Source of the DNA: Thermoplasmatota archaeon
Lineage (GTDB): Archaea > Thermoplasmatota > Thermoplasmata > UBA10834
Direction: 5' to 3'
Assembly (NCBI GenBank): GCA_016930135.1
Contig: JAFGHM010000036.1
Coordinates: 1-37,760 of the forward strand
DNA length: 37,760 nt
Under the pieces are notes generated by a model that was given only the letters and a program-made list of their open reading frames with translations, ran no database searches and had not been told where the DNA came from. Both the position numbers and the translations under genes were made by a program. This document shows, one piece after another, positions 1-37,760 of this stretch (position 1 is its first letter; each line of letters opens with the position of its first letter).

Positions 1-868
1 CGGCCACGATCTCCTCGAGCCTGACCTTGTCTATCTTCTTCTTGGCCGCGGCCTCGACTATGGCCTCCCACTTCGCGCCCCTCGGGCCTGCGTCCAGGGA
101 CTCGATTATCTTCAGCACCGAGTCCTCCTCGTCTGAGCCGACCTCGCCCTCGTGCATCTCCTCCTCCGTGGCCTCGGCGGCCTCCTCCTCTTTCGGCGCG
201 GGCTCCCTTGCAGGGGCCGGCCTGGGCTCCGGAAGCGCGCGCCCTCTGCCCTCGGGCAGGACGGACCTGAGGGCGTCCGCGACGGTGTTCCTGAACCTGT
301 CGAGGTCGATGTCCTTGTAGAACTCGATCGCCCTCACGACACCATCCGCAAGGTTCTCCGGGTGGCCGAGCTTCATCAGGGCGCCCACGGTCGGCTGCGC
401 CATCTTCATGCCGTCCTGGACGGCATCGATCCTGGCGAGTGTGCTCTTGGCCGTCTCGAGGACCCAGTAGTCCCTCGAGTCGGCGTCAACCTCGATGACC
501 TTCTCCGGCCTGATGCTGAGGTACTTCACGCCGGGCTCGGGCTCGTAGGCCCTGCTCTTGCCCACCACGGCCGCGAACGCGGGAGGGGACATCTTCGAGA
601 GGGCCGAGGCCGCCTCCGGCTGGTACTCTCCAGCGGACACGTAGAACGTGCCCGTGGGGTCCGTGATCTTCGCCCTGTACCTGGGCTTCCCCTCCTCTCC
701 TATCTCCTCTATGTCCGTGACGACGCCAACGATCAGCATCCTGTTGATCCGGGCGCCCAAGGGCGTTATCACATAGGAGACGGGCTTTTCGCCCTCTCCT
801 GCGTGCTCTAGCACAGAGGAGTTGAACTCCTCGGCGAACACGCGCCACGCGACCTCCCTTTGGTTCAT
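1..868 (-). CDS. RPA-associated protein (COG3390-like), 3' end cut by window edge
   Basis: The reading frame stays open from an ATG at 868 to the left edge, so about 289 residues are visible and the C-terminus is missing. The N-terminal part reads like a single OB fold (roughly residues 25-110, with a stretch ITDPTGTFYVSAGEY typical of nucleic-acid OB folds). It is followed by a helical middle, an acidic Glu/Ala/Pro-rich linker around 220-255, and the beginning of a winged-helix-like C-terminal domain. This architecture matches the archaeal RPA-associated (RPA32/41-like) proteins that partner RPA in single-stranded DNA binding during replication and repair. Its ATG overlaps the stop of the upstream RPA gene as ATGA, indicating translational coupling in one operon. 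Family call is by recognition of order and motifs; the operon context makes it strong. Confidence 0.85.
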   Translation of the reverse strand, partial: MNQREVAWRVFAEEFNSSVLEHAGEGEKPVSYVITPLGARINRMLIVGVVTDIEEIGEEGKPRYRAKITDPTGTFYVSAGEYQPEAASALSKMSPPAFAAVVGKSRAYEPEPGVKYLSIRPEKVIEVDADSRDYWVLETAKSTLARIDAVQDGMKMAQPTVGALMKLGHPENLADGVVRAIEFYKDIDLDRFRNTVADALRSVLPEGRGRALPEPRPAPAREPAPKEEEAAEATEEEMHEGEVGSDEEDSVLKIIESLDAGPRGAKWEAIVEAAAKKKIDKVRLEEIVA

Positions 869-2184
869 TCGGAGGCCTCCAGCTCGACGAGCAGCTTCTC
901 TGCCTCCTGCTTGACGTCGACTGTTGCGAAGGCCGCGTCCTTGACTATCATCGAGAGGCCGTACTGGTCCGATGTGATCGATCCGGTCGTCGTGATGGCC
1001 TTGAGCGTGAGCCTCTCCTCCAGCAGGTCTGAGACGACCCCGTGGTCCATTTTCTCTCGCGCCCGCTGCGTCGCCTCGTCCAGGGTTATGTCCGCGAGCT
1101 TCTCCGTGAGCTCCCGCCCGATGATGAGGCTCACCGCGCCGCTGCCGTCATCGAGTATGGCCTTGACCCTGAGGTCCGGGAAGCCCTCGACCCTCCCGTG
1201 GAGCTTGCACATGCCCTTCTGGAGCGCCCGCTTGCACTCGGGGCAGCGCATGATGAGCCCGGAGCCGTCCCTGACCTCGACCACTATGCCCCTGACGGAC
1301 GCGTCCGCGGCCCCGCCCCGCGAGGCTACCTCGGCGATCATCCTCACGCCCGTCCTCTGTAGCTCTTCGATGCTCGGGAACTTCTCTTTTATCTTCGTGA
1401 CCTCCGCGCGGTCGTCGAAGCTGAGCTGCGGGATGCCTCTCCAGGCCTTCACCGTGCCCTTCGATATCCTGACAACCTCTCCCTCCTTGAGCTCGAAGTC
1501 GTGCCACGCGGTGAACTGCACCTTGCCGCTCGTGTCCGCGAGGACGCCTGAGAATATCCTCTTCGACTCCCCCTGGACCTTGACCTCCCTGGGCTCGACC
1601 GACAGTATCCTCCCCTTGACCTCGACGTAGCCCATGGCCTCTCTGAGGCCGTCTACCTGGACGACCCTGGGAGGGCCCTGGGCGACTTGGACGTCGCCTA
1701 TCGTGCTCGGGTCCTCCTTCTTGATAGTGACCCGGTTCCCGAAGTTGACCTGCACTCTGCCCTGGTACTCGCGCGTGTACGCGCCCCTGACTGAGATGAC
1801 CTCGCCCTTGCTCAGCTCGAGCCCCTCGGTGTTCCATGCCGTGTAGGGCACGGTGGCGGTCTCGTCCCCGAGGAACCCGAACACGATCTCCTTCTTCTCC
1901 CCCTTGGCCGTGACCTCCTTCCTGTTCGACGAGAGCACCTTGGCGACGAAGTCGACGACGGGCTCGTTGGGCCTCAGCTCTGCGAGCTTTCTCTGGAAGC
2001 CCGTCTCGAAGCCGCTCGTATCTCCGCCATATCTCTTGACGATGGTCCTCTTGGCCATGGGTATGCTGAGCCTGTACACGTCTATGTACCGCGCCAGCTC
2101 TTCCGCTATCTTCTCCTCCGACAACTTGTCCCCGAGCGCCCGTGCGATCTCTTCCACGTGGGGCGCTAGCTCCTCTGTGTCCAC
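865..2184 (-). CDS. Replication protein A, single-stranded DNA-binding (three OB folds plus zinc finger)
   Basis: 439 residues. It binds single-stranded DNA during replication, recombination and repair. Three successive OB folds can be seen at about residues 75-155, 185-265 and 295-418; the first two carry the repeated signature (V/F)xG.L.D.(T/S)..V.(F/Y)TAW characteristic of archaeal RPA1 (COG1599). The third is interrupted by a zinc-binding motif with Cys314, Cys317, Cys326 and His329. An N-terminal helical segment (1-60) precedes the first fold, as in euryarchaeal RPAs. The start is a GTG at 2184 preceded by AAGGGGG about seven bases upstream. A TATA-like element lies near 2248-2257. The next gene, an RPA-associated protein, starts inside its stop codon. 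Assignment is secure. Confidence 0.93.
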   Translation of the reverse strand: MDTEELAPHVEEIARALGDKLSEEKIAEELARYIDVYRLSIPMAKRTIVKRYGGDTSGFETGFQRKLAELRPNEPVVDFVAKVLSSNRKEVTAKGEKKEIVFGFLGDETATVPYTAWNTEGLELSKGEVISVRGAYTREYQGRVQVNFGNRVTIKKEDPSTIGDVQVAQGPPRVVQVDGLREAMGYVEVKGRILSVEPREVKVQGESKRIFSGVLADTSGKVQFTAWHDFELKEGEVVRISKGTVKAWRGIPQLSFDDRAEVTKIKEKFPSIEELQRTGVRMIAEVASRGGAADASVRGIVVEVRDGSGLIMRCPECKRALQKGMCKLHGRVEGFPDLRVKAILDDGSGAVSLIIGRELTEKLADITLDEATQRAREKMDHGVVSDLLEERLTLKAITTTGSITSDQYGLSMIVKDAAFATVDVKQEAEKLLVELEASE

Positions 2185-2247
2185 AACAAAGCCCCCTTAT
2201 GAGCAGCCGTATCTCTTCTGTGCTGCTGTCTTGAGAAGCACCCCGCC

Positions 2248-2257
2248 CGATATAAAG
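2248..2257 (-). promoter_or_regulatory. TATA-like box for the RPA operon
   Basis: Read on the minus strand the element is CTTTATATCG. It is the most AT-rich decamer in the 143-base gap between the methyltransferase stop and the RPA start, and would place initiation near 2225 with a leader of about 40 bases that includes the AAGGGGG ribosome-binding site. Prediction from archaeal promoter spacing only. Confidence 0.5.
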
Positions 2258-2327
2258 TGATGCGCTGCGGGCAGCCGAAAGTGCATCCCGATGCGCCATC
2301 CGCCATCGCTCCCTGTTCACCAGACCG

Positions 2328-3122
2328 TCAGTCTCTGACCAGGTATCTCTCGAGTGTTGCTATCTTCCAAGCCAGCAGGTATATGCTCTCCTTCTCCAGG
2401 AGCGATTCGACGTCTTTGAATTCCTCTCTCAGGTCCCGGACCGCCTGCGCGTGAACGTCCTCGGGCACAGGCCATAGGCTGGAGAATATCCTCTTCTCGA
2501 ACCCTACGATCCGGTCCTTCGGGCTCACTATCTCCTCGTGGACGGCCACGAGGGAAATCAGATCAGGCTTCAGCAGGTCGCCGAGCTCCCTCTCGCGCAG
2601 ACCCGGGTGGCGGACCTCGTAACCGAGTTCCTTGCACCTGCCTTCGTAATAGTTCCTCATCTCCTCCGCTGGGGAGTCCTCGCGGAACGAGGCCACGGAG
2701 ACGTATCTTTCAGAGGTCACCCGCGAGATCTCCTCGAGCGCGCACTTCCACTGAGAGACCAGATGCAGCAGGTGCACGCTCATCGAAACGCCGAATGACT
2801 TGTCCATGAACGGCATCCGACAGACGTCTGATATGACGAGCCCCTCGAGGCCTTTCGCCCTCGCCTTCTCCAGCATCTTCTCCGAGATGTCGATCCCCAC
2901 TATCTCCTGCCCTCTGATGTGGAGCGGTAGCGCGAATCTCCCGGTCCCCACGCCGACATCGAGGATCGGCTTCCTGCTGTCGACGACCATCTCGAGGGCG
3001 TCTACCACCTGCTCCATGGTGTCCTTAGGGAGCGACCTAGTTATGTCATACCTGTCCGCAATCCTGTCGAAAGACACTCTCAATTCGGAACCTCTCCTCG
3101 GTGTCCGTTTCAAGCTCCCCAT
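2328..3122 (-). CDS. Class I SAM-dependent methyltransferase
   Basis: About 264 residues from the ATG at 3122. The Rossmann-type methyltransferase core shows motif I as LDVGVGTGRF, an acidic ribose-binding position in VGIDISEKM, and a motif II/post-I region ISDVCRMPF, which is the Methyltransf_11 pattern (UbiE/small-molecule type). The substrate cannot be told from sequence. An in-frame ATG exists 51 bases further upstream at 3173, but a TATA-like CATAATG overlaps it, so initiation at 3122, after GCGGGG, is preferred. The gene is divergent from the secreted peptidase and upstream of the RPA genes on the same strand with a 143-base gap, so it is probably a separate transcription unit. Confidence 0.75.
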   Translation of the reverse strand: MGSLKRTPRRGSELRVSFDRIADRYDITRSLPKDTMEQVVDALEMVVDSRKPILDVGVGTGRFALPLHIRGQEIVGIDISEKMLEKARAKGLEGLVISDVCRMPFMDKSFGVSMSVHLLHLVSQWKCALEEISRVTSERYVSVASFREDSPAEEMRNYYEGRCKELGYEVRHPGLRERELGDLLKPDLISLVAVHEEIVSPKDRIVGFEKRIFSSLWPVPEDVHAQAVRDLREEFKDVESLLEKESIYLLAWKIATLERYLVRD

Positions 3123-3233
3123 CCCCGCATTAGGATAATTGCCTTTTGCCTTCCGGCACTCATTGGAAAGCATTATGTCAGAAGGAGGCAGATACGGGGA
3201 GTCAGTATCAATGGGGGGAGTGCGCTGAGATAT

Positions 3234-4466
3234 GTGAGATTAAACTGGATAGTGTGCGTCGCGATCGTCACCGGGCTCGTTGTCCCGATGAGCGTGGTCG
3301 GTGGCCCCGCCACGAAAGAAGTGACGACGAAGGACTGGACTCTGATGATGTATTGGGATGCGGACAATAACCTCGAGTTCTGCACTGAATATGCGTTTGT
3401 CATCTGGGAGAAGGCCCTCCCGTCCAATGACAGGATCAACATCGTCGTGTTGGTCGACATACTGTCCTCCGAGGGCATCTCGATATACGATATAGTCGAC
3501 GGCAAGAGGCGGCTAGTGGCCGCCTGGCCCGAGTCCGATTCATCCGATCCGGCCACGCTGACCCAGTTCGTCTCCTACGGCCTCAGCAAGTATCCTGCAG
3601 ATAAGACCATGCTTGTGGTCCAGGATCACGGCTACGGCTGGAGGGGCGTGTGCCAGGACGAGACCAGCGGTGACACGATCATGTCAATAGACGGGCTCGC
3701 AGAGGCCCTCAATGCAGTCAAGAAGGACAACAAGGGGAAGGGGATCGACCTGCTCGCGTTCGATGCGTGTCACATGAACACCCTGGAGGTCGCCTACGAG
3801 CTCAGGGATGCCGTCTCGTACGTGGTGGCCTCCCAGAGCATGGTCCCGTACGACGGCCTGCCGTACGAGATGTTCCTGAACGAGCTGGTGGCGGAGCCGG
3901 ACATGGCACCAGCTGAGCTCGCTTCCAGGATAGTCCACGACTATGTGATGTTCTATAGCGACAAGAAAGCCTACGAACACATCTACACCTATAACCAGGA
4001 CTTCTCGACCGTGGCAGCCTTCGACATGTCCAAGATGGCGGCGCTTGGCGGGGCGTTCATCGATTTCGCGGAGCAGCTACTGCCGCTCGTGGCGGAGTAC
4101 CGGTCCGAGATAGAAGGTGCGAGAGGAGCGGCCCAGGTCACTCAGTGGGCAAACAGCGCGGGATACGAATGGATGCCCGATGTGTACGCGTTCATCGAAG
4201 GCCTCGAGGGGATGGATGAGCCGCTCGATGCGGCCATCTCCTCTTGGAAGGCAACCTTCGCGGATGCGTTGGTCGCGGAGGGGCACAGCGAAAGGATGGG
4301 CACGAACGTACACGGCCTGAACTTCTGGTTCCCTCCCAGCTTGGCCCAATACAACTCCCTGAGCTGGACCTGGGCCCAGCAGTTCGTGTACCACGACATG
4401 TGCCTCGACATCGTCAGCGAATCGGCCTGGGTGGACTGTCTGATGGAGTACTACCTCGGCTCGTAG
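3234..4466 (+). CDS. Exported clostripain-like cysteine peptidase (family C11)
   Basis: 410 residues. Residues 1-24 form a signal peptide: a short positive start, a hydrophobic run (about 5-22) and a small-residue cleavage zone near Gly23/Gly24-Pro25, so the enzyme is probably secreted or surface-anchored. The caspase-like fold of family C11 is indicated by the strand WTLMMYWDADNNLE, the catalytic His132 in DHGYGW, and the catalytic Cys179 in FDACHM, both following hydrophobic beta strands. C11 enzymes usually cleave after Arg or Lys; specificity here is unknown. The start is GTG at 3234 with a G-rich stretch (GGGGGGAG) about 14 bases upstream, a little far for an ideal ribosome-binding site. 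A terminator-like hairpin follows the stop. No partner genes are adjacent. Confidence 0.9.
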   Translation: MRLNWIVCVAIVTGLVVPMSVVGGPATKEVTTKDWTLMMYWDADNNLEFCTEYAFVIWEKALPSNDRINIVVLVDILSSEGISIYDIVDGKRRLVAAWPESDSSDPATLTQFVSYGLSKYPADKTMLVVQDHGYGWRGVCQDETSGDTIMSIDGLAEALNAVKKDNKGKGIDLLAFDACHMNTLEVAYELRDAVSYVVASQSMVPYDGLPYEMFLNELVAEPDMAPAELASRIVHDYVMFYSDKKAYEHIYTYNQDFSTVAAFDMSKMAALGGAFIDFAEQLLPLVAEYRSEIEGARGAAQVTQWANSAGYEWMPDVYAFIEGLEGMDEPLDAAISSWKATFADALVAEGHSERMGTNVHGLNFWFPPSLAQYNSLSWTWAQQFVYHDMCLDIVSESAWVDCLMEYYLGS

Positions 4467-4487
4467 GGCGCCCGGATCAGATCTTCA

Positions 4488-4530
4488 GCCCCGAGGGGAA
4501 GAGGGGAGTTCCTCCCGGGGCGCCGTTTTC
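4488..4530 (+). terminator. Hairpin plus T-run after the peptidase gene
   Basis: GCCCCGAGGGGA (4488-4499) and TCCTCCCGGGGC (4510-4521) pair imperfectly, with two mismatches, around a ten-base loop. The stem is followed by GCCGTTTTC. It lies 22 bases past the peptidase stop and separates it from the promoter of the ACT-domain gene. Archaeal termination relies mainly on the T-tract, here only four T residues, so the hairpin's role is inferred. Confidence 0.5.
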
Positions 4531-4662
4531 TGTCATGTGTCAGCCATTTCGAATACGGTTCGATAGCCTTGGAATAGCATGGTACATTTTGTCATATACC
4601 AGTCGACGGACTCAATGACTTCCAGGAGGGTATCTCATCGATGCTCGGAATCCAAGCCATAC

Positions 4663-4673
4663 AGAATAAATAG
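4663..4673 (+). promoter_or_regulatory. TATA-like box for the ACT-cooT-cooC unit
   Basis: AGAATAAATAG lies 45-55 bases before the ATG at 4718. It would give a start of transcription near 4697 and a short leader containing GGCGGG just upstream of the ATG. Weak consensus match. Confidence 0.4.
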
Positions 4674-4717
4674 ACAACAGCACAATACCAGTCCATCGGC
4701 ACAACGGCGGGAATTCG

Positions 4718-5122
4718 ATGACCACTGAATTCGAACTGGCACTGTCCGGAGACAGCAAGGACCTCCTCGACATCGTCGCGCTGCTCGCGGAGCAGCACAT
4801 AAACCTGGACACCATCGCGACCGCGAAGATAGAAGACAAGTATTACGTCAGGTTCCTCACGGGGTGCGATGAGGAGTGCAGACGTGCGTTCATGAAGGCG
4901 GATCTGCCATTCAAGGAGAGGAAGGTGCTTGTCGTGGACATGTTCAACAGGCCCGGTCAGTGGGTGCGCGCGGCCAAGTACCTCGTGGACAGCGGGGTCC
5001 AGCTCAAGACCAGCTACCTGCTTGGGCAGAAGGGCGACCGGCTGAGGTTCGTCTTCGTGGTGGATGACTACGAGAAGGCCAAGAAGCTGACCGGGCAGAT
5101 AGCCGACTGCTCCGTCGACTAG
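4718..5122 (+). CDS. Tandem ACT-domain protein
   Basis: 134 residues made of two ACT-like beta-alpha-beta-beta-alpha-beta units, about residues 3-65 and 68-130. The first begins FELALSGDSKDLLDIVALLAEQHINLDTI, here quoted only as its opening FELALSGDSKDLLDIV; the second begins VLVVDMFNRPGQWVRAAKYL, with the Gly-Pro-containing turn where ACT domains bind small ligands. No catalytic domain is attached, as in the COG4747-type regulatory proteins. It is the first gene of a run with cooT (41 bases downstream) and cooC, so it probably senses an amino acid or other small molecule, or acts as a partner protein, for the CODH/ACS region; that role is inference from position. Start chosen at the ATG preceded by GGCGGG. 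Confidence 0.75.
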   Translation: MTTEFELALSGDSKDLLDIVALLAEQHINLDTIATAKIEDKYYVRFLTGCDEECRRAFMKADLPFKERKVLVVDMFNRPGQWVRAAKYLVDSGVQLKTSYLLGQKGDRLRFVFVVDDYEKAKKLTGQIADCSVD

Positions 5123-5163
5123 GCGTAGGTTCTTGTAAGCAAGTGCTCCTCAGGGTATGTGCT

Positions 5164-5361
5164 ATGTGCGAGTCCGCAGTCTATCTGATCAAGGGTTCGG
5201 AGAAGCTACTGGTTATGCCTGAGGCCGCCAGGTTGCTGGTCTCTGGCAGCGACATAACCTGCGTTGACACCCTCGGAGACCTGAAGACGGTCAAGGACGT
5301 CGAGCTTGCCGAGGCGAACCTGGTCAAACACGAGATCATCCTCAGGCCAAGGACGGCCTGA
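5164..5361 (+). CDS. cooT: CooT family nickel-binding/CODH accessory protein
   Basis: 65 residues starting MCESAVYLI. CooT proteins (PF10133 family, also annotated as predicted RNA-binding) are small SH3-like barrels of about 65-70 residues that begin Met-Cys. In the Rhodospirillum rubrum protein that Cys2 binds Ni(II) and the gene sits with the CODH genes. A GTG seven codons upstream (5143) extends the frame, but the ATG at 5164 puts Cys at position 2 and has AGGGT about seven bases before it, so it is preferred. It is followed five bases later by the cooC start and lies upstream of the CODH/ACS fusion, which fits a role in nickel handling. The family call relies on size, the Met-Cys start, and context. 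Confidence 0.8.
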   Translation: MCESAVYLIKGSEKLLVMPEAARLLVSGSDITCVDTLGDLKTVKDVELAEANLVKHEIILRPRTA

Positions 5362-5365
5362 TCGC

Positions 5366-6163
5366 TTGGGGTTCAAGGTGGCCGTCTCGGGCAAGGGCGG
5401 CGTGGGCAAGACGACCATAGCCGGGTCTCTGGCCCGGGTCTGGGCGAGGGAGGGTTCCAAGGTCCTCGCGGTGGATGCCGACCCTGCGGCTCATCTGAGG
5501 ACCGTCCTCGACATATCCAGGGAGGACATGCCCCAGCCGATTTCGTCCGAATTGGACCTGATAGAGGAGCGGACAGGTGCCAGACCGGGCACGAGCATAG
5601 GCCCGTTCTTCAAGCTCAACCCTAGGGTCGACGACATCCCAGAGAGGTATTCCAGGGTTGGTGCGGATGGCGTTCGCCTCCTCGTGCTGGGCACTATCAA
5701 GGCAGCTGGGAGCGGTTGCTTCTGTCCCGAGAACGCCCTGCTCAGGAGTTTGCTGGAGCACATCGTGCTGGACCGGGACGAGTTCGTGGTGGTGGACATG
5801 GAAGCCGGCCTCGAGCAGTTCGGCCGATCAACCTGCAGGGGCGTGGACCTGCTGCTGGTCGTCGTGGAGCCTGGATCCAGGTCCGTGGAAACCGCCGCGA
5901 GGATAGCCGAGCTCGCGCGGGAGATGGGCGTACGCGAGATCGCAATAGTGGCCAACAGGGTCGCCAGCTCCGCTGAGAGGGATTCGGTCGAGCACGCCCT
6001 GTCCGAGCGCGGCCTCAGCCTGGCGTGCGCACTGCCCCTCTCCACGGCCATGGCCTCCGCGGACCTTGCTGGCAAGCCGCCGTTCTCCGAGCCAGGCGCG
6101 GAGGCTTGGATCGAGGCCGTCCGACAGCTTTCGAACGAGATTTCAAAGAAGATGAAGCCCTAG
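5366..6163 (+). CDS. cooC: CooC-type nickel-insertion ATPase for CODH
   Basis: About 265 residues. A MinD/ParA-type deviant Walker A motif, GKGGVGKTT, lies at residues 9-17, followed by VDADPAAHL. A Cys-x-Cys pair, CFC (residues 118-120), matches the CxC that in Carboxydothermus CooC1 binds Ni or Zn between the two subunits of the ATP-dependent dimer. A Walker B-like VVVDMEAG occurs near residue 144. Function: ATP-driven maturation of the C-cluster of Ni-CODH. No ATG lies near the conserved start. TTG at 5366 (giving MGFKVAVSGKGG) agrees best with family N-termini; GTG at 5378 is the alternative. The frame opens further upstream inside cooT, but that part looks like out-of-frame translation. 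A second CooC lies at 12995-13753. Confidence 0.88.
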   Translation: MGFKVAVSGKGGVGKTTIAGSLARVWAREGSKVLAVDADPAAHLRTVLDISREDMPQPISSELDLIEERTGARPGTSIGPFFKLNPRVDDIPERYSRVGADGVRLLVLGTIKAAGSGCFCPENALLRSLLEHIVLDRDEFVVVDMEAGLEQFGRSTCRGVDLLLVVVEPGSRSVETAARIAELAREMGVREIAIVANRVASSAERDSVEHALSERGLSLACALPLSTAMASADLAGKPPFSEPGAEAWIEAVRQLSNEISKKMKP

Positions 6164-6551
6164 GTTCGGCGAGTGCGCGGCCTGGGCGTTCGGCTCCGGC
6201 AAATCACGGCATCGGCAACGGTCGAATGCCATGAAACAACAATGTTTTAGTAGCTTCATATGCATTCGACAAATGCCGAGCGCAGAGGCAACATCTAACA
6301 CTTGGCCAGATGGTTTGAGCATAGGGGGCTGGAGCCAACGGGATTTCAGGGTATCTTTCTGGGCTACGGCGTTTGGGGGCTTTTTGGAGACCTGGTCCTG
6401 TCCGCAGCACACCCCGTCTTTCGCCGGTTTGGTCTTCCGGTGGACCGGCTTTCGAACGGCTTGCTAGACGCCATCCGAAGCCGTCCCGTTCACGGCTCAG
6501 ATCCCTCCGGCGGTTGCCGAATGCGCTTGACCAACTAGGAGTGTTACATAG
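6164..6551 (+). other. 388-base non-coding leader upstream of the CODH/ACS fusion
   Basis: No protein-coding frame here resembles its neighbours, and no tRNA or other RNA gene could be assembled. The first 110 bases contain the most AT-rich stretch (about 6228-6275, with GTTTTAG and TTCATATGC), the likeliest promoter position. The remaining 270 bases would then be an untranslated leader, long for an archaeon. Within it are small inverted repeats: GCCGT/ACGGC around a seven-base loop at 6480-6496, and GCCGGT/ACCGGC flanking a loop near 6423-6450. The AGGAG at 6537-6541 is the ribosome-binding site of the next gene. Regulatory role is speculation. Confidence 0.4.
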
Positions 6552-9500
6552 GTGACCGCTGGCGAGTGCGAGAGACCGCAGGGCGAGAAGGCGCGAACTG
6601 ACAAGAAGTCGAAGTGGTCGTGCGACTTCTGGGACGACTCATGCACAACGATGTTCACCGACCTCCACGCGTCCGGCATAGAGACGCTTCCGGACAGGGT
6701 GGCCAACCAGGGCGCTCAGTGCAGGTTCGGCCAGCTTGGCCTCTGCTGCAGGATATGCCTCCAGGGTCCATGCAGGATCAACCCGATGGGCAAGGAGCCC
6801 ACGTGCGGCATATGTGGCGCCCGGGACTACACGATAGTCTCGCGACATCTCGTCCGCATGATCGCAGGGGGCACGGCATCGCATTCGGGCCATGGCAAGG
6901 AGATAGCACATGTCCTTCACGCGGTGGCCAAGGGCGAGGTCAAGGACTACAAGGTGACGGACGAGGCCAGGCTTGAAGCCCTTGCGAAGAAGCTCGGCAT
7001 CCAGGTCGCTGGCGGGGGCAAAGCGCTGACCGAGGCAGTGTCCCTCGGAGCGCTCGAAGACTACTCCAGGTTCACGCACCAGCCGCTCTCGTTCTTGGAG
7101 AGCCGGGTGACGCGAAAGAGGATGCGCTTGTGGGACACGCACGGCGTCCTGCCATCCAACATAGAGACGGCGATTTCGGATGTGATCCATCGGACGGCCA
7201 TGGGGGTCGACGCCGACCCGATACCTCTCCTCTTCGGAGGCATCAAGTGCTCCCTGGCTGACTACACGGGCGCTCAGATATCCTCTGACCTGAGCGATGT
7301 CTTGTTCGGCACCCCGAAGCTGGTCTTGAGTCGGGCGAACTTGGGCGTGCTCGACGAGAAGTGTGTGAACGTCGCCGTCCACGGCCACAACCCCGTCCTG
7401 AGCGATATAATCGTGGATGCCGCGAGGGAGCTCAAGGACATCGCGGTCAAGGCCGGGGCAGAGGGGTTCAACATCGTGGGCATCTGCTGCACGGGTAACG
7501 AGACCCTGATGAGGAAAGGCATCCCGCTGGCCGCGAATGTGACTTCCCAGGAGCTGGTGCTCCTCAGCGGCCTGTTGGACGCCATGGTGCTCGACTACCA
7601 ATGCTTCATGCCGTCGCTAACGTACCTATCAAGGTGCACACATACCAGGATCATAAGCACGGAGGAGATAGCCCGGCTGCCCGGGGACACACACATCGAG
7701 TTCGTCCCGGAGAGGGCAATGGCCTCCGCCCGCGACGTCCTGATTCTCGCCGCAGAGGCGTACAGACACAGGGGTAAGACCAAGCGTTTGCCGTCCGTCC
7801 GTCCATCAAATGTGATGGCCGGCTTCAGCGTCGAGCAGATGGAGGAGCTGTTCTCGAAGAAGAACCCGGAGGACCCGTTCCAGTTCCTGGTCGACAGCAT
7901 CGTCAAGGGCCGGATCAGGGGGTTAGGGCTGTTCGCTGGGTGCAAGAACGTGCGCGCGAAGGAGGATTCGGACGTCCTCATCATCGCCCGCGAGCTGGCG
8001 AAGAGAGACGTGCTTCTTCTCACCACTGGGTGCAACGCGATCGAGCTCGCCAAGGGCGGGTTCATGGACCCCGCGAAGACCAAGGAGTTCGCGGGCGAAG
8101 GACTTCAGTCCTTCCTCGCGGAGCTCGCGGAAGCATCGGGGCTGGACGGCCTCCCGTGCGTGTGGCACATAGGCTCCTGCGTGGACAACCCGCGCTACTC
8201 GAACCTCGCCACCGAGGTCGCGAACAGGATGGGGGTGGACATACACCAGATACCCTTCGTTGCCATGGCGCCCGAGGCGATGCACGAGAAGGCCGTCTCC
8301 ATTGGCACATGGGCGGTCACCATGGGCTTCCCGGTGCACGTCGGCACGATGAACTACCTGTACGGGAGCACGCTCGTGACCGAGGTGCTGGAGAACACCG
8401 CGAGGGACGTCTACGGAGGGTATTTCATATTCGAGGAGGACGCCCACGAGGCCGCCAAGAGGCTCTATTCGGCCATCGAGTACAGGCGCTGGCGCCTGGG
8501 CTTGACGGACCCGGAGCTGGAGCGCGCCTCCCACTACGTGCCCGCCAAGGATAAGATCACCAACCAACAGCTGTTCAAGATGGCCATCGAGGGCTCGATC
8601 ATTGCGACCGGGTACGCGGACGTTCTCCTGAGCAGGGCTCTCAGGAAGTACGGTCCCGACCAGAAGATCGAGTTCCCCGAGACGGGCTACCAGCTCCCGA
8701 GCCTGTTCGCATGGCTGGGAAGGGACTGCACGCGCCTGGGCGACCTGCCTATGCTGCTTGGCGAGGCGAGGGGCAAGATAAGAGAGGAGCCGACCTTCGA
8801 GGCCGCGGTCGCCTCCGGGGAGGCGACCATGATCGCAGCTGAGATAGTCGAGGCGCTGAAGTACATCGAGACCCAGACGCCCTACGAGGGCACCATGTAC
8901 TGCGGGTTCGTCCCGGACAGGATACTGAGGCAGCTCGGGATCGCATTCGTCGACGACACGATCCCCGGGGCTGCGGTGTTCGTCGGGCGTGCGAGCGACC
9001 CGAAGAAGCTCGCGGCCATGATCAGGGACTGCCAGAACAAGGGCATGCTCATAATCGCCACGTACGACATCATCAAGCAGCTCAAGGACGAGAACATCTC
9101 GATGGGCCTCGACCGGATGCTCTATCCCGTGGGCGAGTTCACCCAGGCCATACACGGCCTCAACTTCGCCATCAGGGCGGCGCTCTCCTTCGGGGGCATC
9201 CAGAAGGGCGACCGCGAGGGGCTGTACAACTACCTCTGCAAGAGGCCCAAGGTGTTCGTCCTACAGCTCGGGCCTCTCGACTTCATCAAGGTCGCCGCTG
9301 AGTTCGCGGTCATGTTCAACGGCTCGCCCACGATCACCGATCAGGACGTCGAGCCCATCCCGGACAAGTACGTCGTCCAGAAGAACATGGACGAGATGAT
9401 CGCGACCGCCATCGAGGTCAGGGGCTGCAGGATCAAGCTGGGAGCCATCAGCCTCCCGGTGCCCTACGGTCCGGCCTTCGAGGGCGAGACAATCCGGCGG

Positions 9501-10688
9501 CCGGACATGTACATAGAGGCCGGCGGCCCGTCCAAGACGCTCGCGTTCGAGATGCTCAGGATGCGCAGTTCGGAGGAGGTCGCAGACGGCAAGGTGACGC
9601 TGATAGGCAAGGACGTGGACGAGATGCCCGAGGGCGGCTCGACGCCCCTTGGCATAATCGTTCATGTGTACGGCAAGAACATGCAGTCGGATTTCGAGCC
9701 CGTGCTTGAGCGCAGGTTCCACCAGTTCATCAACTTCGCGGAGGGCGGGTGGCACACGGGCCAGAGGAACCTGCTCTGGGTCAGGCTGGGCAAGTCCGCC
9801 TTCAAGAACGGGCTGAGGCTGAAGCACTTCGGGGACATACTCGTCACGAAGCTGAAGCAGGAGTTCGGGGCGATAGTCTCCAAGGTGGAGGCGTTCATCA
9901 TCACGGATGAGACGGAGCTGAGGAAGCACCTCGATGAGGCCAAGACAGCCTACGCCGAGAGGGACGCGAGGATAGCTACCCTCACGGACGAGAACGTCGA
10001 CACGTTCTACACCTGCACGCTGTGCCAGAGCTTCGCCCCTGGGCATGTGTGCATCGTCACTCCTGAGCGGCTCGGGCTGTGCGGGGCGATCAACTGGCTG
10101 GATGCGAAAGCCTCCTTCCAGATAGCCCCAACGGGCCCGAACAGCCCCGTGGCGAAGAAGGAGACCATAGACGCCGTCAAAGGCCAGTGGACGGGTGTCA
10201 ACGAGGCCGTCGCAGAGAAGACCCATGGCAGGCTGCAGAAGTTCAGCGCGTACACGATGGTCGAGGACCCGATGACTTCGTGCGGCTGCTTCGAGTGCAT
10301 CGTCGGCATATCTCCCGACCTCCAGGGGGTCGTGGTGGTCAACCGAGAGTTCCCTGGCATGACGCCTCTTGGCATGACCTTCTCCACTCTTGCTGGCTCC
10401 GTCGGGGGCGGCATACAGACGCCCGGGTTCATAGGGATCGGCAGGAAGTACCTGATCAGCAAGAAGTTCATCAGCGCGGACGGCGGGTTCCTTCGGATAG
10501 TCTGGATGCCGAAGGACCTGAAGGAGGCCATGAAGGATGACCTCAAAAAGCGCGCGGATGATATCGGGATGCCGGATTTCGTTGACAAGATTGCGGACGA
10601 GACGGTCGCCAAGACGCCTGAGGAGCTCGTGGAGTGGATGACCAAGGTGCAGCACCCGGCGATGACGATGGAGCCTATGATCAAGTGA
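6552..10688 (+). CDS. acsAB: Fused Ni-CO dehydrogenase (AcsA/CooS) and acetyl-CoA synthase (AcsB)
   Basis: 1378 residues in one uninterrupted frame, starting at GTG 6552 behind AGGAG. Residues 1-650 are a bacterial-type Ni-CODH. Numbered as here, Cys57 and Cys65 (D-cluster), Cys66, Cys69, Cys74 and Cys88 (B-cluster), His279, Cys313, Cys351, Cys464, Cys494 and Cys543 (C-cluster), His111 and Lys580 all fall at the spacing of Carboxydothermus CODH-II. Residues from about 655 to 1378 are a full-length AcsB including its N-terminal CODH-binding domain. The A-cluster ligands Cys1155, Cys1158, Cys1167, Cys1177, Cys1244 and Cys1246, plus Phe1161, reproduce the Moorella AcsB spacing exactly (constant offset 649). 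The enzyme would reduce CO2 to CO and condense it with a methyl group and CoA. In characterised bacteria these are two proteins in an alpha2beta2 complex; here almost no linker separates them. acsD and acsC follow. Confidence 0.95.
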   Translation: MTAGECERPQGEKARTDKKSKWSCDFWDDSCTTMFTDLHASGIETLPDRVANQGAQCRFGQLGLCCRICLQGPCRINPMGKEPTCGICGARDYTIVSRHLVRMIAGGTASHSGHGKEIAHVLHAVAKGEVKDYKVTDEARLEALAKKLGIQVAGGGKALTEAVSLGALEDYSRFTHQPLSFLESRVTRKRMRLWDTHGVLPSNIETAISDVIHRTAMGVDADPIPLLFGGIKCSLADYTGAQISSDLSDVLFGTPKLVLSRANLGVLDEKCVNVAVHGHNPVLSDIIVDAARELKDIAVKAGAEGFNIVGICCTGNETLMRKGIPLAANVTSQELVLLSGLLDAMVLDYQCFMPSLTYLSRCTHTRIISTEEIARLPGDTHIEFVPERAMASARDVLILAAEAYRHRGKTKRLPSVRPSNVMAGFSVEQMEELFSKKNPEDPFQFLVDSIVKGRIRGLGLFAGCKNVRAKEDSDVLIIARELAKRDVLLLTTGCNAIELAKGGFMDPAKTKEFAGEGLQSFLAELAEASGLDGLPCVWHIGSCVDNPRYSNLATEVANRMGVDIHQIPFVAMAPEAMHEKAVSIGTWAVTMGFPVHVGTMNYLYGSTLVTEVLENTARDVYGGYFIFEEDAHEAAKRLYSAIEYRRWRLGLTDPELERASHYVPAKDKITNQQLFKMAIEGSIIATGYADVLLSRALRKYGPDQKIEFPETGYQLPSLFAWLGRDCTRLGDLPMLLGEARGKIREEPTFEAAVASGEATMIAAEIVEALKYIETQTPYEGTMYCGFVPDRILRQLGIAFVDDTIPGAAVFVGRASDPKKLAAMIRDCQNKGMLIIATYDIIKQLKDENISMGLDRMLYPVGEFTQAIHGLNFAIRAALSFGGIQKGDREGLYNYLCKRPKVFVLQLGPLDFIKVAAEFAVMFNGSPTITDQDVEPIPDKYVVQKNMDEMIATAIEVRGCRIKLGAISLPVPYGPAFEGETIRRPDMYIEAGGPSKTLAFEMLRMRSSEEVADGKVTLIGKDVDEMPEGGSTPLGIIVHVYGKNMQSDFEPVLERRFHQFINFAEGGWHTGQRNLLWVRLGKSAFKNGLRLKHFGDILVTKLKQEFGAIVSKVEAFIITDETELRKHLDEAKTAYAERDARIATLTDENVDTFYTCTLCQSFAPGHVCIVTPERLGLCGAINWLDAKASFQIAPTGPNSPVAKKETIDAVKGQWTGVNEAVAEKTHGRLQKFSAYTMVEDPMTSCGCFECIVGISPDLQGVVVVNREFPGMTPLGMTFSTLAGSVGGGIQTPGFIGIGRKYLISKKFISADGGFLRIVWMPKDLKEAMKDDLKKRADDIGMPDFVDKIADETVAKTPEELVEWMTKVQHPAMTMEPMIK

Positions 10689-10707
10689 TTGGCTCGGGGG
10701 GACCTGA

Positions 10708-11661
10708 ATGGATTTCGATGTGCCGAAGGAGCGGTTTGCTGGTAAGATCAGAGAGGTTGTGATAGGCGCGACAAAGGAGAAGGGCGGGACCCGAGGTTCC
10801 AGCATCGTCGTCGGGGGGTCCGACGGTTTTCCCTTCCACAGGTTCGAGAGCCAGATGCCGCACATGCCGGTCGTGGTCATGGATGTGGTGGACACCCCCA
10901 GGCTCGTCCCCGAGACGCTGCTCGGCTCCATGGGCTCGTTCGTCAAGGAGCCCGTCGAATGGGCCAAGAAGTGCGAGAACGAATGGAAGGCGGACGCCCT
11001 CCTGCTGAGGCTCGCCTCGGCGAACCCGGAGGAAGAGAACAGGTCGGTAGAGGAGTGCGAGTCCCTCTTCAAGGAGGTGCTGAAATCCGTTTCGTTGCCG
11101 ATGCTCGTCTACGGCTGCGGGTCCGAGGAGAAGGACGCGAAGCTGATGGAGGCCGTGTCGAACGCCGGCAAGGGCGAGAGGCTCTTCCTGGGCCTCGCCG
11201 AGGAGAAGGCCTTCAAGTCGCTGGCGGCGGCCTCGATGGCGAACGGACACGGCATAGTCGCTTTCTCCAACCTCGACATCAACCTGGCCAAGCAGATGAA
11301 CATACTCCTGCTCGACTTCGGCGTGAAACCGGAGAACATCATCATCGACCCTCTCATGGCTGCGCTGGGCATGGGCCTCGAGTATTCATATTCCGTCGTC
11401 GAGCGGCTCAGGCAGGGGGCGCTCTCTGGCGACCCCGTCCTTCAGATGCCCATCATATGCGACAGCTCGTGCGCATGGAACGTGCCCGACATACTGGAGG
11501 AGGATCCGAAGAAGGGCGACATCCTCCAGAGGGGGATCCTCTGGGAGGCGATTACGGCCTACGGCGCGATCGTCGCAGGCGCGGATCTCGTCATCATGAG
11601 ACATCCGGATGCGGTCGCGCTCTTCAGGCAGACGCTCAATGAACTGACAGGAGGGGGATGA
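10708..11661 (+). CDS. acsD: Corrinoid iron-sulfur protein small subunit AcsD (CdhD homologue)
   Basis: 317 residues with a TIM-barrel pattern and the family's usual length (about 310-325). Segments typical of the family are the opening that leads to SSIVVGG, the region MPHMPVVVMDVVDTP, the strand NIIIDPLMAALGMGLEYS, and the late CDSSCAWN. AcsD pairs with AcsC to bind the cobamide that carries the methyl group between methyl-pterin (via AcsE) and the A-cluster of AcsB. The ATG at 10708 follows GGGGGGA at good spacing, 19 bases after the fusion gene's stop. Its stop overlaps the acsC start as ATGA, so acsAB, acsD and acsC are one operon. The sequence resembles the bacterial AcsD more than the archaeal CdhD in context, but this was not tested by phylogeny. 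Confidence 0.9.
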   Translation: MDFDVPKERFAGKIREVVIGATKEKGGTRGSSIVVGGSDGFPFHRFESQMPHMPVVVMDVVDTPRLVPETLLGSMGSFVKEPVEWAKKCENEWKADALLLRLASANPEEENRSVEECESLFKEVLKSVSLPMLVYGCGSEEKDAKLMEAVSNAGKGERLFLGLAEEKAFKSLAAASMANGHGIVAFSNLDINLAKQMNILLLDFGVKPENIIIDPLMAALGMGLEYSYSVVERLRQGALSGDPVLQMPIICDSSCAWNVPDILEEDPKKGDILQRGILWEAITAYGAIVAGADLVIMRHPDAVALFRQTLNELTGGG

Positions 11662-12992
11662 CCTTGCCGACAGCGATGGAGATTTACAAGCTGCTGCCCA
11701 GGAAGAACTGCGGGGAGTGCAAGTTCCCGACATGCCTCGCCTTCGCCATGCAGTTGGCGAACCAGAAGGTGGCACTTGAGGCATGTCCGTATGTCACTCC
11801 AGAGGCCAAGGCGATCCTGGAGGAGAGCGGCGCGCCGCCAGTGAAGCTGGTCACATTCGGCTGGAGCGGCTCGCCCGCGAAGATCGGGGACGAGACCCAG
11901 CTCTTCAGGCACGACAAGACCTTCTACCATCCGACGGTGCTCGGGGTCATAGCCGACGACTCCGAAGGGCTCGAGAAGATGAAGGCCAAGATGCAGGATG
12001 CGAAGGCCACATACTACGAGCGTGTCGGCCAGATCATCAGGGTAGATTCCGTCGCGGTGAGGCACTCGAAGGGCAGCCCGGAGGACTTCATCGAGGGCGC
12101 GAAGTACGCCTCGACCTTGATCGTCCCTGTCGTGCTGATGACCGAGGACCCGAAGCTGATGTCCGAGGCCGCGGGCGCTTGCGCTCAGGCGAGGCCCTTG
12201 CTCTACAGGGCCACGCAGGAGAACTTCGACGCCATGGTGCAGGTCGCGAAGGCCAGCGGCTTCCCGCTCGTCGTCGGCGGAGCGGATGACATGGGCAAGC
12301 TCGCCGAGCTGGCGGACAAGGCGAAGAAGGCGGGCGTATCGGACATCGTTCTCGAACCCAAGGGGTCATCTGCAGGCCGCATGCTCGAGCAGATGACGAT
12401 CATCAGGCGCGCGGCAATCAAGAAGAAGTTCCGCCCCCTCGGATACCCGACGATAGCGGTCCTTGGCAGCTCCAAGGAGGACAAGATGAAGGCCGCTCTC
12501 GGGGTCATGAAGTACTGCTCAGTGGTGCTCATGGACCAGATGCCCCCGGAGTTCGTGTATCCGCTCATGACTCTCAGGCAGAACATATTCACGGATCCGC
12601 AGGTGCCGATACAGGTCAAGGCGGGCCTGTACTCAGTTGGCGAGCCGGGACCGAAATCGCCAGTGCTGCTCACCACGAACTTCTCGCTCACCTACTTCAC
12701 GGTCCGCGCGGATATCGAGAAGAGCAAGATACCTGTATGGCTTCTCGTGGTGAACACGGATGGCCAGTCCGTCATGACCGCCTTCGCCGCGGGCAAGCTG
12801 ACGCCGGAGTCCGTCGCCGCACTGATCGAGTCAGAGAAGGTCAAGGAGAAGAGCACGAGGAACGAGATAGTCATCCCGGGCATGATCACCAGGATGAGCG
12901 GGAAGCTCAACGAGCTGACGGACATGAAGGTGGTCGTGGGCCCGAGGGAGTCATCGGGCCTCCCGAAGATGCTGAAGTCGATCGCAGCTTGA
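11658..12992 (+). CDS. acsC: Corrinoid iron-sulfur protein large subunit AcsC (CdhE homologue)
   Basis: 444 residues, matching the 440-450 of AcsC. The N-terminal [4Fe-4S] motif is Cys18, Cys21, Cys26 and Cys43 (start of motif CGECKFPTC), the spacing known for CoFeSP large subunits, where the cluster reduces inactive Co(II) to Co(I). A central TIM barrel and a C-terminal cobalamin-binding domain follow; the C-terminal part contains PVLLTTNFSLTYF and the late glycine-rich segment expected there. Overlaps acsD by four bases (ATGA) with GGAGGGGG as ribosome-binding site. Its stop is separated by two bases from the stop of the convergent second cooC. Acts in the cytoplasm with AcsD, AcsE, AcsV and the fused CODH/ACS. 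Confidence 0.93.
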   Translation: MTLPTAMEIYKLLPRKNCGECKFPTCLAFAMQLANQKVALEACPYVTPEAKAILEESGAPPVKLVTFGWSGSPAKIGDETQLFRHDKTFYHPTVLGVIADDSEGLEKMKAKMQDAKATYYERVGQIIRVDSVAVRHSKGSPEDFIEGAKYASTLIVPVVLMTEDPKLMSEAAGACAQARPLLYRATQENFDAMVQVAKASGFPLVVGGADDMGKLAELADKAKKAGVSDIVLEPKGSSAGRMLEQMTIIRRAAIKKKFRPLGYPTIAVLGSSKEDKMKAALGVMKYCSVVLMDQMPPEFVYPLMTLRQNIFTDPQVPIQVKAGLYSVGEPGPKSPVLLTTNFSLTYFTVRADIEKSKIPVWLLVVNTDGQSVMTAFAAGKLTPESVAALIESEKVKEKSTRNEIVIPGMITRMSGKLNELTDMKVVVGPRESSGLPKMLKSIAA

Positions 12993-12994
12993 GC

Positions 12995-13753
12995 TCAGCC
13001 CCGGAGCCTCTCAGACTCGACCGCCTTCGCGACATCCGAGAACGTGGGGTCCGTCCTGGGGACGTCCGCCAGCGACTCGGTCTCCTCGGCCCTGGAGAGC
13101 ATCATGCCCGACCTGCGCACCCCGTAGACCGCATGGAACCCCTCAAGGCTGCTCACGGGCGGGCCCGAAGCTCCCGGATCGAGCGAGTTGAACACGAGGG
13201 CCTTGCGGGATATCTGGAGCTTCATCTCGTCCGCAAGCTGGGATATCCGCCGTGCGGCCGACTGTGAGCTCTTTGTTCGGTCGCACAGCACGAACAGCAC
13301 GTCGGACGCCCTCGTGGTACGCCTGCTCAGGTGCTCCATCCCGGCCTCGTTGTCTATCACCACGTACCTGTACTTCGTCGATAGGGAGTCGATTATGGTC
13401 CTCAGCAGGTTGTTCACGTAGCAGTAGCAGCCCGGGCCCTCCTGCCTCCCCATGGTCAGCAGGTCGAAGCCGGACCCCTCCGTTATGGCGAGGCGTATCT
13501 GATAGTCCATGTGCTCCTGCTTGGACACCCCCGGGGGCAGCTCCTCCTCGCTGCGCGCCAGCAGCTCCTCGCGTATGCCGCCCAGAGTCCTTGAAGGCTC
13601 AGTGCCGAGCTTGGTTCCGAGGTTCGCGTTGGGGTCGGCATCGACGGCGAGAACAACCTCCTTCGTGGATTCGTGCAGGTGCCGCACTGCGAGCGCGGCA
13701 AAGGTGGTCTTGCCAACCCCGCCCTTGCCTGCCACGGCCAGTGTGAGGGTCAC
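12995..13753 (-). CDS. cooC: Second CooC/AcsF-type nickel-insertion ATPase
   Basis: 252 residues. Deviant Walker A GKGGVGKTT at 9-17, VDADPNANLG at 38-46, and a nickel-binding Cys-x-Cys at Cys109/Cys111 in GCYCYVNN, followed by the Walker B-like VVIDNEAGMEHLSR. This set defines the CooC/AcsF branch of MinD-like ATPases that load nickel into CODH or ACS. The gene starts with GTG overlapping the acsV stop as GTGA, so the two are translationally coupled. Compared with the first CooC (5366-6163), it keeps the canonical VDADPNANLG and EAGMEHLSR motifs more closely, which fits the AcsF-like branch serving the acetyl-CoA synthase; this division of labour is a guess. Convergent with acsC. Confidence 0.9.
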   Translation of the reverse strand: MTLTLAVAGKGGVGKTTFAALAVRHLHESTKEVVLAVDADPNANLGTKLGTEPSRTLGGIREELLARSEEELPPGVSKQEHMDYQIRLAITEGSGFDLLTMGRQEGPGCYCYVNNLLRTIIDSLSTKYRYVVIDNEAGMEHLSRRTTRASDVLFVLCDRTKSSQSAARRISQLADEMKLQISRKALVFNSLDPGASGPPVSSLEGFHAVYGVRRSGMMLSRAEETESLADVPRTDPTFSDVAKAVESERLRG

Positions 13754-15651
13754 GCTTTACCCCCGGAGCCCCCGACGCTCGGGAACTTGCTTGTATCAGT
13801 ATGCGGCAGGAAGAGCGAAGACGAGAACTCGTCATAGAACTCGTTGTCCACGCTCAGCTCCAGATACGTCATCCTCTCGAAGATGTCCTCGGCCTCCTTC
13901 CTTCGCTTCTTCGAGAGCAGCGCAAGCCTCGCCCCGCCGAGCGCGCCATTGCCGATGAACCTGTACTTCTTCCTCGGCAGGTCGGGGAACATCCCGATCG
14001 AGATGGCCCGTTCGATGTCCAGGTGGTATCCGAACCCTCCGGCTATGAAGACCCTCGAGAGGTCTTCGAGCGACTCGCCCGTCTTCCTGAGCAGGACCGC
14101 GCAAGCGCCGTATATGGCGGCCTTAGTCCGGATCAGGTTCTGCAGGTCCGCATCGGTGATAACCATGTCCGCGGCCCCGCCGCCCCCGAGCTTCGGACCC
14201 CGCTCGACTACGAATTCGAGGCCGGACTCCGACGGCCTCGTCCTGCCATCGCCGAGCTCCTGGATCCTCGCCTTCCTGTCGATGATTCCGTGCGTGAACA
14301 TCTCCGATATGAGGTCTATCAGCCCGGAGCCGCAGATGCCGAGGGGAGCCCCATCTCCAATCACATGGTAGGAGGTTGATAGGTCGTCGTTGATCCTCAT
14401 GCGGTCGATTGCTCCTTCCATCGCCCTCATGCCGCAGGACACCTCCGCCCCCTCGAACGCCGGCCCGGCGGAGCAGGAGCACGCCATCATCCATTCCTTT
14501 CCCCCGAGGACCACCTCTCCGTTCGTCCCCACATCGATTAGGAGCGAGAGATTCTTCGACCTGTGCATGCCGCTCGCCAGGACGTCCGCGACAATGTCCC
14601 CGCCGACATAGCCCGCGCGAGACGGGAACAGCAGCACCTTCCCCGCCGGGTTCATAAGCAGGCTCAGGTCTCCTGCGCTCTGCTGGGGCAGATGATGGGC
14701 GACCGGGACATACGGCTCGAGGCGCACATGATTGGTTGACAGGCCAGCGAAGAAGTGAGTCATCACCGTGTTGCCCGCGACTGATGCCGAACAGATGTCC
14801 CTCGCTGGAATCTCCACTCCTGACCTTGCGGATTCCCCGGCCAGGAGGGATGCGATGCAGGAGTTGATAGTCTCCTTTGCCAGGGACGAGAGCTCCTCTA
14901 CTCCCTTCTCCTCGCTGTGCATCATCCGTGCTATGACGTCCTCCCCCCTCGAGATCTGCCTGTTGTAGTCGGAGGCGGTTCCGAGCACCTTGCCCGAGAG
15001 CAGGTCCACGAGTTCGACGACGACCGTGGTGGTGCCTATGTCTACTGCGATGCCCAGGAGCCTGCTGCGAGTATCGCCCGGGTCCACCCTGACTATCTCG
15101 GGCTCCCCGGAGAGCCCAGAAAGAGTGATGGTGACCTTCCATCCGCCCTTCCTGATGGCATCAGGGAGCTCTCTTAGAGCCTCGAGCGTAACGGAGAGCG
15201 AGCGCTTTCCCAGAGTCCGCATCAGCCTTTCCATGTCTGCGGTGTTGTCGGCCAGCGTCGCCTCGGGCACCTCTACGAACACTTTGCTGCTCCACGGAGT
15301 GATTGGCTCAGGGACCTCCTCAACGGTGGTTGTCAGTATCTGGTGCCTGGTGAGCCTGGAGCGGGGAAGCACATGCACCCTCACGTCGCCCTGCGGCTTC
15401 GCCAGGCAGGCCAGCACGATCCCCTCCCTCCTCTCTGACTCCGTCAGGAGAGCGCTCTCGTCGGCTGAGTAGGAGCCTGTGATCCTTACCTTGCACCTGC
15501 CGCACTTGCCCTTGCCGTCGCATACGGAATCGATTGGTATCCCGGCTGCCTGACAGGCATCAAGTACCGTCGACCCTTCAGCGACAACGACTTCCCTCCG
15601 GTCTGGCGCGAAGACGACCTTGTAGCCCCTCCTAGCCAACTCCCCTGCCAT
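13750..15651 (-). CDS. acsV: Reductive activator of the corrinoid iron-sulfur protein (AcsV/RACo)
   Basis: 633 residues, the usual AcsV length. The N-terminal [2Fe-2S] ferredoxin-like domain has Cys44, Cys50, Cys53 and Cys82 (CDGKGKCGRC). A linker and middle domain follow, then an ASKHA-type ATPase domain from about 210, recognisable from GIAVDIGTTTVVVELVD, SVAGNTVMTHFF and LLIDVGTNGEVVLG, as in the RamA/RACo family (COG3894, DUF4445). It uses ATP to drive reduction of Co(II) in the corrinoid protein back to Co(I) when it becomes oxidised. Located back-to-back with acsE and coupled to the second cooC by a GTGA overlap. Its ATG at 15651 lies about 33-42 bases from a TATA-like GCTTTTTAGAC on this strand. 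Confidence 0.92.
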   Translation of the reverse strand: MAGELARRGYKVVFAPDRREVVVAEGSTVLDACQAAGIPIDSVCDGKGKCGRCKVRITGSYSADESALLTESERREGIVLACLAKPQGDVRVHVLPRSRLTRHQILTTTVEEVPEPITPWSSKVFVEVPEATLADNTADMERLMRTLGKRSLSVTLEALRELPDAIRKGGWKVTITLSGLSGEPEIVRVDPGDTRSRLLGIAVDIGTTTVVVELVDLLSGKVLGTASDYNRQISRGEDVIARMMHSEEKGVEELSSLAKETINSCIASLLAGESARSGVEIPARDICSASVAGNTVMTHFFAGLSTNHVRLEPYVPVAHHLPQQSAGDLSLLMNPAGKVLLFPSRAGYVGGDIVADVLASGMHRSKNLSLLIDVGTNGEVVLGGKEWMMACSCSAGPAFEGAEVSCGMRAMEGAIDRMRINDDLSTSYHVIGDGAPLGICGSGLIDLISEMFTHGIIDRKARIQELGDGRTRPSESGLEFVVERGPKLGGGGAADMVITDADLQNLIRTKAAIYGACAVLLRKTGESLEDLSRVFIAGGFGYHLDIERAISIGMFPDLPRKKYRFIGNGALGGARLALLSKKRRKEAEDIFERMTYLELSVDNEFYDEFSSSLFLPHTDTSKFPSVGGSGGKA

Positions 15652-15683
15652 CTGTTATCAATCGCGTGTGAACGAGGTGCGTG

Positions 15684-15694
15684 TCTAAAAAGCA
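15684..15694 (-). promoter_or_regulatory. TATA-like box in the acsV/acsE divergent region
   Basis: On the minus strand the element reads TGCTTTTTAGA; it sits 33-43 bases before the acsV ATG, giving a transcript with almost no leader. On the plus strand the same bases read CTAAAAAGC and lie about 100 bases before the acsE start, so it might serve either direction. The 142-base divergent gap also has an eight-base palindrome CAGGCCTG at 15718-15725. Prediction only. Confidence 0.45.
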
Positions 15695-15793
15695 TTGCGT
15701 ATTGGAACAGACATTGTCAGGCCTGAACATGGCCGAGCAATTCATATCCGATGAAGATAGTATGCCCCACACCCAGGGGGGAAGTATACGATT

Positions 15794-16564
15794 GTGGTGG
15801 GAGAGCGAATAAACGGCCAGTTTCCGCAGGTTTCTAAGGCCATCGACGCAAGGGATGCCAAGTTCATACAGGACCTCGCTCTGGAGCAGATACGAGGGGG
15901 GGCTACGGTCCTCGATATCAACACTGGCCCCGGGAGGGACGACGGGCCAGAGGCCATGGCCTGGCTGGTAAAGGCCGTCCAGGACGTTGCGGACGTCCAG
16001 CTTTCCATAGACTCCCCCGGGCTGAAGGTGCAGCAGGCGGGCCTGGCCTCCTGCAAGAAGGACCCACTGATAAACTCAACGACCGCGGAGCAGAAGCGCA
16101 TGGAGAAGTTCTTCCCGCTCGCGGCGGAGCACAACGCTGAGATAGTCTGCCTGACGATAGATGAGAAGGGCATACCCAACTCAGTCGAGGGCAGGACTGA
16201 GATAGCCATGACGCTCCTGGCCAATGCCATGGACAAGGGCATACCCCCGGAGAAGGTGTACCTGGACCCGGTCGTCCTGCCCATATCCGCCACTCAGGAT
16301 CAGTGTCCGATCCTCTGCGAGGCCCTGACGAACTTCAGGGCCCTCAACACTCCGCCTCCGAAGACGATAGTCGGCCTGAGCAACGTGTCGAGCGGGGCTG
16401 AGGAGCGCAGCCTGCTTAACAGGACTTACCTCGCGATGCTCCTCGGACGCGGCCTGGACGCTGCAATAGTCGACCCGAACGACGAGGAGCTCATGAAGGT
16501 GGTCAAGGCTGCCGAGGTACTCCTGAACCAGAAGCTCTACGCCAATTCTTTCCTCAGAGCTTGA
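15794..16564 (+). CDS. acsE: Methyl-pterin:corrinoid iron-sulfur protein methyltransferase AcsE
   Basis: 256 residues (family about 260). It opens with VGERINGQF, the hallmark of pterin-binding MeTr proteins, and forms a TIM barrel that transfers the methyl group of methyltetrahydrofolate (or an archaeal pterin) to Co(I) of AcsCD. Seen conserved elements are LDINTGPG with Asp41 at the pterin site, SIDSPG, LDPVVLP, and GLSNVSSG with Asn197, corresponding to the catalytic Asn of Moorella MeTr. The start is one of two consecutive GTG codons (15794 or 15797) behind AGGGGGGAAG. AcsE is a bacterial-pathway component; archaeal CODH/ACS complexes normally lack it. A DUF3786 gene begins within its stop codon. 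Confidence 0.93.
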   Translation: MVGERINGQFPQVSKAIDARDAKFIQDLALEQIRGGATVLDINTGPGRDDGPEAMAWLVKAVQDVADVQLSIDSPGLKVQQAGLASCKKDPLINSTTAEQKRMEKFFPLAAEHNAEIVCLTIDEKGIPNSVEGRTEIAMTLLANAMDKGIPPEKVYLDPVVLPISATQDQCPILCEALTNFRALNTPPPKTIVGLSNVSSGAEERSLLNRTYLAMLLGRGLDAAIVDPNDEELMKVVKAAEVLLNQKLYANSFLRA

Positions 16565-17205
16565 GCTCGGGGGCGCCTTGCTTGGAACCCAAGAAGTCAG
16601 CCAACCTCGAGCCTCTGAGGGGCGCATGGGAGAGGGCGGCCTACCTGAACCCGAAGCACCTCTCGGAGACGCTGGACCTCTCCATGGTGCCCGGGACTAA
16701 GAAGCCGATTCTGCGGGTGATGGACAAGGACTGCTCTGTCGACTTCGAGTCGAGGACCATGAAGTATCTCGGCCCTGGAGACCAAGAGGTCCCACCCCAT
16801 CTGCAGATCCTCGCGCTGCACTATTTGGAGGGTGCGGGGAAGGCGCAGCTGGCCAACAGGCTGGTCACCTTCCGAGACTTCGAGGGAGGCGCCATCTACT
16901 ATCCGGCGTTCAAGGCCAGGACGATTGACGTCATAGTCAAGGAGTTCGGGGACAAGCCGGAGCTGCTGAGGCGCATAGGAGAGGCCATGAGGAGTGAGCT
17001 GGTCGATTTGGGCTCGGTCGGGTTCAAGGTGAACTTCTTCCCCCGGATGCCCGTGGTCGTCGTGCTTTGGCTGGGGGACGAAGAGGTCCCCGCGGCGGCC
17101 AACATGCTCTTCGATTCGAATGCGGGAAAGGTCCTGCCCACAGAAGACATATCTATCATGGGCGGCGCCCTGACGAGAAGGCTGGTGAAGCTCGCGAGGG
17201 CCTAG
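16561..17205 (+). CDS. DUF3786 protein coupled to acsE
   Basis: 214 residues. The central region (PPHLQILALHYLEGAG, then LVTFRDFEGGAIYYPAF, and a late LWLGDEEVPAAANMLFD) is the pattern I associate with DUF3786 proteins, which occur with corrinoid and acetyl-CoA pathway genes in anaerobes. Biochemical function is unknown. There is no signal peptide, membrane segment or metal-binding cysteine cluster. The frame begins at TTG 16561 overlapping the acsE stop as TTGA; a second TTG seven codons later (16582) is an alternative. Tight coupling suggests a joint role with AcsE, perhaps in methyl-pterin or corrinoid handling, but nothing in the sequence shows a reaction. Confidence 0.7.
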   Translation: MSSGAPCLEPKKSANLEPLRGAWERAAYLNPKHLSETLDLSMVPGTKKPILRVMDKDCSVDFESRTMKYLGPGDQEVPPHLQILALHYLEGAGKAQLANRLVTFRDFEGGAIYYPAFKARTIDVIVKEFGDKPELLRRIGEAMRSELVDLGSVGFKVNFFPRMPVVVVLWLGDEEVPAAANMLFDSNAGKVLPTEDISIMGGALTRRLVKLARA

Positions 17206-17251
17206 GCGGAAGCGCTAGCGTTCGTCCGCGTCCCCGCTCCCATACAAGAAA

Positions 17252-17857
17252 TCACTGCGTGAAGGTCTCGGCCTTCTCGTACTTGTCTCTGATGTGCTTC
17301 AGGATGATGTCCCTGTCGCGCCTGAGATGGCTCTCGTACCAGCTCTTGATCACGTCTGCGAGCACCTCGTGGAGCTTCTTCTCGTCGAACTTGGTCACGG
17401 GCACGTCCAGAAGCACATACTGCGAGAAGATCCTCTTCCAGCCTGCGTATTTGTAGTAGTGTTCTCCCTCGCAGAACTCGAAGACCATCCGGAAGTGGGT
17501 CTGGCTGTCGACACTGTAATACCAGATCTTGACCGAGTCGCCGACCCTGTTCTGGGTCCGGTCGGTCAGGGACGCGTTGTCCACGCCTGAGAAGTCGAGG
17601 TTCGCCTTGAACTGCCATTGCTCCGGATAGACCGCGAATGTGAGGAACGTCGAGGCCTCAGGGGCCAATGTGAAGTGGACATTGATCTTGTTGAATCTGC
17701 TCCATACCCTGAAGAGGTCCTCAAGGAGTGTCCTGTTGATCTCTCCCTTCTTGGAGTTCTGCTCGACGAAGTTGTCGGTGATCTGGACGGTCTTCTTCTC
17801 GAGCTCCTCATCGAGCTGGGAGAACCAGTCCTCTTCCTTCCCTTCGGGCTTAGCCAT
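17252..17857 (-). CDS. Conserved-looking soluble protein of unknown function
   Basis: 201 residues. I do not recognise the family. It has a charged, helical N-terminus (1-45, rich in Glu/Lys) and a central part alternating strands rich in aromatic residues (HFTLAPEASTFLTFAVYPEQ, WYYSVDSQTHFRMVFEF). A helical C-terminus ends in a Lys/Arg/Asp-rich stretch. There is no signal peptide, membrane helix or cysteine motif, so it is probably a cytoplasmic alpha/beta protein. The codon pattern and a good TATA box (17891-17900) support a real gene. It is convergent with the acsE/DUF3786 unit, 46 bases away, and stands alone. Confidence 0.65.
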   Translation of the reverse strand: MAKPEGKEEDWFSQLDEELEKKTVQITDNFVEQNSKKGEINRTLLEDLFRVWSRFNKINVHFTLAPEASTFLTFAVYPEQWQFKANLDFSGVDNASLTDRTQNRVGDSVKIWYYSVDSQTHFRMVFEFCEGEHYYKYAGWKRIFSQYVLLDVPVTKFDEKKLHEVLADVIKSWYESHLRRDRDIILKHIRDKYEKAETFTQ

Positions 17858-17890
17858 CGTACATCCCGGTTCAGGTGATGCTATTGCGGG

Positions 17891-17900
17891 AATATAAGCC
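17891..17900 (-). promoter_or_regulatory. TATA-like box for the 17252-17857 gene
   Basis: Minus-strand GGCTTATATT, centred 39 bases before the ATG at 17857, in an AT-rich pocket (17888-17935) that contrasts with GC-rich surroundings. Predicted transcript leader is about ten bases. Confidence 0.5.
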
Positions 17901-18026
17901 TTTGGTATTTATTCAAGACGCACTTTAATTTTCTGGCTCGGCTCATTTTCGCCCCTGTCCTCGCGTGCGCGCGGCGTGGCCCCCGTGGCAACCTACAAGT
18001 AACGAGACTCGGTTGCCCTCCACCGG

Positions 18027-18539
18027 ATGACGGACTACATAGGCGAGCTCATGGACTATCTGAGCAGCCATCAGGCCGACCCCGTGACCTACCTCATCCT
18101 GCTCTTCCTGTTCTGCATTGCGGCCGCCATCATCCTGCCGATCCCGATAGAGATCGCGCTCATTTGGAACCCGAGCCTGTTCTTCCCCATCAAAGCGCTG
18201 ACTATGGGCCTTGGCAAGGGGACCGGTGCAATTGCGGTCTTCCTTATAGGCGCCAAAGTGGAGCGCGTCGTCAGGAGGTTCGAGAAGTGGGGTTGGTTCA
18301 AGTGGCTGCTCGTGAAAAGCGAGGCCTTCGTCCGCAGGTTCGGCATGTTCGCGCTCTACATACTGATGTCGATCCCGGGTATGGTGGACACGATCCCCCT
18401 CTACCTCTTCTCCATATTCAACCAGGAGGGGAAGCTGATCCGGCTCCGGGACTTCGCCCTCCTGAACGTGCTGGCCGGCGTGAACCGCGCAATGCTGATC
18501 TTCGCGATCCTCGAGATATTCGGCATCAGCCTCTGGTGA
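18027..18539 (+). CDS. Small integral membrane protein, possibly DedA/VTT-like
   Basis: 170 residues with about four hydrophobic segments: roughly 22-45 (TYLILLFLFCIAAAIILPIP, Pro-rich end), 53-75 (a Gly-rich segment, MGLGKGTGAIAVFLIGAKV), 105-122 (FALYILMSIPGMVDTIPLYL) and 140-165. Basic, aromatic residues lie between segments two and three (RRFEKWGWFKWLLVK). The pattern of Pro-containing re-entrant-like segments (ILPIPIE, SIPGMVD) and the Gly-rich second segment resembles DedA/VTT-fold membrane proteins, which flip or transport lipids, but the similarity is weak. Convergent with the KaiC-like gene, 17 bases away. Confidence 0.6.
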   Translation: MTDYIGELMDYLSSHQADPVTYLILLFLFCIAAAIILPIPIEIALIWNPSLFFPIKALTMGLGKGTGAIAVFLIGAKVERVVRRFEKWGWFKWLLVKSEAFVRRFGMFALYILMSIPGMVDTIPLYLFSIFNQEGKLIRLRDFALLNVLAGVNRAMLIFAILEIFGISLW

Positions 18540-18556
18540 GCGGATGGGTTCACGGG

Positions 18557-19309
18557 TCAAGTTATCTTCTGTACCGTCTTCAGCGTCAGTATGTTCCCCT
18601 CGGTCTCCAGCTCGAAGGTCTTGACCGGGACCTCGGTCAGGCGCATCTTCTGGATACTGAGGTAGTATTTCATGCGGTCGGCGTTCCTGTCAATCGATAT
18701 GTCGATCACCGCATCGAAGTCCTCAACCATCAGACTGAAAAGCTCGTCGCGCACGCCGATCGGGAACGTGTGGAGCGTCACAGTGTCGAATGCCCTCAGC
18801 TCCCCGAACGCCTTCCTTCCCCATCTCATGACGTCTACCGCACTCGAGCCCTTCAGTGTCGCTGGTACGCTCTCGCACACCGAACGCAGCCCCTTCAAAG
18901 TGGAGAGCCTGTCCACGGCCTCCGCGAGCCCCTCCTGGAGCATCCCTTCCTCGTCCATCTGCTCCACGTGCAGTATCTTCTTCTGAATTGCCTGGTCGAT
19001 TCCTATCGCGAAGGTCTCCTTCGCCACAGAGTAGCAATCCAGGAACACCAGCTGGTCGCTCATCACATGCCTCGTGACGTCGAACCCCTGGTGCTGCAGG
19101 CTCCTGATGACGTTCCCCACGGGCCTGTTGGTGCAGCAGTAGATGGCTGGGGCCCCCATCCTGAGCCCCTCGACGATGAACTGCTGCTGGAAACACTCGG
19201 TCGGGTTCGACGGTTCCGCCCTCAGAGCGATCGTGGAGTTGACGGGTATCCCGCCCTGGATGAACGAATCTAGGCCGGGGAGTCCGCTGGGCACGCGGGA
19301 GACGATCAT
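18557..19309 (-). CDS. KaiC/RAD55-like RecA-fold protein lacking Walker A
   Basis: 250 residues. The start RVPSGLPGLDSFIQGGIP is the classic N-terminus of archaeal KaiC-like RecA-superfamily proteins, and the QQFIVEGLRMG..AIYC and VFLDCYS segments follow in order. The phosphate-binding loop is degenerate, however: where family members have GPPGSGKT, this protein has AEPSNPTE, losing the Gly-Lys-Thr. The Walker B region is also weak (DTVTLHTFP). It is therefore unlikely to hydrolyse ATP and more probably a structural or signalling paralogue; many archaea carry such variants. Start chosen at ATG 19309 with AGGAGCG just upstream. It is last in a probable run MFS-EamA-EamA-KaiC-like with gaps of 93, 82 and 44 bases. 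Confidence 0.8.
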   Translation of the reverse strand: MIVSRVPSGLPGLDSFIQGGIPVNSTIALRAEPSNPTECFQQQFIVEGLRMGAPAIYCCTNRPVGNVIRSLQHQGFDVTRHVMSDQLVFLDCYSVAKETFAIGIDQAIQKKILHVEQMDEEGMLQEGLAEAVDRLSTLKGLRSVCESVPATLKGSSAVDVMRWGRKAFGELRAFDTVTLHTFPIGVRDELFSLMVEDFDAVIDISIDRNADRMKYYLSIQKMRLTEVPVKTFELETEGNILTLKTVQKIT

Positions 19310-19353
19310 CTCGCTCCTGTCATGCTCTCGTGGATATTTCGCACTTTGCTCGG

Positions 19354-20277
19354 TCAGACCGTCGGAGACATCGCTGCGGATAGGGCCTCCTTTCCGCGCC
19401 TGCCAAATCTGAGGAGGAAGACGCCTGAGATGACCAGCGCCACTCCTGCCAGCTGGACGGCGCTGACCTCCTCAGCTAGTATGAAGAACGCCATTGATAT
19501 CGCGAAGACAGGCTCAATGCTGGCGACTATGCTCGCCTTGCTGGCCTCGAGATGCTTCAGTGCGATCATCGATGCGAGGAAGCCTATCACGCCCGACCAG
19601 ACTGCCACCTGGAAGATCCACATCCAGGCCTCGCCAGAGAGGGATGTGCGGGCGAGCTCGATCGGGTTGGCCATCAGGACGAGCACGACGGTCGAGAAGA
19701 GGAACATGTAGAGGATGATCGTGTTTGGGGAGTATGTCTCCTCTAACTTCTTGCCCCCGAGGTAGTAAACGGCAGTCCCGACCGCGGACCCTATCCCGAG
19801 AAGCACTCCGTAGGTGTTGAACGACAGCCCCTCCGCGAGGTCCTGGCCTCCTGCTACCAGGACGCACCCCAGGAAGGTCATCGGGAGCGCCATGAGCTTC
19901 GCCCCGGTCAGCCTCTCCTTGAACAGGAACACGGATGCGACGGTGACGATGCTCGGGTACGAGTAGTTGAGTATGACAGTGATGGTAACCGAGGTCAGGT
20001 CGATCGCCCCGAACCAGCACAGGTTCAGGAACACCCCTGCGACCAGGCTGAATATGAGGAAGGGCAGGATGTCCTTCCGCCTTATCCTCAGCGATGCAGG
20101 GTCAAGGACGGCTATCAGCACCAGCAGCATCACGGCTCCGATCAGGAACGCGAAGGTCGTCATCTGCATGACGTTCACGCCCTCGTCGTATGCGAGCACA
20201 GCGAAGGGCCCAGCGGTAGCCCACATCGCCACGGCGACGACCATCAAAGCATAGGCCGCATTGACCGAGATCCTCAA
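19354..20277 (-). CDS. EamA/DMT-superfamily transporter
   Basis: 307 residues with about ten hydrophobic helices arranged as two five-helix EamA repeats, the second beginning near residue 155 (YGVLLGIGSAVGTAVYYLGG). Signature segments are AVAMWATAGPFAVLA in the first helix, the ILNYSYPSIVTVASVFLFKE motif at the end of repeat one, and IEPVFAISMAFFILAE in repeat two. These transporters move metabolites or amino acids across the cytoplasmic membrane; the substrate is unknown. Start is TTG 20277. A TATA-like CATTAAGCC lies near 20321-20330 on this strand. It is a tandem paralogue of the next gene (20360-21298), with matching motif positions throughout. Confidence 0.88.
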   Translation of the reverse strand: MRISVNAAYALMVVAVAMWATAGPFAVLAYDEGVNVMQMTTFAFLIGAVMLLVLIAVLDPASLRIRRKDILPFLIFSLVAGVFLNLCWFGAIDLTSVTITVILNYSYPSIVTVASVFLFKERLTGAKLMALPMTFLGCVLVAGGQDLAEGLSFNTYGVLLGIGSAVGTAVYYLGGKKLEETYSPNTIILYMFLFSTVVLVLMANPIELARTSLSGEAWMWIFQVAVWSGVIGFLASMIALKHLEASKASIVASIEPVFAISMAFFILAEEVSAVQLAGVALVISGVFLLRFGRRGKEALSAAMSPTV

Positions 20278-20359
20278 GCTATGGAACCCGCCTGTATAGG
20301 CCCGTTCTATTGGGCAGAAGAGGCTTAATGATTACTGTCGCCCTCGGCCTACGACTGGC

Positions 20360-21298
20360 TTACCCTTTTCGCTCAACCTCTGGGGCCGCCGGGATCCTGG
20401 TGCCCTCTTGGCTGCTCCTCCTGGTCCACCTGAGCAGGAGCACGCCCACGAAGACGAGTCCCACGCCAATCCCTTGAAGGAGCGTTATCACATCTGAGAG
20501 CACAAGGGCCGCGATGACGACTGCGGCGACCGGCTCTATGCTTGCCACTATGCTAGCCCTGCTCGCCTCTATGTGCCTCAGCGCGACCATCGACACGACG
20601 AACCCTATCGTGCCCGGAAAGAGCCCGATGGCGAATATGTACGCCCATGCCTCGTACGAGATATGGTTGTCGAGGATTGTCATCGGGTTCGCTATCAGCA
20701 CGATCCCCGGGATCGAGAGCGCGGTCATGTAGAGTATCACCGTGTTGGCCGAGTACCTGTCAAGGAACTTCTTCCCCCAGATGTAGTACACTGCGGCCGC
20801 GATTGCAGTGTACACCCCTAGACCTATGCCGAGGAGGTCGAAAGAGAACCCCTCTTCCAGGTCCGCCGCGCCCGCGACCAGCACGCAGCCCGCGAAGGTG
20901 AGGGGGAGGGCCAACGCCTTTCCACGCGTGAGCTTCTCCCCGAGCAGGAAGACGGAAGCAATGGTCACCATGCTCGGGTAGGCATACAGCAGCACGACAG
21001 CTGTGGCAACCCCGGTGAGGTCGACGCACATGTACCAAGCAACTGCGAAGAAGGTGCCGGTGATGAGGCTGAAGCCCAGCATCGGCAGAAAATCCTTCCT
21101 TCTCAGGCGGAGCGACTTCGGGTCGAACACGCCGATCGCGGGGAGCAGTATCAACGTGGTGACGACAGATGCAAAGAGCGTGACCTGCATCACCTCCGCC
21201 CCGGAGTCGATGGCCAGGACAGTGAAGGTGCCCGAACTGGCCCACATGATTGCGGCCAGGGCCATGAGTCCGTACGCGATGTTCTTCGAGATATTCAC
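20360..21298 (-). CDS. EamA/DMT-superfamily transporter (tandem paralogue)
   Basis: About 312 residues in ten hydrophobic helices with two EamA repeats: first-helix AAIMWASSGTFTVLA, LLYAYPSMVTIASVFLLGE, and ASIVASIEPVAAVVIAALVLSD. The open frame extends to 21382, but its first 28 residues are polar and have no counterpart in the paralogue. Starting at the GTG (21298) gives MNISKNIAYGLM, aligning with MRISVNAAYALM of the neighbouring transporter, so that start is preferred. Probably arose with its neighbour by tandem duplication; the two keep similar lengths but have diverged in sequence, suggesting separate substrates. A basic tail (RRSSQEGTR...) ends the protein. Confidence 0.85.
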   Translation of the reverse strand: MNISKNIAYGLMALAAIMWASSGTFTVLAIDSGAEVMQVTLFASVVTTLILLPAIGVFDPKSLRLRRKDFLPMLGFSLITGTFFAVAWYMCVDLTGVATAVVLLYAYPSMVTIASVFLLGEKLTRGKALALPLTFAGCVLVAGAADLEEGFSFDLLGIGLGVYTAIAAAVYYIWGKKFLDRYSANTVILYMTALSIPGIVLIANPMTILDNHISYEAWAYIFAIGLFPGTIGFVVSMVALRHIEASRASIVASIEPVAAVVIAALVLSDVITLLQGIGVGLVFVGVLLLRWTRRSSQEGTRIPAAPEVERKG

Positions 21299-21391
21299 AG
21301 CAGATGCCCTCGTGCCAGCCGATGGGGATATCGGAGAGCCCTTCATGAACCTATGTTTCTCTATGGGCTGTCCACCGGTCACCGAGGCGAC

Positions 21392-22624
21392 CTAGCCGAC
21401 CCGCCTTTCTCTTCCGGGGCCTATGGCAATCAGCATCACGAGCGCAGCCAGCGACATCGCAATGCCATACGCGAATGTGGCCCACGGACCAACCGAGTCC
21501 CACAGGAAGCCGGCGATGACGCTGCCGGGCAGCATGACCAGCCCGGCGCAAGTGTGGAATGCACCAAGCGCCGTCCCTCTTGTGTGTTTTGGGACGAAGT
21601 CAGTTACATACGCCTTGAGAACGCCCTCGGAAGATCCTTTGTACGCGCCGTAGATGACGAACCCGAATAGCAGGGCATAGACGGTCTCTGCGTAGGCCAT
21701 CACTGCGCAGGTGACTGCCAGCAGAGCGAATGACGTTGCGATGATGGGCCTCCTTCCCACCCGGTCCGATAGGGTTCCCGCAGGCATCGATATCATGAAG
21801 AAGACTATGTTGAAGATGACGTACAGGATTATCGTGATAGCGGATTCTATGCCTGCATCGCTCGCCTTGAGGATGAGGAAGGCGACGTTGATCTCCCCTA
21901 TGTAGAAGGTGACGATTATCAGCATCAGCCGTCGGAACGACTTGTCGAGCGCCCTTATCTCCCTGAAGAACCGACCCGTTCTTGCTCTGGTCGCCGTTGC
22001 CTCAACTTCCTTGACGAATAGGATTATGACTGCGACGGCCGCGACCGCGGGGATCGTGGACCACAGGAACACCTCGCGGTAGGTATCCTCTGTTACTGCG
22101 GCCGCCGCCAGGAGTATGGGAAGCACGAGCAGAGGCCCAATCACAGCCCCGGCAGAGTCAAGGGCCTTGTGCAATCCGTAGGCCTTGCCTCGCATCCCCT
22201 CTTCACTCGAGTCTGCTATCAGCGCATCTCTGGGAGCGCTCCTGACGCCCTTTCCGACCCTCTCCGCTACTCTTACTCCGAGCACGTGCCAAGGCGAGGT
22301 CGCCAGATAGAAGAGAGGCTTGGCTAGGGCGCTTGCGCTGTAGCCGCTGAGTATGAACGGCTTCCTCCTCCGGTATCTGTCCGAATACCATCCAGAGAAG
22401 ACCTTGAGAAGGGATGCGGTGGTCTCCGCAGCCCCCTCTATCAAGCCAATTAGGAGCGCGGAAGACCCGATGGCAACAAGGAAGTAGGGCATGATTGGAT
22501 AGATCATCTCGCTGCTCATGTCGGTGAGGAAGCTCACGATCCCCAGCACGAGGACGTTCGTGCTGATGCCCGCGAGGATCCGTCTCCTCTTGGCCCGAAC
22601 GGCTCCGCCTTCTGCCTGCTCCAT
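21392..22624 (-). CDS. Major facilitator superfamily transporter
   Basis: 410 residues and about twelve hydrophobic helices. The MFS loop 2-3 signature appears as GWYSDRYRRRKP, its half-repeat in loop 8-9 as GTLSDRVGRRP, and motif RVAERVGKGVRSAPRDALIA is typical of the MFS branch often annotated as drug or metabolite efflux. A central cytoplasmic basic loop (about 195-215) divides the halves. The substrate is not predictable. Start ATG 22624; a TATA-like element at 22675-22686 lies about 55 bases upstream on this strand. It is the first gene of a run with the two EamA transporters and the KaiC-like protein, all on the minus strand. Confidence 0.88.
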   Translation of the reverse strand: MEQAEGGAVRAKRRRILAGISTNVLVLGIVSFLTDMSSEMIYPIMPYFLVAIGSSALLIGLIEGAAETTASLLKVFSGWYSDRYRRRKPFILSGYSASALAKPLFYLATSPWHVLGVRVAERVGKGVRSAPRDALIADSSEEGMRGKAYGLHKALDSAGAVIGPLLVLPILLAAAAVTEDTYREVFLWSTIPAVAAVAVIILFVKEVEATATRARTGRFFREIRALDKSFRRLMLIIVTFYIGEINVAFLILKASDAGIESAITIILYVIFNIVFFMISMPAGTLSDRVGRRPIIATSFALLAVTCAVMAYAETVYALLFGFVIYGAYKGSSEGVLKAYVTDFVPKHTRGTALGAFHTCAGLVMLPGSVIAGFLWDSVGPWATFAYGIAMSLAALVMLIAIGPGRERRVG

Positions 22625-22674
22625 TTACGTTCACCGTCAGGATGCGCGACGTGTCCCTTTTGTCATCCACTTTT

Positions 22675-22686
22675 CAGTTATAATGC
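22675..22686. promoter_or_regulatory. TATA-like element between the MFS and QueG-like genes
   Basis: CAGTTATAATGC is the only AT-rich element in the short divergent gap. Reading left it suits the MFS gene at 22624. Reading right it lies only a few bases before an in-frame ATG at 22690, too close for archaeal spacing, but suits initiation at the ATG at 22759. It may serve both directions. Confidence 0.4.
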
Positions 22687-22758
22687 TTCATGTCGATTTC
22701 CGCTGAACTGTACGCGCCATCATTCAATAGGCTGCAGAACATATCTGCGAGCGGGACC

Positions 22759-23610
22759 ATGAGGGCGGTGGGCGAGTTTGTGGACCTGAAGAGCGTGCTG
22801 AAGGAGAGGGCCAGGAAGAAGGGTGCTGTCGTGTTCGGCGTCGTGTCCATCGAGGACGCAAATGCTCTCCCCTCCGTCAAGATCGAGTGGACCATCAACA
22901 GGTGGACCAAGAGGCTGCGCGACTCGATGCCCGAGGCGAGGTCGGTTGTCGTGTTCGGCATACTATCGACTGACGATGCCGATGAGATAGAGATCAGGAG
23001 ATCGGATGGCCGGCTGGACTATCCAGGGTACATGCCCATCAGCATCATCATGCGCGACCTCATGAGGGTGCTCAGGGACTACGGCTTCAGGGCACGCGCT
23101 CCTTCCGTATACGCTTCGTACAAGCGCATCGCGCAACTGGCCGGGATGGGCAGTTACGGGAAGAACGCCTTGATCATTCACCCCAAGTACGGCCCGTGGC
23201 TCAGGTTTGGCGCTGTCCTTACCGATGCACCCCTGCTCCCCGATAGACCGTTCGAGGGTGACCTGTGCGGCAAGTGCGAGAGATGCCTCACGGCTTGTCC
23301 TGCAGACGCCCTTGAACCGTATGTCGTCAATCCGAACAGATGCCTTGTGGGTGTGGCCACGGCCCCGCGCGCCAGACCCGAGCTCAAGCGGCTGCTGCCC
23401 GAGCACTCCCCCGTCCTCACGCCCCAAAGCAGGGTCATGTGCACGGCCTGTCAGCTCGCGTGCAGGTACACAACTGCCGAGCGCAGGCGGAATGTCTTCT
23501 CTCCGGCCAGCACGCGGGCGAGCAAGAGCCGCGGGAAGAAGAAGCCCTCTAGGCCCTCGGAGAGAAGCCCACGGCGGCAACGGCGCTCTCGGAAGGGAAC
23601 TTCTCGATGA
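22759..23610 (+). CDS. QueG/RdhA-like 4Fe-4S protein (putative corrinoid reductase-type)
   Basis: 283 residues from the ATG at 22759. The segment MGSYGKNALIIHPKYGPWLR followed by FGAVLTDAPL is a hallmark shared by epoxyqueuosine reductase (QueG) and reductive-dehalogenase-like proteins. A CxxCxxCxxxCP ferredoxin motif follows at Cys170, Cys173, Cys176 and Cys180, and a second cluster set uses a later Cys plus CTACQLAC. Substrate unknown; true QueG would act on tRNA queuosine, yet the shorter N-domain argues for another role. An ATG at 22690 exists but overlaps the only TATA-like element, so 22759 is preferred. The C-terminal 28 residues are strongly basic (KSRGKKKPSRPS...) and lie antisense to the end of the AsnB-like gene (62-base overlap). 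Confidence 0.72.
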   Translation: MRAVGEFVDLKSVLKERARKKGAVVFGVVSIEDANALPSVKIEWTINRWTKRLRDSMPEARSVVVFGILSTDDADEIEIRRSDGRLDYPGYMPISIIMRDLMRVLRDYGFRARAPSVYASYKRIAQLAGMGSYGKNALIIHPKYGPWLRFGAVLTDAPLLPDRPFEGDLCGKCERCLTACPADALEPYVVNPNRCLVGVATAPRARPELKRLLPEHSPVLTPQSRVMCTACQLACRYTTAERRRNVFSPASTRASKSRGKKKPSRPSERSPRRQRRSRKGTSR

Positions 23611-25021
23611 AATGGCGGTAGTACAGGAGCTCCTCCTTGGTCCTTATCCTGCCTCTCGGGAGCGCCCCCCTCTCCTTCTCGAACTCGGCGTCGGAGATCA
23701 TCTCATCCGCGACTGAGACCAGCGACTGGATGGAGCCCGCACCGTCGCTGAACCGCTGCTTTCTCCTCCATGCTACCGCTGCGGGCAGGGAGTCCTCGAA
23801 GGCCTTCCTCAGCAGCAGCTTGTTCCGCTCCGGCCCAGGGCCTACCAGCTCAGGCGGCTTCAGCGACAATCCGAACTCGATCACATCCCTGCTCATCAGG
23901 GGCATCCGCCCGTCGAGGGACGCGCTGGCGGTCATCCTGTCCACCCTCTGGAAACCGGTCATCCATCCAGTCCTGAGAAGCTTCCTGCGCTCCCTTCTGA
24001 GATCGTCATCGCCCTTGATTGTGCGCATGTAGTCATATCCTGCGAAGATCTCGTCTCCGCCCTCACCACAGAGGGTCACGAGTCGAATGTCGCTGAACAG
24101 GTGTGTAGCCATGTAGTTCGGTATGCAGCTCCTGATTAGTGGATAGTCGAAGCTCTCGGCCGCGTAGACCACATCCTCGAGGACATCGAGCATACCATCG
24201 ATGCCGTAGACCCTCTCCTTGTGGCTCGAGCCTATCCGCTCCGCGACCTTTCGGGCCATGCGCAGGTCCTCGCTCTGCTCGGTGCCCACGCATACGGTCT
24301 GCACCTCATCTGCTGCTTCCGTCGCGGCGGCCGCGATCACGCTGCTGTCTATCCCGCCGCTGAGGAGCACATTGAGTCCCTGCCCTTCTCTCGAACAGCT
24401 CCTCACGCTCCTCAGCACCAGCTCGCGCAACGCGTTCGATTTCGGTTCCGCGCGCGTCCTCCTGACCGGAGATCTCCTCGGCCAGATCGGCGAGAACCCC
24501 TTGCCTGCCACCAGCACCTTGCCCGGGGGGAAGGGCACGAACTCGTCCCCGGCGACCATCTGGGATTTGATCTCGGAGGAGAATGTCCCCTCCCGCGACC
24601 CACCAGAGATGTAGATGGGTTTCAGGCCGTACCTGTCCCTCGCGAGGACCAGCCTCCCGTTGTCTGAAATCGCGATGGCGAAGGCGCCGTCGAGGTAGCC
24701 GAACATCTTCGTGCCGATGGCCTCGTACATGCTTATCAGGAGGTCGGCGTCCCCTGCGTCCTCGTCCGAGTCCTCTAGGAAGAGCTCCTTCAGGAGCTCC
24801 GAGTTGAACAGATAGCAGTCCGAGGCGACGGCTACGCCGTCGTCCTCCACGATCGCCCTCGCAGTCCCCTTTCGAGACGGTCTTGCCCTCCGGGCGGTGA
24901 TCACCAGCCTGTCATCCTCAAGCAAGTCCTTCCTGTCAGGGCCTCTATGGGATATCCTCTCGAGCATGCGCCTTGCCAGTTGTCTGTCGGGTGAGCCATA
25001 TGTGCCTGCGATCCCCTGCAT
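23549..25021 (-). CDS. Asparagine-synthetase-like amidotransferase lacking the catalytic Cys
   Basis: 490 residues. The N-terminal glutaminase-type domain keeps HRGPD (25-29) and RYGLKP (130-135), but position 2, normally the nucleophile Cys (MCGIAG), is Gln (MQGIAG). The FNGEIYN substrate loop is also degraded (VASDCYLFNSEL). Glutamine hydrolysis is therefore very unlikely. The synthetase domain is intact: ATP-pyrophosphatase loop SGGIDSS at 221-227, CGEGGDE at 318-324, and WRRKQRFSDG at 418-427. It could be an ammonia-dependent asparagine synthetase, or an amide/lactam-forming enzyme like beta-lactam synthetase, carbapenam synthetase or lasso-peptide cyclases, which also lost this Cys. It is the last gene of a three-gene operon, 14 bases after the mutase-like gene. 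Confidence 0.85.
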   Translation of the reverse strand: MQGIAGTYGSPDRQLARRMLERISHRGPDRKDLLEDDRLVITARRARPSRKGTARAIVEDDGVAVASDCYLFNSELLKELFLEDSDEDAGDADLLISMYEAIGTKMFGYLDGAFAIAISDNGRLVLARDRYGLKPIYISGGSREGTFSSEIKSQMVAGDEFVPFPPGKVLVAGKGFSPIWPRRSPVRRTRAEPKSNALRELVLRSVRSCSREGQGLNVLLSGGIDSSVIAAAATEAADEVQTVCVGTEQSEDLRMARKVAERIGSSHKERVYGIDGMLDVLEDVVYAAESFDYPLIRSCIPNYMATHLFSDIRLVTLCGEGGDEIFAGYDYMRTIKGDDDLRRERRKLLRTGWMTGFQRVDRMTASASLDGRMPLMSRDVIEFGLSLKPPELVGPGPERNKLLLRKAFEDSLPAAVAWRRKQRFSDGAGSIQSLVSVADEMISDAEFEKERGALPRGRIRTKEELLYYRHFIEKFPSESAVAAVGFSPRA

Positions 25022-25035
25022 TTCAGTCCGCCTCC

Positions 25036-26697
25036 CTATATCTCGGCCAGGTCGAGGTCCTCTTCGCTTGCAGCCAGCCGTGCCACACGGTCCTTCTCGA
25101 GTATCGGGAGGTTAGAGGCCCTGTCCACCACCACGCACGCGCCGTTCACAATCGCGGTGGTGATCGAGCCCAATGCGACCGGATTGCCTTTGAGGTCGGG
25201 GGCGTCCAGGAGCCCACGCTTGACCGCGAGAAAGAGCACTTCGGGCGATGTGAGCGGCTCCTTGACCTGCCTGCTCCCGCCGCGCTTGATGGCCTCTATG
25301 AGGAACTTGGTCTCCTCGAGCAGCTGGGCCTTCCTAGCCGCTATCTTCGGGTCCGCCTCTGGCTTCGGCATGCCTAGCAGGGCCTTGGCCACGGCTCCCT
25401 TGGCTATCTGGCAGCTCTCGATTATGTCAGGAGCGGTCGCGACATGGTCAGCCTCGCTGAAACCCACGACATGCACTATGTGTGGCGACAGCGACATCGC
25501 CGAGTATATCGAGGCCGCGAGCTGCCCCTTCGCCTCGTTCTGCGAGGGCGGCAGGGATGCCAGGCCGGACCTCACCATCCTCACGACCCTGAAGGTTCCA
25601 TCGGCGAGGGATTCGACCAGCTCGAGCTTCGCCAGCATCTTCGCGAGGTCCATAGCAGGCGCGATTCCCCTTGGGGTGTCGAACATGAACTGGCAGACAT
25701 AGTCCCTCACGCCGAACGCACGCGCGTTGTAGGCGGCGACGTACGCCATCGCGAGCTCTATGGTGTCCCCGCAACCCCTGAGGGCCCACTGGTGAGACTC
25801 GTTGATCTCGACCGGGACGTCGTTCTGCGCATACCATCTGATGGCCTCCTGGTTCTCTGCGATCGCCTCCCTCAGCGGGCGCTTCGAACGGCCGTCCAGC
25901 TCGCTGTACCACATGATCGGGACGGCGCCCCAAGCGATATTGATGGTCTCCTTGAGCATCTCCGCCCACTTGATGAGATCTCTAGTGCCACTGTAGCACC
26001 TGAGGAGCGGGTAATTGCCCCTTCTTGTAGCATCCCAGATCACCCTGAGGTCCTCTCGTCTCCTGAAGGGCGCACCCCCGGCGCCGTCCAGCTTCGGGTC
26101 CATTTCGGACGGTCTGAAGAACGACTCCTGCGCGTTCTGGTCAGGTGCAAGGGAAAGTATGTCCAGCGCTCCAGACTCGGCGATCATCCTGGCACCTTCG
26201 ATGGTGTCCTTCATCTTCGGAAGTCCGAAGTGGTGCCTCAACAGTGGGAGCGGGTACGAATTCTTTATTCGATCGACGAGATCCGAGCTCCGGGCCGTCT
26301 CCTCCTTGGGCGGGGGTGCGCCCCGGAGCTTCGCCTTGATCGCCTCGACCGATTCGCTCCCGTCGAAGACAGCTTCGAAGATCCCGCTGTTCCTGGCTAC
26401 GACCGCCACCGGAGCCGTTCCGCCAAAGAGATATCTCCTGCCCTTCAGCCCCTGGTCCTTCTCAAGCTCCAGCTTGAGTTCCCCCAGGAGAGGAGCTGCG
26501 GACTCAGGCGTCAGCCTGTAGCTCACTGCGACGATCTCGGGGTTCTTCAGCTTGATGGCCGACACGAGCTGCCGGATCGGGACCGCGGGGCCCAGCAGCT
26601 CGACCTCGTAGCCCATGCCCTTCGCGAGCTCCAGGAATGAGTTGATCCCCCCGACGTGGACGCAATTGCCTATGGCCGCTCCCAAGATCTTCGTCAG
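25036..26697 (-). CDS. B12-binding domain fused to glutamate-mutase-E-like TIM barrel
   Basis: About 553 residues. Residues 1-125 resemble a cobalamin-binding Rossmann domain: LGAAIGNCVHVGG with His14 at the place of the cobalt-ligating His, IVAVSYRLTPE, and RYLFGGTAPVAVV as the later glycine motif. The rest resembles the TIM barrel of methylaspartate (glutamate) mutase epsilon; order and spacing of the segments around WYAQNDVPVEINESHQWA and of the C-terminal part (KAQLLEETKFLIEAI, RGLLDAPDLKGNP) match what I recall of Clostridium GlmE. It could rearrange a carbon skeleton by adenosylcobalamin radical chemistry; substrate unknown. Frame: no ATG/GTG is available; CTG at 26697 overlaps the upstream stop as CTGA with GAGGGG six bases before it, TTG at 26685 is the alternative. 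Longer N-terminal extensions read as non-coding. Confidence 0.72.
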   Translation of the reverse strand: MTKILGAAIGNCVHVGGINSFLELAKGMGYEVELLGPAVPIRQLVSAIKLKNPEIVAVSYRLTPESAAPLLGELKLELEKDQGLKGRRYLFGGTAPVAVVARNSGIFEAVFDGSESVEAIKAKLRGAPPPKEETARSSDLVDRIKNSYPLPLLRHHFGLPKMKDTIEGARMIAESGALDILSLAPDQNAQESFFRPSEMDPKLDGAGGAPFRRREDLRVIWDATRRGNYPLLRCYSGTRDLIKWAEMLKETINIAWGAVPIMWYSELDGRSKRPLREAIAENQEAIRWYAQNDVPVEINESHQWALRGCGDTIELAMAYVAAYNARAFGVRDYVCQFMFDTPRGIAPAMDLAKMLAKLELVESLADGTFRVVRMVRSGLASLPPSQNEAKGQLAASIYSAMSLSPHIVHVVGFSEADHVATAPDIIESCQIAKGAVAKALLGMPKPEADPKIAARKAQLLEETKFLIEAIKRGGSRQVKEPLTSPEVLFLAVKRGLLDAPDLKGNPVALGSITTAIVNGACVVVDRASNLPILEKDRVARLAASEEDLDLAEI

Positions 26698-27809
26698 CGC
26701 ACGCCCCTCACAGCCAACATCCTGATGTCCTTCACCGACATCCCCGTCAGCCCGACCTTCTCGACAGTCCTGCCTTCGGCCCAGAAGTCGCGACCGTGCA
26801 TGGTGGATGCCATATGGATGAGCATATGAAGAGTGGGTGTCTTGACGCCCGCGAGTCCCGCGACGGACGCGATGGGCACGAGGCTCATCGGGACGTCCTC
26901 GAGGATGTATCTGTGAGTAAGAGTAGCGGGGGCCCTGACGCCCTTGTACCCGGGCGTCGCCTGTATCGCCTCGTAGAGGTTCCTCCCCGGGGAGTCGTAT
27001 GCGAGATAGAGCCATTCCCGCGCGGTATGCAGGTGTATCCCCAGCGCGGCCCCGACGGCCACCCGCTCGGCATCTGCGGATTCGAGAACCCTCGCGGTGG
27101 AGGGCGAAACCCCCTCCAGATAGTACTCGAAGTCGCCGTGGGTGGATTCGATCCTGGCAGCGTTGAGTATGGTGAGCGAAGGATGGAATATTGCACCTAT
27201 GTTGTCCAGGCTCGTCTCCAGGACGTTGCTCGCAGCCACGTACTGCGGGAAGGCCCTTCTCACGACCTCGAGGACCTGCGGTGTCCTGTGGGCGGGGATG
27301 GCCGCGACGGGCACGGAGTTCTTCACCTGGATTATCCTTGCCCGGGCCGGCTCGGCGTGCCTTGACACATAGATGAAGGTCTGCGCCTCAGCGATGACGG
27401 GTCTGGTCTTGATCTTCCTCCGGCGAAGGACATTCAGGAACTCTATCGCCCCGAAGGTCCTGCCCGGGTTGAGTATCACGGTATGCCTGTTGGTGAGGTG
27501 CTGCGCGCAGAGCTCCGCGACATCCCTGTGCCCGGAGGCGGGCACCACAACCATGACGACGTCCGTGCCGTCGAGGACCTCCTCGATGTCGTCAGAGGCC
27601 AGCTCCACCTTGCCGTAGCCCTCTATGACGCCCTCGACATCGACGCCGCCCCTGTCGTTGATGTTGTCTATCTTCTCCCGAGACCTGTTCCAGAGACGGG
27701 TGGGGAACCCCATGATCGCCAAGTGGCCGGCCATGGCCAGGCCTCCGTGTCCCGCTCCAAGGACAGCGAAAGTCGGCCTTGCTTCGCCTCTGGATTTGTG
27801 TGTACGCAA
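26694..27809 (-). CDS. Opine dehydrogenase family (NAD/NADP octopine/nopaline dehydrogenase-like)
   Basis: 371 residues. The N-terminal Rossmann domain has FAVLGAGHGGLAMAGHLA with the GxGxxG-type core at 18-23, LWNRSREKI, and DVVMVVVPASGHRD. The C-terminal helical domain carries NIGAIFHPSLTILNAARIE, the octopine dehydrogenase-family region with the catalytic His (HP). These enzymes reductively join an alpha-keto acid to the amino group of an amino acid to make N-(carboxyalkyl) amino acids; some relatives reduce simple ketones instead. The start is TTG 27809 with GAGGGTG five bases upstream. First gene of an operon followed by the B12/GlmE-like and AsnB-like genes. Divergent from a CBS-domain regulator, so probably under its control. 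Confidence 0.82.
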   Translation of the reverse strand: MRTHKSRGEARPTFAVLGAGHGGLAMAGHLAIMGFPTRLWNRSREKIDNINDRGGVDVEGVIEGYGKVELASDDIEEVLDGTDVVMVVVPASGHRDVAELCAQHLTNRHTVILNPGRTFGAIEFLNVLRRRKIKTRPVIAEAQTFIYVSRHAEPARARIIQVKNSVPVAAIPAHRTPQVLEVVRRAFPQYVAASNVLETSLDNIGAIFHPSLTILNAARIESTHGDFEYYLEGVSPSTARVLESADAERVAVGAALGIHLHTAREWLYLAYDSPGRNLYEAIQATPGYKGVRAPATLTHRYILEDVPMSLVPIASVAGLAGVKTPTLHMLIHMASTMHGRDFWAEGRTVEKVGLTGMSVKDIRMLAVRGVR

Positions 27810-27834
27810 ACTCGCACCCTCGTGATAATTTGGC

Positions 27835-27890
27835 GGGATGCCCCCAGCGGGGTCTTGCTATACGTGGCGGGGAGCAGTCGGGGGCATCCC
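27835..27890. promoter_or_regulatory. Perfect 11-bp inverted repeat around the opine operon promoter
   Basis: GGGATGCCCCC (27835-27845) and GGGGGCATCCC (27880-27890) are exact reverse complements 34 bases apart. Between them the minus strand reads CCACGTATAGC (TATA-like, around 27857-27867), about 50 bases before the opine-dehydrogenase start. Immediately to the right (27893-27926) is a very AT-rich stretch ending CTATTAAATGG, the likely promoter of the divergent wHTH-CBS gene. The layout suggests an operator pair bound by that regulator; a stem in the RNA is a less likely reading. Confidence 0.55.
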
Positions 27891-27999
27891 TATGACTAAT
27901 TATGATAAATGATGAATAACTATTAAATGGTTGCCGGCGATTATCATCGATGGGACGGCACCGGGGAGAGACCTCTCTGGCGCGACACTCAGTGGTAGC

Positions 28000-28764
28000 A
28001 TGGTGGAGAATGATTCCAGAGATATCGCGAAGTGGATTATCCGGTCCGACAGGCGACTCGTGACGATGAGGTACTTCAAGCACCACAAGTTCGCCGGGGC
28101 ATCCGAGATAGCGCAGGACTCGGGCCGGTCGATACAGAACGTGAGCACGGGCCTCAAGGAGCTTGAGTCGAGGGGCGTGCTGGAACAGCTGGAGCCCGGC
28201 AGGAGGACCTGGAAGAAGCACGCCCTGACGTCCGTCGGGAGGGCGACGCTCGAGATAGTAGAGCGCGAGCTGAGTGCGGGGATGTTCGAGAGGATGGCAG
28301 ACGAGCTCTCCTTCAGGTATGTCCGGGACGCGTTCAGGCTGGTCGTGACCGACCCCATAATCGTCACCCAGCAGATGAACCTCCACGAGGTCGTGGACAG
28401 GGTGCTGGCGGATCCGAGGACCAGGAGCGCGTATGTCGTGGACGATAAGAGGCGTCTGCTCGGCATGATCGGCCTGGAGCAGATGCTGACGGCCATAGAG
28501 AGCTCGCTGTCGCTCTTCGACAAGGAGCGACCTGCCGTCAGGGGCAAGAGGGGCGTCCTGCCATTCTCCGTCGAGGAGTACATGGTCAAGCCTGTCACGG
28601 TATACCAGGACGACAAGCTCATCACTGCTCTGAGCAAGATGATCGAGAACAGCATGGAGGACCTCCCCGTTGTGGACGACGATCGCATCCTCCTCGGCGA
28701 GCTGAACGGGTTCGAGATACTGCTCCTGGGGAGCGAGGTCCTCAGAAGGCATGCGAGGGTCTAG
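28000..28764 (+). CDS. Winged-helix transcription factor with two CBS domains
   Basis: About 254 residues from the ATG at 28000. Residues 5-95 form a winged helix: RLVTMRYFKHHKFAGASEIA, then the recognition helix RSIQNVSTGLKELESRG, and the wing ending KKHALTSVGR. Two CBS domains follow, about 115-180 (VTQQMNLHEVVDRVL.., YVVDDKRRLLGMIGL) and 188-250 (MVKPVTVYQDDKLITALSKM, DLPVVDDDRILLGEL), the adenosyl-ligand-sensing type, so it may respond to AMP/ATP or SAM-like ligands. An upstream in-frame TTG at 27931 would lengthen it but overlaps the AT-rich promoter. It is divergent from the opine/mutase/AsnB-like operon and next to a perfect inverted repeat, and so is the obvious candidate regulator. 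Confidence 0.8.
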   Translation: MVENDSRDIAKWIIRSDRRLVTMRYFKHHKFAGASEIAQDSGRSIQNVSTGLKELESRGVLEQLEPGRRTWKKHALTSVGRATLEIVERELSAGMFERMADELSFRYVRDAFRLVVTDPIIVTQQMNLHEVVDRVLADPRTRSAYVVDDKRRLLGMIGLEQMLTAIESSLSLFDKERPAVRGKRGVLPFSVEEYMVKPVTVYQDDKLITALSKMIENSMEDLPVVDDDRILLGELNGFEILLLGSEVLRRHARV

Positions 28765-28819
28765 GAGCGCCCAGGCTGCTGGGGATCCCGTCGGAACACG
28801 CCAGAACCGGCAAGGCAAG

Positions 28820-28827
28820 CTTTAAAT
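28820..28827 (+). promoter_or_regulatory. TATA box for purP-nep1
   Basis: CTTTAAAT is 24-31 bases before the ATG at 28851. That spacing puts the transcription start at or within a few bases of the ATG, so the purP message is probably leaderless; no ribosome-binding site is seen before it. Confidence 0.65.
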
Positions 28828-28850
28828 CAGAAAACCGAATATGTGCGATA

Positions 28851-29921
28851 ATGGTTTCCCGGGACAGGATCGACCGGATCATCGACGGCTATGACAAGGA
28901 CAACCTGGTCATCGCCACAGCCTGTTCTCACACATCGCTCCAGATATTCGACGGCGCGCGCAAGGAGGGCTTCAGGACCCTCGGGATAGCAGTGGGCCAG
29001 AAGACCAAGTTCTACGACGCGTTCCCGCGGGGGAAGCCGGACGAGTTCTTCTTCGTAGACTCCTACACGCAGCTCCTCGACCGAGCGCCCGAGCTGGTGA
29101 AGAAGAACGTCATAATCGTCCCGCATGGCTCCTTCGTAGAGTACATGAACACGAAGAACTTCGAGGAGCTGGAAGTGCCAACCTTCGGCAACAGGATGGT
29201 CCTCGACTGGGAGAGCGACCGGGAGAAGGAGCGGGTCTGGATCACGGGGGCGGGGCTAGAGATGCCCAGGAAGATAGAAGACCCGAAGCTGATCGACAAG
29301 CCCGTGCTCGTCAAGTATGACGGTGCCAAGGGCGGGCGCGGGTTCTTCATAGCCAAGGACTACCCCGACTTCAAGCTCGGGATCGACCATTCCCAGAGGT
29401 TCTCGATCCAGGAGTACATACTCGGCACGAGGTACTACATACACTACTTCTACTCGCCCATAAGGACCCAGGGCTACAGGCTCAGCAAGGGCGTGCTCGA
29501 GCTCCTGAGCATAGACAGACGCGACGAATCGAACATAGACGAGATGTACAAGCTGGGGGCCCAGGAGGAGCTCAAGAAGCTCGGGTTCTTCCCTACCTTC
29601 GTCGTCACGGGCAATGTGCCCGTGGTGGTCCGGGAGTCCCTGCTACCCAAGCTGCTGGACATGGGGGAGAGGGCCGTGGAGAAATCCCTCGAGCTCTTCG
29701 GCGGGATGATCGGTCCGTTCTGTCTCGAGTGCATCGTCACTGACAACCTCCAGGTCAAGGTGTTCGAGATATCATCGAGGATAGTCGCGGGCACCAACCC
29801 GTTCGTGTCCGGCTCCCCCTACTCGGACCTGCTGGAGCCAGGCGTGTCCACAGGCAGGCGGATGGCCCAGGAGATCAAGTACGCCAAGGAGACCGGCCAG
29901 CTGGGGGCGGTCCTCTCATGA
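28851..29921 (+). CDS. purP: Formate-dependent AICAR formyltransferase PurP
   Basis: 356 residues, the normal PurP length. It uses formate and ATP, rather than a formyl-folate, to formylate AICAR in the last-but-one step of archaeal IMP synthesis. Family segments seen are IATACSHTSLQIFDGARKEG at the N-terminus, VPHGSFVEYM, the ATP-grasp lid and nucleotide region VLVKYDGAKGGRGFFIA, SIQEYILGTRYYIHYFYSP, and the metal/ATP-binding end EISSRIVAGTNPF. The gene starts with an ATG without a ribosome-binding site, consistent with leaderless transcription from the TATA box at 28820. Its stop overlaps the next gene, nep1, as ATGA. PurP is an archaeal marker supporting the host assignment. Confidence 0.96.
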   Translation: MVSRDRIDRIIDGYDKDNLVIATACSHTSLQIFDGARKEGFRTLGIAVGQKTKFYDAFPRGKPDEFFFVDSYTQLLDRAPELVKKNVIIVPHGSFVEYMNTKNFEELEVPTFGNRMVLDWESDREKERVWITGAGLEMPRKIEDPKLIDKPVLVKYDGAKGGRGFFIAKDYPDFKLGIDHSQRFSIQEYILGTRYYIHYFYSPIRTQGYRLSKGVLELLSIDRRDESNIDEMYKLGAQEELKKLGFFPTFVVTGNVPVVVRESLLPKLLDMGERAVEKSLELFGGMIGPFCLECIVTDNLQVKVFEISSRIVAGTNPFVSGSPYSDLLEPGVSTGRRMAQEIKYAKETGQLGAVLS

Positions 29922-30679
29922 CGCAGTACTTCTTCATACTCGCGGACTCGGAGATAGAGCTCGTGCCTTCGGAGCTCCTGAAGGAGAGGTGCATCATCAA
30001 CAACGCGCGCGCGAGAGGCAAGCCTCCGGAGAAGATACTGCTGGACGCCTCCCACCACCATCCAGCGTTCGCGAAGCTGGCGGAATCCGAGAGGCGAGGC
30101 AGGCCGGACCTTGTTCACTTCTACCTCATGCTGTCCATGGACTCCGACCTGGCAGCCGAGGGGAACCTGAGGGTGTTCGTCCACACGAGGAACAACGACG
30201 TGATAGCCGTGAAGCCGGAGACGAGGCTGCCTCCCAACTACCCGAGGTTCGTGGGCCTCATAGAGCAGCTCTATGACCAGCGGGTCGTGCCCTCGAGGGA
30301 GAACGCGCTCCTCGAGCTCAGGAACGATGTCCCTCTCGACACCCTGGTGAACGCGCTCAAGCCGGATGAGGTCTTGGTGCTCTCCCAGGACGGGGACACC
30401 TCGCCCCTCCAGGAGAAGTTCGCATCAGTCAAGGGAGAGCGTGTCGTCGTCATCATAGGCGGCTTCTCGAGGGGCAGCTTCAGGTCCGACCTGAGCAAGT
30501 TCAAGCACACCAAGATATCTCTCGGCCACAGGATGATGAAGGTGTGGACTGTCACTTCGAAGGCGCTCTGCGCGATCTCGTCGTCTGCGGCCGCCGCAGG
30601 GGCGGCCGAGGCCGCCGAGAAGGTCAAGGCTCCAAAACCTTCAAGATCTCGTCGCGCTCCGAAGAAGAAAGCGGCGTGA
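29918..30679 (+). CDS. nep1: rRNA pseudouridine N1-methyltransferase Nep1
   Basis: 253 residues. SPOUT-type (knotted) methyltransferase Nep1/Emg1, which methylates N1 of a pseudouridine in 16S rRNA during small-subunit assembly. Seen family landmarks are YFFILADSEIELVP at the start, LLDASHHHPAF, RPDLVHFYLMLSMDSDLA, and the SAM-knot region VVVIIGGFSRGSF followed by TKISLGHRMMKVWTV. The last about 35 residues are an Ala/Lys/Arg-rich tail not usual for Nep1, whose last 18 residues are antisense to the C-terminus of the convergent AIR-synthase-like gene (56-base overlap). Coupled to purP by an ATGA overlap. Confidence 0.93.
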   Translation: MTQYFFILADSEIELVPSELLKERCIINNARARGKPPEKILLDASHHHPAFAKLAESERRGRPDLVHFYLMLSMDSDLAAEGNLRVFVHTRNNDVIAVKPETRLPPNYPRFVGLIEQLYDQRVVPSRENALLELRNDVPLDTLVNALKPDEVLVLSQDGDTSPLQEKFASVKGERVVVIIGGFSRGSFRSDLSKFKHTKISLGHRMMKVWTVTSKALCAISSSAAAAGAAEAAEKVKAPKPSRSRRAPKKKAA

Positions 30680-31628
30680 TCTGGCCGCCGACGATCGCCA
30701 CGGATTTCCCTCTGCCCGGGATGACTCTTCCGATCACAGCCGCGTCGATGCCCATTCCACGCAGCTTCCTCATATAGGCATCTGCCTTGGTGGGGCGGAA
30801 GGTCGCGAGGAGCGCACCTGAGCCCAGCAGGCCGAGCGGGTCGAGACCGTACTTCCTGCAGATCATCGCGGTCTCCCTCCCCACGACGACCTTGTCAGGG
30901 TGGAACTCGAACGACTTACCTGAGGCGGCGGCCATCTCGAAGACGCCCATGGACACCCCGCCCTCGGTGGGGTCGTGCATGGCGCTCACGCCGAACTCGA
31001 GGGCGGCATGGGCCTCCCGGACGATGGACAGGCCGGGCTTGAACAGGTATTTCGACGCCCTATCGACCAACTCGCGGTCGAAGGTCCGGAGGAGTTCTTC
31101 TCTTCTCTCACGTGCGATGACGGCGGTGCCCTCGATCCCGGCGCTCTTCGTCATCACTAGCAGGTCGCCCACGCGGGCGCCTGATGTGGTCACGGCCTTC
31201 CGTCTCCCGAGCAGGCCGTGCATGTCCCCGACGACTATCGGCCGGTCTATTCCGGGCGTGACCTCGGTATGCCCTCCCGTTACCGCTATTCCCAGGCTCT
31301 TGGCCGCATCGGATATCTGCTTGAATATGCTCTCTGCGAGCGCTTCGTCTGAGCCCGGCGGGAGCAGTACGACGGCCTGGAACCAGGCGGGCTTCGCTCC
31401 ACGGGTCACGACGTCGTTGGCGTTGACATTGACCGCGTACCAGCCGATCATGTCCGAAGCGTATGTCACGGGATCGGTCTTCAGGACGATCAGCTCCCTG
31501 CCCAGTCTCACGATTGCCGCGTCCTCCCCTATCGCGGGCCCGAGGACGACCGTGTCGTCTTCCGCCCCTCTGTGCCTCAGCAGCTTCTTGAGCAGCTCCG
31601 GTGGCAGCTTGCCCGTCCTTAGAACCAT
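30624..31628 (-). CDS. AIR synthase-related protein (PurM/HypE/ThiL superfamily)
   Basis: 334 residues from the ATG at 31628. The PurM-like fold is shown by GPAIGEDAAIV, VLKTDPVTYASDMIGWYAVNVNANDV (quoted here in part as NVNANDVVTRGAKP), AVTGGHTEVTPGIDRPIV and MHDPTEGGVSMGVFEMA, the ATP/substrate-binding segments of the HypE/PurM/SelD family. The C-terminal Pro-Arg-Ile-Cys tail that HypE uses to carry its thiocarboxamide group is absent (ends EILKVLEP), so it is not a canonical HypE. No hyp genes are nearby. The frame continues to 31784 but runs over the aminotransferase promoter; a TATA-like GATATTATGT at 31651-31660 supports the ATG at 31628. Substrate unknown. Confidence 0.85.
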   Translation of the reverse strand: MVLRTGKLPPELLKKLLRHRGAEDDTVVLGPAIGEDAAIVRLGRELIVLKTDPVTYASDMIGWYAVNVNANDVVTRGAKPAWFQAVVLLPPGSDEALAESIFKQISDAAKSLGIAVTGGHTEVTPGIDRPIVVGDMHGLLGRRKAVTTSGARVGDLLVMTKSAGIEGTAVIARERREELLRTFDRELVDRASKYLFKPGLSIVREAHAALEFGVSAMHDPTEGGVSMGVFEMAAASGKSFEFHPDKVVVGRETAMICRKYGLDPLGLLGSGALLATFRPTKADAYMRKLRGMGIDAAVIGRVIPGRGKSVAIVGGQITPLSSSERDEILKVLEP

Positions 31629-31650
31629 CGGGAAATCGAAGGCAATCGTT

Positions 31651-31660
31651 ACATAATATC
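31651..31660 (-). promoter_or_regulatory. TATA-like box for the AIR synthase-like gene
   Basis: Minus-strand GATATTATGT centred about 28 bases before the ATG at 31628; predicted leaderless or near-leaderless transcript. This decides the start over the longer open frame. Confidence 0.55.
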
Positions 31661-31714
31661 GTTTTCCTGTTTTGGCCTGTCTTCTGCCTGGACGCCAATA
31701 GTTGGACACTAATG

Positions 31715-31724
31715 CTTTATATCG
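31715..31724 (+). promoter_or_regulatory. TATA box for the aminotransferase gene
   Basis: CTTTATATCG is 31-40 bases before the ATG at 31755, a strong archaeal consensus match, the same sequence as the minus-strand box of the RPA operon at 2248-2257. Confidence 0.6.
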
Positions 31725-31754
31725 CTCGTATGCTTCACGGGTGGGGCGAGTCCC

Positions 31755-32906
31755 ATGATCGCTGAGCGAGTGAAGAGGGTGCAAGAGTCAGGCACGATGA
31801 GGATGAAGGAGCTGGCCGGTCAGAAGAAGGCCGAGGGCAAGAAGATCATCTCCTTCACTGTCGGAGAGCCCGATTTCGACACCCCCAAGCACATAGTCGA
31901 GGCCGCCAAGAAGGCCCTCGAAGAGGGCAGGACCAGGTATCTCGACGCGCCCGGTCTCCCAGCGCTCAGGGAGGCGATAGCGAAGGAGGCGAAGGAGTAC
32001 AACGGCATCCCCTGCGAAACCTCGAACGTCCTCATAGCCCCGACCAAGCACGCGATATTCGAGTCGATCATGGCGACGGTGAACGAGGGCGAAGAGGTGA
32101 TCATGCCGGATCCCTCGTGGGTCACCTACGAGCCGTGTGTTGTCCTCGCGGGCGGAAAGTCCGTCCCCTGCACGACGACCGAGGAGGGCGAGTGGAGGAT
32201 GACCCCTGAGGCCGTGGCGGAGCTCATCACCCCGAAGACGAAGATGATACTCTACAACTCCCCGTCGAACCCCTGCGGCGCTGTCGAGACGCACGACGAC
32301 ATAAGGGGCATCGCGGACCTCGCGAAGGACCACAACCTGGTCGTGCTTGCCGATGAGGTCTATGAGAAGATAATATTCGACGGCCTGAAGCATCATTCGA
32401 TTGCCGCTGAGCCGGGGATGATGGACAGGACCATCACCATAAGCGGGTTCAGCAAGACCTTCGCGATGACCGGCTGGAGGCTGGGGTGGCTGATCGCCCC
32501 AAAGCCGATATTCAAGGGCATCAACAAGATACAGCAGCACTCGATCACGCATGCGACCTCCTTCGCTCAGTACGGCGCGCTCGCAGCGATGACGGGGCCC
32601 ACGGAGCCGGTCAAGGAGATGGTCAAGGAGTTCCAGGAGCGCAGGGATCTCATCATGGAGCTGATGAAGGAGATCCCGAGCTTCCGATGCGACAAGCCCA
32701 AGGGCGCCTTCTACGTCTTCCCGAGATACGAGGGCGACATGGACTCCGAGAAGTTCGCGCTGCACCTCATGGACAGGGCGGAGGTCGCCGTCACGGGCGG
32801 AGCAGCGTTCGGAAAGGCGGGCGAGAAGCACATCAGGATCTCCTACGCCACTAACAAGCAGAACATACGGGAGGGCATGGACCGGATCAAGAAGATACTG
32901 GCCTGA
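31755..32906 (+). CDS. Class I aminotransferase (aspartate aminotransferase-like)
   Basis: 383 residues, fold-type I PLP enzyme. Lys234 in SGFSKTFAMTGWRLGW binds pyridoxal phosphate; Asn172 (NSPSNPCG), Asp200 and Tyr203 (ADEVYEK) and Arg242 complete the PLP pocket, and Arg in HIRISYA near the C-terminus is the usual carboxylate-binding Arg. Early FTVGEPDFDTP is the I-gamma subgroup signature (aspartate/tyrosine and related aminotransferases of archaea). Substrate is probably aspartate, or aromatic or branched amino acids, not decidable from sequence. Starts at ATG 31755 after a good TATA box. A GNAT gene is convergent 18 bases after its stop. Confidence 0.92.
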   Translation: MIAERVKRVQESGTMRMKELAGQKKAEGKKIISFTVGEPDFDTPKHIVEAAKKALEEGRTRYLDAPGLPALREAIAKEAKEYNGIPCETSNVLIAPTKHAIFESIMATVNEGEEVIMPDPSWVTYEPCVVLAGGKSVPCTTTEEGEWRMTPEAVAELITPKTKMILYNSPSNPCGAVETHDDIRGIADLAKDHNLVVLADEVYEKIIFDGLKHHSIAAEPGMMDRTITISGFSKTFAMTGWRLGWLIAPKPIFKGINKIQQHSITHATSFAQYGALAAMTGPTEPVKEMVKEFQERRDLIMELMKEIPSFRCDKPKGAFYVFPRYEGDMDSEKFALHLMDRAEVAVTGGAAFGKAGEKHIRISYATNKQNIREGMDRIKKILA

Positions 32907-32924
32907 CCCTATGGCCGATGTGTC

Positions 32925-33419
32925 TCATGCCCTTATCTTCTTCCTCTTGACGAGCTTCCTGACGCTCTTGCCGCTTGTCCTCTCTTCCAGCTTGCCCAGG
33001 TCGAGTCTCTTGTAGAGCATGTACGGCTCGAAGCCGAGGCTCCTCCACACGGCGCGGCCCTCCATGTTGCAGTGGGCCACTCCGAGCTGCACGGTCCTGA
33101 CCTTGTTCTTCCTGAACCACCTGACGGCCACATCAAGCATCTTGCTCGTGACGCCCTTGCCGCGTCGCTCCCTGAGGACGAACGCGTCCGATATGACCCC
33201 TATCTTCCTCTCCTTGAAGATCGGGGCGTTGGGGGACAGGAGGCAGAGCATGAACCCGACTACCTCCCCGTCCTCTTCGGCGACTATCAGCTTCGTGCTG
33301 ATCTCCGAGAACTTCTTCTCCAGGTACTTGGCCCAGTTCCTCTTGCTGTCCCAGGCCAGCTGGAAGTGGTCCGAGGCCTCCTCGTGCTGCTTCGCCAGCA
33401 TCTCCCAGAGCCTCACCAC
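32925..33419 (-). CDS. GNAT-family N-acetyltransferase with unclear N-terminus
   Basis: 164 residues from the GTG at 33419. The acetyl-CoA-binding core is DAFVLRERRGKGVTSKMLDVAVRW (the R-R-G-K-G-V loop), followed by LGVAHCNMEGRAVWRSLGF, typical of GNAT motif B. Substrate unknown; the tail is very basic (KSVRKLVKRKKIRA), hinting at a nucleic-acid or ribosome-related target. Odd point: the typical first strand of a GNAT, IRIEVRDATEDDLPSVV, is encoded in the same frame just upstream (to about 33473), but there is no ATG, GTG or TTG before it. Either a rare start codon or a frameshift is involved; a TTG behind AGGAGCAGGAG lies in a neighbouring frame at about 33485. Confidence 0.75.
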   Translation of the reverse strand: MVRLWEMLAKQHEEASDHFQLAWDSKRNWAKYLEKKFSEISTKLIVAEEDGEVVGFMLCLLSPNAPIFKERKIGVISDAFVLRERRGKGVTSKMLDVAVRWFRKNKVRTVQLGVAHCNMEGRAVWRSLGFEPYMLYKRLDLGKLEERTSGKSVRKLVKRKKIRA

Positions 33420-33524
33420 GGACGGGAGGTCATCCTCAGTCGCATCTCGGACCTCTATCCGGATCTTCGTGATTCGACCAACTCCTGCTCCTGGAATCGT
33501 CTGGAGAGAAATGAATCTGACGCC

Positions 33525-35093
33525 TCAGAGCTTTATGGAGATCGCGGAGTTCAGGTCCGGTATGCGCCTGACCTTCTCGAGCACAGCAGGCGGTAGGTCG
33601 TCGTCCAGGGTGAGGATCATCATCGCGGGCCCCCTGACCTGCTTCCTGGCCACCTCCATGCTGGCTATGTTGACGTCGTTGTCCCCCAGCACCGTCCCGA
33701 CCTTGCCTATCATCCCGGGCTTGTCCGAATGACCTATCAGCAGGAAGTTGCCTTCGGGCTCGATGTCTACCGAGTTGCCGTCTATCTCGACGATCCTCGC
33801 GCCCTTGTCCGACATGAGCGTCCCGACGACGGCTACCGTGCCTCCGTTCGCCTTGAGCTCCACGCTTATCAGGTTCTTGTATCTGCCGGACTCGTCCGAG
33901 GTCGACGACACGACCTCTATCCCCCTCGTCCTGGCGGTCGCAAGGGCATTGATGTAGTTGACATTGAACTCCTCAGACATCGGCCGCAGGAGGCCCGTCA
34001 CGACACACGCCACGATTATCCTGATGTCCTTGTGCGCCAGCTCTCCTCGGCATGAGACCTCGACCTTGGAGGCGCTGAACATGCCCAGCTGGCAGGCCAT
34101 GGTCCCGAGCTTCTCCGCAAGGGGCATGTACGGGGCTATCTCGGGATCCAGTTTGGCCGGCAGATTCACCGCGTTCCTGATCGAACTGTCCCTGACGTAT
34201 GCGATCACCTGCTCCGCAATCTCCGACCCCACCTCCTCCTGAGCCTCTATCGTCGTGGCACCCAGATGCGGGGTGAGGACTATGTTCTGCAGAGTCAGCA
34301 GCTTAGAGCCCGCTGGCGGCTCCTTTGTGAACACATCCAGGGCGGCGCCCGCGATCCCATTCTCCGAAAGGGTCTCGTACAGGGCGTCCTCGTTGACCAC
34401 GCCACCTCTAGCGCAGTTGATCAGGAAGGCGCCCTTCTTCATCTTGGCCAGTTCCTCCTTTCCTATGAGGTCCTTCGTCTGTGGCGTCAAGGGCGTGTGC
34501 ACGCTCACGATGTCCGCATCTCTCAGGAGCCTGTCCAGAGGCAGCAGCCTTACATGCAGCTTCGCCCCCACCTCGGGGGACACGAGCGGGTCATAGGCGA
34601 CAACGATCATGCCCAGCGCTGCGGCCCTCTTGGCGACCTCGGCACCCACTCGGCCGAGGCCCACGATCCCGAGGGTCTTGCCCTGGATCTGGGCGCCCTT
34701 CATCTCCTTCCGCTTCCACTCGCCCTTCTTGGTGGAGGCGTCCGCCTGGGATATCCTCCGCGCGAGCGCAAACATGAGCCCTATGGTGAGTTCTGCGGTC
34801 GAGATGACGTTCCCAGAGGGCGCATTCATGACAAGGACACCGCGCTCAGTTGCCGCGTCCACATCGATGTTGTCCACGCCTATGCCCGCGCGCCCTATGA
34901 CCTTCAGCCTGCCGGCCTCTATGACCTTCCGGGTGGCCTTTGTCGCGCTCCTGACCAGGAGGACATCGTAGTCCTTGATGATCTTGACGAGGTCGTCCTC
35001 TTTAAGACCCGTCCTCACGTCGACGGCGTAGCCCTGGCTCTTCAGCAACTCCACGCCGCTCTTCGATATCTCGTCTGCGACGAGCACCTTCAT
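33525..35093 (-). CDS. serA: D-3-phosphoglycerate dehydrogenase SerA, with ACT domain
   Basis: 522 residues starting MKVLVADE. It oxidises 3-phosphoglycerate to phosphohydroxypyruvate, the first step of serine synthesis. Rossmann motif GLGRVG at 145-150; catalytic Arg229 (NCARGGVV), Glu258 and His276 (LTPHLGATT) are in place. After the catalytic core comes an intervening domain (about 300-440) and a C-terminal ACT domain (from about 448, LLIGHSDKPGMIGKVGTVL), the serine-sensing layout of the long SerA type. The frame runs on to 35156, but ATG 35093 gives the family N-terminus and follows GGGTGAG. The leader upstream contains two inverted repeats and a TATA-like box (see separate entries), suggesting regulated expression. 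Confidence 0.95.
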   Translation of the reverse strand: MKVLVADEISKSGVELLKSQGYAVDVRTGLKEDDLVKIIKDYDVLLVRSATKATRKVIEAGRLKVIGRAGIGVDNIDVDAATERGVLVMNAPSGNVISTAELTIGLMFALARRISQADASTKKGEWKRKEMKGAQIQGKTLGIVGLGRVGAEVAKRAAALGMIVVAYDPLVSPEVGAKLHVRLLPLDRLLRDADIVSVHTPLTPQTKDLIGKEELAKMKKGAFLINCARGGVVNEDALYETLSENGIAGAALDVFTKEPPAGSKLLTLQNIVLTPHLGATTIEAQEEVGSEIAEQVIAYVRDSSIRNAVNLPAKLDPEIAPYMPLAEKLGTMACQLGMFSASKVEVSCRGELAHKDIRIIVACVVTGLLRPMSEEFNVNYINALATARTRGIEVVSSTSDESGRYKNLISVELKANGGTVAVVGTLMSDKGARIVEIDGNSVDIEPEGNFLLIGHSDKPGMIGKVGTVLGDNDVNIASMEVARKQVRGPAMMILTLDDDLPPAVLEKVRRIPDLNSAISIKL

Positions 35094-35102
35094 CTGGCTC
35101 AC

Positions 35103-35128
35103 CCTTCGGCCGGCACGAAGGCCGGCCG
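35103..35128 (-). promoter_or_regulatory. Two mutually exclusive hairpins in the serA leader
   Basis: CGGCCGGC (35107-35114) pairs perfectly with GCCGGCCG (35121-35128) around a six-base loop. The overlapping CCTTCG (35103-35108) can instead pair with CGAAGG (35116-35121). The two stems share bases, so only one can form at once, and both lie 10-35 bases before the serA ATG. Attenuator-like switching is speculation. Confidence 0.4.
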
Positions 35129-35182
35129 CATCGGAACGGGGCAGGGTGGATATCAATGTGTTGCACGGAAGATCTGGCGACG

Positions 35183-35191
35183 TACTATTCT
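35183..35191 (-). promoter_or_regulatory. TATA-like box for serA
   Basis: Minus-strand AGAATAGTA, giving a predicted start near 35160 and a leader of about 65 bases that includes the hairpins at 35103-35128. Confidence 0.4.
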
Positions 35192-35202
35192 GTGCTCCCT
35201 TG

Positions 35203-35220
35203 TGGCACAGATGTGTGCCA
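35203..35220. promoter_or_regulatory. Dyad TGGCACA-N4-TGTGCCA upstream of the serA TATA box
   Basis: A perfect seven-base dyad with a GATG spacer, 12 bases on the upstream side of the serA TATA-like element, the usual place for an archaeal activator such as an Lrp-type protein. It lies 39 bases downstream of the Trm112 stop, so a terminator role for that gene is the alternative, but no T-run follows. Confidence 0.45.
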
Positions 35221-35258
35221 TGGGAGATTCGGCCGTAAGGATGAGGGGCAAGGACGCG

Positions 35259-35438
35259 CTACTTCTCCGGGGGCAGCATGTTGGGGATGCCGTCCTCGAT
35301 CGGGTAGTCGATCTTGCACTTCGCGCATCTGAGAGTGCCCTCGAGTATCTCCTTCTCGTCCTCCTTCTTTACCGTGAGCTCCAGCGGATGGCCTTTGCAG
35401 ACCGGACATGCCAGTATATCCATGAGCTTCCTCTTCAT
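35259..35438 (-). CDS. Trm112-family zinc protein (methyltransferase activator)
   Basis: 59 residues beginning [16 protein letters not shown]. Four cysteines, Cys11, Cys14, Cys38 and Cys41, make the zinc site typical of Trm112/UPF0434 proteins, with the ending [14 protein letters not shown] highly characteristic. Trm112 binds and activates several SAM-dependent methyltransferases that modify tRNA, rRNA and release factors. An in-frame ATG 48 bases upstream (35486) adds a sequence without family support, and a TATA-like GGCTTATTAC at about 35472-35481 overlaps that stretch, so the ATG at 35438 is preferred, behind AGGTG. Divergent from the Gfo/Idh gene. Confidence 0.9.
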
Positions 35439-35501
35439 TCGGCACACCTGCCAAGGGATAACCTGTGGCCGTAATAAGCCTTTCACGGGCTCGGAAGGAA
35501 C

Positions 35502-35509
35502 GCTTATTA
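35502..35509 (+). promoter_or_regulatory. TATA box for the sugar-nucleotide operon
   Basis: CTTATTAT, 24-31 bases before the ATG at 35533, predicting a leaderless message and ruling out the ATG at 35509, which overlaps the box. Confidence 0.6.
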
Positions 35510-35532
35510 TGGAATACTCTTATTGCCAACGC

Positions 35533-36510
35533 ATGCGCGTGGGAGTCATAGGCGTCGGACTCATGGGCCAGAACCATGCGAGGATCCTCTTCGAGAAGGA
35601 CATGCTCGCTGGCGTGGTCGACATCGTCCCTGAGGTCGCGCAGGCCGTGGGGGAGAAGCATGGGGTCAAATGGTTCCTCAGCTACCAGGACATGCTCAGG
35701 AGCGACGTCGAGGCTGTCGTGGTCGTCACACCCAACTCGACCCATCAGAAGATCGCCTCCGAGGCCATCAAAGCCGGCAAGCACGTGCTCCTCGAGAAGC
35801 CCATGACGGGCAGCTCGGCGGCACTCAAAGGACTGGTCGACCTGGCCCATCAGAACAAGGTCGTGCTCGCTGGCGGCTTCACCGAGAGGTTCAATCCGGT
35901 CGTGGCATTCGCGAAGCAGGGCATCCAGACCGGCCAGTGGGGAGAGCTGATAACCGCCGCCACCAGGCGTGTCTCGTCGTTCCCGACAAGGGTCAGGGAT
36001 GTCGGCGTAGTCATGGACCTCGGGGTACACGACATAGATGTTGTGCAGCACATCATCGGCGCGAAGGCCAAGTCGGTCTATGCGCTCGGCGGCCAGGGCA
36101 AGGGCGCGAAGTACGAGGACCACGCGAACATGCTCATAGACTTCGAGGGGGGCGCGACGGGCTACATAGAGGTCAACTGGCTGACGCCCATGAAGGTCAG
36201 GAAGCTGGCGCTCACATGCAGCCAGAACTTCGTGGAGGTCGACTACATGGACCAGGCGGCCCTCGTGTGCGCCTCGTCATTCAAGCAGCTCGACAGCGGC
36301 AACCTGTACAACGTCCCTCTGGAGTTCGATGTCCGCAGGACCGCTCTGAAGAAGGAGGAGCCGCTCAAGCGCGAGCTGAACGACTTCATCGCGGCCATCG
36401 CTGAGGGAAGGCCGCCCCTGGTGACAGGCGAGAGCGCCATGCAGACGCTCAGGATAGCAGAGGCGGCTCTGGAATCGATGAGGAGCGGCAAGAAGGTGCA
36501 GTTGGAGTAG
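35533..36510 (+). CDS. Gfo/Idh/MocA-family sugar-nucleotide dehydrogenase
   Basis: 325 residues starting MRVGVIGVGLMGQNHARIL, the dinucleotide-binding opening of Gfo/Idh/MocA oxidoreductases. LLEKPMTGS carries the family's conserved EKP, and DLGVHDIDVVQHIIG contains the catalytic His of the C-terminal domain. The C-terminal part (TGYIEVNWLTPMKVRKL, then FVEVDYMDQ) resembles UDP-N-acetylglucosamine 3-dehydrogenases of archaea and WlbA-type enzymes that begin synthesis of modified N-acetylated sugars. Substrate assignment is tentative. Leaderless start at ATG 35533 from the TATA box at 35502. The epimerase follows after five bases, so the two are co-transcribed. Confidence 0.85.
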   Translation: MRVGVIGVGLMGQNHARILFEKDMLAGVVDIVPEVAQAVGEKHGVKWFLSYQDMLRSDVEAVVVVTPNSTHQKIASEAIKAGKHVLLEKPMTGSSAALKGLVDLAHQNKVVLAGGFTERFNPVVAFAKQGIQTGQWGELITAATRRVSSFPTRVRDVGVVMDLGVHDIDVVQHIIGAKAKSVYALGGQGKGAKYEDHANMLIDFEGGATGYIEVNWLTPMKVRKLALTCSQNFVEVDYMDQAALVCASSFKQLDSGNLYNVPLEFDVRRTALKKEEPLKRELNDFIAAIAEGRPPLVTGESAMQTLRIAEAALESMRSGKKVQLE

Positions 36511-36515
36511 GTCCG

Positions 36516-37409
36516 ATGAGGGTCCTGGTGACGGGGAGTTCGGGGCAGCTCGGCTCCTATCTCTGCGAGTTGCTCATGAGGCGGCATGATGTCGTGGGGT
36601 TAGACACAAGGACCCAGCCATATGCCGTCCTCAAGCCTTGCTCGGTCGTGGGCGACATCCAGAGGCCAGGTGACGTCAGGAGGGTGCTGGGGGGCGTGGA
36701 TGCGGTCGTACACTGCGCGGCCCAGGTGAGCGTGGACAAATCGGTCCAGGACCCTATCACGGACGCCAGCGTCAACGTGCTCGGCACGGTCAGCGTGCTG
36801 CACGAGAGCGCCAAGGCCGGCGTGCGCAAGTTCGTCTACATCAGCAGCGCGGCCATATTCGGCAGGCCGAAGTACCTCCCCGTCGACGAGGAGCACCCTA
36901 CCCATCCGATAAGCAACTACGGTGTCAGCAAGCTCGCCGGGGAGAAGTACGTGCTGGCGTACGCGAACATGAGCCGCATGGAGGTCGTATCCGTCAGGCC
37001 TTTCAACTTCTATTCGGTCAGGGCGGACCCTCAGAGCCCGTACTCCGGCGTCATTACCAAGTTCGTGTCCCGGGTTCGATCCGGCTTCCCGCCCATCATC
37101 GAAGGCGACGGCAGGCAGACACGGGACTTCATCCACACGCGCGATGTCGCCGAGATGATCTCGCTCATCCTGGAGAAGGACGGGCTGGGAGGGCAGGTCC
37201 TGAACTGCGGGAGCGGTGTGTCCACGAGCGTATCCGACCTGGCCAGGAAGGCCATCCGAGCCTCGGGCAGGGACCTGGAGCCGCTGTTTGCGACGCCTCG
37301 GATAGGCGACATAAGGGACAGCGTCTGCAATGTCACCAAGTCGAGGGAGCTGCTGGGTTTCAGGGCTAAGGTGTCCCTGGAAGAGGGGTTGTCCGAGCTC
37401 GTCAGGTAG
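36516..37409 (+). CDS. NAD-dependent nucleotide-sugar epimerase/dehydratase (extended SDR)
   Basis: 297 residues. Rossmann motif VTGSSGQLGSYL (TGxxGxxG) at 5-17, VVHCAAQVSVDKS, the catalytic triad Ser in YISSAAIFG and Tyr/Lys in YGVSK, and RDFIHTRDVAEM, which is typical of GalE/UDP-GlcNAc epimerase-like enzymes. It interconverts or dehydrates a nucleotide-bound sugar, probably the product or precursor of its operon partner, the Gfo/Idh enzyme. ATG at 36516 follows AGTAGG; the gap to the upstream stop is five bases. Its stop overlaps the stop region of the convergent UDP-sugar dehydrogenase by eight bases. Confidence 0.88.
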   Translation: MRVLVTGSSGQLGSYLCELLMRRHDVVGLDTRTQPYAVLKPCSVVGDIQRPGDVRRVLGGVDAVVHCAAQVSVDKSVQDPITDASVNVLGTVSVLHESAKAGVRKFVYISSAAIFGRPKYLPVDEEHPTHPISNYGVSKLAGEKYVLAYANMSRMEVVSVRPFNFYSVRADPQSPYSGVITKFVSRVRSGFPPIIEGDGRQTRDFIHTRDVAEMISLILEKDGLGGQVLNCGSGVSTSVSDLARKAIRASGRDLEPLFATPRIGDIRDSVCNVTKSRELLGFRAKVSLEEGLSELVR

Positions 37410-37760
37410 ACCTCTTGCCCACGCCCATGTACACTATGCCCGCCCTGCGCATCCTCTCCGAGGAGAAGATGTTCCTGCCATCTACCACCACTGGCGTGCG
37501 CATGAGCTTCTTGATGCCTGCGGGCGTGAGGCGCGAGTACGCCTTGTGCGCGACCATGAACACTGCCAGATCCGCGCCACTTATCGCCTTCTTCAGGTTT
37601 CTCTCGACGGTGCGCCCTTCGACCTCTTCCGCGTAGGGGTCGTGGATCCTCAGCTCCCGGGCAGAGGACAGTGATCCCACCACCGGGACAGAAGGCGAAT
37701 TCCTGAGGTCCCCCGAGTCCTGCAGGAACGACGCGCCCATGACGGCCACTGTGGACGAGC
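37402..37760 (-). CDS. UDP-sugar 6-dehydrogenase (UDP-ManNAc/GlcNAc type), C-terminal part only
   Basis: The frame is open through the right edge of the window; the 119 residues visible are the C-terminal UDP-binding domain of the UDP-glucose/UDP-ManNAc dehydrogenase family. Segments are TVAVMGASFLQDSGDLRNSP (the conserved G.xF....DLR.SP), ADLAVFMVAHKAYSRL, and the ending PVVVDGRNIFSSERMRRAGI (the conserved D.RN). These enzymes oxidise C6 of UDP-sugars to uronic acids, using two NAD. The GTG at 37749 is internal, not a start. Convergent with the epimerase gene, so the three sugar genes form a surface-polysaccharide or protein-glycosylation locus continuing outside the window. Confidence 0.88.
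   Translation of the reverse strand, partial: SSTVAVMGASFLQDSGDLRNSPSVPVVGSLSSARELRIHDPYAEEVEGRTVERNLKKAISGADLAVFMVAHKAYSRLTPAGIKKLMRTPVVVDGRNIFSSERMRRAGIVYMGVGKRST

Follow-up and report, generated by a model that had tools for sequence, protein, structure and literature searches.

The window analysed here, 37,760 nucleotides from the genome of an uncultured, RBG_13_57_23-like Thermoplasmata archaeon, encodes both a carbon monoxide dehydrogenase (CODH) and an acetyl-CoA synthase (ACS) in a single open frame of 1,378 codons with a GTG start. In the Wood-Ljungdahl pathway CODH/ACS is the central enzyme, and it also serves as a model of how gases are channelled. The fusion gene is present in one copy in its own genome (1.83 Mb, 125 contigs) and sits in a bacterial-type carbonyl branch that reads cooC, fusion, acsD, acsC, cooC, acsV, acsE (Table 1). 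The upstream CooC/ParA-type ATPase occupies the equivalent position in the family f1 relatives checked, acsD lies immediately 3' of the fusion in nearly all relatives, and the order fusion-acsD-acsC-(cooC-acsV)-acsE is retained in these f1 relatives and, for the most part, in other families. The acsV/RACo-like protein scores 593 bits against NF040756, below that model's cut-off of 800. Upstream of the cluster, a clostripain-family peptidase (window 3234-4466) is conserved in part of f1.

Table 1. Features of the fusion gene and its surroundings, in window coordinates.
Feature	Position	Strand	Basis
ACT-domain protein	4718..5122	+	conserved neighbour in family f1
CooC/ParA-type ATPase, probable nickel-insertion maturation factor, upstream	5306..6163	+	domain matches
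acsAB, single-chain CODH-ACS fusion, 1378 aa	6552..10688	+	open frame; TIGR01702 and NF040764; 23 intact genes
CODH half, residues 28-651, B/C/D ligands complete	6633..8504	+	family models, ligand alignment, AF2 model
Linker, residues 652-671	8505..8564	+	alignment; pLDDT 87-95 around linker
ACS half, residues 672-1378, bacterial AcsB-like N-terminal CODH-binding domain	8565..10685	+	family models; CODH_A_N 693-772
A-cluster ligand region: C1155, C1158, C1167, C1177, C1244, C1246	10014..10289	+	ligand alignment
acsD, corrinoid iron-sulphur protein small subunit	10708..11661	+	family/domain matches
acsC, corrinoid iron-sulphur protein large subunit	11658..12992	+	family/domain matches, neighbourhood comparison
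Second CooC/ParA-type ATPase	12995..13753	-	family/domain matches, neighbourhood comparison
acsV/RACo-like reductive activator of corrinoid protein	13750..15651	-	RACo Pfam domains complete
acsE-like methyl-tetrahydrofolate:corrinoid protein methyltransferase	15794..16564	+	NF005719 above cut-off
DUF3786 protein overlapping acsE end	16561..17205	+	domain match

Both halves of the protein pass the cut-offs of their NCBIfam models: residues 28-651 score 643.9 bits against TIGR01702, the anaerobic CODH catalytic subunit (cut-off 478), and residues 679-1377 score 956.5 bits against NF040764, the ACS alpha/beta model (cut-off 800), bearing out the claim of a first-pass annotation that one frame carries a whole CODH and a full-length ACS. 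Pfam places Prismane/CODH at 64-631, CODH_A_N at 693-772, CdhC at 968-1122 and ACS_CODH_B_C at 1134-1377; the ACS half is thus of bacterial AcsB type, full length and with its N-terminal domain. The closest solved structures by sequence are CODH-II (1su6, over residues 31-651) and the Carboxydothermus hydrogenoformans ACS (7zkj_B, over 672-1377). An AF2 monomer model of residues 24-970, spanning the CODH half, the linker and the first ACS domain, has a mean pLDDT of 86 and a pTM of 0.89, and by Foldseek its CODH half has the fold of solved CODHs (TMt 0.96, rmsd 1.6).

The first-pass annotation had described the two halves as joined with almost no linker; they are indeed directly joined in frame, but through about 20 residues (652-671). 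The junction is predicted to be ordered, with pLDDT values of 87-95. Among families the linker varies in sequence and, by whole codons, in length (for example KLDITDPEVERASHHVPAKEKVTKDQLFKMA in f1, LGLDNKYVVESGEPISQKRLFEMA in f30 and LGIDTDDDVVYWDGTTPADERKPITQKQLFKKA in genome G464), and the alignment holds no linker motif conserved across families. Linkers of the f16 type retain a 'YWxGxT' tail that is also found in split acsA.

With the CODH-II and Moorella ligand positions as the reference numbering, we find a complete set of metal ligands: C57 and C65 for the D cluster, C66, C69, C74 and C88 for the B cluster, H279, C313, C351, C464, C494 and C543 for the C cluster, and all six A-cluster cysteines at the constant offset of 649 from Moorella numbers that had been claimed for them. 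The acid-base residue K580 is also present. Ligands of all four clusters are retained in 23 of 23 intact fusions, and K580 is replaced by Arg in one fusion (G199). The third proton-path His, H99 of CODH-II, is Glu in family f1 (residue 117 of the window's protein); Glu or Asp also takes the place of the fourth in f20, f30, f32 and some f1 members.

The host, whose identity the first-pass annotation did not know, is an archaeon: its genome matches the archaeal RpoB model and relatives with the same gene, RBG_13_57_23 among them, are recorded as Euryarchaeota or Thermoplasmata archaea. Its Wood-Ljungdahl pathway is nevertheless of the bacterial, folate type: formate-tetrahydrofolate ligase (FTHFS) is present in all six f1 genomes tested, while archaeal Mch and McrA were each found in none of the six, which together indicate a folate-type pathway in a non-methanogen. 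Compared with the bacterial CODH/ACS of Moorella (1MJG/1OAO), C. hydrogenoformans (7ZKJ) and C. autoethanogenum (6YTT), the window encodes the same pair of enzymes, complete in their ligands and including the domain by which AcsB binds CODH at its N-terminus, and carries the accessory genes acsC, acsD, acsE, cooC and acsV; it differs in its archaeal host and in its single chain with a linker of about 20 residues that is predicted to be ordered. The fusion therefore lacks the defining trait of bacterial CODH/ACS, separate AcsA and AcsB subunits in an alpha2beta2 complex, yet each half groups by sequence with the matching bacterial family, and the whole would resemble the bacterial enzyme in its working. 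Archaeal ACDS (CdhA/CdhB/CdhC/CdhD/CdhE) catalyses the same overall reaction but is further removed: its subunits are separate, its CdhA belongs to another CODH branch (the fusion scores 55.4 bits against TIGR00314, cut-off 781), its CdhC lacks the N-terminal domain, and it normally works with H4MPT, in contrast to the FTHFS-positive, Mch-negative f1 genomes.

As the first-pass annotation had suggested, we sought further one-chain CODH-ACS proteins and built trees for each half. Scans that covered 60 relatives as well as 400 genomes from the class and 390 from the phylum (overlapping sets, nearly all of metagenome-assembled genomes) yielded 23 intact full-length fusions in eight families of Thermoplasmatota. 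Within the class, f1 has eleven, f20 four, f16 and f30 two apiece and f32 one; f39, f58 and f63, elsewhere in the phylum, have a single fusion each. Compared half by half with the window's protein, the 23 show 50-89% identity; all their frames are open, and most lie beside acsD-acsC. In three further genomes the gene is incomplete, with a frame break within the CODH N-terminus (G010) or a truncation at a contig end (G004 and G014). Two same-genus drafts, both incomplete, gave no match; viral contigs held no relative, and plasmids matched only through an ACS of Acetoanaerobium, which is unfused, and a CODH of Ruminococcus. With 125 contigs and 85% completeness, the window's genome is a draft in which two genes might have been joined by faulty assembly or binning, but the same junction recurs in 23 assemblies from unrelated projects. 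Two of these, CP070748.1 and CP070732.1, are single-contig chromosomes, and we reject such an artefact with near certainty. The fusion is a real, long-lived natural variant of a carbon-fixing enzyme in at least eight archaeal families, and the retention of ligands, synteny and reading frame across them upholds the first-pass reading of a natural, functional-looking protein. Searches of the accessible literature returned no description of a CODH-ACS fusion. One published survey built its search profile from COG1614 (AcsB) sequences of 350-762 residues only (PMC13240472), and length filters of this kind would omit such fusions.

In several lineages the CODH half has not stayed intact. Genome G300 encodes a fused protein (locus L068, 4725-8837) whose CODH half has lost the cysteines of the B and D clusters, the His and two Cys of the C cluster, and the Lys; this half shares only 44-46% identity with the closest fused relatives, against 74-75% for the ACS half, and is a pseudo-enzyme retained in frame. 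A second CODH gene is present in the same genome. Nine genomes examined from f20, f6 and f33 (L087-L095) instead carry an ACS with an N-terminal extension of about 290 residues. In the joint profile (hhalign probability 97%) the last 90 or so of these residues line up with the end of CODH, right to the border with ACS. A model of the extension, computed with no CODH sequence in the input (pLDDT 79), has CODHs for almost all of its top structural hits, over about 108 residues at an rmsd of 2.6-3.0 and a probability of about 1.0, with E-values of only 0.03-0.2. In the ACS tree these stump-bearing lineages and ACS-only lineages nest among fused ones, and many of their genomes also encode a CODH on its own, which shares about 40% identity with the window's. 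These patterns point to an old fusion whose CODH half has decayed repeatedly. The CODH half is dispensable in some other families, where it is split off, dead or a stump.

Separate, mostly overlapping acsA and acsB genes occur in three other families and one basal genome. In f15 the stop of acsA and the start of acsB overlap, behind a ribosome-site-like sequence (GGAGGTGAGGAGGAATGACC); in f19 (for example SOIM01000003.1) the genes are a few bases apart; in G409 (f45) they share one frame with a single TGA between them; and in G430 (f56) they overlap as ATGA. These are the nearest unfused relatives, with neighbours as in the window and 48-55% (CODH) and 55-71% (ACS) identity to its protein, and they differ in having two genes, overlapping or parted by a single TGA, in place of one. 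Three further irregularities were seen in ACS genes. G409 carries an intein-like insertion at the C1244-equivalent A-cluster cysteine (L124, G409:C36, ORF 2899-5568, minus strand). An ORF of G375 (L098, G375:C3, 4408-8010, minus strand) has an intein (Intein_splicing and LAGLIDADG) directly before the C1158-equivalent cysteine, and its frame is broken further downstream. In G162 (L085/L086, CP070767.1) acsB is divided, through either rearrangement or misassembly: its N-terminal ~170 residues follow acsA, and the remainder lies about 1.17 Mb away on the same chromosome.

The CODH and ACS trees concur on the main groups. In a joint CODH and ACS tree, in which G430 and the outgroup form long branches, G430 is basal, f45, f15 and f19 form the sister group of the f16-type fusions (90/95), and the two together fall inside the clade of all the rest (99/98), so that the tree needs at least two changes, a fusion and a fission. 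A topology constrained to keep every fused row together is not rejected (p-AU 0.063); with G414 left out of the group the value is 0.028. The main split group thus likely arose by secondary fission from within the fused clade, a grading that we set no higher because of the p-AU of 0.063 and the long branches of G430 and the outgroup. The split genes of f15 and f19 were also considered as the simple ancestor, a view weakened by the trees but not rejected outright by the AU test (p 0.063). An RpoB tree recovers the within-class groups but places G409 elsewhere, suggesting that some gene transfer probably occurred. The first-pass annotation had held that related genomes with the two genes apart would count against the fusion; such genomes exist (f15, f19, f45 and f56), but only as more distant relatives, and because the trees suggest that most of their split forms are secondary, they leave the fusion here standing.

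The fusion may alternatively have formed more than once, the split forms of f15, f19 and f45 being ancestral and the fused protein functional as proposed. The borderline p-AU of 0.063, obtained when fused rows form a single clade apart from every split row, is consistent with such a history, and split pairs that overlap as ATGA with a ribosome site would be an easy starting point for fusion; the two-change minimum on the joint tree, the decayed CODH stumps that sit on ACS in the fused register (f20, f6 and f33) and the split-acsA tail kept in f16-type linkers argue against it, and we regard repeated fusion as possible, at somewhat less than even chances. Two other readings concern what the chain does once made. 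The CODH half might serve chiefly as a scaffold, with CO supplied by a second CODH, as is likely in relatives such as G300, with its ligand-less half and second CODH gene, and in the genomes with a long ACS that retain only a stump; the window's own protein, however, keeps every ligand, and its genome (85% complete) gave no reported match to a second CODH, which makes a scaffold role here very improbable. Or a single translated chain might be cleaved in the linker to give an ordinary alpha2beta2 complex, with fusion merely equalising the amounts of the two subunits. The stretch between the halves is variable in sequence and length, as a cleaved segment could be, but its predicted order and its lack of a motif conserved across families make cleavage unlikely.

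We therefore return to the reading of the gene as one that encodes a functional CODH/ACS in a single chain, with bacterial-type AcsA and AcsB fused in frame, in an archaeon with a folate-based Wood-Ljungdahl pathway, a reading which the conservation of ligands and context makes highly probable. CooS-type CODHs work as homodimers that share the D cluster, so the natural unit would be a dimer of fused chains; by analogy, two chains dimerising through their CODH halves would form a covalently joined equivalent of the alpha2beta2 complex of bacteria. We propose that the C cluster reduces CO2 and that the resulting CO moves to the A cluster of the ACS half, where it would meet CoA and a methyl group brought by AcsCD, itself charged by AcsE and reactivated by AcsV; the pathway could run for carbon fixation or release. 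Fusion would impose obligatory co-translation, and a single chain means a fixed 1:1 ratio, as the first-pass annotation had it, with no free pool of ACS or CODH. Its further claim that fusion enforces CO channelling covalently is overstated, because the CO tunnel of known bacterial complexes already crosses a non-covalent interface and unfused complexes channel CO; that fusion might improve channelling is offered here as a hypothesis. The data show the fusion itself, its conservation, the ligands, synteny and pathway type, and the series of CODH decay; we infer the activity, dimer architecture and CO tunnel, as we do the direction of fission.

In origin, adjacent and probably overlapping acsA and acsB genes may have fused in, or on entering, Thermoplasmatota, the fusion then spreading mostly by descent with some transfer, most likely splitting in one group and losing its CODH half elsewhere. 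The full scenario, an old single-chain CODH/ACS acting as a linked dimer that passes CO in cis, later split once and elsewhere turned into a scaffold fed by another CODH, is put forward tentatively. A natural single-chain form makes the effects of the link on stoichiometry, assembly, ACS opening and closing, and CO leakage directly addressable. The series from intact fusion through fused-but-dead CODH and stump to no CODH at all is likewise a natural experiment on the extent to which ACS needs a CODH of its own, in a carbon-fixing enzyme that is one of life's oldest.

Follow-up and report, generated by a model that had tools for sequence, protein, structure and literature searches.

What do three adjacent archaeal genes make that encode an opine dehydrogenase, a cobalamin-binding protein and an asparagine synthetase homolog? 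The genes lie in a 37,760-nucleotide stretch of DNA (the window), which lies on contig 40 of a 1.83 Mb archaeal MAG (G000; genome 85% complete). A first-pass annotation of this DNA had proposed that they might build a branched amino acid, couple it to a keto acid and then amidate or cyclize the product.

Three Minus-strand Genes Form a Conserved Cassette

The three genes are
26694..27809, minus strand, opine dehydrogenase (ODH), CENDH-like (371 aa, TTG start; PF02317 3e-48, 1bg6 E=7e-76)
25036..26697, minus strand, B12 protein, cobalamin-binding domain plus GlmE-like TIM barrel (PF02310; PF06368 in relatives, hhalign, fold)
23549..25021, minus strand, AsnB-class ATP-dependent amide synthetase (490 aa; PF00733 1.8e-49)

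The B12 gene has no ATG, GTG or TTG at the homologous start, and alignment to relatives places a probable CTG start at 26697, which shares 4 bases (CTGA) with the ODH stop codon. An ORF finder assigned a longer start that falls within the ODH gene; it is not credible, because relatives start at the same motif, several of them with an ATGA or GTGA overlap of the ODH and B12 genes at the same place. A gap of 14 bases separates the B12 gene from the AsnB-like gene. Given the CTG start, the tight arrangement described in the first-pass annotation (a 4-base overlap and a 14-base gap) is borne out.

Reading the loci around B12-protein relatives, we found the order ODH-B12-AsnB in 19 loci/genomes, the window included. 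This count takes in L008 (in Thermoplasmata archaeon isolate Prado237, of the same genus as the window's genome; at the same place as G661), whose AsnB is truncated by a contig end. The hosts are Thermoplasmata-related archaea, an archaeon of another class, Desantisiibacteriota and Acidobacteriota. CBS and antiporter genes sit between B12 and AsnB in L009. Among the other loci, contig ends truncate L046 and L054, the ODH-B12 pair has no AsnB nearby in L055 and L057, and L058/L059 have a B12 gene that stands apart, with a related AsnB elsewhere in the genome.

B12-protein relatives are rare but widely spread. In the window's class, 14 of 400 genomes carry one; so do 11 of 297 Acidobacteriota-group genomes (5 of the 11 more distant) and both genomes from the phylum to which a Desantisbacteria genome belongs. 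A search of viral contigs returned none. Within the window's class, an ODH relative (counted at E<1e-20) occurs in 15 of the 400 genomes, 13 of which also have the B12 gene (Fisher p = 1.7e-21), and the exceptions are contig-end fragments or a distant ODH (36%). Trees of ODH, B12 protein and AsnB largely agree in their main groups. Because the identical gene order recurs in 19 loci and ODH and B12 genes co-occur far above expectation, the three genes are a conserved cassette and not a chance association. A neighborhood search had been named as the check on the idea of a single pathway; it finds the genes conserved together and, with the co-occurrence, backs that idea.

The synteny also bears on the simplest alternative, namely that the AsnB-like gene is the host's plain asparagine synthetase and its neighbors are unrelated. 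No second full-length AsnB was found in several of the archaeal genomes, but gene order is fixed across phyla and bacterial hosts have further AsnB-type genes, which makes this the least probable of the explanations considered here.

The First Enzyme Resembles CENDH

ODH matches PF01210 and PF02317, corresponding to a Rossmann domain and the octopine_DH helical domain. Its closest solved structure is Arthrobacter N-(1-D-carboxyethyl)-L-norvaline dehydrogenase (CENDH), a full-length homolog (aligned over ODH residues 12-364), with octopine dehydrogenase far behind. ODH H209 and D305 align with CENDH His202 and Asp297, the proposed catalytic pair of that enzyme, and the dyad is invariant in 18 of 18 aligned cassettes. 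The assignment to the opine dehydrogenase family thus stands, and from the CENDH match and the conserved dyad, opine formation is the expected chemistry. ODH differs from CENDH in that their sequence identity is only distant, and in being encoded beside a B12 enzyme and a synthetase.

The B12 Protein Has a GlmE-like Barrel with a Remodeled Substrate Site

The B12 protein comprises an N-terminal cobalamin-binding domain (residues ~1-125) and a barrel (~134-538). Residues 1-109 match the PF02310 B12-binding domain, and the axial His (H12) is present in 24 of 24 relatives; at the DxHxxG motif, 20 of these have CxHxxG and the four distant members DxHxxG. The domain resembles MttC/MtgC-type domains, and also OraE (8e-7). 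Lack of corrinoid binding had been named at the outset as a refuting result; it was not seen in a check by motif and fold, which predict that the protein binds a corrinoid. The PduO type of cobalamin adenosyltransferase, the one type searched for, turned up in just 5 of 23 cassette genomes, and the window's genome (85% complete) gave no match; this scarcity weighs against the pathway proposed below.

Sequence-only searches of Pfam and the PDB missed the barrel of the window's protein; its recognition depended on relatives of the protein, on comparing profiles and on a modeled fold. PF06368 matches three of eight relatives, one of them at the cut-off (G257, 26.6 bits), and hhalign of the B12 family against seven GlmE proteins aligns 347 columns (E=6e-7, probability 92%). 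An AlphaFold model (mean pLDDT 77), built on a shallow alignment of five sequences and with low-confidence stretches at residues 184-208 and 262-268, has glutamate mutase GlmE as its best fold match (1cb7_B; Z 31.6, r.m.s.d. is 2.9 Å comparing 347 residues). Ornithine and lysine aminomutases follow (Z 27.6-25.9); pterin-binding (DHPS) barrels score Z ~15. Profile comparison and modeled fold thus indicate that the protein is a member of the GlmE/aminomutase superfamily with the B12 domain placed ahead of the barrel, in agreement with the fusion originally described.

The window also encodes CODH/ACS, an AcsE-like methyltransferase and an AcsV corrinoid activator (6552-16564), 10 kb from the cassette. 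Together with the likeness of the B12 domain to MttC/MtgC-type domains, these genes would fit a corrinoid methyltransferase that carries methyl-cobalt and serves the CODH/ACS cluster. Such a role is very improbable: the barrel is far closer to adenosylcobalamin mutases (Z 26-32) than to pterin-binding barrels, the equivalent of GlmE E330 is invariant, and CODH/ACS genes were not recognized among the listed neighbors of bacterial cassettes.

In glutamate mutase, an arginine claw formed by R66, R100 and R149 holds the glutamate substrate (PMC10947579). We mapped the claw onto the B12 protein by profile alignment, in which the R100 position is ambiguous. R66 corresponds to His154, R149 to Tyr233 and, in an ungapped alignment, R100 to Gln188, and these residues are invariant in 24 of 24 relatives; true GlmEs retain the claw arginines in 6-7 of 7. 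Two new invariant arginines, R152 and R231, precede His154 and Tyr233 by two positions in the same strands; the corresponding GlmE residues are glutamines. Two residues are invariant in the GlmE set, K326 and E330: the first is replaced by V409 and the second retained as E413 in all 24 B12 proteins, as is E295, the probable equivalent of E214. The segment that carries the PLP lysine in OraE (3kow) falls in an alignment gap, and a PLP-dependent aminomutase of the ornithine 4,5- or lysine 5,6-type (OAM, 5,6-LAM) was rejected because this segment is absent.

The protein thus shares with glutamate mutase from C. cochlearium (GlmE + GlmS) the barrel fold, a B12 domain with axial His and E330, but its B12 domain is fused N-terminal of the barrel, the claw and K326 are replaced, and no GlmL was recognized beside the cassette B12 gene. 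It shares the fold (Z 26-28) and an OraE-like B12 domain with ornithine 4,5-aminomutase and lysine 5,6-aminomutase, and differs from them in having no PLP-lysine segment and, compared with OraE, in its opposite domain order. GlmE homology of the barrel would by itself suit a glutamate mutase pathway, in which glutamate is converted to 3-methylaspartate and then to 3-methylasparagine or a methylaspartate-derived opine. With the claw replaced throughout, glutamate is an unlikely substrate, and neither methylaspartate ammonia-lyase nor GlmL was recognized beside the cassettes; we consider this route very unlikely. Given the same replacements, the original suggestion that the mutase yields 3-methylaspartate or a branched amino acid is not supported.

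We infer instead an adenosylcobalamin mutase acting without PLP, whose two new arginines may serve a dicarboxylate or similar substrate other than glutamate. Motif and fold predict adenosylcobalamin binding and radical activity, and the protein would represent a new adenosylcobalamin-type mutase family. The two carboxylates of an opine have the same three-atom spacing as those of glutamate, so that the opine is a plausible substrate by analogy.

The Synthetase Lost Its Glutaminase in One Clade

As first described, the AsnB homolog has no nucleophile. The protein begins M-Q-G-I-A-G where AsnB has M-C-G, so that Gln occupies the Cys2 position; RLSI is absent from its glutaminase domain and SDCYLFN replaces NGEIYN. 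It scores 322 bits against the NCBI AsnB equivalog model NF006949 (cut-off 499). Its synthetase site is intact (SGGIDSS, GEGGDE, IRS, WRRKQRFSDG), and cassette AsnB proteins in general retain SGGxDSS (with a single-residue change in a few), GEGxDE, V/I/F-R-S and K-x-K/R-F. Neither Cys2 nor the Gln-binding motifs survive in one clade that includes the window (n=13, support 99/97). The Cys and all glutaminase motifs are present in L049 and in the acidobacterial loci L010 and L051-L054, and the L010 protein lies above the equivalog cut-off (530.9 versus 499). Cys-bearing and Cys-less AsnB proteins both adjoin orthologous ODH and B12 genes.

The family thus shares the synthetase motifs of E. coli asparagine synthetase B (1ct9) and differs from it in that Q-R-x-D-R is found in place of A-R-A-N-K and, in the window's clade, in the loss of Cys2 and the Gln-binding motifs. 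Beta-lactam and carbapenam synthetases are likewise AsnB relatives without the N-terminal Cys, and ring closure had accordingly been proposed for the Cys-less enzyme. An intramolecular lactam synthetase of this type, cyclizing a rearranged opine, would account for the missing Cys2 and glutamine-binding motifs and could use the secondary amine present in opines. In addition, the Cys-less AsnB gene of two distant genomes (G489/G449) overlaps a caprolactamase/5-oxoprolinase-like gene pair; these neighbors could indicate lactam chemistry, and to that extent they speak against the pathway outlined below.

The catalytic dyad of beta-lactam synthetase (Y348/E382) is missing, however: the window protein has Glu, as in AsnB, at the position of Tyr348 and Arg at that of Glu382. 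The synthetase domain is also nearest to E. coli AsnB (1.7e-49 versus 1.4e-20), and a complete, glutamine-dependent AsnB occurs in acidobacterial cassettes with the same partners. We therefore regard ring closure as unlikely. The simplest history would be that a glutamine-dependent amide synthetase lost its glutaminase once and now uses ammonia. Because acidobacterial cassettes keep the Cys and the glutaminase, and both beta-lactam synthetase dyad residues are absent, amidation by ammonia is a more likely final step than ring closure, and the most likely one overall. Amidation was the other option originally offered, and it is now the one favored.

Neighboring Genes Vary between Lineages

Three further genes flank the cassette in the window:
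27931..28764, plus strand, HTH + two-CBS protein, divergent, candidate regulator of the cassette (PF00571 4e-13)
21392..22624, minus strand, MFS transporter, possible exporter, by association only (PF07690)
20360..21382, minus strand, EamA-type transporter that may export or import the product, by association only (PF00892)

L008, L040, L044 and L047 have HTH-CBS genes of 69-71% identity in divergent orientation to the cassette, which makes five loci with the window, all in the window's family. In L007, L043 and L045, too, an EamA family member lies downstream of the cassette, and L045 also has an MFS transporter there. Such a downstream pairing of opine dehydrogenase with DMT/MFS transporters would suit an exported opine metallophore or signal comparable with staphylopine, with the EamA or MFS protein as exporter. 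No nicotianamine-synthase-like or racemase gene was recognized beside the cassettes read, however, and the transporters are conserved only within one archaeal family, with antiporters or DUF389 in other lineages; we consider this role quite unlikely.

Cassette neighbors vary between lineages, which counts against arguing from them. CBS and Na+/H+ antiporter genes lie within the operon in L009 and L055, the latter followed by an MscS channel gene whose coding sequence is divided between two frames in this MAG, and two antiporters are found near the cassette in L040. Elsewhere there is a CLC channel (L010), a cation P-type ATPase (L041), a Na+/alanine symporter (L058/L059), a DUF389 protein in four Acidobacteriota, two of these with MarC, and, in L056, a fusion of ODH to a PTS EIIA domain. 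Antiporters, the mechanosensitive channel, CBS proteins and exporters near the cassette weakly suggest a compatible solute, which is our leading guess for the product, although the odds are against it.

A Proposed Pathway

We propose, with a probability of roughly 0.55, that the cassette is anabolic and that its three enzymes carry out opine formation, B12-dependent rearrangement and amidation. ODH would reductively couple a 2-oxo acid and an amino acid to an iminodicarboxylate of the N-(carboxyalkyl) amino acid type. With its N-terminal domain, the B12 protein would bind adenosylcobalamin in the His-on mode, and its GlmE-fold barrel would catalyze a radical 1,2-rearrangement of a substrate other than glutamate, which could be either the opine itself or the amino acid used by ODH. 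The AsnB-like enzyme would adenylate a carboxylate with ATP and then amidate it. Its nitrogen would come from glutamine in Cys-bearing lineages; in the Cys-less lineage of the window the donor would presumably be ammonia, free or supplied in another way. The product would most likely be a neutral or zwitterionic small metabolite, kept in the cell or moved across the membrane. That the radical enzyme rearranges an opine, and that subsequent ATP-dependent amidation gives a new class of compatible solutes in archaea and bacteria, is a more specific version that we put forward as speculative.

A literature search on opine dehydrogenase combined with glutamate mutase or B12 and with asparagine synthetase, in which subscription journals were mostly outside coverage, gave nothing relevant, in line with the first-pass view that the combination has no described pathway. 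All three enzymes belong or are related to known superfamilies, but neither the mutase family nor the pathway appears to have been described.

To our knowledge, the known reactions of adenosylcobalamin mutases are few, and a conserved cassette containing a mutase with a remodeled substrate site probably marks another. The loss of the glutaminase, once, inside a fixed pathway sets Cys-less apart from ring-forming among AsnB relatives. Given its small size, its self-contained make-up and its constant partners across unrelated phyla, the cassette should be expressible and assayable as a unit.

Gene neighbourhoods of the cassette in the window and in other genomes

The 3′ end of the AsnB-like gene overlaps by 62 bases with a convergent gene, a relative of which occupies the equivalent place in cassette locus L045. 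The window also harbors a CODH/ACS cluster, and both L007 and L043 carry relatives of its AcsE-like methyltransferase and DUF3786 genes close to the cassette.

Window 22690-23610, plus strand: QueG/reductive-dehalogenase-like Fe-S protein
Window 6552-10688, plus strand: fused CODH/ACS protein (1378 aa) with CODH and acetyl-CoA synthase domains
Window 12995-17205: remainder of the CODH/ACS cluster (CooC-like ATPase, AcsV-type corrinoid activator (RACo), AcsE-like methyltransferase, DUF3786)

The CODH part of the fused protein is a Prismane domain (residues 64-631), and the same chain contains a complete acetyl-CoA synthase (CODH_A_N, CdhC, and ACS C-terminal domains); two CdhD-like subunits are encoded after it. 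This single-chain CODH/ACS is encoded by an archaeal MAG.

Other loci contain the following genes.

L051:9023-11344 and L052:11314-13659: MarC and DUF389 membrane proteins, after the Acidobacteriota cassettes
L056:10680-12299: opine dehydrogenase with a PTS EIIA-2 domain (PF00359) fused at its N terminus
L115:4679-9998 and L116:4882-10201: Cys-less AsnB and a caprolactamase/5-oxoprolinase-like subunit pair, genes overlapping
L067:3474-5287: Streptomyces GlmS/GlmE-like pair

L056 represents a distant cassette. L115 and L116 belong to two Acidobacteriota-group genomes, in which the Cys-less AsnB is located away from the mutase gene. The Streptomyces pair is accompanied by a DMT transporter, an aspartate kinase, and a semialdehyde dehydrogenase, and represents a GlmE gene neighbourhood of a different kind.
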